Assembly (NCBI GenBank): GCA_025458525.1
Contig: JALOSF010000010.1
Coordinates: 1 to 45,159 of the forward strand
Direction of reading: 5' to 3'
Source of the DNA: Cypionkella sp.
Lineage (GTDB): Bacteria; Pseudomonadota; Alphaproteobacteria; Rhodobacterales; Rhodobacteraceae
Length of the DNA: 45,159 nt
Every line of letters begins with the position of its first letter. Position 1 is the first letter of the stretch. Under the pieces are notes generated by a model. It was not told the origin of the DNA. It worked only from the letters and a program-made list of their open reading frames with translations, and ran no database searches. This document shows positions 1 through 45,159 of this stretch, in pieces. The translations under genes were made by a program, and so were the position numbers.

Positions 1-27
1 TTCCAATTGGGCCAATATATCTTTCAT
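1..27 (-). CDS. pccB: Partial CDS, N-terminal 9 codons; probable propionyl-CoA carboxylase beta subunit
   Basis: Only the start of this minus-strand gene is in the window. The ATG is at 27-25 and the peptide reads MKDILAQLE before the edge. A GGGGGGAGG Shine-Dalgarno run lies about 8 nt upstream. From memory, carboxyltransferase (PccB) proteins of Rhodobacteraceae begin with very similar residues (MKDIL-x-x-LE). Nine residues are too few for certainty. A ScfR/PccR-like operator upstream (110-155) and a PccR-family regulator elsewhere in the window support the guess. If correct, the product is the biotin-dependent carboxyltransferase subunit that converts propionyl-CoA to methylmalonyl-CoA. 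Confidence 0.4.
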
Positions 28-109
28 GGCAGCGCCTCCCCCCGTGAGATCCCGCAAAGATGTGCCGCAGAATAGGCAGCAATGCAGGTGCAGCAAAGGA
101 GATTCCCGA

Positions 110-155
110 ATATTTGCATAATTATCGCCAAGATGATGATGCAAAATGCAAATAT
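110..155 (-). promoter_or_regulatory. Inverted repeat upstream of probable pccB, TTTGCAAA-like operator
   Basis: Perfect 10-bp arms ATATTTGCAT (110-119) and ATGCAAATAT (146-155) flank a 26-bp spacer. A further TGCAAA lies at 140-145. The arms centre on TTTGCA/TGCAAA, close to the TTTGCAAA box recalled for PccR/ScfR regulators. The repeat lies about 80-130 nt upstream of the partial gene at 27, in the only gap between it and the tauE-like gene. Binding by a PccR-type protein is inference. Confidence 0.45.
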
Positions 156-179
156 GCGAATTCAGCCGGTGCCTGGCCG

Positions 180-932
180 TCAGCCGAACAGCATCCGGGC
201 CGCCATGATGACCAGAAGCGCAAGCACCAGGTTCTCGAAGACGTGCTGCGGCAATCGGTCGGCAAAACGGTTGCCCGCCCGCATGCCCAGCAGAATGGGT
301 GCAAGGGCCAGAAGGCTTGCCACGGCGATTTCGGGTGTAAAGAGGCGCAGCGCCACCAGCGAGACGATATGCACGACCGAAAACACCAAAAACAGCAAGG
401 CCACAGTGCCCACAAAGGACGGGCGCGGCAGCTTTACCGAATTGAGAAAGCCAAGCGTCGCGGGCGCCGAAAGCCCGGTCGCCCCTTGCAAGACACCGGC
501 CACCGCGCCTGCCGGCAGCGCCACCCTGTTGGCAAGACCGGGGGACAGGGCCCAGCTTGGCTTGGCCAGCCGGAACACGACATAAAGCAGGATGGCACAG
601 GCCACGAGCAGGTCCAGCCCGCGCGTGGACAGGCTGGTCAAGACCGCGGTCCCGATCAGCACGCCAAGCCCGCCGCCGATCAGATAGGGCAAAAGGAAGC
701 CGCGCGCGGGCAAGGCTGCGCGAAACTTTACCGACTGGCCGATATTGGTCAGCGCATTCGGCACCAGCATGATCATCACGGCGGTCGGCAAATCCACGAT
801 GGCGGCCATGACCGGAATGGCCACGATCGGCGCCCCGGCGCCGGTGACGCCCTTGACCACACCGCCCAGAAACAGGCTCAGCACGACAAGGGCAATCTGG
901 GCAAAGGTCAGGTCGGACAGGATTTCCGGCAT
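180..932 (-). CDS. TauE/SafE family membrane permease (putative anion/sulfite exporter)
   Basis: A 250-residue, very hydrophobic protein with about eight membrane segments. The early glycine-rich stretch GGVVKGVTGAGAP and a second one (GVLQGATGLSAP) near the middle are the duplicated TauE/SafE signature. The family exports sulfite, sulfoacetate or other small organic anions across the inner membrane. I chose the ATG at 932 because longer in-frame starts run into the aldehyde dehydrogenase gene; it begins one base after that gene's TGA. It is the last gene of the tct/aldehyde dehydrogenase unit. An exporter at the end of a catabolic operon suggests removal of an anion released by the pathway, but the substrate is not visible. 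Confidence 0.85.
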   Translation of the reverse strand: MPEILSDLTFAQIALVVLSLFLGGVVKGVTGAGAPIVAIPVMAAIVDLPTAVMIMLVPNALTNIGQSVKFRAALPARGFLLPYLIGGGLGVLIGTAVLTSLSTRGLDLLVACAILLYVVFRLAKPSWALSPGLANRVALPAGAVAGVLQGATGLSAPATLGFLNSVKLPRPSFVGTVALLFLVFSVVHIVSLVALRLFTPEIAVASLLALAPILLGMRAGNRFADRLPQHVFENLVLALLVIMAARMLFG

Positions 933-933
933 G

Positions 934-2370
934 TCAGGCGCCCAAGCCCCCGATGCAGACATATTTGGTTTCGAGATAATCCTCGACCCCTTCGCGGCCG
1001 CCCTCGCGCCCGCTGCCCGATTCCTTGACCCCACCAAAAGGCGCGACTTCGGTCGTCACGACGCCCTCGTTCACGCCAACGATCCCGCAGTCGAGCGCTT
1101 GCGACATGCGAAAGGCGCGGCCAAGATCGCGCGTATAGACATATCCGGCCAGCCCTGCGCGCACGTCATTGGCGCGGGCCACCACCTCGGCCTCGGTTGC
1201 AAAGCGCATCACGGGGGCGACGGGGCCGAAAATCTCGTGCCGCGCGCAAAGCATCGTGTCCGTGACATCCGACAGCACGGTCGGCGCGAAGAAATGACCC
1301 GGCCGATCAAGCGCCGCGCCGCCCGTCAGCACCGTTGCACCATGCGCGCGGGCATCCTGCACACAGGCCGCCACCTTTTCCACGGCGGCGCGGTCGATCA
1401 GCGGGCCGATCTCCACGCCCGGCGCGGTGCCGGGGCCAAGGCGCAGCGCCTGCACCGCCGCCACGAAACGGCTCAGGAAGGCGTCATGGATGCCGTCTTG
1501 CACATAGATGCGATTGGCGCAGACACAGGTCTGTCCCGCATTGCGGAACTTGGCAGCGATGGCACCGGCAACGGCCGATTCCAGATCGGCATCGTCGAAC
1601 ACGATAAAGGGCGCATTGCCACCCAGTTCCATCGACAGCTTCTTCACCGTCGCCGCCGATTGCGCGATCAGGATTTTTCCAACCGCCGTTGACCCGGTAA
1701 AGGTGATCTTGCGCACATCCTCATGCGCCATGAGCGCACCGCCAAGAGTGGCACCATCCCCGGTCAGGATGTTGACGACCCCCGGGGGCAGGCCCGCCGC
1801 GTCGCACAGCGCGCCCCAGGCCAGACCGGAAAACGGGGTTTGCGGCGCCGGTTTGGCGATGACGGTGCAGCCCGCCGCAAGGGCTGGTGCGATCTTGCGC
1901 GCCAGCATCGAGGAGGGAAAATTCCACGGGGTGATGGCCGCGACAACCCCGACCGGCTGGCGCAGGGTCATCAGGTGCCGCCCGCGCCAGGCCGAGGCGA
2001 TCCCCTCGCCCGCGATGCGGCGCGCCTCCTCGGCATACCAGCGGACATAGGCCGCGCTCATGCCGATTTCGGCCTTGGCCTCGTCCAGGGGTTTGCCCTG
2101 CTCCTCGGTCACAAGCGCGGCCAGATCCTTGGCATGGCGCTGAATCTGGCCGTGCAACGCCCAGAGCAGATCGGCCCGTTCCAGCGCCAGAAGATCGCGG
2201 AACGGGCCAAAGGCGGCCCGGGCGGCGGTGATGGCGCGATGCGCGTCGTCAACGGTGCTGTCGGGCACATGGCCGATCACCTCTCCGGTGGCCGGATTGG
2301 TAACGGGCGTGCAGCCGCCCTGCGACGCCGGCACCCATGTGCCGGCGATGTAGTTCAGATGGTGTTTCAT
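934..2370 (-). CDS. NAD(P)-dependent aldehyde dehydrogenase, succinate-semialdehyde dehydrogenase-like
   Basis: A 478-residue ALDH-superfamily enzyme of normal length. Visible motifs are the cofactor-binding TPWNFP (148-153), FTGSTAVGK (224-232), the general base Glu248 in MELGGN and the catalytic Cys282 in GQTCVCANR. The MELGGNAPFIVFDDADLE stretch is typical of the GabD (succinate semialdehyde) branch. That branch also includes alpha-ketoglutarate semialdehyde and aromatic aldehyde dehydrogenases, so the substrate is not fixed. It lies 11 bp downstream of tctA and 1 bp upstream of the tauE-like gene. It therefore probably oxidises an aldehyde made from the compound imported by TctABC. A GABA role is less likely, since gabT lies about 39 kb away in another unit. 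Confidence 0.88.
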   Translation of the reverse strand: MKHHLNYIAGTWVPASQGGCTPVTNPATGEVIGHVPDSTVDDAHRAITAARAAFGPFRDLLALERADLLWALHGQIQRHAKDLAALVTEEQGKPLDEAKAEIGMSAAYVRWYAEEARRIAGEGIASAWRGRHLMTLRQPVGVVAAITPWNFPSSMLARKIAPALAAGCTVIAKPAPQTPFSGLAWGALCDAAGLPPGVVNILTGDGATLGGALMAHEDVRKITFTGSTAVGKILIAQSAATVKKLSMELGGNAPFIVFDDADLESAVAGAIAAKFRNAGQTCVCANRIYVQDGIHDAFLSRFVAAVQALRLGPGTAPGVEIGPLIDRAAVEKVAACVQDARAHGATVLTGGAALDRPGHFFAPTVLSDVTDTMLCARHEIFGPVAPVMRFATEAEVVARANDVRAGLAGYVYTRDLGRAFRMSQALDCGIVGVNEGVVTTEVAPFGGVKESGSGREGGREGVEDYLETKYVCIGGLGA

Positions 2371-2381
2371 GACGGGCCTTG

Positions 2382-3911
2382 TCAGTGCTGCGCTGTGTCA
2401 GCGGTCAGGGTGCGCTGTGCCCGGGCGGTCCGGATTTTCCGGACCTGCATGAACACGATGGTCGCCGCGAGCAGAAAGAAGATCAATCCGCTGATCGGGC
2501 GGGTCAGGAACACCGTGACATCCATGTTGTTTGCGATCAGGGCGTTGCGGAAGTTCTTTTCAAGGATCGGCCCAAGCACGATGCCAAGAACCACGGCCGC
2601 CACCGGAAAGCCATTGGTCATCATCAGAAACCCGATGAAACCGAACACGCCCAACAAGAGGATGTCGAAGGCCGAATAGCTGACCGCATAGGCGGCGGTC
2701 GCGGCAACCACCACGACGACGGGCACGATCAGATGATAGGGCACCTTCAGGATCTTCGCAGCAAGGCGCCGCAAGGGCAGGAAGGTCGCCACCATCGCGA
2801 TATTCGCAAGGATCATCATCAACACGATCGCCACGAACAGGCCCGAATGATCGCGCAGGAAGAACGGCCCCGGCTCGACACCCTGGATCATCATCGCGCC
2901 GATCAGGATGGCCGTGACAGGATCGCCCGGTATCCCGAGGGTCAGCAAAGGGATCATCGCGCCCCCGATCACGGCATTGTTCGATGTCTCGCAAGCGATC
3001 AGGCCCCTTGCCTCGCCCTTGCCGAATTGCTCGCCCGGCTGTTTCGACCGCATGGCATCGCCATAGGCGATCCAAGAGGCGATCGCCGGCCCTGTGCCGG
3101 GCAAAAGGCCGATGAATGTGCCGATCAGCCCCGATTTCAGCACCGTCCAGCGGTGCCGGACATGCAGGCCGATCACCGACAGGATCGACCCGCCGCTGTC
3201 CACCGGCAGCGCGTCAACGGCCGTGGTCCTGCGGCGCGACTGAACCAGCATCTCGGAGATCGCGAACAGCCCGATCAGCGCGGGTATGATCGCGATCCCG
3301 CCCAGAAGCTCTGGCATGCCAAAGGTAAAACGCGGCACGCCAGAGGTGCCGTCGATGCCCACGGTCGAGACGAGGATGCCAAAAAACGCCGCCGCAAGCC
3401 CCTTGATCAGCGAGCCCTGCGAGATGCCCGCGACACACAGGATGCCGACAACCGCAAGCGCGAAATATTCAACCGATGTGAAGGTAAGCGCCATCCGGGC
3501 CATCACGGGTGCCACGGTAAGCAAAAGCAGCACCGAGATCGCAACCCCGATGAAGGACGAGATCACCGCGATGGTCAAAGCCTCGTTCGCCCGACCGGCG
3601 CGCGCCATCGGATAGCCTTCGAGCGTTGTCGCGGCATTGCCCGGTGTGCCGGGCGTGTTGATCAGGATCGCGGGGATCGAGCCGGAAAAATAGCCCGAAA
3701 CATAGACCCCCAGCAGCAGCGCAAGCGAGGCATGGATGCCCATGCTGTAGGTGATGGGCAGGATCAGGGCGATGGCGGCGGGGGCGGTCAGCCCGGGCGT
3801 CGCGCCAAAGACCAGGCCAACCAGCGATCCGAACACGATCAGCACATAGATCCAGGGGTCGCTCAGAACGGCAAACCCTTCGGACAGGGAGGCGAGTGTG
3901 ATTACATCCAT
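2382..3911 (-). CDS. tctA: Tripartite tricarboxylate transporter, large permease TctA
   Basis: About 509 residues with 11-12 hydrophobic segments. The N-terminal glycine-rich region (GLVFGATPGLTAPAAIA) and the second one (IGTFIGLLPGTGPAIASW) are hallmark TctA repeats. It is the large, ion-coupled membrane subunit of a TTT importer and works with TctB and the periplasmic TctC. I chose the ATG at 3911 (MDVITLASLSEG) because the longer frame would run deep into tctB; the two genes overlap by 10 bp (3902-3911), which suggests coupled translation. TTT systems carry citrate, other carboxylates, aromatic acids and more. The neighbouring aldehyde dehydrogenase suggests the substrate is catabolised. 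Confidence 0.93.
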   Translation of the reverse strand: MDVITLASLSEGFAVLSDPWIYVLIVFGSLVGLVFGATPGLTAPAAIALILPITYSMGIHASLALLLGVYVSGYFSGSIPAILINTPGTPGNAATTLEGYPMARAGRANEALTIAVISSFIGVAISVLLLLTVAPVMARMALTFTSVEYFALAVVGILCVAGISQGSLIKGLAAAFFGILVSTVGIDGTSGVPRFTFGMPELLGGIAIIPALIGLFAISEMLVQSRRRTTAVDALPVDSGGSILSVIGLHVRHRWTVLKSGLIGTFIGLLPGTGPAIASWIAYGDAMRSKQPGEQFGKGEARGLIACETSNNAVIGGAMIPLLTLGIPGDPVTAILIGAMMIQGVEPGPFFLRDHSGLFVAIVLMMILANIAMVATFLPLRRLAAKILKVPYHLIVPVVVVVAATAAYAVSYSAFDILLLGVFGFIGFLMMTNGFPVAAVVLGIVLGPILEKNFRNALIANNMDVTVFLTRPISGLIFFLLAATIVFMQVRKIRTARAQRTLTADTAQH

Positions 3912-4360
3912 GTTGGCAAGAACACCTTGAACAGTTGGACGAAAAAGCCCCAGACCCCCAGCATGGTCACAACCGGCGTGATAATCAGTTGTGGCCAGCT
4001 GCGACATCCCATCAACAGCTTGCAGGCGGGGACAAAGACCAGGATCAGCAGGCGGAAATCGACATGTTCAAAGGCGAGGAAAAACGCGATGAACAGGATC
4101 AGGATGCTGAACTGACGGCTGTCGATGGGCAGCCCGATCGCCTTTTGCGGCACCAAGAGCCCCTTGATCGTCAGGAATACCCCGCACAGCAGCAGTCCGA
4201 TGGTGCAGATCAGCGGCACGGTGTTGGGCGGCAGGGTCCGCTGCTGCGGCCCCTGGGCGATGCCGGTCGCGGCGATGGTCGCCGCGACACCCAAACCGAC
4301 AAGCACGAGGCCGATCACCACATCCTCGCGCAGGAGGGTCGATTTGCCCTGCGCGGTCAT
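3902..4360 (-). CDS. tctB: Tripartite tricarboxylate transporter, small permease TctB
   Basis: A 152-residue protein with four hydrophobic segments, the normal size and topology for TctB. After a short cytoplasmic N-terminus come segments at about 13-31, 49-68, 83-104 and 120-145. It is the poorly conserved small membrane subunit that pairs with TctA. It is identified more by position and topology than by sequence. Its ATG overlaps the tctC TGA in an ATGA (4357-4360), and its end overlaps the tctA start, so the three genes form one translationally coupled tctCBA block. Confidence 0.88.
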   Translation of the reverse strand: MTAQGKSTLLREDVVIGLVLVGLGVAATIAATGIAQGPQQRTLPPNTVPLICTIGLLLCGVFLTIKGLLVPQKAIGLPIDSRQFSILILFIAFFLAFEHVDFRLLILVFVPACKLLMGCRSWPQLIITPVVTMLGVWGFFVQLFKVFLPTWM

Positions 4361-5322
4361 TCCTTTTGCATCCCGAGCGCCTGAAGCACCACGGCCACGC
4401 TTTCCGCCTCGGACTTGATCTGCGCGGCGAACTCCACCGGGTTCTGGTAGGCCGGCGTCATATGGAACGTGGCCAGCAATTCCGCGGATTCGGGCGAGGT
4501 CAGGATCTTCTCGATCTCGGCCGACAGCGTGTTGACCGCCTCGGGCGGGGTTCCTGCCGGGGCCACGAAACCAAACCAGACCGGGCGGTCAAAGGGATGC
4601 CCCTGCTCGGCGAAGGTCGGGCTGTCGGGCAAGCGCGACCAGCGTTCGGCAGAGGCGACGCCGATCACCTTGATCGGCTGGGCCGGATCGCCGATCATGC
4701 CGGCGATGTTCGATCCGACGACCGATGCCATCTGCACCTCGCCCGACAGAACCTTGATGATCGCCTCTCCGGCGCTGTCTGCGGTCACATGCTGGGCGGT
4801 TACACCTTTCTCGTTGAAAAAGGCCTCGGCCCCCAGAAACGGCCCGGATCCGACGCCCGGGCTGGACCAGACCATGTTGCCATCCGCCATGGCGGTCAGC
4901 AGATCGTCGATCGTGTTGATCGGGCTCGACTCGGCCACGATAAAGGTCATGGGCGCCTCGACGGCCCGGGCGACGGCCTGCATGCTGTCGATCGTATAGC
5001 CCGACTCGGTCATCAGCGGGCGCGCCGACAGCGAGCTGTCAGACCCCACCACGATGGTATAGCCGTCGGGTGCCGCGGCCATGGCGGCCGCAACGCCGAC
5101 CGCCCCACCCGCGCCGGGCTGGTTGGTCACGACGACCGGCACGCCCAGTGCCGCCGAAAGGGGATCGGCCACCATGCGGCCAATCGCATCGGTCGCGCCG
5201 CCTTGCGCATAGGGAATGATCATGCGGATCGGCTTTTCCGGATAATCGGCCAAGGCCATGCCCGCGACGGTCAGGCTGGCCGCCAGCACCATCGATGCCT
5301 GCAACGCTCGTGTCAAACTCAT
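4357..5322 (-). CDS. tctC: TTT-type periplasmic substrate-binding protein (TctC/Bug family)
   Basis: About 321 residues starting with a Sec signal peptide (MSLTRALQASMVLAASLTVAGMALA, cleavage after ALA). The mature start DYPEKPIRMIIPYAQGGATD is the classic Bug/TctC N-terminus (YPxKPI-R-IIP-x-x-x-GG-x-x-D). NQPGAGGAVG near residues 70-80 is the second family signature; these loops clamp a carboxylate group. I chose the ATG at 5322 because it starts the signal peptide and has GGGAGG 7 nt upstream. It is the first gene of the unit, 223 bp from the divergent lysR gene. Bug proteins bind carboxylated ligands, so an organic or aromatic acid is expected. Confidence 0.92.
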   Translation of the reverse strand: MSLTRALQASMVLAASLTVAGMALADYPEKPIRMIIPYAQGGATDAIGRMVADPLSAALGVPVVVTNQPGAGGAVGVAAAMAAAPDGYTIVVGSDSSLSARPLMTESGYTIDSMQAVARAVEAPMTFIVAESSPINTIDDLLTAMADGNMVWSSPGVGSGPFLGAEAFFNEKGVTAQHVTADSAGEAIIKVLSGEVQMASVVGSNIAGMIGDPAQPIKVIGVASAERWSRLPDSPTFAEQGHPFDRPVWFGFVAPAGTPPEAVNTLSAEIEKILTSPESAELLATFHMTPAYQNPVEFAAQIKSEAESVAVVLQALGMQKE

Positions 5323-5475
5323 CGTTATCCCTCCCGGATGTCTTTGCTGTCTTGCATTTCGCCAGAACGCCCCTTCCCCAAATCGCCCTTGTGTCAGGCG
5401 ACCTCCCTTGGTGGAAACGGTCATGCCCTTGTTTAAGACCAACGCTTGACACTAGTAAATTACTTAATTTGACAG

Positions 5476-5500
5476 TTATGATATCCAGAATGTATCAAAC
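5476..5500. promoter_or_regulatory. LysR-type operator between tctC and lysR
   Basis: The dyad TGATA (5479-5483)-N9-TATCA (5493-5497) lies 46 nt upstream of the LysR start and about 155 nt from tctC. It contains the T-N11-A spacing typical of LysR boxes. The wider site, TTATGATAT-N7-GTATCAAAC, nearly repeats at 9846-9870. A TTGACA at 5469-5474 next to it could be a -35 element for lysR, so the dyad would overlap that promoter and allow autoregulation. Confidence 0.6.
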
Positions 5501-5545
5501 ATGAAAAGCCATTGACCCTGTGGTGCCTGGTGGAGGAACTGTCCC

Positions 5546-6448
5546 ATGGAACTGAGACATTTGCGCTATTTCGTCGCCGTCGCCGAGGAGGAGCATATCA
5601 CGCGCGCAGCGGCGCGGCTGTCGATCCAGCAACCGCCCCTGAGCCAGCAGATCAAGTTGCTGGAGCAGGAAATCGGGGTGGAGCTGTTTGACCGCAGCCC
5701 CCGCAAGATCCGGCTCAACTCGGCGGGCAAGGTGTTTCTGAGCGATGCGCGCCGTATTCTGGCGGCGGTGCATGAATCGGTGCAGCGTGTGCGCCAGTTC
5801 GAATTGGGCCGCGAAGGCGCGCTTCTGATCGGAATGACCAGTTCGGCGATGATGCACCCGATGGCGGTGCGCATCCTTGAACAGTTCCGCGCCAGCTATC
5901 CGCTGTTTTCACTTCAGATCGAGGAAGGCGCGAACCACGAAATGATGCGCCAGGTCGAGGAGGAACGGCTGGATTTCGCCTTCGTGCGCACCGATGTGCA
6001 CCGTTACCCGACGCTGACCTGCAAGACGCTGGCGAATGAAAAGATGATCGTGGCGCTGCCCGGCCGGCATCCTTTGGCCACCGATCTGGACAAGCCGCTT
6101 CGGCTTGAGGATCTGCGCACGCTTGACATGCTTGTCTATCGGCACATCGGCGGGGCCGGGATTTGCGAGACGTTGCTCGATACGATGGCCGCGCGCGGCT
6201 TTCGCCCGCGCATCGTGAACGAGACCGAGCGGATGATGTCGGCGATCAACATGGTGGCAGCAGGCTTTGGTGTGGTGGTGGTTCCCAAATCCCTGCGGGC
6301 CTTCAACGTGCCCAATGTGGTTTACCGCGATCTGGATGACGCAGACGGATTTACGGTTCCGCTGAACGTGGCCTATCGCGATCAGGTGCCCACGGAATCA
6401 ATGCGCCGCTTCCTTGCGCATTGCGTGTCGGAAGCGGCGAAGGTCTGA
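5546..6448 (+). CDS. LysR-family transcriptional regulator
   Basis: A 300-residue LTTR of standard length. The N-terminal winged HTH (1-60) has MELRHLRYFVAVAEEEHITRAA and QQPPLSQQIKLLEQEIG, the BenM/CatM-like subgroup that often responds to aromatic or carboxylic acids. The rest is the periplasmic-binding-protein-like effector domain. It is divergent from the tct unit and convergent with the monooxygenase unit, 14 bp from the end of that unit's last gene. The matching dyads at 5479-5497 and 9847-9869 suggest it controls both units. The inducer is unknown. Confidence 0.92.
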   Translation: MELRHLRYFVAVAEEEHITRAAARLSIQQPPLSQQIKLLEQEIGVELFDRSPRKIRLNSAGKVFLSDARRILAAVHESVQRVRQFELGREGALLIGMTSSAMMHPMAVRILEQFRASYPLFSLQIEEGANHEMMRQVEEERLDFAFVRTDVHRYPTLTCKTLANEKMIVALPGRHPLATDLDKPLRLEDLRTLDMLVYRHIGGAGICETLLDTMAARGFRPRIVNETERMMSAINMVAAGFGVVVVPKSLRAFNVPNVVYRDLDDADGFTVPLNVAYRDQVPTESMRRFLAHCVSEAAKV

Positions 6449-6462
6449 CACCGGGCGTTCGG

Positions 6463-7137
6463 CTATCGGACGGCGTGATAGCGGCTGCCGAAGGCGTCAA
6501 AGGCGCGGGCGCGGCCGGTGTTGAACCAGTCGTGGCGCGTCATGCGCTTGCGCCACTCGGTGCTGCGCGCCCGGTCGCGCTCGGGCGAGGTCAGCGCGGC
6601 ATCGGACGACAGGTAATGCAGCGACAACCGCGTATAGGGCACCGGCTCTGCCACCGGCAGCTTGAAGCGACGCACCGCAAGCCACTGCGGGCATTGCAAC
6701 AGCAAGGGCACATGATCCTGGGTCATCCAGGCGTCGAATTCCTCGCAATCGGCCTCGGGCACATTGAACAGCGCGGCAAAGATCACCGGCGCGCCGATCG
6801 CGGCCTCGACATCGCCGTGCCGCCCAAGTTCGGCGCCGATGAAGCGCGTGAAATTGGTCACGTTTTGCAGCATCCAGTTGGTTTCCGCACTGGGGCGCGT
6901 CTTGACCACATCGTATTCCGGGGTTTTCAACGCCGCCGGAGAGGCAAGATCATAGACCACGAGATAGTCGTCATCGCCCCGCGCCTTGTATCGCTGCACG
7001 CCCTGCCAGCCGTCCAGCACCATGCGCACCGGGATATGATCCTCGTGATACCAGGTGTTGAAGCGGTCTTCCCACGCCGCACCCGGGCGCATTTCCGAAA
7101 ACAGGATGGTTGTCCCGATCTTGTCCATCACCGTCAT
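6463..7137 (-). CDS. Tandem dimeric alpha/beta-barrel protein (EthD/ABM-like), function unknown
   Basis: A 224-residue protein with an internal duplication. F26-N-T-W29-x-x-x-D33-H34-I-P36 in the first half recurs as F134-D-A-W137-x-x-x-D141-H142-V-P144 in the second. The WYHEDHIP type of motif resembles EthD-like and other ferredoxin-fold barrels, which usually dimerise; here two units are fused in one chain. Such domains occur as small cofactorless oxygenases, isomerases or accessory proteins in catabolic operons. The ATG at 7137 overlaps the previous TGA (ATGA, 7134-7137), which fixes the start. It is last in a four-gene coupled unit, so it probably acts on a product of the monooxygenase or lyase. 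No family name is claimed with confidence. Confidence 0.75.
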   Translation of the reverse strand: MTVMDKIGTTILFSEMRPGAAWEDRFNTWYHEDHIPVRMVLDGWQGVQRYKARGDDDYLVVYDLASPAALKTPEYDVVKTRPSAETNWMLQNVTNFTRFIGAELGRHGDVEAAIGAPVIFAALFNVPEADCEEFDAWMTQDHVPLLLQCPQWLAVRRFKLPVAEPVPYTRLSLHYLSSDAALTSPERDRARSTEWRKRMTRHDWFNTGRARAFDAFGSRYHAVR

Positions 7138-7571
7138 GCTGTCATCCCTGTCGCTGCGTAGAAATGGGCAAGGGCTGCTTCGGCAACGATCAGGTCTTCC
7201 TGCGCGGTGCCCGAACTGATGCCCACGCCGCCGATGATCTGCCCGCCCACGGTGACGGGCAGGCCGCCGCCGATGATGCTGAAATGCCCGCCGTTGGTGA
7301 CATGTATCCCGAAGGTGGGTTTGCCGGGCTGGCACAGGTCGTTATAGACATGGGTGCCCTTGCGCGCCGTGGCCCCGGTAAAGGCCTTGTCGATGGCGAT
7401 CGAGATCGAGGTGATCTTGCCGCCATCCATCCGTTCGAAATCGACCAGATGGCCGGACTCGTCGCAGACCGCGATGCACATCGGAATGCCCATCTCGGCC
7501 GATTTCTGGCGTGCGCCATCGACCAGCACCCGAGCTTCGGCGCTGGAAATCCTGTTGATCGTCAACATCAC
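7134..7571 (-). CDS. HbpS/GlcG (DUF336) family protein
   Basis: About 145 residues. It shows the family pattern: N-terminal helix LVDGARQKSAEMGIPMCIAV, then GHLVDFERMDG, KAFTGATARKG, and C-terminal GGGLPV...GQIIGGVGISSGTAQED. These single-domain proteins are found as heme-binding HbpS, in glycolate operons (GlcG) and in many degradation clusters (PduO C-terminal-like), with roles often unproven. The longest start is GTG at 7571, whose bases overlap the upstream TGA (GTGA); an ATG at 7568 also overlaps it (TGATG). Both give coupled translation. Beyond membership of the operon, its job is not visible. Confidence 0.85.
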   Translation of the reverse strand: MMLTINRISSAEARVLVDGARQKSAEMGIPMCIAVCDESGHLVDFERMDGGKITSISIAIDKAFTGATARKGTHVYNDLCQPGKPTFGIHVTNGGHFSIIGGGLPVTVGGQIIGGVGISSGTAQEDLIVAEAALAHFYAATGMTA

Positions 7572-8494
7572 GTGTTCCTGTTCTTGATTTTCGGAAGGTC
7601 CATCCCGTCGAGACAGGCCTTGAGACTGTCGAGCGCCGCCCCTGTCAGCGGCTCATAGGGCGGATAGGGGTGGCCCATGTTCAGACCCAGATGCGTCATC
7701 GCGGCCTTCATCACCGCGGCCAGACCAAAGGGCATCCAGCGCGCCGGAAACAGCGTGAACTGGCGTTGCAGCCGCGCGGCCTCGAGGTGATCCCCGGCAA
7801 GAAACGCCGTTGCGATCTTGTTGGCGATCAAGGCCGCGGGCGGCGGCAGGGTCACGCCCGATCCGCCCAACATCAGACTTGGCAGATACATCTGCATCGT
7901 CGTGAAATAATGGGCATGGCCGCCATGTTCGATTTCCTCGATCAGGCGCGACACACGCGCCATGTCGCGAGAGCTTTCCTTGACCCAGGCAATGCCTTCC
8001 AGCTTTGCCAGCTCGATGGTATCGGGCACCGACACATCAGCCCCCGGCCCCGCGTTCAGATAGAGCATCATGGGCAGCGAGGTTTCCTTCAGCACCGCCT
8101 GGAAATAGCCCATAAGCTCGCTGGTCTTGATCGGTCCGCCGGTCGGGCGCATCGGGGCAAGAAGCTGATGCCCCGATGCGCCGGCAGCCGCAGAAAACTC
8201 GGCAAGGTCAAGGGCAATGCGGATCGACGGATGCGAAATGCCCACCACCACCGGCTTGCGACCGGCCACAAACTCGATCGTCTTGGCGATCAGCTCCTTG
8301 CGCGCCGCAAGATCGAGGAACTGATATTCCTGCGCCTCGACCCCGGCGGCGATCACCATCGCGGCGTCACACTCCTCGACGACATAATCGACAGCCCGCG
8401 CAAGGGCATCATAATCGACCTTCAGATCGGCCGTGAAAGGTGTCAGCGGCGGGACGATGCTGCCGGGCAGGCGAAGCGTTGTGTTCTGTGCCAT
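7568..8494 (-). CDS. DapA-superfamily (class I) aldolase/dehydratase-like lyase
   Basis: A 308-residue TIM-barrel of the dihydrodipicolinate synthase/N-acetylneuraminate lyase superfamily. The Schiff-base lysine is Lys172 in WVKESS and the conserved tyrosine is Tyr145 in MLYLNAGPG. The usual DapA G-T-T-G-E substrate loop is replaced by GVEAQEY (51-57), so this is not a lysine-biosynthesis DapA. Relatives include keto-deoxy-sugar-acid dehydratases, hydratase-aldolases of aromatic side-chain degradation and pyruvate aldolases. The ATG at 8494 lies 2 nt after the monooxygenase TGA, which supports a shared pathway. I infer C-C cleavage or dehydration of a 2-oxo acid; the exact reaction is open. 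Confidence 0.85.
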   Translation of the reverse strand: MAQNTTLRLPGSIVPPLTPFTADLKVDYDALARAVDYVVEECDAAMVIAAGVEAQEYQFLDLAARKELIAKTIEFVAGRKPVVVGISHPSIRIALDLAEFSAAAGASGHQLLAPMRPTGGPIKTSELMGYFQAVLKETSLPMMLYLNAGPGADVSVPDTIELAKLEGIAWVKESSRDMARVSRLIEEIEHGGHAHYFTTMQMYLPSLMLGGSGVTLPPPAALIANKIATAFLAGDHLEAARLQRQFTLFPARWMPFGLAAVMKAAMTHLGLNMGHPYPPYEPLTGAALDSLKACLDGMDLPKIKNRNT

Positions 8495-8495
8495 C

Positions 8496-9758
8496 TCAGG
8501 ATGCAACCCGCGCCAGCTGATCCTGATGGAACCCGGCCACCCGCTTGTAGCTTGCCGAGATTTCGGCAAGTTCCTCGGGCGAAATCACATCGTTGATATG
8601 CTTGAACGGTTTGCCGCCGGTCCGCTCATGCGCCTCGCGCAGGATGGCGTCTGGCGGGTTCTTGCGGTTCATCAAGACAACCTTGCTGGTCTTTTCGACC
8701 CGCTCCACATCGTAGCTTTGCAAGGCGGCGGGGGTCAGCCCCCTCTCGTGCAGCCGTTCGGCCAGAACGCGCCCGTCGATGATCGATTGGCCCGCGCCGT
8801 TCGATCCGCGCGGATACATCGGATGCGCCGCATCCCCGAGCAGGGTCACGCGGCCAAAGGTCCAGGTCGGCACCGGGTCGCGGTCCACCATCGGGAACAC
8901 CAAGGGCTTGGGCGTCTTGCGCAGCAGGTCAGGCACGTCCAGCCAGTCGAAATGCCAATCCTTGTAAGGCTCGAAAAAGTCTTCCAGCTTTGCTTCGGCG
9001 TTCCAGTCGAAGGTCTCGGGCTTTGGCCGTTCCTGGGTCGCGACCCAGTTCATCAATTGCGTGCCCTGACCGTCGATGTTGTTGCGGATCGGATAGACCA
9101 TCAGCTTGCCCACATCCATCCAGCCCGCGCGAATGGTGTTTGCGCCGCTCAGGAACGGCTTGTAGGGCAGCACGCCGCGCCAGATCATCAGGCCGGAATA
9201 AACCGGATCGCCTTCGTTCGGGTAGAACTGCTTGCGCACCGCCGACTTGATCCCGTCTGCCCCGACGGCAATGCTGCCGCGCACCGGCGGCAAGGCCTTG
9301 CCCGTGGCATCGGTAAAGTGGACCGTCACCGAGCTTTCGTCCTGTTCCACCCCGCTGCACCGATGGCCGGTGATCACCGCATCGGGGCCAAGGCGTGCAA
9401 TCACCGCCTTCAGCAGAACCTGCTGAAGATCGCCACGGTGGATCGAGAATTGTGGAAACTCGTAGCCCGCATCAAGGCCCGCCGGTTCGGTATAGATATG
9501 CTGGCCCCATTTGTTGAAATAGGACGCATCCTTGGTGCGGATGCCGACTTCGTCCAGCGCGGGCAGAAGGCCCAGTGCTGCCAGATCACGCACCGCATGG
9601 GGCAAGATGTTGATCCCGGCGCCCACGGTGCCGATTTCCGGCACGGCCTCGAAAATCCGGCAGGGAATGCCTTTTGCATGCAGATGAAGGGCAAAGGCAA
9701 GCCCGCCAATGCCCCCGCCTATGATGATCACATCATTCCGGTTCATATCAGATGTCAC
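8496..9758 (-). CDS. FAD-dependent monooxygenase, PhzS/salicylate-hydroxylase-like
   Basis: About 420 residues, a class A flavoprotein hydroxylase. The Rossmann motif DVIIIGGGIGGLAFAL is at the N-terminus. The DG motif is in VGADGIKSAVR. The GD motif with the FAD ribityl-binding region is in LLGDAAHPMYPRGSNGAGQ. It would use NAD(P)H and O2 to hydroxylate an aromatic or enol-type substrate. The start is ambiguous: GTG at 9758 has GGGAGG 5 nt upstream, while an ATG four codons later (9746) is 17 nt from it. I prefer the GTG. It is first in the coupled four-gene unit and has a perfect LysR-type dyad about 90 nt upstream. Confidence 0.9.
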   Translation of the reverse strand: MTSDMNRNDVIIIGGGIGGLAFALHLHAKGIPCRIFEAVPEIGTVGAGINILPHAVRDLAALGLLPALDEVGIRTKDASYFNKWGQHIYTEPAGLDAGYEFPQFSIHRGDLQQVLLKAVIARLGPDAVITGHRCSGVEQDESSVTVHFTDATGKALPPVRGSIAVGADGIKSAVRKQFYPNEGDPVYSGLMIWRGVLPYKPFLSGANTIRAGWMDVGKLMVYPIRNNIDGQGTQLMNWVATQERPKPETFDWNAEAKLEDFFEPYKDWHFDWLDVPDLLRKTPKPLVFPMVDRDPVPTWTFGRVTLLGDAAHPMYPRGSNGAGQSIIDGRVLAERLHERGLTPAALQSYDVERVEKTSKVVLMNRKNPPDAILREAHERTGGKPFKHINDVISPEELAEISASYKRVAGFHQDQLARVAS

Positions 9759-9846
9759 AGATGCCTCCCAGCCGGGCCTCGCCCGCAAAACTCTTGTGCT
9801 AGGAGTATGATATTGACGGGACATGTAAAATATTATTTTTGTTGTT

Positions 9847-9869
9847 TTTGATATGAACAGAATATCAAA
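9847..9869. promoter_or_regulatory. Perfect LysR-type operator upstream of monooxygenase unit
   Basis: TTTGATAT (9847-9854)-N7-ATATCAAA (9862-9869) is a perfect 8-bp inverted repeat about 90 nt upstream of the GTG at 9758. With flanks it reads TTTTGATAT-N7-ATATCAAAC, matching the lysR/tctC site at 5476-5500 at nearly all arm positions. The surrounding DNA is AT-rich, unlike the rest of the window, as expected for a promoter. I infer control by the LysR protein at 5546-6448. Confidence 0.65.
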
Positions 9870-9956
9870 CGCGGGTCTGGTAGGTTGGTTCCCGTCGCCC
9901 CGGGCAGCATGGCAAGGCGGCGCAGCTCTTTCTCCGGCGCGTCGGGATGCGGGTCA

Positions 9957-10018
9957 GATCCGGTTCCGGCCCCGGATCATGCAGGGGCGCAAGGCAACGG
10001 GCGGGCCGTTCTGGCCCG
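9957..10018 (-). terminator. Two GC-rich hairpins downstream of GH43 gene
   Basis: On the minus strand the GH43 stop is followed by CGGGCC-N5-GGCCCG (10002-10018) and then GATCCGG-N8-CCGGATC (9957-9978), both perfect stems. Neither is followed by a clear U tract. They may therefore be mRNA 3'-end stabilisers or weak terminators rather than a canonical intrinsic terminator. Confidence 0.35.
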
Positions 10019-10042
10019 AGGTTTGCGGCGCGGGTGCAGGGG

Positions 10043-10987
10043 TCAGCGCAACAGCGGAAGCGCGACATCCACATCGCGGTCAAGGTGCAGATCGCCGTCC
10101 TGCACCGTCAAGACCGCGTGGTGCAGCGCCGTCCGGCGCGCATCGACCGATTGCGGGCCGGCGGCCTGATCGGCCTCGTCCCAGTCGGGATGGGTAAAGT
10201 AATAGCAGATCGCCCGCGCCCCCCGCACCACGACATCGGCATGTCGCACATAGCGCAGGTCGTCGGGCGCGCGGCCAGGCGTGGCCCCGACAAGACCACG
10301 CCGTTCCCAGGTCAGCGCATCCCGCGACCGATAGACGCCCTGCCCGCGCCATTCATCGACCAGCAGCCAATACCAACCCGACAGGAAAAACACATTCGGT
10401 CCTTCATGGGGCACGCCATCGGGCTTGCCACGAAGAACGCGGCCCTCGACGGTCCAGGACATCAAGTCGGGACTGGCGGCCACCCAGGTGGCAGAGCCGT
10501 CCGCCTCGTCCTTATACCAAAGACGCCAAAGCCCGTCCGGGCAGGCAAAGACGCAGGCATCGATCACCCGGTCGCTTGACAGGGCAATCGGGCCAAGGCG
10601 GGTCCAGCGGTCCAGATCGGGGCTGACAAGATGCACGATCTGGCGGCGGTGAACGGCAAGCGTGCTGTCCGGCACCCCGGTGATATAGGTGAGAAACATA
10701 TGATACTGTGCGCCGTCATGGATGACCTCGGGCGCCCAATGGGTGTTGGGCGGCGGGTCGTCGGGCGCGTCCAACCCGCGCACCGTGCCGTGATACTGCC
10801 AGCTTGCGCCGTCGTCGCGTGAGATCGCAACACCGATGGGCGAGCCGTGGATCCAGCGCTTGCCCCCCTCGGCGGCGGGCTGGCGGTTGGTGTAGAACAT
10901 CCACCACAGGCCGGTCGCCACATTGCGGATGACGGTGGGGTCGGCCGCCCCGTCCTGCACCGGATCGCGAAAGATGGGACTGGACAT
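10043..10987 (-). CDS. GH43-like five-bladed beta-propeller glycosidase
   Basis: A 314-residue protein with no signal peptide. Repeated blades carry W/Y-rich strands and SRDG/SPDL turns. The three GH43-type acidic residues can be placed: Asp16 in AADPTVI (base), Asp143 in VIDACVF and Glu195 in HEGPNVF (acid). GH43 and its relatives cleave arabinose or xylose from plant oligosaccharides. It is the last gene of the minus-strand arabinofuranosidase/Opp transporter unit, 27 bp after the second ATPase. As a cytoplasmic enzyme it would trim imported arabino- or xylo-oligosaccharides together with the GH51 enzyme. GH43-like folds also include GH32/GH62/GH130-type enzymes, so linkage specificity is uncertain. 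Confidence 0.75.
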   Translation of the reverse strand: MSSPIFRDPVQDGAADPTVIRNVATGLWWMFYTNRQPAAEGGKRWIHGSPIGVAISRDDGASWQYHGTVRGLDAPDDPPPNTHWAPEVIHDGAQYHMFLTYITGVPDSTLAVHRRQIVHLVSPDLDRWTRLGPIALSSDRVIDACVFACPDGLWRLWYKDEADGSATWVAASPDLMSWTVEGRVLRGKPDGVPHEGPNVFFLSGWYWLLVDEWRGQGVYRSRDALTWERRGLVGATPGRAPDDLRYVRHADVVVRGARAICYYFTHPDWDEADQAAGPQSVDARRTALHHAVLTVQDGDLHLDRDVDVALPLLR

Positions 10988-11014
10988 GCTGCGCCTTTCG
11001 GACCTTGGCCTGGA

Positions 11015-11932
11015 TCAGGCGTCGTGGATCATCACCGCGCGACCATCGGGCCGCGAGACGAGCCGCCCCGGCCGCCCGATGCAATCGGACGCGGCGCGCA
11101 GCAGCGTCGGATCAACCGCCAACTGCCCTGCCCCGGCATCTGCGGTCGACAGGACCGAGGATTTCAACAGCCGGGAATAGGGGTGTTCAGGCGTCTCCAG
11201 CACCTTGCGGGCGGCGCCGATTTCAACGATGCGCCCGCGCTGCATGATCATGATGCGGTCGGAAATGTAATAGGCGGTCGCCAGATCGTGGGTGATGTAG
11301 ATCACCGAGACGCCAAAGGAGTCGCGCAGCGTCTTGAGCAAATTGACGATGCTCATCCGAAGGGAGGCGTCCACCATCGACACCGGCTCATCCGCGATCA
11401 ACAGCGCGGGCTTGGGGATCAGCGCCCGTGCAATGGCGACGCGCTGAAGCTGGCCACCACTGAGCTCGTGCGGAAAGCGGCCGCGGATTTCGGCAAGGCT
11501 CAGCCCCACCTTTTGCAAGGCGTCGTCCATCGCGGCATCGATCACCGTCTTGTCGGTCGCGCCAAGAAAGGCGCGCGCGGTGCTGTCCAGATAGCGATCG
11601 ATCTGGCGCAGGGGGTTGAAGGCTTCGAACGGGTTCTGGAATACCGGCTGCACGCTTGACATGAACCGCATGCGTTCATCCTTGCCCATCCGGCGCCGCA
11701 CCGTCTGGCCCTGAAACAGGATGCTGCCTTCGGTCGGATCTTCAAGGCCAAGGATCATCCGGGCCAGCGTGGTCTTGCCCGACCCGGATTCGCCGATGAT
11801 CGTAAAGATTTCGGGTGTTTCGGTCTGAAGCGTCAAGGAGGCGCCGTCTACCGCATGCACGGTCTTGCGGCCAAAGACCCCGCCAAGGGTGAAGCGTTTC
11901 GAAACGTCACGGACATCCAGAAGTGCCGTCAT
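11015..11932 (-). CDS. Opp/Dpp-type ABC transporter ATP-binding protein (DppF-like)
   Basis: A 305-residue ATPase. Walker A is GESGSGKTT, the signature is LSGGQLQRVAIARAL, Walker B is LLIADEP and the H-loop is in ITHDL. The D-loop reads SMVD where most Opp ATPases have SALD. It lacks the long Cys-containing C-terminal zinc/iron-type motif seen in its partner, as is usual for some DppF proteins. Its ATG overlaps the previous stop by ATGA (11929-11932). It should pair with the 11929-12960 ATPase to power the two permeases upstream. Linkage to GH51 and GH43 genes points to oligosaccharides rather than peptides. Confidence 0.92.
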   Translation of the reverse strand: MTALLDVRDVSKRFTLGGVFGRKTVHAVDGASLTLQTETPEIFTIIGESGSGKTTLARMILGLEDPTEGSILFQGQTVRRRMGKDERMRFMSSVQPVFQNPFEAFNPLRQIDRYLDSTARAFLGATDKTVIDAAMDDALQKVGLSLAEIRGRFPHELSGGQLQRVAIARALIPKPALLIADEPVSMVDASLRMSIVNLLKTLRDSFGVSVIYITHDLATAYYISDRIMIMQRGRIVEIGAARKVLETPEHPYSRLLKSSVLSTADAGAGQLAVDPTLLRAASDCIGRPGRLVSRPDGRAVMIHDA

Positions 11933-12960
11933 GTCACCGCTCCATGTGCGAGGGCAACCGATCGGTCAAGCGGCTGGACATCTTGCCAGCGCCAGCAGGC
12001 CGACCGTTGCCCGGGCGCAACCTCGACCAAGGGCGGCACATCGATGCGGCACTTGTCCACCGCAAGCGGGCAGCGCGGGTGGAACCGGCAGCCGTCGGGC
12101 GGGGCGGCCAGGTTCGGGGGGCGCCCGTCAAGCGAGGGGCGCTGCGCCGTATCGCCGATCCTGGGCAGGCTTGCCACCAGATGGGCGGTATAGGGATGGC
12201 GCGGCGCAAAGAACATCTTGCGCGTCGGCCCTTCCTCGACCAGTCGCCCGGCATAGAAGATGCCGATCCTGTCGGTCACATTGGCATGCACGCTCATGTC
12301 ATGGGTCACAAAGACGACCGAGGCCCCCATTTCGGCCTGAATGTCGCGGATAAGGTGCAAGACTTCCTTTTGCACCACCAGATCCAGCGCCGTTGTCGGC
12401 TCGTCGGCGATGATGAATTCAGGATGGCAGATGGTGGCAAGGCCGATGGTGACACGTTGGCGCATCCCGCCCGACAATTCATGTGGATAGGCGCGCAGGA
12501 TGTCGGCGGGCAGTTTCAGACGCGCGAGGTGGTCAAGGACACGGCGGTCAAACGCCTCGCGCGGGAGGCCAAGCGGACGGAAGGCAAAGTCGTGAAACGT
12601 CTGGCCGATGCGCCGCACCGGGTTCAGCACGCTCATCGACCCTTGCATGATGTAGCTCAGGCTTTTCCAGCGCACCCGCTCCACCTCGGCCGCGGTTGCC
12701 GCAGCCACGTTGATCGGGCCGGACCGGAAGTCATAGTTCACCGACCCCGATACCACCCGCAGCGGCGGACGAACGGCGGCAGCCAGCACCTTGATGAAAC
12801 TGGTCTTGCCAGAGGAGCTTTCGCCCGCGATGCCATAAACCTCGTTCCGCCCGATCGACATGGTCACATCATCGACGGCCCGCACCTCGCGCTGAACACC
12901 GAAGTAATGCATCTGGTAATAGGCCTTGAGCCCGTCCACCCGAAGGATTTCATCGGTCAT
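11929..12960 (-). CDS. Opp/Dpp-type ABC transporter ATP-binding protein (DppD-like)
   Basis: A 343-residue ATPase. Walker A is GESSSGKTS, where a serine replaces the usual middle glycine. The signature is LSGGMRQRVTIGLA and Walker B is FIIADEP. The C-terminal oligopeptide-transporter domain carries CRFHPRCPLAVDKC. The start is 3 nt after the permease stop, and the end overlaps the next ATPase by 4 bp. It forms a heterodimer with that ATPase on the cytoplasmic face of the transporter. Confidence 0.92.
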   Translation of the reverse strand: MTDEILRVDGLKAYYQMHYFGVQREVRAVDDVTMSIGRNEVYGIAGESSSGKTSFIKVLAAAVRPPLRVVSGSVNYDFRSGPINVAAATAAEVERVRWKSLSYIMQGSMSVLNPVRRIGQTFHDFAFRPLGLPREAFDRRVLDHLARLKLPADILRAYPHELSGGMRQRVTIGLATICHPEFIIADEPTTALDLVVQKEVLHLIRDIQAEMGASVVFVTHDMSVHANVTDRIGIFYAGRLVEEGPTRKMFFAPRHPYTAHLVASLPRIGDTAQRPSLDGRPPNLAAPPDGCRFHPRCPLAVDKCRIDVPPLVEVAPGQRSACWRWQDVQPLDRSVALAHGAVT

Positions 12961-12963
12961 CCC

Positions 12964-13821
12964 TTATACTCCCATACGGCGCAGACGGCTGCGCGGATCG
13001 ATGTATTCATTCGTGCTGACCGCCAGAAGAAAAAGCCCAAGAAAGGTAAGCGCGGTCAAAACGACGGGGATCACGATCCACCACCAGACCCCGACAACCA
13101 TCGCCGAATGCGAATTGGCCCAATAAAGAACGGTGCCAATGGTCGGCGTGTTGATATCGGTCAGCCCCAGCACCGCCAGCGTGACCTCAAGCCCGATGGA
13201 CCAAAGCATATTGTTCATGAAGGTCGCAAAGACGATGGGCATGACAAAGGGCAGATGCTCTTGCAGCAGGATCTTGCGCGTGCTCATCCCGGCGAAAACC
13301 GCGTGGCGCGTGAATTCGCGATGCTTGAGGCCAAGCGCCACCGAGCGGATCAGCCGGGCATCATAGGCCCAGCCCAGACAGGCCATGATCAGCGCCAGCG
13401 TCACGGTGTTCATGTCGCTGCGCAGCACGAAGTAGAACAGCACCAGGACGGGAAAGATCGGGATCGCGACGAAGATGTCGTTCACGAACATCAGCACCCG
13501 GTCGATCCAGCCGCCCAGATAGCCAGACAAAAGCCCGACCGTGATCGCGATGATCCGGCTGATGCAGGCAACGGTCAGGCCAAAGACAAGGCTGTTGCGG
13601 AAGGCTTCGGACAATTGCCAGAACATGTCCTGCCCGCGCGAGTTGGTGCCGAACCAGAATTCCGCCGAAGGGGGCTGGTCGGGGATCGTGGTGAAGATCA
13701 GGTTGGGGTCCACCGGGCTGAACAGGCTTGCCAGCGCGAAAATCCCGATCGCGGCCACCAGAACCAGTCCGATGGCGAATTCGTTGTTGTAGCGCACAAG
13801 GTCGCGAAGAACGGCAAACAT
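12964..13821 (-). CDS. Opp/Dpp-type ABC transporter permease (DppC-like)
   Basis: A 285-residue membrane protein. It has one N-terminal segment, a periplasmic stretch containing FGTNSRGQDMFWQ (the DppC-type F/LGTDxxGRD region), then five segments. The EAA-type coupling loop lies in RHAVFAGMSTRKILLQEHLP (residues about 182-201). It follows the DppB-like gene by 4 bp and pairs with it to form the translocation pore. Confidence 0.92.
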   Translation of the reverse strand: MFAVLRDLVRYNNEFAIGLVLVAAIGIFALASLFSPVDPNLIFTTIPDQPPSAEFWFGTNSRGQDMFWQLSEAFRNSLVFGLTVACISRIIAITVGLLSGYLGGWIDRVLMFVNDIFVAIPIFPVLVLFYFVLRSDMNTVTLALIMACLGWAYDARLIRSVALGLKHREFTRHAVFAGMSTRKILLQEHLPFVMPIVFATFMNNMLWSIGLEVTLAVLGLTDINTPTIGTVLYWANSHSAMVVGVWWWIVIPVVLTALTFLGLFLLAVSTNEYIDPRSRLRRMGV

Positions 13822-13825
13822 GGGG

Positions 13826-14830
13826 CTACTCCGCTTTGACGCGCGGGTCGATCAGCGGATACAGCAGATCGACGATGAAGATGGCGATGCCGACGGCGGT
13901 GATCGAGATGGTGGAGACCGCCAGCACAAGCGCATAGTCGCCGCCGAACACGGCATCGATCAGCAAGGATCCAAGACCGGGATAGTTGAACACCTGTTCC
14001 GTGATGATCGTGCCGGAAAACACGGTCCCGATGTTCATGGCAAGCCCGGTGACTTGCGGGATCATCGCGTTGCGGATCACATATCCGCCCATGATCGTGG
14101 ACCGCTTAACCCCGGCAAGTTCGGCGTAAGTGACGTAATCCTCTGTCACCACATTCGACACCAGCGCCCGCATGCCCAGGAACCAGGTGCCAAAACCCAC
14201 CAGAACCAGCGATACCGCAGGCAGGATCGCGTGCAACGCGACCGACCACATGAAATCCAGCGTCCAACCGGGCGCCACGTCCATCGCATATCCGCCGGAG
14301 ATCGGCAGCACCGGCCAGACAAAGCCGAACAGGATCAGCAGCACGAAGGCGACCACATAATAGGGAATGGGTTGCAGCACGACAGCGACCACGCCAAAGG
14401 CCTTCAGCGCCATGTTGTTCTGGAAATATCCTGCCAGCGCCCCAAGCAGATTGCCGGCAAGGAAGGTGATCAGCGTTGAGACGACCAGCAAGGCCACGGT
14501 CCACGGCAGGGCCTGCATCACAAGCGTCATGGCAGGTGTGGGAAAGGCGATCAGCGACGGGCCAAGGTCGCCGGCGGCCAGCTTTTGCCAGAAAGTGACA
14601 TATTGCTGCAACAACGGCCTGTCGGTTCCGTAAAGATCGGTCAGCACGCGGCGCATGTCCTCGATCGCATCGGGACTGAAGCTCGATTGGTTGGCAATCC
14701 GTCCCAGGGCGGTTTCCACCGGGCTGATCGGCGACAGATGGGTGATGAAGAAGGTCGCCGAGACGCCGAAAAAGATCACCGCGACCAGCAGGACCGCGCG
14801 CTTTGCGACGAACCAGAAGTATGAAGTCAT
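13826..14830 (-). CDS. Opp/Dpp-type ABC transporter permease (DppB-like)
   Basis: A 334-residue inner-membrane protein with six predicted segments. An early segment VLLVAVIFFGVSATFFITHL is followed by a large periplasmic loop. The coupling motif in the C-terminal half is TYAELAGVKRSTIMGGYVIRNA. The C-terminus ends DLLYPLIDPRVK, the typical DppB ending. It is separated from the binding-protein gene by 107 bp with hairpins, while all downstream genes are nearly contiguous. It forms the pore with the DppC-like partner. Confidence 0.92.
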   Translation of the reverse strand: MTSYFWFVAKRAVLLVAVIFFGVSATFFITHLSPISPVETALGRIANQSSFSPDAIEDMRRVLTDLYGTDRPLLQQYVTFWQKLAAGDLGPSLIAFPTPAMTLVMQALPWTVALLVVSTLITFLAGNLLGALAGYFQNNMALKAFGVVAVVLQPIPYYVVAFVLLILFGFVWPVLPISGGYAMDVAPGWTLDFMWSVALHAILPAVSLVLVGFGTWFLGMRALVSNVVTEDYVTYAELAGVKRSTIMGGYVIRNAMIPQVTGLAMNIGTVFSGTIITEQVFNYPGLGSLLIDAVFGGDYALVLAVSTISITAVGIAIFIVDLLYPLIDPRVKAE

Positions 14831-14867
14831 GCCATTCCCTTTGCAGCGGGTCCCGGCAGCCCAGAGG

Positions 14868-14936
14868 CTGCGCGGCAGGTGCGCAGAGCGCCGGAGGGCG
14901 ATGCCCGCCCCCCGGCAAAGCGAGGTGATGGGCGGG
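14868..14936 (-). other. Intercistronic stem-loops between binding-protein and permease genes
   Basis: Two inverted repeats occupy the only sizeable gap in the transporter unit: CTGCGC-N7-GCGCAG (14868-14886) and CCCGCCC/GGGCGGG (14904-14910 with 14930-14936). Such stem-loops after a binding-protein gene often protect the upstream mRNA or reduce read-through, giving more binding protein than permease. That role is inference; no U tract is present. Confidence 0.4.
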
Positions 14937-14937
14937 G

Positions 14938-16854
14938 TTATCCCGCCGCGCGGATCTGGGTCAGGATATACCGACTGTTGCCCCAGTTCGTCACAGGATT
15001 GGCGTAGGGCTGTTCGGCGTTTGGCCAGTTGGTCCAGTATCGGTTCGACTGCACCGAGAACACGTTGAACGCCATGATGGGGATGATCGGCATCTCGTCA
15101 ACGTAATACTTCACGAACTCATGCCCAAGTTCGAGGCTGCGCGGGTCGTTGAAATCCGTCTTGCGGATGTTCTCGATGATGGCGTCCTGCGCGGGCGAGG
15201 AAAACCGCATCAGATTGCGCGGGGCCTGCGGCTGACCGGGCTGCGCCACATAGGCCGAGTGATAGCTGTCGAGGAAGAAGCTCAGGTCAGGGTGGCCGCC
15301 AAAGGTTTCGACCGCCCAGCGCACAGAGGCGACATAATCCCCCGCTGTCAGACGCTCGCGGATGTCGGGGGCCGCTTCGGGCGTGACCTCGATGCCGTTC
15401 TGGCTCCAGCTTTGGGCGATCACCGTGCCCAGACGGTTCACCACGCCATCGGGCGGCACCATCAGGCTGAAGCGGAAGGGCTGACCGTCGGGCAGCATCC
15501 ACTGGCGCCCGTCCTTGGTGCAGCCGGCGGCGGTCAGAAGTTCCTCGGCCGCGGCGATGTCCTGCCGCCACCAGCCATAGCCAAAGGCATTGCGCAGGGC
15601 GGTCGGATCGGTGGGCACCGCATCGCCGAATTGCTGGCGCACCATGTCGGCAATCTGCACGCCGACATCGGGATCATAGACCTGCACCTTGCGGGTTCCG
15701 GTATCGACCTCGTAGGCGGCAAGATAGTCCTGCAAGGGCCCATGATAATCACGCGGATGCGTGCCGGTGGGCGGCACCGCGATGGCCGACAGCGTGGCCG
15801 CGCCGCGATAGCTTGCCATGCTCATCGAGCGCGCGTCCAGCATCAGCGCAAGCGCCCAGCGGATGCGCTTGTCGCCAAACATGGCCGAACCGGACTGGTG
15901 GTTGAAAATCACATGGATCAGCGTGGGGTCCGGATGCGCATAGGGAAAGCCCGGGAACCAGCCTTGCGTCGTGGGGTCTTGCTGCACGATGGCAAAGGCG
16001 CCTTCGGGCGTCAGGTCGTGGATCATGTCGAGCGTGCCATTGCGCATCTCGATCAGGCGGTTGTCGATGGAAATGTTGTTGCGATAAATCGCATGCTGCG
16101 GCGCCGGTTCACCGACCAGCCCCAAGGCGGTCTTGTCCCAGTCAGGACGTTTGTCCCAGATGAACCAGGTGCCGTTGGGATCAAAGCTGTTGAGCGTATA
16201 GGCCCCCAGACCGACCGGCGGATTGAAATCAAAGGTCAGCGGATCGGCCACCGTTTCAAAGATATGCTTGGGCATGATCCAGCAGGCGTTCCACCGCACC
16301 GAGAACAGCGTGTGAAAGCGTGAATTCGGCCGCTTCAGACGGAACACGACCGTCTTTTCATCCGGGGTTTCGATGCTTTCGACCTGATTGGCAAAGGTGC
16401 TGGACCAGATCATGCCGGGCGTGCGCACTTGCAGATCGACGGTAAAGGCGACATCGGCCGAGGTGAAGGGTTTGCCGTCACTCCACAGCAGGCCCTCGCG
16501 CAAGGCGACCGTCATCTGCGTGAAGTCTTCGTTATATTGCCAGGGTCCGGCGGCAAGCGAGTTGTAGATGCCGTTTTCGGTAGCGCCGGTGATACCGGCA
16601 TCGGGGTCGATATACCAAAGCGTGTCCATCACCAGCTGCTGCAAGCCCGTGCTTTGTCCGCCACCGCCGCTGACCCAGATGTTGAACCAGCCCGGGTTGC
16701 GGATCACGCCTTCGGGGTTCTGGATGATCACCGTCTTGTCGCGCGGAAACCGGGCAAGATCGGGGGCGGTCGCATCCTGGGCCAGGGCCATCCGCCCCGC
16801 AGCCAGAGACAGGGCGCTCATGGCGGTCGTTGTCAGAAATCTCCGTCTGTGCAT
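14938..16854 (-). CDS. Opp-type extracellular solute-binding protein (SBP family 5), oligosaccharide candidate
   Basis: A 638-residue family-5 binding protein, longer than peptide-binding DppA (about 535) and similar in size to known oligosaccharide/opine-type members. The N-terminus MHRRRFLTTTAMSALSLAAG-x5-AQD carries a twin-arginine RRRFLT motif, so export by Tat in folded form is likely. EGLLWSDGKPFTSADVAFT near residue 120 is the family signature. GGAGG lies 7 nt before the ATG. A sigma70-like promoter and an inverted repeat lie upstream. The position between the GH51 gene and the DppBCDF-like genes indicates capture of arabinose-containing oligosaccharides in the periplasm. Confidence 0.88.
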   Translation of the reverse strand: MHRRRFLTTTAMSALSLAAGRMALAQDATAPDLARFPRDKTVIIQNPEGVIRNPGWFNIWVSGGGGQSTGLQQLVMDTLWYIDPDAGITGATENGIYNSLAAGPWQYNEDFTQMTVALREGLLWSDGKPFTSADVAFTVDLQVRTPGMIWSSTFANQVESIETPDEKTVVFRLKRPNSRFHTLFSVRWNACWIMPKHIFETVADPLTFDFNPPVGLGAYTLNSFDPNGTWFIWDKRPDWDKTALGLVGEPAPQHAIYRNNISIDNRLIEMRNGTLDMIHDLTPEGAFAIVQQDPTTQGWFPGFPYAHPDPTLIHVIFNHQSGSAMFGDKRIRWALALMLDARSMSMASYRGAATLSAIAVPPTGTHPRDYHGPLQDYLAAYEVDTGTRKVQVYDPDVGVQIADMVRQQFGDAVPTDPTALRNAFGYGWWRQDIAAAEELLTAAGCTKDGRQWMLPDGQPFRFSLMVPPDGVVNRLGTVIAQSWSQNGIEVTPEAAPDIRERLTAGDYVASVRWAVETFGGHPDLSFFLDSYHSAYVAQPGQPQAPRNLMRFSSPAQDAIIENIRKTDFNDPRSLELGHEFVKYYVDEMPIIPIMAFNVFSVQSNRYWTNWPNAEQPYANPVTNWGNSRYILTQIRAAG

Positions 16855-16911
16855 TTTTTATCCTCCCTTTGGGGGGAACTGCCCGCACTCCCTCGGGCAT
16901 GTCCCTCATGA

Positions 16912-16939
16912 ATGATATCCGGGGCACCTCACCTGTCAA
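16912..16939 (-). promoter_or_regulatory. Sigma70-like promoter for transporter operon
   Basis: On the minus strand, TTGACA (16939-16934) is followed after 16 bp by TATCAT (16917-16912), five of six matches to TATAAT. The start site would fall near 16905, giving a leader of about 50 nt to the ATG at 16854. It lies in the 164-bp gap after the arabinofuranosidase gene, so the transporter genes can be transcribed independently of it. Confidence 0.55.
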
Positions 16940-16952
16940 CGAATTATATGAT

Positions 16953-16968
16953 ATGAATCGAACTTCAT
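16953..16968. promoter_or_regulatory. Inverted repeat just upstream of the promoter -35
   Basis: ATGAA (16953-16957)-N6-TTCAT (16964-16968) lies 13 nt upstream of the -35 hexamer in an AT-rich stretch. This is a position typical for an activator site. The binding protein is unknown; the ArsR-type regulator at 18696-19625 or a global regulator are candidates. Confidence 0.35.
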
Positions 16969-17018
16969 GATAATCGATGACTTAGGGTTCCGGGGGCGCC
17001 CCAGATGCCTTGGCATGG

Positions 17019-18530
17019 TCAGACCCGCACGCGAATCATCTGATAGGAATAGGGCGGCAGGGCGACGGTCAGGGTGCCATCCGCCAGCCGCGCGCCAGAG
17101 CCATCCCGCGGGGCCACTTCGGTCTGGTTTTGCGCCGTATTGGTCGCCTGAAGGTTGGGATGCGTCATCACCTTGTGTTCGATCACGCTGCTGGCGGCAA
17201 AGCCTTGCAGGCTGATCTCGGTTTCGATCGTCTCCAACCCGTGGCGGTTGATGAGGAACAGCGTGACGCTTTCCCCCGCTTCGTCATGCACGCCCGCCAC
17301 GTCCACATAAGCGGTCTGGTCGGAATGCACGCTTTCATAGGTCGGCGACGAGACGCGCAACTGAAGCGCCGTGCCCCGCCCATAGATCGAGGCGTAGTAA
17401 TACGGATAATAGATGGTCTGCGCCCAGGCCGGCCCGCCACGCTCGGTCATGATCGGCGCGATCACGTTCACCAGTTGCGCGATGCAGGCAATCTTCACCA
17501 CATCTGAGCGACGGATGAAGGTGTTCAGCGCAAGGCCCACCATCAGCACATCCTCGAAATTATAGATGTCCTCCAGCAGCGCAGGCGCATGGGGCCAGCC
17601 ATGCTTGCCTTCCCGGATGGCACGGTCCTGCTGGTTTGAATGATACCAGACGTTCCATTCATCGAACGAGATGAACACGTCGTGGCGCGACTTCTTCTTT
17701 GATTTCACATAGCGGATGGTGGCCGCGATCGTGGCGACATAGCGGTCCAGCTTTTCGCTAAGCGCCAGATAATTTGCGGTATTTTGCTCATAGTTGCGGA
17801 AATACATGTGAAGGCTGATGTGATCCACATGCTCGAAGGTGTGTTCAAGCACGATCCGCTCCCAGTCCGGATATGTCACCATGTCCGAGTTCGATGAACC
17901 ACAGGCGATCAGTTCCAGAGACGCGTCGAACATCCGCATGGCGCGGGCGGTATTCGCGGCCAGCTTGCCGTATTCATGGGCATCCTTGTGGCCGACCTGC
18001 CAGGGGCCATCCATCTCGTTGCCAAGGCACCACATCTTGACGTTCCACGGCTCCTTGCGCCCGTTGCGCACCCGCAGGTCAGACCAGTAGGACCCGCCCG
18101 GATGATTGCAGTATTCCAGAAAATTCCGCGCCTCATCCACGCCGCGAGAGCCAAGGTTCACCGCCAGCATCATCTCGGTCCCGACCGAGGCGCACCAGTC
18201 GGCGAATTCGTGAATGCCCACCGCATTGCTTTCCGAAGTGTGCCAGGCCAGGTCCAGCCGCACCGGGCGTTGGTCCCTTGGGCCGATCCCGTCCTCCCAG
18301 TTGTAGGCCGATACGAAATTGCCGCCGGGATAGCGCACGAAGGGCACATCCAGCCGCTTGACCAGATCGATCACATCGCCGCGCATGCCATTGGCATCGG
18401 CGGTCGGATGGTCGGGCTCGTAGATGCCCTCATAGATGGCGCGACCAAGATGTTCCAGAAACGCCCCGTAAACACGATCATCAATCCGCGAAATCGTGTA
18501 ATCTTTGTTTGCTATGACCGTTGCCTTCAC
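17019..18530 (-). CDS. abfA: Alpha-N-arabinofuranosidase, GH51, intracellular
   Basis: A 503-residue enzyme of normal GH51 length with no signal peptide. FLEHLGRAIYEGIYEP near residues 24-39 and VRYPGGNFVSAYNWEDG near 65-81 are family signatures. The acid/base is Glu172 in GNEMDGPW and the nucleophile is Glu291 in SFDEWNVWYH. These positions are within a few residues of those known in Geobacillus AbfA. It releases terminal L-arabinose from arabino-oligosaccharides in the cytoplasm. I chose GTG at 18530 because GAGGAGG lies 6 nt upstream; the longer TTG start at 18545 would contain that site. It follows the ArsR-type regulator and precedes the transporter genes. Confidence 0.95.
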   Translation of the reverse strand: MKATVIANKDYTISRIDDRVYGAFLEHLGRAIYEGIYEPDHPTADANGMRGDVIDLVKRLDVPFVRYPGGNFVSAYNWEDGIGPRDQRPVRLDLAWHTSESNAVGIHEFADWCASVGTEMMLAVNLGSRGVDEARNFLEYCNHPGGSYWSDLRVRNGRKEPWNVKMWCLGNEMDGPWQVGHKDAHEYGKLAANTARAMRMFDASLELIACGSSNSDMVTYPDWERIVLEHTFEHVDHISLHMYFRNYEQNTANYLALSEKLDRYVATIAATIRYVKSKKKSRHDVFISFDEWNVWYHSNQQDRAIREGKHGWPHAPALLEDIYNFEDVLMVGLALNTFIRRSDVVKIACIAQLVNVIAPIMTERGGPAWAQTIYYPYYYASIYGRGTALQLRVSSPTYESVHSDQTAYVDVAGVHDEAGESVTLFLINRHGLETIETEISLQGFAASSVIEHKVMTHPNLQATNTAQNQTEVAPRDGSGARLADGTLTVALPPYSYQMIRVRV

Positions 18531-18556
18531 GGCGTCCCTCCTCAATTCCCGCTTGC

Positions 18557-18570
18557 GTGATGCGTATCAC
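18557..18570. promoter_or_regulatory. Palindrome upstream of abfA, candidate operator
   Basis: GTGAT-N4-ATCAC is an inverted repeat (18557-18570) located 27-40 nt upstream of the GTG start. It sits between the regulator and abfA, in an AT-rich gap with further GGATA/GGATC words at about 18590-18604. This is where a local repressor would bind; the ArsR-type protein next door is the natural candidate. Confidence 0.35.
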
Positions 18571-18695
18571 ATAATCAAATATAAATCGGATATACGGATC
18601 GGATCAATAGGCTTGTCACGCGTCGGGCAAAGAAGGGCCATGCTGGCCGGGCGGGACGCCAGCCAGACAACAGGGATCAGGTCTGTGGGGGGTCG

Positions 18696-19625
18696 TCAGG
18701 GCGCGGTGTAGAGCCGCAGGATGATGTCCTGATCGTAATTGCCAAAGCCGCGGCCAAAGATGTTGATGCCACCAGGATGGCGGGCATCCGGCTTCACCGC
18801 GATCCGAACCCGGATCGAATGGTGGTTCGCAAGGTCCAGATCGACCAGCGAGACCGGAGAAATCTTCATCCCGTCAACAAAGGTGCCATCCTTGGTCACG
18901 CGCCAATTCTTCAGCTTGCCATACTGGCTGCCCTTCAGCTTCCACCAATCGGGGGTGTAAACGCCGCGCTTGTCGCCGAAATCGCCCGTGGTCATCCAGG
19001 TGCCGATCTCGGTGCCATTGATCGACAAGGTGATGTCGCTGGGCCAGTCGGCCGAGGTGCCCGGCACTTCGGAACTGAGTTCAAGCGAGATTTCAACGGC
19101 TTCGACGACATGCTGCGCCAGCCGGGCGTTGTTGGGAAACTTGTATTCCAGATAGCCTTGGGTGAACCAGATCAGGCCCGCCTTCATCCGGTCCGGCTCC
19201 AGAAAGGTATCGGGCACATCCAGCATCCCGATGATGCCATCGACCGAGCAGATGCCGCAAGGCGCCGTCACTTCGCAACTGGTGTAAAGCCCAAGCGGCA
19301 TCATCACCTCGATCAGCGATTCGCTCAGCGGTGAAACATCGTCACCGAACATCACAAGCACTTCATCAAAGGTGGAATGGCAGATCTTCTGATTGCCCTT
19401 GCGTGCCTTTTGCGTGTCGGTGCGGATCAGGCCCGCCGCTTCAAGGATTTGCAGATTGGTCGAGACGGTGGATTGCGGCAGGTCCAGCCGTTCGGCAATG
19501 TCGCTTCCGTTCATCGCGGAATCCGTCCGAAGCAGTTTCAGGATCTGGATGCGGATCGGAGAGGCAAGTGCCTTGAGGACGTCCAGACGTTCTTCCGGAT
19601 TGATCACGAGAAAGTTGCGGCTCAT
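18696..19625 (-). CDS. ArsR-type winged-helix regulator with large C-terminal sensor domain
   Basis: A 309-residue protein. Residues 1-90 are a winged helix: RLDVLKALASPIRIQILKLL, then SDIAERLDLPQSTVSTNLQILEAAGLI, typical of ArsR-like repressors. Residues 90-309 are far longer than a classical ArsR (about 100 aa) and look like a beta-sandwich, with many aromatic and Asp/Gly turns near TPDWWKLKGSQYGKLKNW. A Cys cluster C-x5-C-x2-C is present around residue 120. The extra domain could bind a sugar, since the gene heads the GH51/Opp-transporter/GH43 cluster in the same direction. I infer that it senses arabinose or an arabino-oligosaccharide. No arsenic- or metal-resistance genes are nearby. Confidence 0.82.
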   Translation of the reverse strand: MSRNFLVINPEERLDVLKALASPIRIQILKLLRTDSAMNGSDIAERLDLPQSTVSTNLQILEAAGLIRTDTQKARKGNQKICHSTFDEVLVMFGDDVSPLSESLIEVMMPLGLYTSCEVTAPCGICSVDGIIGMLDVPDTFLEPDRMKAGLIWFTQGYLEYKFPNNARLAQHVVEAVEISLELSSEVPGTSADWPSDITLSINGTEIGTWMTTGDFGDKRGVYTPDWWKLKGSQYGKLKNWRVTKDGTFVDGMKISPVSLVDLDLANHHSIRVRIAVKPDARHPGGINIFGRGFGNYDQDIILRLYTAP

Positions 19626-20106
19626 CGTCTCCTGCCGGCCTTGGATGCACAGCGCCCTGTCCTATCAGACTATTGGATACAATCAATCCTTCACTTCAGC
19701 ATCGCAGAACCTTTGCACGGCGATCGGGACAGACCGCAGCCTGCCAGCGGCGATCAGCGCGGGGGGGGCGCAGCGGGCCATGGCCGCGCAAAGGCGTGCC
19801 CGGCTCTGCTTGGGCGATTTGAAAGGCGTGCCCGTCCCGTCCTGCCAATGCCTGGCCCGGGTCTGTGGCGCTCAACCGGGACGCGCCTCTGACACGGTGA
19901 ACATCCCGCATCTTGGCGCACGTGTGGGGCTGATGCCTATGCTGGTCCTTGGGCCTTCCCCGATTGCGCCAGCCCCCCCCTGAACGGGGGAGTGACGCAA
20001 GGGCAACGACCTGTTTCCTTGTCTGCGGCAGACCGTTGGCAGAGGCGGTCTTGGTCTGCGCTGCCGTGTTTTTGCGGCAGCGATACAAGCAAGAAGGTTT
20101 GAATCG
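19626..20106. other. 481-bp intergenic region without a credible gene
   Basis: The region lies between the divergent ArsR-type regulator and the lipoprotein. Open frames here are in several conflicting directions and show no recognisable domain. It holds a 13-bp direct repeat AAAGGCGTGCCCG (19790-19802 and 19822-19834), a GTCTGC-G-GCAGAC palindrome (20021-20033) and a perfect 8-bp stem-loop (20059-20082). It should contain promoters for both flanking genes. Confidence 0.6.
20059..20082 (+). promoter_or_regulatory. Stem-loop in the leader of the lipoprotein gene
   Basis: CGCTGCCG (20059-20066)-TGTTTTTG-CGGCAGCG (20075-20082) is a perfect 8-bp inverted repeat ending 24 nt before the ATG. The AAGAAGG ribosome-binding site (10 nt before the ATG) follows it. 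It could be an operator or a leader hairpin that tunes translation; which one is not visible. Confidence 0.4.
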
Positions 20107-20775
20107 ATGAATAAAGCAACACTTCTGATTGCTGCATCCTCCATGATGGCGCTTGCAGGCTGTCTGGGCAACGGTGGCGGCGCTGGCGGTATTGGCGGCG
20201 GTGGCGGTGGCGGCGGCGGTGGTGGCGGCGGCGGGAACGCGGGCACCATCCAGGAACGGCAGGACGCTGCCGTGGCCCTTGGCCCGACCACCGACCTGCC
20301 GGTTTCCGGGCGGGCCAATTACGAAGGTCAGGTGCAGGTCAATGTGCCGGGCGCGCCATTCGATGCCGAAGGCAGCGCAACGGTCGTGGGCGACGTGACG
20401 CTTGAGGTGGATTTCGCAGCCGGCAATGACTCGCGGCTCGACGGGATCGCCCAGAACTTCGAGGCAACCACGGCAGATGGCACCACGGCACAGATCAGCG
20501 GCAGCCTGTTGCTGAACCCCGATCTGTCGCAGGTCAGCCGCTTTGACCTGCCGGCCCCGGCGACCGGCTCCACCGGAGGTTTGACCGCGATCTATGAGGG
20601 CGATCTGACCTTTGACGGCACAACCGCCGAAGTGGACCTGACGCTGCAAGGGTCGGCCTTCGGGTCGGGCGCCGAGGCGTTTTCGGGCGTGGCCAATGCC
20701 GGTGTCGATTTTGCACCGGGCGAAGGCACCGATTTCATCGGCGAAGGCGGCATCTTCATCCTCGAAAAGCAGTGA
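20107..20775 (+). CDS. Surface lipoprotein with TbpB-like C-terminal barrel, candidate type XI secretion cargo
   Basis: A 222-residue lipoprotein. Signal peptide MNKATLLIAASSMMALAGC has a lipobox LAGC with lipidated Cys19. A run of glycines (30-43) forms a flexible tether. The remaining ~175 residues are beta-rich: LPVSGRANYEGQVQV, TLEVDFAAGNDSRLDG, YEGDLTFDGTTAEVDLTLQGS, ending EGGIFILEKQ. This order (P-x-SG-x-A-x-Y-x-G, VDF, G-x-F at the end) matches TbpB-type eight-stranded barrel domains. The next gene encodes a SLAM-like outer-membrane protein, the known partner that exports such lipoproteins to the cell surface. The ligand is unknown; TbpB-like domains are used for binding host or environmental metal, heme or protein partners. 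Confidence 0.75.
   Translation: MNKATLLIAASSMMALAGCLGNGGGAGGIGGGGGGGGGGGGGGNAGTIQERQDAAVALGPTTDLPVSGRANYEGQVQVNVPGAPFDAEGSATVVGDVTLEVDFAAGNDSRLDGIAQNFEATTADGTTAQISGSLLLNPDLSQVSRFDLPAPATGSTGGLTAIYEGDLTFDGTTAEVDLTLQGSAFGSGAEAFSGVANAGVDFAPGEGTDFIGEGGIFILEKQ
20194..20235 (+). repeat. GGN-codon tract encoding 14 consecutive glycines
   Basis: Fourteen GGC/GGT/GGG codons in a row (residues 30-43) follow GGGAGGI. They form the tether between the lipidated cysteine and the barrel. Triplet-repeat tracts can expand or contract without a frameshift, so tether length may vary between strains. Confidence 0.8.
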
Positions 20776-20807
20776 CAAGCGAGATTTCAGCAAGCACTTT
20801 GTTCGAC

Positions 20808-22052
20808 ATGACTGCTTTCAAATCCAGAAGGGGTCGCGGTGCGCATGCACCGGGGCCCCTATTTTTGCGGCTGATCTGCGTGATCGTGCTGCTGCTTGCC
20901 GCGCCTGCCTTTGCGCAGACGGCAGACCGGCAGGCCATGGCCTTCGAACAGGCCCGGCAGGCGGCGTCCACCGGCCGGCTGGACGAGGCGCAGGCCTTGC
21001 TGGAGCGGCTGGTCACACTGTCGCCTGACACGCCCGGCTATCGACTTGCACTGGCCGAGGTGCTGCTGCGTCAGGGACAAACGGACCGCGCCTTTTTTCA
21101 CTACAGCCAGTTGGAGGGAGCGGCCCTTGGCCCGCGCGACCGCGCCCATGTTGCGCAGCGTCTGGCCGTGATGCGGCGCAGCGAAGGCTGGAAGCTGCGC
21201 TTGTCTTTTGGGCTTGTGCCGCAAACCAATGTGGGCAAACGCACATCGGCCGACAGCATCGATATTGGCGGCATCGATTTTGCGCTGGATGCCAAGTCGC
21301 GCGAACAATCGGGCGTCGGACTTGCCTTTGCCGCGGGCGCGTCGCGTGCGGTCACGCTGCGCAGTGGCAGCGTGCTGCGCTTTGGCCTTCAGGCGCAAGG
21401 CTACGCTTACAACGACCGCAGCTTCAACGACCTGCGCTTGCGCGCCAGCCTTGGGCTGGAACGCGTGATGAGCCAGACCCTGCTCCTTGAAGGGGGGCTG
21501 GTTCACAACACCCGCTTTCTGGCCGACAAGCGGTTTTCAACCGGGCCGGGCCTCTGGCTGGGTGCGCAGGTCAAACTGTCACGGCAAAGCCTGCTGACCT
21601 TGCGCGGCCAGACCGACTGGCAGCGCCATCCGACCGCGCCGGGGCTGGATGGCATGCGCCATGCCCTTGTGCTGGGGCTGCGGCATCAGGCCTCGCCCAG
21701 CCTGTCGATGACGGCGCAGCTCGGGCTCGACCGCACCGAGGCGCGGCAAGACACGCAATCGGGCAAGGGTGTGTCGCTGACCCTTGGCGCGCGCAAGCAA
21801 TGGGCAGGCGGGCTGACGCTTGGTCTTGACCTGACCCAGCGGCAAGAGCGGCGCGACGGCACAGAGCCCTTGTTCGGGGTGCGGCGCGACGATCGCACCA
21901 CCAGCGTCACGCTGCGCGCCTCGCACCGGTCCTTCACCGTGTCGGGCTATGCCCCGACGCTTGAAATCACCCGCGAACAGCGCCGCTCCACGCTCGCGCC
22001 GGCACGGTATCGCAACACCAGCGTCGGCATCTTCCTGTCGCGCGAATTCTAG
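20808..22052 (+). CDS. SLAM-like outer-membrane protein (surface lipoprotein assembly modulator, DUF560)
   Basis: About 414 residues from this start. After a signal peptide (hydrophobic LICVIVLLLAAPAFA, cut before QT) come TPR-like helices at about 40-110 (AFEQARQAASTGRLDEAQALLERL, YRLALAEVLLRQGQTDRAFFHY). A long series of alternating beta-strands follows and ends in phenylalanine (FLSREF), the outer-membrane barrel signature. TPR plus DUF560 barrel is the SLAM architecture (type XI secretion). SLAM moves lipoproteins across the outer membrane. Start uncertain: a GTG at 20772 overlaps the lipoprotein stop (GTGA), the ATG at 20808 is used here, and a TTG at 20865 gives the shortest signal peptide; none has a clear ribosome-binding site. 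An intrinsic-terminator-like hairpin lies at 20829-20866. Confidence 0.75.
   Translation: MTAFKSRRGRGAHAPGPLFLRLICVIVLLLAAPAFAQTADRQAMAFEQARQAASTGRLDEAQALLERLVTLSPDTPGYRLALAEVLLRQGQTDRAFFHYSQLEGAALGPRDRAHVAQRLAVMRRSEGWKLRLSFGLVPQTNVGKRTSADSIDIGGIDFALDAKSREQSGVGLAFAAGASRAVTLRSGSVLRFGLQAQGYAYNDRSFNDLRLRASLGLERVMSQTLLLEGGLVHNTRFLADKRFSTGPGLWLGAQVKLSRQSLLTLRGQTDWQRHPTAPGLDGMRHALVLGLRHQASPSLSMTAQLGLDRTEARQDTQSGKGVSLTLGARKQWAGGLTLGLDLTQRQERRDGTEPLFGVRRDDRTTSVTLRASHRSFTVSGYAPTLEITREQRRSTLAPARYRNTSVGIFLSREF
20829..20866 (+). terminator. Intrinsic-terminator-like hairpin between lipoprotein and SLAM-like genes
   Basis: The inner stem CGGTGC-GCAT-GCACCG (20837-20852) is extended outward by AGGGG/CCCCT plus T-G and C-G pairs, with one G-G mismatch. 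It is followed by ATTTTT (20861-20866). The hairpin sits 54 nt after the lipoprotein stop but inside the 5' coding part of the SLAM-like frame for any start before 20865. It may limit SLAM expression relative to its cargo. Confidence 0.6.
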
Positions 22053-22696
22053 GGCCCGTCTTGGGTGCCAAGGCCCATGCGCGTGGCATGCCAGGTGGCC
22101 TCGGCCCGTGAAGAAATGCCAAGTTTGCGGTAGATCGCCTTGATATGGCTGGCAACCGTGGTCTCGCTCAGCTCCAGCTGGCGGGCGACATCGGCATTGC
22201 GCAAGCCGCGGCTGATCAACCCCAGAACCTGACGTTCGCGCGTGGTCAGCGACAGGTCTTCGCTGTCCACTGGTCCGGTCAGGCGGAAATGCTCCATGAT
22301 GCGCCGGGCGATCGAAGGCGACAGCGCCGGTATGCCATCGGCCAACTGCGCAAGCTGCCGCACGATGCGCTCGGGCGCCTGTTCCTTGAGCAGATAGCCA
22401 TTCGCACCCACCGACAGGGCCGCCACGATATTGGCATCATCGCCCAGCACCGTGGTGATGACGCACAGGGTCGCCGGATTGCGGCGGCGGATCTGGCGCA
22501 ACAGATCAATCCCGGACCCGTCCGGCAGGCCGATGTCGATCAAGGCCACATCGGGTTCGGTGGTTTCCAGCGCCGCAAGTGCGGCGCGCACGGACCCGAC
22601 CAACAGCGTGCGGCACCCCGGAAAGGCCTCGGCGGCCATGTCATGCAACCACAGCCGGGTTTCGGCAACATCTTCGACAATGAGCACCTTTTGCAT
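22049..22696 (-). CDS. NarL/FixJ-family response regulator
   Basis: A 215-residue two-domain regulator. The receiver domain (1-120) has phospho-acceptor Asp54 in ALIDIGLPDGSG, acidic residues VEDV near 7-10 and Lys104 in GYLLKEQ. The C-terminal LuxR-type HTH (about 150-205) has LTTRERQVLGLISRGLRNADVA and ETTVASHIKAIYRKLG. It lies 9 bp downstream of its cognate histidine kinase gene. Its stop shares a CTAG tetramer with the SLAM-like gene's stop on the other strand (22049-22052). Its targets are unknown; the adjacent lipoprotein/SLAM pair and the serine hydrolase are candidates by position. Confidence 0.93.
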   Translation of the reverse strand: MQKVLIVEDVAETRLWLHDMAAEAFPGCRTLLVGSVRAALAALETTEPDVALIDIGLPDGSGIDLLRQIRRRNPATLCVITTVLGDDANIVAALSVGANGYLLKEQAPERIVRQLAQLADGIPALSPSIARRIMEHFRLTGPVDSEDLSLTTRERQVLGLISRGLRNADVARQLELSETTVASHIKAIYRKLGISSRAEATWHATRMGLGTQDGP

Positions 22697-22705
22697 GGAC
22701 TCGTC

Positions 22706-24850
22706 TCACTCCAAGGAAAATGCGGCCATCAGTTCCGTGCCGCCACCGCTGCTGTCATCGATCCGCAAGATACCTTTCACCGCCTCAAGCCGGGTGCGGA
22801 TATTGGCAAGGCCATGGCCATGCCCCGGCAGTACCGCATTCGCGGCAACGACGCCGCGCCCGTTGTCCTTGACCCGCAACTCGATCCGCCCGTGAACGCT
22901 GCGCACCTGCACCTCGACGCGCGTTGCCTCGGCGTGGCGGATGACATTGCTGACCGCCTCGCGCAGGATCGAGCGCAGCGTGTGCACCGCCGGAGCAAGG
23001 ACCGCGGCCCGGCCCACCTCATCCGCGCGCCAGTCAAGCGTGATATGGGCCGCCTCCAGCCTGTCGGCGCATTCGACGCGCAGATCGGCCAGCATCTCGT
23101 CCAACGACAGGTCCGCGGCGGCGGTGTCGTTGATGATGTCGCGAAAATCCGACAAGGCATCGCGGATCAGACGATCCTTGCGGTCGGCACCGGGACAATG
23201 CAACGCCGACAGAAGTTTCGCCCCGATGTTGTCATGCATATCGCGCGAGATGCGGGCACGTTCCTCGGCCATGCCGGCCTCGCGCGCATGGCGGCTGTCC
23301 AGCGCATGGGCCAGCATGGCGCAAAGATCGCGGGCCAGGGCGGCATCGGCACGGGTGAACAGACGCCGCCCGCCACGGGCATGGCCCAGCCGCATCGGCG
23401 TAACCCCACCCACCCCCGGCAGGGCAAGGCCAAGCCCGTCCTCGATGATCATGGGGGCGGCGACCGGCGCGCCCTTTTGCAATTGCAACGGATCGAACGC
23501 CTGCCCCAGAAGATCGGCCCAGCGCTGGTTCTGGTCCTGATCCGGCGGGGTCAGCGCCACATCGACCACGCGCTGGAACAGCGTCCCGATCGGCACTTCG
23601 GGCGTCGACAACCAGCGCCGCAGCTGATCGCGCAGCGTCATGTAAACCAGCAAGATGGCGATAAGCGAATAGCTCAGCGCCTCGACCCGCCCGATGGCGA
23701 GTGCAAAGACCAGCAGCGCATCGATCGCAAAGATGGTCAGCACCGCCGCCAGATTGAACAAAAGCCCGAAGGCCCAGGTTTCAAGCTCGAACAGCCGATA
23801 GCGCGCCACGCTCAGCCCGATGCCCGCAAAGACGATCAGAAGCAGCAGAAAGGCATTGGCCTGACTGGTGATCTGGCGAAAGCCCAGAAGATTGGGCAAG
23901 ACCACCAGCGTGACGAAAGTGCCGGTGCCGATGGCGACCGCAATGGTAAACCAGCGCAGCGCGGCACGGGTGGCCGGATTGTGCCGCGCGCGACGGTATT
24001 GCACCAGAGCGGCCGGGATAAACACCAGCAGCATCAGAAAAGCCGGCAGGTGAAAGCCGGTCGGCGGCCCGGGAAACACGATCCGCAGCGTATCGGCCAG
24101 CCACCACAGCGCGACGATGACCGGCAGCACAATCAGCTTGCGCGGGCTGACGATCCGGCTGGGATAAAGGCAAAACAGCACGACCATCGCAAGGCCAAAG
24201 CCCATCGCGCCAAGGTGATCGACCGCCGCAAGCACACGAAACAGGTCCGCTGGCAAGGCGATATCGCGCGAACTGTAGATCGCTGCCGGAAAGATCATCA
24301 CCGCCAGCGCAACCCCCGCAAGCGCCGTCAGTTGCGCCGCCGGATCGCGCAGCCGCAGGCTCCAGACCCAGATCCCGATCATCAAGCCGCTTGCCCCGGC
24401 AAAAAGCTGCGACCAGAAGGTCCAGGGCAGCGAGGAAAGCGGGCGGCTGGCCAGCGGGCGCAGCGTCACCTGCCGCACCCCGCCGGCGTCTGCCACATCC
24501 AGCACCGTCTGGGGCTGGCGCAGCGCAAGCGCCAGCCGACCTTGCCGTTCATAGAACCTGCGACTGTCATCATAGCTGCGCAGCGTGTCAGGCTCCTCGA
24601 CCAGATCGAAGGCGCTGAGGGGCACACCTGCCACCGCCAGAACCTGATCGCCCGGCGAAAGCCCAAGTGCAGCCGCGGGGCCCTCGGGCAAGACGCCGAT
24701 GACGCGCGCGCCCGGCCCATCGGGGTCGGTCGCAAGCTCCAGCCCGGTCCATGGCTGGTGCAGCGTGGTAAAGACGACCCAGACCGCGACGGCAAGCGTC
24801 ACGGCAAAGCACAGGGCCACGACGGGCAAAGGCGTGAGGGCTGGCTTCAT
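22706..24850 (-). CDS. Membrane sensor histidine kinase with PDZ domain (HisKA_3/NarX-type)
   Basis: About 714 residues. After one N-terminal membrane segment a PDZ-like domain (about 35-85: ARVIGVLPEGPAAALGLSPGDQVLAV) faces the periplasm. About seven or eight further membrane segments follow (150-420). The dimerisation domain has phospho-acceptor His539 in ARISRDMHDNIGAKLLS (HisKA_3 type), and the ATPase domain shows VKDNGRGV and GHGLANIRTRL. I chose the ATG at 24850 because the frame before it lacks a hydrophobic start. It phosphorylates the NarL-type regulator downstream. A PDZ domain in a sensor suggests detection of exposed protein C-termini or envelope stress, but this is inference. Confidence 0.88.
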   Translation of the reverse strand: MKPALTPLPVVALCFAVTLAVAVWVVFTTLHQPWTGLELATDPDGPGARVIGVLPEGPAAALGLSPGDQVLAVAGVPLSAFDLVEEPDTLRSYDDSRRFYERQGRLALALRQPQTVLDVADAGGVRQVTLRPLASRPLSSLPWTFWSQLFAGASGLMIGIWVWSLRLRDPAAQLTALAGVALAVMIFPAAIYSSRDIALPADLFRVLAAVDHLGAMGFGLAMVVLFCLYPSRIVSPRKLIVLPVIVALWWLADTLRIVFPGPPTGFHLPAFLMLLVFIPAALVQYRRARHNPATRAALRWFTIAVAIGTGTFVTLVVLPNLLGFRQITSQANAFLLLLIVFAGIGLSVARYRLFELETWAFGLLFNLAAVLTIFAIDALLVFALAIGRVEALSYSLIAILLVYMTLRDQLRRWLSTPEVPIGTLFQRVVDVALTPPDQDQNQRWADLLGQAFDPLQLQKGAPVAAPMIIEDGLGLALPGVGGVTPMRLGHARGGRRLFTRADAALARDLCAMLAHALDSRHAREAGMAEERARISRDMHDNIGAKLLSALHCPGADRKDRLIRDALSDFRDIINDTAAADLSLDEMLADLRVECADRLEAAHITLDWRADEVGRAAVLAPAVHTLRSILREAVSNVIRHAEATRVEVQVRSVHGRIELRVKDNGRGVVAANAVLPGHGHGLANIRTRLEAVKGILRIDDSSGGGTELMAAFSLE

Positions 24851-24982
24851 CGGGTCAGGCGGGCCTGTGCATGGGGCAACGGATCTGCACCGCAAGGCTA
24901 TCCGAATAAAGCCATCCGAACAGCACCCTGAACAGGGGATTTGCACGCTTTGCCGGCCGGTGCGGCGCGGCGGCCCGCGCGC

Positions 24983-25969
24983 TCAGGCCAGTTGCAGGAT
25001 CGGCCCGTCCAGCAGGCGCATCAGATCGCCGAAATACCCGCCCGACCGCGCGGGTTGCATGGGGTCCGATGTGATGGCCACGGCCAGCGCCCGCTCGGGA
25101 TGCGCCGCGATGATCTGGCCACCATAGCCACGCGCAATCATCCAGCCCGACCCGCTGAGGAACCAGCCAAGCCCATAGTCTAGCCCCGAATAGGGCGACC
25201 GGGTCACGGGTTGGCGGCTCGCGCTGACCCAATCGGCCGGGATGACCGGCTCCCCGTCATGGCGCCCGCCATCGCGCATCATCACCGCCAGACGCAGCAT
25301 CGCCTCGGGCGTCAGGGCCATTTCATTGCCGCCAAAGTAATAGCCCTGCGGATCCCGGGTCCAGGAGGGCACATCGATCCCCAACGGACGGCCCAGCCGT
25401 TCGCGTACGAGACTGCGCAAGTCGCGCCCCGTGGCCACCGTGATCGCCGCCCCCAGCACATGCGTGGTGCCGGTGGAATAGATCATGCGACCGCCGTTTG
25501 GTGCGATCCGGGGCTGACGCAGCGCATAGGCCACCCAATTGCGCGATTGCGTCCAGGCGCCGTAATTGCCGCCCGACGTCCCCTCCAGCCCGCCGCGCAG
25601 CGTGACAAGGTCGCCCATGGTCAAATCGGCCACCCCTTCGGTCGCGTCATCGGGGATCAGCCGGGGGGCGACATCGCCCAGCCGCGCCGACAGGCCCGCA
25701 ATCTCGCCCGTTGCGATGACGGTGCCAAGCACAAGCGCCAGCACGCTTTTGGAACAGGATTTGATGTTGGCGGGGGACGCAAGCCCCCTGCCCCGCGGCG
25801 CCTCGGCCACAAGCCTGTCTGCCCCGCGCTGCACCAGGATGGCATGCAACTGCGGCAGGGCGACGGCCTGCGCCCGCAGATCCTCCACCCGGCTGTCTTG
25901 CGCGCGCAGGATCGTTGGAGCAGCAAGGCCCGTGACAAGCGCGGCGGAAAACAGACGACGGGAGAGCAT
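24983..25969 (-). CDS. Secreted serine hydrolase, beta-lactamase class C/D-alanyl carboxypeptidase fold
   Basis: A 328-residue protein with an N-terminal export signal (MLSRRLFSAALVTGLAAP, twin arginine present). The nucleophile motif S-x-x-K is Ser71-Cys-Ser-Lys74 in NIKSCSKS. The second motif Y-x-T/N is Tyr164-Ser-Thr166 in RMIYSTGTTHVLG. The third motif region reads GYGGQ instead of KTG. This pattern belongs to the large penicillin-binding-protein-like hydrolase group (EstB esterases, DD-peptidases), and its sequence gives no reason to call it an antibiotic-resistance enzyme. It is 132 bp upstream of the histidine kinase in the same direction and may be a separate unit. Confidence 0.85.
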   Translation of the reverse strand: MLSRRLFSAALVTGLAAPTILRAQDSRVEDLRAQAVALPQLHAILVQRGADRLVAEAPRGRGLASPANIKSCSKSVLALVLGTVIATGEIAGLSARLGDVAPRLIPDDATEGVADLTMGDLVTLRGGLEGTSGGNYGAWTQSRNWVAYALRQPRIAPNGGRMIYSTGTTHVLGAAITVATGRDLRSLVRERLGRPLGIDVPSWTRDPQGYYFGGNEMALTPEAMLRLAVMMRDGGRHDGEPVIPADWVSASRQPVTRSPYSGLDYGLGWFLSGSGWMIARGYGGQIIAAHPERALAVAITSDPMQPARSGGYFGDLMRLLDGPILQLA

Positions 25970-26155
25970 GATACCTCGGCTGGTCTTGCGGACGGGATGG
26001 AGTATGTCGCACAGCCGTCAAAGGGCCAGAGGCTCGACACTGAAAAGATCACACAACCCTTCACGAGACTGCGAGCCCTGCGCCCCGGCAGGCTCTTTGC
26101 AGCCGGGCCCAAACGGGTTAGCGATTGGCCTGCCAAACACCGCATGCAGGGTCCC

Positions 26156-26521
26156 ATGCCATTCTCCATCCCCGCCTTCTCCATTCCCGTCGTCACGATC
26201 GGCCTTTTGCTGGCAAGCAACATCTTCATGACCTTTGCCTGGTATGGGCATCTGAAGTTCAAGGAGACCCCGCTGGTGACGGTCATCCTTGTCAGCTGGG
26301 GCATCGCCTTCTTTGAATATCTGCTGATGGTGCCCGCAAACCGGATCGGCCACGGGCATTTCAGCGCGGCCGAGCTCAAGACCATACAAGAGGTCATCAC
26401 GCTCTCGGTCTTTGCCGTGTTTTCGGTGCTGTATCTGAAAGAGCCGCTCAGCTGGAACCACCTGGTCGGCTTTGCGTTCATCGGGCTTGGCGCCTTCTTC
26501 ATCTTTCACAAATGGGCATGA
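26156..26521 (+). CDS. DUF486 (DMT-superfamily) small membrane protein
   Basis: About 121 residues with four hydrophobic segments. The pattern ASNIFMTFAWYGHLK, VSWGIAFFEYLLMVPANRIG, AELKTIQEVITLSVFAVFS and LGAFFIFHKW is characteristic of the conserved DUF486 family, related to half-size drug/metabolite transporters. The ATG at 26156 begins the conserved part; an in-frame ATG at 26144 would add four residues. Its function is not known. It precedes a Bcr/CflA pump by 63 bp on the same strand, so the two may be cotranscribed. Confidence 0.85.
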   Translation: MPFSIPAFSIPVVTIGLLLASNIFMTFAWYGHLKFKETPLVTVILVSWGIAFFEYLLMVPANRIGHGHFSAAELKTIQEVITLSVFAVFSVLYLKEPLSWNHLVGFAFIGLGAFFIFHKWA

Positions 26522-26584
26522 ACGCACAGAGCACCCTGCCCGAACGGCGTGGACAAGGCCATGGGTCGGGCATAACAGGGGGTC

Positions 26585-27796
26585 ATGGCAGACAGCACAT
26601 TCCTTGACCGCAGGAGCCCGCCGCACATTGCGACGCTGATCCTGCTCGCCGGGCTTTCGGCCCTGACCATGAACATCTTCCTGCCCTCGCTGCCCGGCAT
26701 GGCGGCGTGGTTTGACGTGCCCTACAGCCTGATGCAATTGTCGGTCGCGCTGTATCTGGCGCTTTCGGCGGTGCTTCAGGTGCTGATCGGCCCGATTTCG
26801 GACCGCTACGGCCGCCGCAAGGTGATTCTTGGCGCGCTGATCCTGTTCCTGATCGCCACCGTCGGAACGCTGCTGGCGCCCAATGCCACCGTCTTTCTGG
26901 TGTTCCGCATGGCGCAGGCCGTGATTGCGGCGGGGATGGTGCTCAGCCGTGCGGTGGTGCGCGACATGGTGCCGGATGCTCAGGCCGCCAGCATGATCGG
27001 CTATGTCACCATGGGCATGAGCATCGTGCCGATGATCGGCCCGGTCCTTGGCGGTTTGCTGGAGGAAATGATCGGCTGGCAAGCCAATTTCGCGCTGCTG
27101 TTTGGGCTGGGTCTGTTCACCTTGTGGCTGACCTGGGCGGATCTGGGGGAAACCGCAACGATCCGGCCCGTCACCTTTGGCGCTCAGATGCGGCAGTATC
27201 CGCAACTTCTGCGCTCGCAGCGGTTCTGGGGCTATACGCTGTGTGCCGCCTTTGCCTCCGGGTCGTTCTTTGCCTATCTGGGCGGCGCGCCCTATGTCGG
27301 AACCGAGGTGTTCCGGCTTTCCGCCTCCGAGGTTGGCGCGCTTTTTGCCCTGACGGCGATCGGCTACGCGGCGGGGAATTTCGTGGCCGGGCGCTATTCG
27401 GTGCGCATCGGGATGAACCGGATGGTGCTGATCGGTGCCATCATCACGGCAGCAGGGCTGGTCACCCTGGCGCTTGTCACGCTGGTCGGCGTGCATTCGG
27501 CCATCGTATTCTTCGGCTTCACCACCTTTGTCGGCTTTGGCAATGGCGTGACACTGCCCAATGCCAATGCGGGCCTCTTGTCGATCAAGCCCGAGCTTGC
27601 GGGCACGGCGTCCGGCCTTGGGGGCGCGATCATGATCGGCGGGGGCGCAGGGCTTGCGGCGCTGGCCGGCGGGCTTCTGGGCCCGGGCGCGTCAGAGATG
27701 CCCCTGGTCCTTTTGATGCTCGCCTCGGCCATCGGATCGGTGCTGTCGATCCTGTGGGTGATGCGGCGGGCCAAGGCGCTTGGCCTGCCGATGTGA
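26585..27796 (+). CDS. Bcr/CflA-type MFS drug efflux transporter
   Basis: A 403-residue, 12-segment MFS protein. Segment 1 carries LSALTMNIFLPSLPGMA, typical of the Bcr/CflA subfamily. The MFS loop 2-3 motif is GPISDRYGRRKVIL, and motif C (GYVTMGMSIVPMIGPVLGGLLEE) marks proton-coupled antiporters. It exports small molecules such as drugs, sulfonamides or amino acids from the cytoplasm; the true substrate is not visible. A short ribosome-binding stretch (AGGGGGTC) precedes the ATG. Confidence 0.9.
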   Translation: MADSTFLDRRSPPHIATLILLAGLSALTMNIFLPSLPGMAAWFDVPYSLMQLSVALYLALSAVLQVLIGPISDRYGRRKVILGALILFLIATVGTLLAPNATVFLVFRMAQAVIAAGMVLSRAVVRDMVPDAQAASMIGYVTMGMSIVPMIGPVLGGLLEEMIGWQANFALLFGLGLFTLWLTWADLGETATIRPVTFGAQMRQYPQLLRSQRFWGYTLCAAFASGSFFAYLGGAPYVGTEVFRLSASEVGALFALTAIGYAAGNFVAGRYSVRIGMNRMVLIGAIITAAGLVTLALVTLVGVHSAIVFFGFTTFVGFGNGVTLPNANAGLLSIKPELAGTASGLGGAIMIGGGAGLAALAGGLLGPGASEMPLVLLMLASAIGSVLSILWVMRRAKALGLPM

Positions 27797-27813
27797 CACG
27801 GGTTGACGCCCGC

Positions 27814-27841
27814 TTTGCAAAGGCGATGATGGTTTTGCAAA
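27814..27841. promoter_or_regulatory. Two TTTGCAAA boxes upstream of ScfR-family gene
   Basis: TTTGCAAA occurs at 27814-27821 and again at 27834-27841. The centres are 20 bp apart, about two helical turns, so two dimers could bind the same face. The second box extends to TTTTGCAAAA. They lie 14-41 nt before the ATG of the regulator. TTTGCAAA repeats are the motif I recall for PccR of Rhodobacter sphaeroides, so this probably marks autoregulation. Confidence 0.7.
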
Positions 27842-27854
27842 ATCGGGGGGCGCC

Positions 27855-29252
27855 ATGGCGACGCAGAAACTTTATGCCGGGGCAAAACTGCGCGAAATGC
27901 GGGCGCGTCTTGGCCTGACGCAAAAGGTGTTTGCCGACAAGCTGGCCGTGTCGCTGCCCTATCTGAACCAGATGGAAAACAACCATCGTCCGGTCTCGGC
28001 GGGCGTGGTGCTGGCCCTTGCGCAGGAATTCGGGCTGGATGTCACCGAACTGACCGTGGGCGAGAGCGAGCGGTTGGTCAGCGACATGAAAGAGGCCTTG
28101 GCCGATCCGGTGTTCGGGTCGGCCAGCCCGCCTCTGGCAGACCTGCGACTGGCGGCATCGAACGCGCCTGCCCTTGCCCGCGCTTTCCTTGATCTGCACA
28201 GATCCTACCGCCAGACCCATGAACGCCTTGCCTCTCTGGACGAGGCATTGGGGCGCGAAGATGCAACATTACGGCCAAGTCCATGGGAAGAAGTGCGCGA
28301 TTTCTTTCACTATTGCGACAATTACCTGGATGCCGTGGATCGGGCCGCCGAACATTTCGTCAGCGGGCCGAAGGGGCGGCAGGACGTGATGCAAACCGCG
28401 CGCGATGCGTTGGAACGTCGCGGCATCACCCTGCACCTCAGCGATATCGCGGCAATGCGCCGCTATGATCCTGCCAACCGCAAGCTGGAAGTCTCGGCCC
28501 GTGCGGCCGGGCCGACCCAAAGGTTTCAGCTTTTGCATCAGGTCGCCTTGATCACGCAGAACGACCTGCTGGAGGCGACGCTGGACCTTGCCCGCTTTCA
28601 GACACCCGAAGCGCGCGAGATTGCGAAGATCGGTCTGGCCAATTACTTCGCCGGTGCCGCGCTGCTGCCCTACCGCGCCTTCATGGAGGCGGCGGTCGCG
28701 GTGCGCCATGATCTGGAGCGTCTGGCAGATCTGTTCGGGGCCAGCATCGAACAGGTGGCGCATCGGCTGTCCACGTTGCAACGTCCCGGGGCCAAGGGCA
28801 TTCCCTTTTTCTTCGTGCGGGTCGATCAGGCCGGCACCATCACCAAGCGCCACTCGGCAACGCGGCTGCAATTCGCGCGCTTTGGCGGGGCTTGTCCGCT
28901 GTGGAACGTGCATCGCGCGTTTGAAACGCCGGGGCGGTTCCTGCGGCAACTGGCCGAAACGCCCGATGGCGTGCGCTATCTGTGCCTGTCGCGCGATGTG
29001 TCAAAGCCGGGCGGATCGTTTCACGCCCCGACCCGGCGCTATGCCATCGGCCTTGGCTGCGAGGTGCAGCACGCCGGGGCGATGGTCTATGCCGACGGGC
29101 TTGACCTCAAGGGCCGGTTCGAACCCATCGGCATTTCCTGCCGCATCTGCGAGCGTCCCGATTGCCATCAACGCTCGGTCCCGCCGCTGGAACGCGGTCT
29201 GCGGGTCAACCCTGACCGGCGCGATGTTCTGCCCTATGAAATCGCGCCCTGA
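27855..29252 (+). CDS. ScfR/PccR-family (short-chain fatty acyl-CoA) transcriptional regulator
   Basis: A 465-residue regulator. An XRE-type HTH (about 8-65: LREMRARLGLTQKVFADKLAVSLPYLNQMENN) is followed by an IrrE-like middle part and a C-terminal DUF2083 domain with CRICERPDC. This architecture defines the RamB/PccR/CcrR family, which responds to acyl-CoA thioesters of short fatty acids. In the place where IrrE metallopeptidases carry HExxH, the sequence reads ANYFAGAALLPY (about 264-275), so no zinc site is visible. TTTGCAAA boxes lie directly upstream, and a similar repeat precedes the probable pccB at the window's left edge. I infer control of propionyl-CoA carboxylase, but other family members act on acetate metabolism. 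Confidence 0.85.
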   Translation: MATQKLYAGAKLREMRARLGLTQKVFADKLAVSLPYLNQMENNHRPVSAGVVLALAQEFGLDVTELTVGESERLVSDMKEALADPVFGSASPPLADLRLAASNAPALARAFLDLHRSYRQTHERLASLDEALGREDATLRPSPWEEVRDFFHYCDNYLDAVDRAAEHFVSGPKGRQDVMQTARDALERRGITLHLSDIAAMRRYDPANRKLEVSARAAGPTQRFQLLHQVALITQNDLLEATLDLARFQTPEAREIAKIGLANYFAGAALLPYRAFMEAAVAVRHDLERLADLFGASIEQVAHRLSTLQRPGAKGIPFFFVRVDQAGTITKRHSATRLQFARFGGACPLWNVHRAFETPGRFLRQLAETPDGVRYLCLSRDVSKPGGSFHAPTRRYAIGLGCEVQHAGAMVYADGLDLKGRFEPIGISCRICERPDCHQRSVPPLERGLRVNPDRRDVLPYEIAP

Positions 29253-29267
29253 GCAGGCCCGCGCCGA

Positions 29268-29510
29268 TCACGCCCCTTGGGCGAGATGATGCGCGATGTG
29301 ATCCTTGATCTGCATCCGTTTGCGGCGCAACGCAGCTTCGGTTTCTTCCGACACCGCATCGACACGGGATTCGGCGCGATGAACCGCACGGTTCACCTCG
29401 ACATATTGCTCCACCAGTTTTGCAAAATGGGCGTTGGCCTGTTTGAGCGCATGGATGGTCTCCGCTTGGCCCGGAAAGCTTTCGGTCAGATCATGGGGGG
29501 TGTTGGACAT
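29268..29510 (-). CDS. DUF465 (YdcH-like) small coiled-coil protein
   Basis: An 80-residue, highly charged helical protein. ALKQANAHFAKLVEQYVEVNRAVHRAE and the basic ETEAALRRKRMQIKDHIAHHL near the end are typical of DUF465 (YdcH). Its function is unknown; the shape suggests a helical hairpin. I chose the ATG at 29510 because GGAGG lies 5 nt upstream; the longer open frame is an artefact of high GC. It is convergent with the ScfR-family gene, with 15 bp between their ends. Confidence 0.85.
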   Translation of the reverse strand: MSNTPHDLTESFPGQAETIHALKQANAHFAKLVEQYVEVNRAVHRAESRVDAVSEETEAALRRKRMQIKDHIAHHLAQGA

Positions 29511-29583
29511 GGCGGCCTCCGCTTGCGTGTTTCGGGCCCGACCATAGGGCGCCACGCCACGCCACGCCTTGACGCGGATCAAG

Positions 29584-30243
29584 TCAACGACGCGCCGCGC
29601 GAAAACCTGCTGCCTCGGCCTCGGCCGATGTGCAGAACCAGACCTCGCCAGCGGCAGGATCGATGCGCGTGGCCGTGTAGTCGCGCTGGCCCGGCTGGTG
29701 GTAGATCCGGCCCGTCGCGCCGATGTTGCCCTTGATCCGGCATCGCCCGGCTTGCCCCGGCTCGGGCGCGCGGCTTGCCGCTCGGTGCGCCTCGGGCATG
29801 ACCATGCGTCCGGCCCAAATCCCGTGGCGGGCGGCCTTTGCCCGGGCCTCCTCGGCCAGATAGCGGCTGGAATAGCGTGCATAGGCAACAGCCGCCCCCG
29901 CCATGACCTGAGCCTGCGCCAGATCGGTCTGGCCCGCGTGGCAGATCGCGACCGTCCGGCCATGGCGGTCGATGTCGCGGGCGGCACAGGTGACAGGCCC
30001 GTCCGCCACGGCTTGGGCGAGCTTGCGGGCCGACCACGCGCCACAGGCCCAGCTTTTGCCGTTCACGTCACAGCTTTGGCCGCTCTCCGGGGCGTCGATG
30101 CCAAACAGGCGCAGTCTTTGGCCGTGCCAGATCAGCGTGTCACCATCCACCACACGCACCGCGTCGCCCGGCACAAGCGCAACGGCGACATGGCTGCCCA
30201 CAAGCAAAAGGACCAGAATACAGAAGACCCGCGCGACCATCAT
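29584..30243 (-). CDS. Secreted thermonuclease-family (SNase-like) protein
   Basis: About 219 residues with an N-terminal membrane/signal segment (VARVFCILVLLLVGSHVAVA). The SNase fold is visible as VRVVDGDTL and RLRLFGIDAPE followed by DIDRHGRTVA. These contain the acidic metal ligands, the two arginines and the glutamate expected for an active nuclease. A C-terminal extension of about 70 residues has two more cysteines (RCRIKG, WFCTS). ATG codons at 30243 and 30240 both fit and neither has a strong ribosome-binding site. It should act on DNA or RNA in the periplasm or outside. It stands alone between DUF465 and betA. Confidence 0.88.
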   Translation of the reverse strand: MMVARVFCILVLLLVGSHVAVALVPGDAVRVVDGDTLIWHGQRLRLFGIDAPESGQSCDVNGKSWACGAWSARKLAQAVADGPVTCAARDIDRHGRTVAICHAGQTDLAQAQVMAGAAVAYARYSSRYLAEEARAKAARHGIWAGRMVMPEAHRAASRAPEPGQAGRCRIKGNIGATGRIYHQPGQRDYTATRIDPAAGEVWFCTSAEAEAAGFRAARR

Positions 30244-30331
30244 GTGCCACGACGTCGGCGCTGGCGCCCGCAAAGGCAAGGGCAGATGTTAATGGATGGT
30301 TAACAAATCCTGACCAAAGACGAGGGCAGCC

Positions 30332-31981
30332 CTAGCGCTGCGCCGTGCGCCAGTTCGGGCTGATCGCGGGACCAAGGTTCATCGGCGCAAGCGGCGTGCG
30401 GCCGAGGATGTGGTCGGCGGCCTTTTCGCCCACCATGATCGACGGCGCATTCAGGTTGCCATTGGTGACTTGTGGAAAGACCGAACTGTCCGCCAGACGC
30501 AGGCCATCGACCCCGATCACCCGACATTCCGGGTCCACCACCGCCATCGGGTCGGACCGGCGACCCATCCGCGCCGTGCCGCAAGGGTGATAGGCCGATT
30601 CGACGTGTTCGCGCAGGAAGGCGTCGATTTCATCATCGGTCTGCACATCCGGACCCGGCTGGATTTCGGCCTTTACATAAGGGGCCATCGCGGGCTGCGC
30701 GAAAATCTCGCGCGTCAGGCGGATGGCGGTGCGGAACTCGACCCAATCATCGGGATGCGACATGTAGTTGAAGCGGATCACCGGCGGCGCCCCCGGATCG
30801 GCCGAGCGCAGCGTGACCGACCCGCGCGATTTCGACCGCATCGGGCCGACATGGGCCTGAAACCCGTGACCGCCCGCCGCCACCTTGCCGTCGTAGCGCA
30901 CGGCGATGGGCAGGAAATGATACTGGATGTCAGGGTATTCGATCCCGGCGGCGGAGCGGATGAAGGCGCAGGCCTCGAACTGGTTCGATGCCCCCAGCCC
31001 CTTGCCAGTGAACAGCCATTGCGCCCCGATCAGCGCCTTGCTCCAGACGTTCCAGTGTTTATACAGCGTGATCGGCTGGGCGGCGGCAAACTGGAAATAG
31101 ATTTCCAGATGGTCTTGCAGATTGGCGCCCACCCCGGGGCGGTCGGCCACCAGCGGGATGCCGTGGCGCGCAAGCTCTGCCGCAGGGCCGATGCCCGACA
31201 GCATCAGGATCTTGGGGCTGTTGAGCGAGGAGGCCGAGACAATCACCTCGCGCGCCGCCCGCAGGACGAAAGGCTCCCCCCCCAGATCGACCTCGACCCC
31301 CACGGCGCGGCCATTCTCGATGACCACACGGCGGGCATTGCCGCGCAAAAGGTGCACATTGCCCCCCGCCATCGCGGGCTTGAGATAGGCATTGGCGGCA
31401 GACCAGCGGCGGCCCTTCCAGATCGTCGCCTCCATCGGGCCGAAGCCTTCTTGCGACTCGCCGTTGTAGTCATCGGTCACCGGGTAACCGGCCTGCGCCC
31501 CGGCCTGGATGAAGGCATCGAACAGCGGGTTGTCGCGCGGGCCGCGGGTGATGTGCAGCGGGCCATCGGTGCCGCGATAGGCAGGGCCCGATCCGCCGTG
31601 CGACGTCTCCATCCGGCGGAAATAGGGCAGCACATCGGCATAGGCCCAGCCATCCGCCCCCATCTCGGCCCAGGTGTCGAAATCGCGGGCGTGGCCGCGG
31701 ACATAGACCATGCCGTTGATGCTGCTGGACCCGCCGATCACCTTGCCGCGCGGGGTCGCCAGCCGCCGCCCGCCCAAATGCGGCTCGGGTTCCGAGTGCA
31801 GGCCCCAGTCGTAAATCCCCATGTTCATCGGGTATGACAGCGCAGCGGGCATCTGGATGAAGGGCCCGGCATCGGACCCGCCCGCCTCGATCAAGGTGAC
31901 GCGCCGCCCAGCCTCGGCCAGCCGATAAGCAATGGCGCAACCGGCGGAGCCCGCCCCGATGATGATGTAATCCGCGTGCAT
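30332..31981 (-). CDS. betA: Choline dehydrogenase (GMC flavoprotein)
   Basis: A 549-residue GMC oxidoreductase of normal BetA length. The N-terminal FAD-binding motif is GAGSAG (9-14), followed by LIEAGG. The GMC signatures are [19 protein letters not shown] and [15 protein letters not shown]. The active-site histidine lies in [11 protein letters not shown] near residue 465. It oxidises choline to betaine aldehyde and can usually carry out the second step. It lies 21 bp downstream of betB. Together with the choline importer on the other strand it makes the osmoprotectant glycine betaine or feeds choline into catabolism. Confidence 0.93.
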
Positions 31982-32002
31982 GGTATTGACTTTGCAAGGG
32001 TT

Positions 32003-33454
32003 TCAGTAGGGCGCGTCCACAGGGCCCATGCCCACATAGACCGATTTGACCTGGGTATAGTGCTGCACCGCCGCATGGCCGTTTTCGCGCCCCACGCCCG
32101 ATGCCTTGACGCCGCCGAAGGGCGCCTCGACCGGGGTCAGGTTATAGGCGTTGATCCAGCAGGTGCCGGCCTGCAATCGCCCGATCACCCGATGTGCGCG
32201 CGCAAGGTCGGCGGTGAAGACCCCGGCGGCAAGGCCGAATTCGGTGGCATTGGCGCGGGCGATCACCTCGTCCTCAGTCTCGAAATCAAGGACCGCCATG
32301 ACCGGGCCGAACACTTCTTCACGCGCAATCGTCATGTGATCGGTGACATCGGCAAAGACCGTGGGCTGGACGAAATACCCGCTTGCCTGCGCGCGCGCGC
32401 CTCCGGTGACCAGCCGCGCGCCCTCGGCCCGGGCGGTGTCGATATAGCCCATGACCTTGGTCAGCTGCACGTCCGACACCAGCGGCCCCATCTGCGTGGC
32501 GTCATCCTGCGGGTCGCCCAGGGTGATGGCTTCGGTGCGGGTCTTGAGACGGGCAAGGAACGCGTCCTTGAGGCCCTTTTGCACGAAAACCCGCGTGCCG
32601 TTTGAACAGACCTGCCCTGCCGAGTAGAAATTGGCCATCAGGGCGGCACCCACGGCATCCTCCAGGCTCGCGTCGTCAAAGATCACCAGCGGGGACTTGC
32701 CGCCCAGCTCCATCGTGACATGGCGCATGCCTTCGGCGGCGGCGGCATAGACGCGGCGGCCCGTCGGCACCGACCCGGTGAGCGAGACCTTGGCCACCCG
32801 CGCGTCAGTGACCAGCGCGCCACCCACTGCGCCGCGCCCCTGCACCACATTGAACAGGCCGGGGGGCAGCCCCGCCGCGATGTAGATCTCGGCCAGTTTC
32901 AGCGCCCCCAGCGGGGTGACTTCAGAGGGTTTGAACACCATCGCATTGCCAAGCGCGAGCGCGGGCGCCGATTTCCAGCAGGCGATCTGGCTGGGGTAAT
33001 TCCAGGCGCCAATGCCGACGCAGACCCCCAAGGGTTCTCGAATCGTATAGACGAAATCGCGGCCAAGGGGGATCGTCTCTCCGGTCACGGTTGGCGCGAG
33101 GCCCGCGAAATATTCCAGCGCATCGGCGCCGCTTGGCCAATCCGCCACGCGGGTTTCCTGAATCGGCTTGCCGGTGTCGAGGGTTTCCAGCTGCGCCAAT
33201 TCCTCGGCCCGCTCGCGGATCAGGTCGGACGCGCGGCGCAAGATGCGGGCGCGGTCCACCGGGCGCATGGCGGCCCAGTCGGCCTGCGCGCGGGCGGCCG
33301 AGGCCAGCGCACGGTCGATCAGTGCGGGCGTTGCCTCATGCAGGCGGGCGATAACCTCGCCGGTCGCGGGATAGATCACCTCGATCATCGCCCCTGCGGG
33401 ATCATCGATATAGGCCCCGTCGATGAAATGGCTGGCGGTTGGCTGCGCTTTCAT
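32003..33454 (-). CDS. betB: Betaine aldehyde dehydrogenase
   Basis: A 483-residue ALDH. The signatures are [19 protein letters not shown] (149-167), the general base Glu249 in MELGGKSP and catalytic Cys283 in [22 protein letters not shown] and CSNGTRVFV are characteristic of BetB rather than of generic ALDHs. It oxidises betaine aldehyde to glycine betaine with NAD(P)+. Its ATG overlaps the betI TGA (ATGA, 33451-33454), so it is translationally coupled to the repressor gene. betA follows. Confidence 0.95.
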
Positions 33455-34035
33455 GCGGCATTCCCCGGGAGTTGTGCGTTAAGGTAGTTGAGCGCGGTGT
33501 GCACCGCCGCCACGCCGTCGGGCGGCCCTGACTTCAGCACCTCGCGCAGATAAAGCCCGTCGATAAGCGCGCCCAAGCCATCGGCCAAAGCCCCGGCCCG
33601 TGCGCCCGCCAGGGGGCGCAGGCAGGACATCAGGTTCGACCGCAGGCGCCGCTGGTAAACGGCCAGCAAGCGCCGCGCCTCTGGCACCGTCTGCGCCAGA
33701 ACCCAGAAGTTGAGCCAGGCGCTGACCGCCTCGCGCCGGAAATTGCCGGGGCTGAAACTGGCGCGCAGGATGGCGCGCAGCCGGGCATCCGGCCCTTCGG
33801 CGGCGGCAAGCGCGCCGCGCACCTCGGCACCATAAAGGGTCAGGATATGGCGCATCGCGGCCAGGAACATGTCTTCCTTGGACCCGAAATAATGATGCGC
33901 CAGCGCGGGCGACATGCCGGCGCGGCGCGCGATCTGGCTGACCGTGACGTCAAGCGAGCCAACCCGCCCGATCTCGGTGATCGTGGCTTTGACCAGCGCG
34001 TCCTTTCGGATAGGCTCCATTCCAACTTTGGGCAT
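33451..34035 (-). CDS. betI: TetR-family choline-responsive repressor BetI
   Basis: A 194-residue TetR regulator, the usual BetI length. The HTH is [36 protein letters not shown] (about 30-64), close to BetI of Sinorhizobium and E. coli. The C-terminal domain binds choline. I chose the ATG at 34035 ([14 protein letters not shown]), which matches the family start; a much longer antisense-like frame upstream is spurious. It is first in betI-betB-betA and divergent from choX, with a palindromic operator in the 87-bp gap. It should repress both directions until choline is present. Confidence 0.93.
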
Positions 34036-34087
34036 TTCGGGGCGACTTTCAGGATAATCCTTGCCAAACCGAATAAGCGTGAAGTTT

Positions 34088-34101
34088 ATTGACTCGTCAA
34101 T
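34088..34101. promoter_or_regulatory. BetI-type operator between betI and choX
   Basis: ATTGAC-TC-GTCAAT (34088-34101) is a perfect inverted repeat with a 2-bp spacer. It lies 53 nt upstream of betI and 22 nt upstream of choX. It resembles the TTGA/TCAA-type BetI sites known from E. coli and Sinorhizobium. A repressor here would control both divergent units. Confidence 0.7.
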
Positions 34102-34122
34102 CAACAAAAACAGGGAGCCATC

Positions 34123-35043
34123 ATGACCCTTCGTTCCACACTTCTGGCCAGTGCCGTCACCTTTGCCCTTGCGGGCAGCGCGTTTGCCGAAGGCTGCGAC
34201 AAGGTGATCTTCTCGGATGTGGGCTGGACCGACATCACCGCAACCACTGCCACCGCGTCGCTGGTGTTGCAGGCGCTGGGGTATGAGACGGAAACCAAGC
34301 TCTTGTCCGTGCCTGTCACCTATACCGGGCTGGCCGAGGGCGACATCGACGTGTTCCTTGGCAACTGGATGCCGACGATGGAAGGCGACATCGCCGCCTA
34401 TCGCGAGGCAGGCACGGTCGAGACGATTGCCGAAAACCTGACCGGCACGAAATACACGCTGGCCACGAATGCCGCAGGCGCGGCCCTGGGGATCAAGACC
34501 TTTGCCGATATCGTGGCCCACAAGGATGCTCTGGAAGGCAAGATCTATGGCATCGAGCCGGGCAATGACGGCAACCGGCTGATTCTGGAACGGATCGCCG
34601 CCGATGACTTTGGCCTGTCGGCGATGGAACTGGTGGAAAGCAGCGAACAAGGCATGTTGTCGCAAGCCATGCGTCTGGATCAGCAGGGCAAGCCGGTGGT
34701 GTTTCTTGGCTGGGAACCGCACCCGATGAATGCCGCGATGGAGTTGACCTATCTGACCGGCGGCGAGGAATGGTTCGGCGCCGAAGGATCGGTGTTCACC
34801 AACACCCGCAAGGGCTTTGTCGCGGAATGCCCGAACACCGGCAAGCTGTTGCAGAACATGAAATTCTCGCTCGAGATGGAGAACGAGATCATGGGGGCCA
34901 TCCTGAACGATGGCACGGATGCCACCGTCGCGGCCAAGACATGGCTGGCGGCCAATCCCGGCGCATGGGAACCCTGGCTGGATGGCGTGACAACCAAGGA
35001 TGGCGGCGACGCCAAGGCCGCGGTTGCCGCCGCCCTGCAATAA
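34123..35043 (+). CDS. choX: Choline ABC transporter, periplasmic binding protein
   Basis: A 306-residue binding protein with signal peptide MTLRSTLLASAVTFALAGSAFA. Four residues that would form the choline aromatic box are Trp35 (SDVGWTD), Trp82 (LGNWMPT), Tyr111 (TKYTLA) and Trp197 (LGWEPHP). They are spaced exactly as W43, W90, Y119 and W205 recalled for Sinorhizobium meliloti ChoX, with a constant offset of 8. This strongly supports choline, not glycine betaine, as the ligand. AGGGAG lies 5 nt before the ATG. It is first in choXWV. Confidence 0.96.
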   Translation: MTLRSTLLASAVTFALAGSAFAEGCDKVIFSDVGWTDITATTATASLVLQALGYETETKLLSVPVTYTGLAEGDIDVFLGNWMPTMEGDIAAYREAGTVETIAENLTGTKYTLATNAAGAALGIKTFADIVAHKDALEGKIYGIEPGNDGNRLILERIAADDFGLSAMELVESSEQGMLSQAMRLDQQGKPVVFLGWEPHPMNAAMELTYLTGGEEWFGAEGSVFTNTRKGFVAECPNTGKLLQNMKFSLEMENEIMGAILNDGTDATVAAKTWLAANPGAWEPWLDGVTTKDGGDAKAAVAAALQ

Positions 35044-35118
35044 GGATGGCGGCGGGGCCGGGGCAGGTTCCCGGCCCCCTGCCGGACAGTCGTGAACAGA
35101 TGAACAGGCACGGTGCGG

Positions 35119-35955
35119 ATGGATTGGCTGACTGACCACAAGATCCCGGTGGGGCGCGCGGCCAAGGCGGTGTTCGACTGGATGAATGCAAACCTCGCCG
35201 GTGTGTTCGAGACGATTGCCACCGTGATGGAAACGATGATCGAAGCGATCCTGTGGTGCCTGACAGCGCCACATCCGCTGGTGATCGTGGCGGCCTTTGT
35301 CGCGCTGACCTATTGGCTGCAAAGGCGTTGGACCGTCGCGCTTGGGGTTTTGGCCGGCTTTCTGTTCATCCTCAATCAGGGCTACTGGACCCCGACGATG
35401 GAAAGCCTGACGCTGATCCTGTCGGCCTGTGTGGTCTGCATGGGGCTGGGGGTGCCGATCGGAATCGCGGCGGCGCATCGGCCCCGGCTTTATGCGACCC
35501 TTTCGCCCGTGCTGGATCTGATGCAGACGCTGCCGACCTTTGTCTATCTCATTCCGGCGATCGTTTTCTTTGGTCTGGGCATGGTGCCGGGGCTGATTGC
35601 CACGGTGATCTTTGTGCTGCCCGCCCCGATCCGGCTGACGCATCTGGGGGTCAGTTCGACCCCGACGGCGCTGCTGGAGGCGGCAACGGCCTTTGGCGCC
35701 ACGCCGCGCCAGCGGCTGTGGAAGGTGGAACTGCCCTATGCGCTGCCGCAAATCATGGCGGGGCTGAACCAGACGATCATGCTGTCGCTGTCGATGGTGG
35801 TGATTGCGGCGCTGGTCGGGGCCAACGGGCTTGGCGTGCCGGTGGTGCGCGCCCTCAACAGCGTGAACTCGGCACTGGGGTTTGAATCGGGTTTCATCAT
35901 CGTCGTGGTGGCGATCATGCTTGACCGCATGTTGCGGCTGGGGGTGCGCAAATGA
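35119..35955 (+). CDS. choW: Choline ABC transporter permease
   Basis: A 278-residue permease of the ProW type with six or seven hydrophobic segments. The coupling-loop region is EAATAFGATPRQRLWKVELP (about 194-213). I chose the ATG at 35119 (MDWLTDHKIP), which matches known ChoW starts; a GTG two codons earlier (35113) is also possible. It overlaps choV by 4 bp (ATGA, 35952-35955). It forms the homodimeric channel of the ChoXWV importer. Confidence 0.94.
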   Translation: MDWLTDHKIPVGRAAKAVFDWMNANLAGVFETIATVMETMIEAILWCLTAPHPLVIVAAFVALTYWLQRRWTVALGVLAGFLFILNQGYWTPTMESLTLILSACVVCMGLGVPIGIAAAHRPRLYATLSPVLDLMQTLPTFVYLIPAIVFFGLGMVPGLIATVIFVLPAPIRLTHLGVSSTPTALLEAATAFGATPRQRLWKVELPYALPQIMAGLNQTIMLSLSMVVIAALVGANGLGVPVVRALNSVNSALGFESGFIIVVVAIMLDRMLRLGVRK

Positions 35956-37010
35956 CCCGGACCACCGATCCAAGGCAGACAGCCGACCTGGCCGTGCGCT
36001 TCGACAGGGTAAACATCGTGTTCGGAGATCAGCCGGAACGGGCCCTGCCCCTTATGGACGCGGGCCAAAGCCGGGGCGAGATCCAGAAATCGACCGGGCA
36101 GGTTCTGGGCGTGCATGAGTGCAGCCTTGACGTGGCGACGGGCGAAATTCTGGTGCTCATGGGCCTATCGGGCTCAGGCAAATCAACGCTTCTGCGCGCG
36201 GTCAACGGCCTGAACCCGGTGTGCCGGGGGGCCGTGCATGTGTGCGATGGCAATGGGCTGATTGATGTGACCCATGCCGATGCCGCGACCTTGCGCCGCA
36301 TCCGCCTGACCCGCGTGGCGATGGTGTTCCAGCAGTTTGGCCTGCTGCCCTGGCGGACGGTGCGCGAAAATGTGGGGCTGGGGCTGGAATTGGGCGGGAT
36401 GCCGGTGGCCGAGCGGCGCGCACGGGTGGACATGCAGTTGGAACTGGTCAACCTGACGCAATGGGCCGATCGCCGCGTGGGCGATCTGTCGGGCGGGATG
36501 CAGCAACGGGTCGGGCTGGCCCGCGCCTTTGCCACCGAGGCGCCGATCCTGTTGATGGACGAGCCGTTTTCGGCGCTGGACCCGCTGATCCGGGCGAAAT
36601 TGCAGGACGAACTTCTGGACCTGCAATCCACGCTGAAGCGCACGATCATCTTTGTCAGCCACGATCTGGACGAGGCGTTCAAGATCGGCAACCGCATCGC
36701 GCTGATGGAAGGCGGGCGGATCGTGCAATGCGGCACGGCGCGGCAGATCATCGCCAATCCGGTCAACGACTATGTGCAGGATTTCGTGGCCCACATGAAC
36801 CCGCTGTCGGTGCTGACCGCCCGCGATGTGATGGTTCCGGGCGAGACGAGCGCCGCTCAGGCGGTAGAGGCGGAAACCCCGGTGCGCGACATCATGGCGA
36901 TGATCCGTGACGGGGCCGGAGAGATCGCTGTCACAGAGCATGGCGCCCGCATCGGGGTGCTGCGCGCGGGGGCACTGATGGGGCGGCTGATCAACCCGCG
37001 CACGGGCTGA
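35952..37010 (+). CDS. choV: Choline ABC transporter ATP-binding protein
   Basis: A 352-residue ProV-type ATPase. Walker A is GLSGSGKST, the Q-loop is in VFQQFGLLPW, the signature is LSGGMQQRVGLARA and Walker B is ILLMDEPFSALD. As in other ChoV proteins, an N-terminal extension of about 55 residues precedes the first strand. The C-terminal tail (about 280-352: VRDIMAMIRDGAGEIAV) is a degenerate CBS-like region; in related transporters CBS modules sense ionic strength. It ends only 14 bp before the convergent topA stop. Confidence 0.94.
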   Translation: MTRTTDPRQTADLAVRFDRVNIVFGDQPERALPLMDAGQSRGEIQKSTGQVLGVHECSLDVATGEILVLMGLSGSGKSTLLRAVNGLNPVCRGAVHVCDGNGLIDVTHADAATLRRIRLTRVAMVFQQFGLLPWRTVRENVGLGLELGGMPVAERRARVDMQLELVNLTQWADRRVGDLSGGMQQRVGLARAFATEAPILLMDEPFSALDPLIRAKLQDELLDLQSTLKRTIIFVSHDLDEAFKIGNRIALMEGGRIVQCGTARQIIANPVNDYVQDFVAHMNPLSVLTARDVMVPGETSAAQAVEAETPVRDIMAMIRDGAGEIAVTEHGARIGVLRAGALMGRLINPRTG

Positions 37011-37024
37011 TCACGCCGAAACGG

Positions 37025-39649
37025 TCACTCGGCGGCCTTGGCGGGCGCCTTTTTTGCTGCGGGCTTCTTGGCCGCGGGCTTTTTGGCCACCGCATCCTTG
37101 GCCTTGGCCGTCTTGGGCGCGGGCTTGGCCGCCTTCTCTGCCGCAGGTTTGGCTTTTTTCGCAGCGGGCTTTTTCTTGCCCGGCGATTTTGCCAGCTTTT
37201 CTGCGATCAGTTCCAGCGCCTGATCGATGTTGATCTCCTCGGGGCGGATTTCCTTGGGAATAGTCGCATTGACCTTTTCCCATTTGATATAGGGGCCATA
37301 GCGCCCCGGCATCACCGTGATTGCCCCGCCTTCGGGATGATCGCCCAAGGCCTTGATCGGCTCTGCCGGGGCTGTCGCGCCACGGCCACGGCTGGCCTTT
37401 TGCGCCAACACCTCCATCGCGCGGTTCATGCCGATGGTGAACACCTCGTCCACATCCGGGATATTGGCATAGGTGGTGTTGTGCCTGACATAGGGGCCAT
37501 AGCGGCCGATCGCGGCCTCGACCGGCTGGCCATCCTCGGGGTGGGCCCCGATGATGCGCGGCAGCGACAGCAAATCCAACGCGCGTTCCAATGTCAGGCT
37601 GTCGGCAGACCAGCCCTTTGGCAGGCTGGCGCGGTCGGGCTTTGGCTGGTCCTCGGTCGCCTCCCCGCGCTGCACATAGGGGCCAAAGCGCCCGGCGCGC
37701 AGGCTGATCGGCTGGCCATCGGCATCCTCGCCCAGAATACGGCCGTCTGCCCCGCTTGCATCCTCGCCGCCCGAAATCGGACGGGTATAGCGACATTCGG
37801 GATAATTGCCGCAGCCGATGAAGGCCGACCCCGAACGCGCCGTCTTCAGATGCAGCCGGCCGGTGCCGCAGGTGGGGCAGGACCGCGGATCCGACCCATC
37901 GGCGCGCAGCGGGTAAAGATGCGGCGCCAGGAACTCATCGATCCGTTCCAGCACCTCACCGATGCGCAGATCGGCGGTCTCTGCCACGGCGGCGGAAAAG
38001 TCGCGCCAGAATCGCGCCAGCACATCCTTGTAATCGCGCGTCCCGGCTGACACGTCGTCCAGTTCGTTTTCCAGATCGGCGGTGAAGTCATATTCCACAT
38101 ATTTGCGGAAATAATTGGTCAGGAAAGCCGTCACCAGCCGCCCCTTGTCCTCGGGGATCAGGCGGTTCTTGTCCTTGCGCACATATTCGCGGTCCTGAAT
38201 GGTGGACAGGACCGAGGCATAGGTGGACGGGCGGCCGATGCCAAGCTCCTCCATCCGCTTGACAAGGGTCGCCTCGGTATAGCGCGGGGGGGGCTGGGTG
38301 AAATGCTGCTCGGGCGCGACGCGACGCTTTTCCGCCGGTTCGCCCTGCATGATCTGCGGCAGGCGGCCGCCTTCCTCATCCTCGTCGTCGCGGCCTTCGT
38401 CATAGACCTTCAGAAAGCCGTCGAACTGCACGACCTGCCCCGTCGCGCGCAGCACGATCTGGCCATCGGCGCTGCCCACATCGACCGTGGTGCGTTCCAG
38501 CCGCGCGGCGGCCATCTGGCTTGCGATCGTGCGCTTCCAGATCAGGTCATAGAGATTGGCCTGATCCTTTTCCGCAAGACGCAGCTTTTCGGGGGCCGCG
38601 GCCATATCGGTCGGGCGGATACATTCATGCGCCTCTTGCGCATTCTTGGCCTTGTTCTTGTAGATGCGGGGCTGGTCGGGCACATAAGCCGCGCCGAAGC
38701 GGTCCTTGATCGCATCGCGCGCCTGCGCCACGGCCTCGGGCGCCATGTCGATGCCATCGGTCCGCATATAGGTGATATGCCCCGCCTCATACAGGCGCTG
38801 CGCCGCGTTCATGCACTGCTTGGCGCCCATGCCGAACTTGCGGCTGGCCTCTTGTTGCAGGGTCGAGGTCATGAAGGGCGGATAGGGGTTGCGGGTGGCG
38901 GGCTTCGCCTCCACCGACAGCACGGTCAAGGTGCGCGAAGTGACAGCCTGCACCGCCAATTCGGCGGCTTCTGCCGTCGGAATGTCGAATTTGTCCAGTT
39001 TCTTGCCGCCAAGGACCGTCAGCCGCGTCTCATAGTCTTGCCCGCGCGGGGTGGTCAGAACTGCCCCGACCGTCCAGTATTCGCGGGCGCGAAACGCCTC
39101 GATCTCCATCTCGCGCTCAACGATCAGGCGCAGGCAGACCGATTGCACCCGGCCCGCCGATTTCGACCCCGGCAGCTTGCGCCACAGGACAGGCGACAGG
39201 GTAAAGCCGACCAGATAGTCCAGCGCGCGGCGGGCAAGATAAGCCTCGACCAGCGGGGTGTCGATCTCGCGCGGGTTCTTCATCGCCTGCGTCACCGCAT
39301 CCTTGGTGATGGCGTTGAAGGTCACGCGGGCGACCGTCTTGCCTTTCTTCAGGCTGCCCGCCAGCGCCTCGCGCAAGTGCCAGCTGATCGCCTCGCCCTC
39401 CCGGTCGGGGTCGGTGGCAAGGATCAGGGTGTCATCGGTCTTGAGCGCCTCGGTGATGGCGCGAATGTGCTTTTTCGACTCCGCCGCCACCTCCCATGTC
39501 ATGGCGAAATCGTGTTCGGTATCGACCGAACCATCCTTTGGCGGCAGATCGCGCACATGGCCGTAAGAGGCAAGAACGGTGAAGTCAGAGCCCAGATATT
39601 TGTTGATTGTCTTGGCCTTGGCAGGAGACTCTACAACGACGACGGCCAT
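37025..39649 (-). CDS. topA: DNA topoisomerase I
   Basis: An 874-residue type IA topoisomerase. The Toprim domain has Glu7 (VVVESPAKA) and Asp80-x-Asp82-x-Glu84 (ATDPDREGE). The catalytic tyrosine is Tyr294 in ITYMRTDG. A C-terminal zinc ribbon has CPTC...GCGNYPEC (about 610-640), followed by topoisomerase C-terminal repeats with GRFGPYV, GRYGPYV and GRYGPYIKW. The last ~55 residues are a low-complexity Lys/Ala tail (PAAKK-type repeats), common in alphaproteobacteria. It relaxes negative supercoils. I chose the ATG at 39649 because it starts the conserved MAVVVVESPAKAKTI. dprA lies immediately upstream on the same strand. Confidence 0.96.
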   Translation of the reverse strand: MAVVVVESPAKAKTINKYLGSDFTVLASYGHVRDLPPKDGSVDTEHDFAMTWEVAAESKKHIRAITEALKTDDTLILATDPDREGEAISWHLREALAGSLKKGKTVARVTFNAITKDAVTQAMKNPREIDTPLVEAYLARRALDYLVGFTLSPVLWRKLPGSKSAGRVQSVCLRLIVEREMEIEAFRAREYWTVGAVLTTPRGQDYETRLTVLGGKKLDKFDIPTAEAAELAVQAVTSRTLTVLSVEAKPATRNPYPPFMTSTLQQEASRKFGMGAKQCMNAAQRLYEAGHITYMRTDGIDMAPEAVAQARDAIKDRFGAAYVPDQPRIYKNKAKNAQEAHECIRPTDMAAAPEKLRLAEKDQANLYDLIWKRTIASQMAAARLERTTVDVGSADGQIVLRATGQVVQFDGFLKVYDEGRDDEDEEGGRLPQIMQGEPAEKRRVAPEQHFTQPPPRYTEATLVKRMEELGIGRPSTYASVLSTIQDREYVRKDKNRLIPEDKGRLVTAFLTNYFRKYVEYDFTADLENELDDVSAGTRDYKDVLARFWRDFSAAVAETADLRIGEVLERIDEFLAPHLYPLRADGSDPRSCPTCGTGRLHLKTARSGSAFIGCGNYPECRYTRPISGGEDASGADGRILGEDADGQPISLRAGRFGPYVQRGEATEDQPKPDRASLPKGWSADSLTLERALDLLSLPRIIGAHPEDGQPVEAAIGRYGPYVRHNTTYANIPDVDEVFTIGMNRAMEVLAQKASRGRGATAPAEPIKALGDHPEGGAITVMPGRYGPYIKWEKVNATIPKEIRPEEINIDQALELIAEKLAKSPGKKKPAAKKAKPAAEKAAKPAPKTAKAKDAVAKKPAAKKPAAKKAPAKAAE

Positions 39650-39727
39650 GAAATACCCTTTTTGCGCGAAAGCCCCGAGAGGCGCGGCAAGATGTGGGCG
39701 AAGTGCGGCCAATGTCAATGCACCAAA

Positions 39728-39748
39728 CGGCCCGGCCTGCCCGGGCCG
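39728..39748 (-). terminator. GC-rich hairpin downstream of dprA
   Basis: CGGCCCGG (39728-39735)-N5-CCGGGCCG (39741-39748) is a perfect 8-bp stem about 10 nt after the dprA stop on the minus strand. It is followed by only three T residues, so it is a weak intrinsic terminator at best. Confidence 0.45.
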
Positions 39749-39757
39749 CGCATCGGA

Positions 39758-40909
39758 TCAGTCAAGCCGGCTGAGAAGGCCGCCCGGCGCGCGGTGGACG
39801 CGGCCATCCAGTTCCAGCGTCAGCAAGTGCTGCGCCACCGTGGCCGGCGGCATCGACAGGTCCCGGATCAGCTGATCCTCGGCCAGCGGGCTGGGGCCAA
39901 GCCGGGCCAGGATCTGGCTGTGGACCGCGGCGATATCGGTCAGGGGGCGCCGTTCGGGCACGGGGCCGGGCAGCGGCGCCGCGCTCGGGGCGTCCTGCCC
40001 GGTCGGCGGGGCAAAGGGCACGACCTCGGCGCCAATCGCCTCAAGCACGTCGGCGGGGCCGCGCACCAGCGTGGCGCCATCGCGCAACAGGTGATTGCAG
40101 CCGGCGGCGCGCGCGTCGAAGGGATGGCCCGGCACGGCCAGCACGTCACGCCCCTGATCAAGCGCGGTGCGCGCGGTGATCAGACTGCCCGAACGGGCCG
40201 CAGCCTCGACCACCACGACGGCGCGCGCAAGACCCGAGACGATGCGATTGCGCAGCGGAAAATGGCGCGCCTGCGGCTGCAAGCCCATCGGCTGTTCCGA
40301 CACAAGGCAACCCTGCTCTGCAATCTGCGCCATCAAGCGGGCGTTTTCTTCGGGATAGGCGACATCGACGCCCCCGGCCTGCACCGCCACGGTGCCGGTG
40401 GCAAGGGTGGCTTCGTGAACAACGGTATCAATGCCGCGCGCAAGGCCCGATACGGTGACAAACCCCGCCTGCCCCACGCCTTCAGCCAAGCGGCGCGCCA
40501 TGCGCAGGCCAAGCGATGACGCGTTGCGCGCCCCGACCATGGCCACCATAGCGCGGTGCAAAAGCGAGACATCGCCCCTGACCCAAAGCAGCGGCGGGGC
40601 ATCGGGCAGATCCATCAGGCAGAGCGGGTAATCGTGCCCGCCCCACAGCAGCAGCCGCGCCCCCGCAGCCCGCCCTTGGGCCAGTTCGTGCCGCGCCACC
40701 TCGACCGGGCAGACGGAGTAATTTTCAACACCCGCCGCCTGCGCCACGGCGGGCAAGGCCTGCAACGCCGCCCCCGCCGAGCCGTGTTCCGCCATCAGCC
40801 GGTGCCATGTCACCGGGCCAACCCTGCGGGAACGAATGAGGCGCAGGCAAGCCACCGGGTCATCGTCCAGGGGTGTGGGGTGGGGTGTGGGTTTGGATGT
40901 TTGGCCCAT
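39758..40909 (-). CDS. dprA: DNA-processing protein DprA
   Basis: A 383-residue DprA. After an N-terminal SAM/HhH-like region (VGPVTWHRLMAEHGS) comes the Rossmann-like DNA-binding core: AMVAMVGARNASSLGLRMARRLAEG, SGLARGIDTVVHEATL, FPLRNRIVSGLARAVVVVEA, SGSLITARTALDQGRDVLAVPGHP. The C-terminal winged helix (about 325-383) is present. DprA loads RecA on incoming single-stranded DNA during natural transformation and is widespread even in species not known to be competent. No other competence gene is in the window. Confidence 0.95.
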   Translation of the reverse strand: MGQTSKPTPHPTPLDDDPVACLRLIRSRRVGPVTWHRLMAEHGSAGAALQALPAVAQAAGVENYSVCPVEVARHELAQGRAAGARLLLWGGHDYPLCLMDLPDAPPLLWVRGDVSLLHRAMVAMVGARNASSLGLRMARRLAEGVGQAGFVTVSGLARGIDTVVHEATLATGTVAVQAGGVDVAYPEENARLMAQIAEQGCLVSEQPMGLQPQARHFPLRNRIVSGLARAVVVVEAAARSGSLITARTALDQGRDVLAVPGHPFDARAAGCNHLLRDGATLVRGPADVLEAIGAEVVPFAPPTGQDAPSAAPLPGPVPERRPLTDIAAVHSQILARLGPSPLAEDQLIRDLSMPPATVAQHLLTLELDGRVHRAPGGLLSRLD

Positions 40910-41108
40910 GTCCGCCTCGCCTCATTCGCAAGGTCACCCTGGCCTGCGCAAGGTTAACAGGTGGTGAATCAATCCGGGGCCGTGGAAAAAATCTTTGAGG
41001 GCGGGCGAAAACAGATCAGGACAGGTCGGTATGATGATGGACGCCGACCGAAAAGTTTGATCAAATGATGAGGCAGGCCCAAGGCCGGGCCGGATACGGA
41101 GCCATGAG

Positions 41109-42386
41109 ATGAAAAACGCCGACGTCGCCCTGCGCCGCAATGACGCGATTTCCCGTGGGGTCGGGATGATGACCCAGATCTACGCCGACCGCGCCCTGAA
41201 TGCCGAGGTCTGGGATATCGAAGGCAACCGCTATATCGACTTTGCCGCCGGCATCGCGGTGGTGAACACCGGCCATTGCCACCCGCGCGTGATGGCGGCT
41301 GTCACCGAACAGATGGGGCGCTTCACCCACACCTGCCATCAGGTGATGCCTTACGAGAATTACATCCGCCTTGCCGAGCGTCTGAACGACAAGGTTCCGG
41401 GCGATTTCAAGAAAAAGACGATCTTCGTGACTACGGGGGCCGAGGCCTGCGAGAACGCGGTCAAGATCGCCCGCATCGCCACCGGCCGCAACGCCGTCAT
41501 CGCCTTTGGCGGCGGCTTTCACGGGCGCACCTTCATGGGCATGTCGCTGACCGGCAAGGTCGAGCCCTACAAGAAGGGCTTTGGCGCGATGATGCCGGAT
41601 GTGTTCCACGTGCCTTTCCCGATGGAGCCGCATGGCATTTCCACCGCTGACGCGATGAAGGGTCTTGAAAAGCTGTTCAAGGCCGATCTCGACCCAGCGC
41701 GGGTGGCTGCGATCGTGTTCGAACCCGTGCAGGGCGAGGGCGGCTTTTACCCCGCGCCGACAGAGCTTGTGCGCGCGATTCGCGCCCTGTGCGACCAGCA
41801 TGGCATCGTGATGATCGCCGATGAGGTGCAGACCGGCTTTGCCCGCACCGGCAACCTGTTCGCGATGGAGGCTTACGGCGTGGCCGCCGACCTGACCACG
41901 ATGGCCAAAGGGCTCGCGGGGGGCCTGCCGCTGGCAGCCGTCACGGGGCGGGCCGAGTTGATGGATGCCTCCAATCCCGGCGGCCTTGGCGGCACCTATG
42001 CCGGCAACCCGCTGGGCATCGCCGCCGCCAACGCCGTGCTGGACGTCATCGAGGACGAAGACCTGTGCGCCCGCGCCAACGAACTTGGCAGCCGCCTGAA
42101 ACAGCGGCTGGAAGCGATCCGGTCCACCGCGCCCGAGATCATCGACATCCGCGGCCCCGGTTTCATGGTGGCTTGCGAATTCGCCAACCCGCAGACGCAT
42201 GAACCCGACGCAGGCTTCACCGCCCGTGTGCGGATGGAGGCGCAAAAGCGCGGGCTGATCCTGCTGACCTGCGGGGTTTACGGCAATGTGGTGCGCTTCC
42301 TTGCCCCGATCACGATTCCCGATGCGCATTTTGCCGAAGCCATGGATATTCTCGAAGCCTCGGTCGCGGCCGCACGCCAGCACTGA
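41109..42386 (+). CDS. gabT: 4-aminobutyrate (GABA) aminotransferase
   Basis: A 425-residue class III aminotransferase. The PLP lysine is Lys267 in TTMAKGLAGG. The phosphate/ring contacts are VTTGAEACENAVKIAR (108-123) and Asp238 in IADEVQTGFARTG. The sequence VVNTGHCHPRV and the overall length match GabT. It transfers the amino group of GABA to 2-oxoglutarate, giving succinate semialdehyde. GGAG lies 7 nt before the ATG; an ATG five bases earlier runs into a stop. It is a single-gene unit with a strong terminator and no gabD beside it. Related acetylornithine or 5-aminovalerate activities cannot be excluded. Confidence 0.92.
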   Translation: MKNADVALRRNDAISRGVGMMTQIYADRALNAEVWDIEGNRYIDFAAGIAVVNTGHCHPRVMAAVTEQMGRFTHTCHQVMPYENYIRLAERLNDKVPGDFKKKTIFVTTGAEACENAVKIARIATGRNAVIAFGGGFHGRTFMGMSLTGKVEPYKKGFGAMMPDVFHVPFPMEPHGISTADAMKGLEKLFKADLDPARVAAIVFEPVQGEGGFYPAPTELVRAIRALCDQHGIVMIADEVQTGFARTGNLFAMEAYGVAADLTTMAKGLAGGLPLAAVTGRAELMDASNPGGLGGTYAGNPLGIAAANAVLDVIEDEDLCARANELGSRLKQRLEAIRSTAPEIIDIRGPGFMVACEFANPQTHEPDAGFTARVRMEAQKRGLILLTCGVYGNVVRFLAPITIPDAHFAEAMDILEASVAAARQH

Positions 42387-42411
42387 CCCGGATCCAGGAT
42401 CACGGGCCAAG

Positions 42412-42445
42412 ACAGTCCGGGGGCAGCGCCCCGGACTGTTTTTTT
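42412..42445 (+). terminator. Strong intrinsic terminator after gabT
   Basis: ACAGTCCGGGG (42412-42422) pairs perfectly with CCCCGGACTGT (42429-42439) across a 6-nt loop and is followed by TTTTTTT. It lies 25 nt after the gabT stop and is the clearest Rho-independent terminator in the window. Confidence 0.92.
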
Positions 42446-42612
42446 GTTGCACGGACGATGCTTTGGCATTTTTGATGAGGGCTTCATGGTTCAGCAAGCA
42501 TTGCCGGATCAAGTGCGTCAGGGCTTTGGCAACTTTGCCCAAATTCGAACAGATTGTAACCTTAGGTTGAAAAGTGCATGGTTTACCTCCGCAAAGGCGC
42601 TTAAGGGGCAGG

Positions 42613-45159
42613 ATGGGGCTGAGGGACACACTGAATGTCGAACCGATGATGCACAGGATGTCGATGCTGGCAGAGTGCCTTGATCTGCTAGGGCACGGCA
42701 CGGGCCCGGTGCCGCTTGGCAACGTGCTGTCCTGGCTGGTCGGGCGCTGCGATGCTGCGGCGGGGATGTTCCTTGTCGGACGGCCGGAGGGGGAGGCGAC
42801 GCTTTGCCTTGGCACGCCGGGGGCCGAAGGGCTGCGCGCGGCCTTTGCTCAGGGCTTGCCCGGCGCTGCGCCGGCGGCGGGGGGCATGGTTCACATCCCG
42901 CTCGGCCTTGTATGCGATGACCCGGCCAGCCTGCTGCTTGATCTGGGGGGCAGGTCGCTTGATGCCGACACAGCTGCCGTGCTGGCCGAGCTGGCACCGC
43001 TGTTGCGCCTGATGCTGGAACATGACGTGCTGCGAAGGGCGGCGGAGGGCGCCGCCCCTGCCCCCACGGGGCCCGCCTATCCCCACAGCGAAAGGGGGGC
43101 GGTTGCGGCCTTTGACCGGCTGACGGCGATCCTTGATGTGCTGCCCGATCTGGTGTTCGAACTGACCAGCGAGGGGCGCTATACCGATTTTCTGGCCGGG
43201 CCCGCCGATCTGATGGGCGAGGCCTACAAGGATCTGCCCGGCCGGCTGCTGGAGGAGGTGCTGCCCCCCGATCTGGCCGCCGACACCCGGATCGCGCTTG
43301 CGCAAACGCTGGAAACCGGGCGCAGCCCGCCAGCGCGCTACCGCCTCGCCTCGCCGCTGGGGATGCGCTGGTATGAACGGGTCGGCGCGCGCAAACTGGC
43401 CAATGCCCCGGGCGAGGCGCCCACGGTCATCTTCGTGGTGCGCGACGTGACCGACGACATGCAGCAGGCCGAAGATCTGCGCCGCATGGGCCGCGTGGTG
43501 GCAAACATGTCCAATCTGGTGGCGATCGTGGACACGGATCAACGCATCACCTGGGTCAATCAAGCGTGGGAACGTCGGACCGGATGGAGCTTGGCCGAAG
43601 CGCAGGGTCGGCTGCTTTCGGATATGGTGCGGGGCCGGCAACACGACCCCGTCAACGAAGCCCGCGTGACCCAAGCCATCGAAAGGGGGGAACCCTACCA
43701 CGGCGAGACGGTGAATTTCGACCGCAACGGCACAGCCTATTGGGTCGATTTCAACATCCTGCCGCTGCATGATTTCGACCAGAACATCACCGGCTATGTC
43801 TCGATCGAAACCGATGTCACCCAGCAACGCCAGGGTGAGGCGCAGGCCGCGCGGATGGCGGATGAAGCCAGCCGGATGCGCATGCAGCTTTACAATGCCA
43901 TCGAGACCTTGCCCGACGGGGTCATCATCTGGGATGCGGACGACCGGCTGGTGTTTGCCAATTCGGCCTACAAGCGGATGTATCCCGAAGTCGCCGATGC
44001 GCTGGTGACGGGTGTGACGCAAGAAGCCATCATGCAGATCGGCCTGGAGCTGAAGGCCTTTCCCGATGCCATCGGGCGCGAGCAAGACTGGCTGGCCGAG
44101 CAGCGCGAGCGGTATCGCAACCCCAGCGTGGACGAGATCAAGCGCAAGGATGACCGCTTCATCCGGCGGCTTGACCTGCGCACCCCTGACGGGGGGCGCA
44201 TCGCCGTGCGCATCGACACCACCGAACGGCACAAACAGCTTGAGGCCTTGGCCACCGCGCATCAATCGCTGGCCGAGGCGCGCGATTCTCTGGCCCAGAT
44301 CATCGAAAGCGCGGATGTCGGCACTTGGGACTGGCATGTCGATACCGGCGCGCTGCGCATCGGTGGGCGCTATGCCCAGATGCTGGGCTATACCCCCGAG
44401 GAATTGGGCGAGCCTTCGGATGCCATGTTCCGCGCGCTGGTGCACCCCGAAGATCTGCTGCGGCTCGATGCAAGCGAGGATGCCGATTTCTCTCCCCTGC
44501 CCGACGGGCGGGAGCCGGTGCGCGAACATCAGTTGCGCATGCGCCGCAAGGACGGAAGCTGGGCCTGGATCCTGTCCCGCTCGGCCGTGACGGCGCGCTT
44601 CCCCAACGGAAAGCACAAATCGGTGGTCGGCATCCATCTTGACGTGACCGAGCGCAAAGAGCTGGAAGACCGGATCCAAAGCAATGAGGTCTTTCTCAAT
44701 CAGGTGATGGACAGTTCCGTCTCGGCCATCGTGGTGATGGACCGCGCTGGCGTCATCACCTATGCCAATGCCGAGGCGGAGCGCATCCTCGGCCTTGACC
44801 GCAGCCAGATCGAGGGCCGTCGCTACAACGACCCCAGATGGAACATCAGCGCGCCCGACGGCAGCCCGATTGCGCCCGAAGACCTGCCCTTTCATCGCGC
44901 GATCGCACAAGATGAAATGGTGCGCGACATGCGGATGGCCATCGAATGGCCCGGTGGCGCCCGGCGCATCCTGTCGGTGAACGCGGTGCCCCATCACAAG
45001 GTAACGGGGGCGCCTTCGGACAGTCTGATCATCGCGTCATTCGTTGACATCACCGAAGAGCTGAACAAGGCCAGCCGGCTTGAACAGGCCCTGACCCTTG
45101 CGCAGGAGGCGAGCCGGTCGAAATCGACCTTCCTGGCCACCATGAGCCATGAGATCCGC
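42613..45159 (+). CDS. Partial CDS: multi-PAS sensor histidine kinase (3' end beyond window)
   Basis: The frame is open from the ATG at 42613 (AAGGGG upstream) to the window end, 849 codons. No membrane segment is obvious, so a cytoplasmic sensor is likely. Residues 1-160 are unassigned. Five PAS-like units then follow: about 173-290 (ILDVLPDLVFEL), 296-410 (VAIVDTDQRITWVNQAWERRTGW), 428-530 (IETLPDGVIIWDADDRLVFAN), 561-685 (ESADVGTWDWHVDTG, with RRKDGSWAWIL) and 696-815 (DSSVSAIVVMDRAGVITYANAEAERILG). HisKA begins at about 830 (ASRSKSTFLATMSHEIR), with phospho-acceptor His846. The ATPase domain, and possibly a receiver domain, lie outside. The signal is unknown; PAS 2 and 4 look like oxygen/redox- or light-type folds, but no cofactor-binding residue is clear. 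Confidence 0.88.
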   Translation, partial: MGLRDTLNVEPMMHRMSMLAECLDLLGHGTGPVPLGNVLSWLVGRCDAAAGMFLVGRPEGEATLCLGTPGAEGLRAAFAQGLPGAAPAAGGMVHIPLGLVCDDPASLLLDLGGRSLDADTAAVLAELAPLLRLMLEHDVLRRAAEGAAPAPTGPAYPHSERGAVAAFDRLTAILDVLPDLVFELTSEGRYTDFLAGPADLMGEAYKDLPGRLLEEVLPPDLAADTRIALAQTLETGRSPPARYRLASPLGMRWYERVGARKLANAPGEAPTVIFVVRDVTDDMQQAEDLRRMGRVVANMSNLVAIVDTDQRITWVNQAWERRTGWSLAEAQGRLLSDMVRGRQHDPVNEARVTQAIERGEPYHGETVNFDRNGTAYWVDFNILPLHDFDQNITGYVSIETDVTQQRQGEAQAARMADEASRMRMQLYNAIETLPDGVIIWDADDRLVFANSAYKRMYPEVADALVTGVTQEAIMQIGLELKAFPDAIGREQDWLAEQRERYRNPSVDEIKRKDDRFIRRLDLRTPDGGRIAVRIDTTERHKQLEALATAHQSLAEARDSLAQIIESADVGTWDWHVDTGALRIGGRYAQMLGYTPEELGEPSDAMFRALVHPEDLLRLDASEDADFSPLPDGREPVREHQLRMRRKDGSWAWILSRSAVTARFPNGKHKSVVGIHLDVTERKELEDRIQSNEVFLNQVMDSSVSAIVVMDRAGVITYANAEAERILGLDRSQIEGRRYNDPRWNISAPDGSPIAPEDLPFHRAIAQDEMVRDMRMAIEWPGGARRILSVNAVPHHKVTGAPSDSLIIASFVDITEELNKASRLEQALTLAQEASRSKSTFLATMSHEIR

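Follow-up and report, generated by a model that had tools for sequence, protein, structure and literature searches.

The window, the whole 45,159-nucleotide stretch of Cypionkella sp. DNA analysed here, probably encodes a barrel-only lipoprotein that is exported by an adjacent SLAM protein and stands under the control of a dedicated two-component system. By computation, we found both genes of the cargo–SLAM pair, a recurring linkage, a palindrome, and the co-occurrence of this palindrome with a kinase–regulator pair. An initial annotation, made from the letters of the sequence, had proposed the cargo–SLAM pair; the linked two-component system and the palindrome, which it did not mention, are the more informative part of the locus. 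The four genes are the following.

20107..20775, plus strand: predicted SLAM cargo lipoprotein, with lipobox, poly-Gly tether and eight-stranded barrel, and no other folded domain
20772..22052, plus strand: SLAM / DUF560 (SlipAM) outer membrane protein, with TPR helices, 14-stranded barrel and C-terminal Phe
22049..22696, minus strand: NarL/LuxR-type response regulator (Response_reg, 2e-19; GerE, 1.9e-18)
22706..24850, minus strand: ComP-like histidine kinase, with TM1, periplasmic PDZ-like domain, further TMs, HisKA_3 and HATPase

The SLAM protein

Both genes of the pair were confirmed at the positions where the initial annotation had placed them. The downstream gene starts either at a GTG overlapping the cargo stop codon or at ATG 20811, which is followed by a signal-peptide-like stretch. 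The search against DUF560/SLAM models that the initial annotation had proposed as a check returned SlipAM (PF04575) with an E-value of 4.2e-22 and 79.5–80.8 bits, against a cut-off of 22, over the full model (positions 1–288). The generic models TPR_19 and TPR_14 also scored above their cut-offs, and the SLAM-specific TPR model PF24575 stayed below its own (21.3 versus 35.2 bits). An AF2 model built on 19 sequences (mean pLDDT 89.8) displays five helices past a signal-like one and 14 long strands, the strand number that the excerpted text of PMC5449769 gives for the SLAM barrel. The description of this protein as a TPR-plus-barrel protein ending in Phe thus holds. Foldseek and a PDB sequence search yielded barrels and TPR proteins, with no SLAM structure among the matches listed. 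The Cypionkella genome itself, which is 87% complete, contains one PF04575 match.

The cargo lipoprotein

The upstream gene encodes 222 residues. Its lipobox, LAGC with Cys19, is read from the sequence pattern and is followed by a tether of about 25 mostly Gly residues, as had been described. In the AF2 model, whose core is mostly above pLDDT 90, a 10-residue helix after the tether precedes eight long strands and one short strand.

The TbpB-like beta domain ascribed to this protein was borne out by more sensitive comparisons and not by direct ones. Pfam and NCBIfam gave no TbpB model match for the window protein, the top matches being DUF2505 (E = 0.19) and motif_MiiA (E = 0.21), and the best 60 of 277 matches to PDB sequences were weak or of low complexity. 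When a profile of 18 relatives was run against the PDB, the top chain was lactoferrin-binding protein B, at an E-value of just 0.049, and TbpB_B_D was touched by three of the 18 cargo-family members (best E = 0.0022). Foldseek with the cargo model returned no match at E = 0.001; its weak matches included the N-lobe of LbpB, a haemophore and photosystem II PsbO barrels. Because PsbO ranks beside LbpB and none reaches E = 0.001, the fold search alone leaves cargo membership unsettled. For comparison, ten longer SLAM-adjacent cargos from the same bacterial family were run against Pfam, and six passed the TbpB_B_D cut-off. In an hhalign comparison, the window cargo profile, from residue 67 to the end, aligns with the C-terminal barrel of these six (96.6%, E = 4.9e-10).

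Since the alignment involves the C-terminal barrel only, the window cargo looks like a TbpB-type barrel minus the part that precedes it. Effector, pedestal and barrel are common to the cargos examined in PMC12282271, as far as its excerpted text goes, and the pedestal or handle and the N-terminal effector region described there are not present in our model. The window cargo therefore seems, from this model, to be a barrel without handle and effector.

This bears on whether we are dealing with an ordinary haem- or metal-binding SLAM cargo, for which the two-component system would be a generic controller. Binding of haem or iron is frequent among known SLAM cargos (PMC8406197 and PMC12282271), and the LbpB N-lobe and the haemophore figure, beside PsbO, among the weak fold matches. 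However, the window cargo has no handle domain, and no TonB-dependent receptor or haem family was found among the 18 window proteins scanned with Pfam, in agreement with the initial annotation, which had seen none adjoining the pair. The other larger clusters of neighbouring ORFs (see below) also count against this role, being antisense ORFs. We consider such a nutrient-binding role unlikely. The two TonB-receptor matches in the Cypionkella genome are both on other contigs.

The pair among relatives

PF04575 matches at E = 0.001 occur in 145 of 394 genomes of the family (134 above the cut-off) and in 10 of the 16 genomes of the genus. As T11SS/SLAM in Rhodobacteraceae is, moreover, already in print (PMC12282271, excerpted text), the pair by itself is not new. 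With the SLAM profile, we fetched 18 named loci, which include Fertoeibacter, Roseinatronobacter, Natronohydrobacter, Pseudorhodobacter, Rhodosalinus and Oceaniglobus. A lipoprotein-type ORF stands directly before SLAM in all of them, which supports the cargo–SLAM reading; it is a complete lipobox-type ORF in 17, and in L055 the cargo ORF is cut at the contig end.

A different possibility is a lipoprotein that remains periplasmic, with the SLAM protein serving another, unlinked cargo. Cargo-profile matches at E < 1e-20 number 22, and five of these lack an intact SLAM gene alongside, one of the five being accompanied by SLAM pieces; genome G243 even has six cargo-profile matches and no SLAM barrel. 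On the other hand, the remaining 17 of the 22 adjoin a SLAM match, and in the named loci the cargo gene is adjacent to or overlaps the SLAM gene, so that we regard a periplasmic lipoprotein as quite improbable.

Some of these loci have further peculiarities. In G243 (L120, L212), three cargo-family lipoproteins are arranged in tandem beside the kinase, near genes that by eye are TamA/TamB-like. Natronohydrobacter thiooxidans (L041, L053) has two SLAM–cargo pairs that lie on opposite strands and differ in cargo type, with about 9 kb between them. In L116 (G052), the kinase carries an in-frame stop and SLAM is fragmented, next to a cargo gene that looks intact; this unit seems to be decaying.

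The linked kinase and response regulator

We compared the neighbourhoods of the window (14.9–27 kb) and the 18 named loci by matching all ORFs against all, giving 19 loci in total. The SLAM cluster was present in 19, the cargo family in 17, the histidine kinase in 14 and the response regulator in 13 (the one in L053 being a different regulator). The next clusters, with 8, 6 and 5 loci, consist of ORFs antisense to the SLAM, cargo, kinase or regulator genes. The kinase is missing from five loci, of which L042 and L055 are each situated at the end of a contig and L053 is on the same contig as the kinase-linked L041. Genes for GH43, an oligopeptide-type ABC transporter and alpha-L-arabinofuranosidase occupy positions 10043–18545 of the window and perhaps serve arabino-oligosaccharide uptake; we set them aside as context, as the best 25 neighbour clusters include none of those that fall within the compared stretch, which leaves out GH43 and most transporter genes.

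The response regulator has the receiver and GerE domains (Pfam) and shares 56–83% sequence identity with 11 aligned relatives. For the kinase, ATG 24850 is favoured over GTG 24946 as the start. Hydropathy predicts TM1, a periplasmic part and more TMs; a kinase core is also present. Against Pfam, the window kinase scores 26.8 bits for PDZ (cut-off 23.2), lies above the cut-off for HATPase_c and lies just below it for HisKA_3 (23.1 versus 24). The PDZ model PF00595 is matched in two of 14 kinase relatives, and many kinases have a degenerate PDZ part or none. In the periplasmic DLxEEPD motif, D..EEPD is invariant in 14 aligned kinases and the L nearly so. In the kinases of G363, G372, G226, G276 and G163, the first 65–77 profile positions are unmatched; by eye, those of G363, G226 and G163 start with a short loop that keeps DL..(E/D)EPD. 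Covariation of the sensor part with cargo class was considered and dropped: none was clear, as G363 and G226 accompany the same cargo family.

A kinase profile, scored for at most two candidates per genome, matched in 28 of the 394 family genomes, in 26 of them with more than 300 bits. SLAM is close by in 17 of these 26. The other nine comprise G052 with its broken SLAM pieces, G384 and G110 with contig breaks, G243 with three cargo-family genes and no SLAM, and G367, G298, G248, G347 and G375, where a kinase match above 300 bits has neither SLAM nor cargo nearby. Outside the family, seven strong kinase matches, for each of which 14–16 kb were fetched, have a regulator in all cases and SLAM or cargo in none. 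The existence of this kinase family without SLAM speaks for its recruitment to the pair and against an origin around it.

A palindrome before the cargo and kinase genes

The regions upstream of the cargo and kinase genes contain the following elements.

19977..19990, no strand assigned: operator candidate before cargo, palindrome CCCCTGAACGGGGG, 116 nt ahead of the ATG
19992..20019, plus strand: promoter-like tail, with GTGACG (−35-like) right after the operator candidate and a weak −10-like TTTCCT 16 nt on
24925..24938, no strand assigned: second operator candidate, before the kinase, ACCCTGAACAGGGG on the plus strand, 74 nt ahead of ATG 24850

Upstream of the relatives' cargo genes, the consensus is CCCCCCTGWWCAGGGGGG followed by NGAC. 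Within the window, sites with at most one mismatch give four strand-matches, compared with a mean of 0.16 in shuffles. An exact R-form, CCCCTGWWCRGGGG, is present once in the 3.43 Mb of the Cypionkella genome; allowing one mismatch gives 13 forward matches there versus six for a control, so most one-mismatch matches in this genome are meaningless.

We scored cargo upstream regions in 32 rows, which represent 31 distinct regions, L045 and L145 being one and the same record, and the cargo starts are approximate in 14 of the scored loci. The palindrome CCCCTGWWCAGGGG is present with at most two mismatches in 24 of 25 kinase-linked regions, a set that includes L120 (without SLAM) and L116 (SLAM in pieces); L131 has three mismatches. 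By chance, this level was reached in 17 of 3000 shuffled 300-nt pieces and in 22 of 2573 real ones, the real set possibly including true kinase-upstream sites. Among five cargo loci without this kinase, L045, L057 and L149 have four mismatches, which is the chance level, while L053 has a site with two mismatches and L147 an exact one; L147 encodes a regulator of its own, which is preceded by further sites. L042, which has an exact site, was left outside this contrast as its contig ends. The association of site and kinase gives a Fisher p of 0.009, for relatives that are not independent; with L053 and L147 sited without the kinase, the number of negatives behind this contrast is small. Two kinase-linked loci with another cargo class, which are not among the 31, G372 (L130) and G276 (L132), have sites in the gap with two and one mismatches, respectively.

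GAC follows 3 nt past the 14-mer in all 21 loci given, and the −10-like hexamer 16–17 nt further on agrees with a mean of 3.2 of 6 positions, against 1.8 of 6 in shuffles; the window has 3 of 6. Among seven other sited loci, the −35-like tail is found in L131 alone and is missing in the other six. From sequence, the layout of site and tail would suit an activator bound next to the −35 element. Where the kinase–regulator and cargo–SLAM units diverge, there is one site in between (12 of 12 loci given). Where they do not, a separate site with at most two mismatches stands before the kinase or regulator in five of six loci (the window, Fertoeibacter, L129, L131 and L147), with no second site in L141; in Fertoeibacter niger (L040), the second site has the same 74-nt distance and the same flank as in the window.

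In five kinase–regulator loci without SLAM, the sites have 0, 1, 2, 3 and 3 mismatches, of which the two with 3 are near chance, and no site with at most two mismatches was found before the seven kinases from outside the family. In three genomes of one other family (L170, L171 and L172), CCCCGGAACAGGGG is found just behind the regulator gene and not before the kinase.

Exact copies of CCCCTGWWCAGGGG occur at 16 places in 11 of 30 genomes examined, in which a reversed-palindrome control gave none. Ten of the 23 genomes with the kinase have an exact site (13 have none), as does one of the seven without it (G244, before the cargo gene). In G197, G067, G017, G330 and G052, the single exact site of the genome is located in the kinase–cargo gap. 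Of the other places, those in G347 and G339 are inside ORFs, one in G243 is between gene ends, and another in G243 lies 1.2 Mb from the kinase before a cargo-profile gene (4.8e-17), behind which a second lipoprotein gene gave no match. G298 has an exact site ahead of a small protein whose start is signal-like. One 22-kb kinase contig of G367 (L209, L117), without cargo–SLAM, carries five exact and several one-mismatch sites, by eye near small proteins with signal-like starts, which suggests a wider local regulon.

A self-complementary element could also act as a terminator, work at the RNA level or be bound by a different regulator, in which case its linkage would say little, and the G243 copy between two gene ends would fit this. 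Against this, the GAC spacing is fixed in every one of the 21 loci, a second copy stands before the kinase or regulator where the units are split, and Rfam gave no match over positions 19600–25100. We hold such a reading to be very unlikely and treat the palindrome as an operator candidate.

Could the cargo itself be part of the signal?

One may picture a cargo that serves its own two-component system as input at the outer membrane. As long as SLAM exports the cargo, the kinase would stay silent; a failure of export, or engagement at the surface, would be signalled across the periplasm and feed back on the operator of the unit. In the manner of RcsF, the barrel lipoprotein would meet the kinase in the periplasm when its delivery to the surface fails. 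A barrel that comes without a separate effector, a kinase with a periplasmic part and a conserved DLxEEPD motif, the recurring linkage and the single exact operator candidate in five genomes are all in keeping with such a loop. However, there is no sign of direct contact between cargo and kinase, and the PDZ part is degenerate or absent in many kinases of this type. The kinase family is also found without cargo or SLAM; the matches outside the family, in particular, weaken the sensor reading. For these reasons, we keep this loop at a low probability, and both its general form and its RcsF-like version appear rather improbable.

Discussion

Our preferred reading remains that of an exported barrel under a dedicated two-component system. 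In it, the cargo lipoprotein, with its lipobox and glycine tether, would travel to the outer membrane via the Lol route, and the SLAM barrel encoded by the adjacent gene would pass it onto the cell surface. The periplasmic part of the kinase would sense an envelope or outside signal; the phosphorylated regulator would then bind CCCCTGWWCAGGGG beside the cargo promoter and turn the cargo–SLAM unit on, and it may also act on its own kinase–regulator unit. Lipidation, export, binding by the regulator, the cargo's role and a control that activates instead of repressing are all inferred; that the loops of the cargo barrel serve binding or adhesion is a guess.

Comparison with known systems shows both shared and distinct features. 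As in Neisseria, where Slam1 and Slam2 serve TbpB, HpuA and others (PMC5449769, PMC8406197, excerpted), a SlipAM barrel with TPR is encoded next to a lipoprotein with a C-terminal eight-stranded barrel. Unlike the Neisseria systems, the window has a cargo model without handle or pedestal and effector, no TonB receptor among the scanned neighbours, and a linked two-component system with palindrome. The marine cluster 3 T11SS of Rhodobacteraceae and Roseobacteraceae, as excerpted from PMC12282271, resembles the window in bacterial families and in a locus lipoprotein predicted to have a C-terminal barrel; its cargos, in contrast, are 282–375 residues long with pedestal and N-terminal domain, and its neighbouring genes are DUF1194, thymidylate synthase and lactoylglutathione lyase genes.

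The kinase recalls ComP of the ComP–ComA system of Bacillus, a kinase of many TMs whose PDZ domain is placed between the first two (PMC9620489) and which has a LuxR/NarL-type regulator, although the PDZ model is matched in just two of 14 relatives of the window kinase. With the Rcs system, the locus would have in common that a lipoprotein of the outer membrane is connected to signalling at the envelope, as RcsF is in the abstract of PMC7553776, but the proteins differ, and signalling by the cargo is conjecture.

The words 'histidine kinase' and 'two-component' are absent from the main text of PMC12282271, and 'Rhodobacter' and 'Alphaproteobacteria' are absent from PMC8406197. Among open PMC papers, we found no account of a SLAM-linked two-component system. 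Judged against this open literature, the comparison suggests that the two-component linkage and the palindrome are what is new here, beside the already known SLAM of Rhodobacteraceae.

SLAM is best known in an iron and host setting. If our reading is true, the Cypionkella locus would represent a SLAM system that has a testable signal circuit of its own, away from that setting, and its cargo would have kept just the barrel, the presumed carrier of the export signal. Two questions would thereby become directly testable: which feature of the cargo is recognised by SLAM, and what this bacterial family uses SLAM for.
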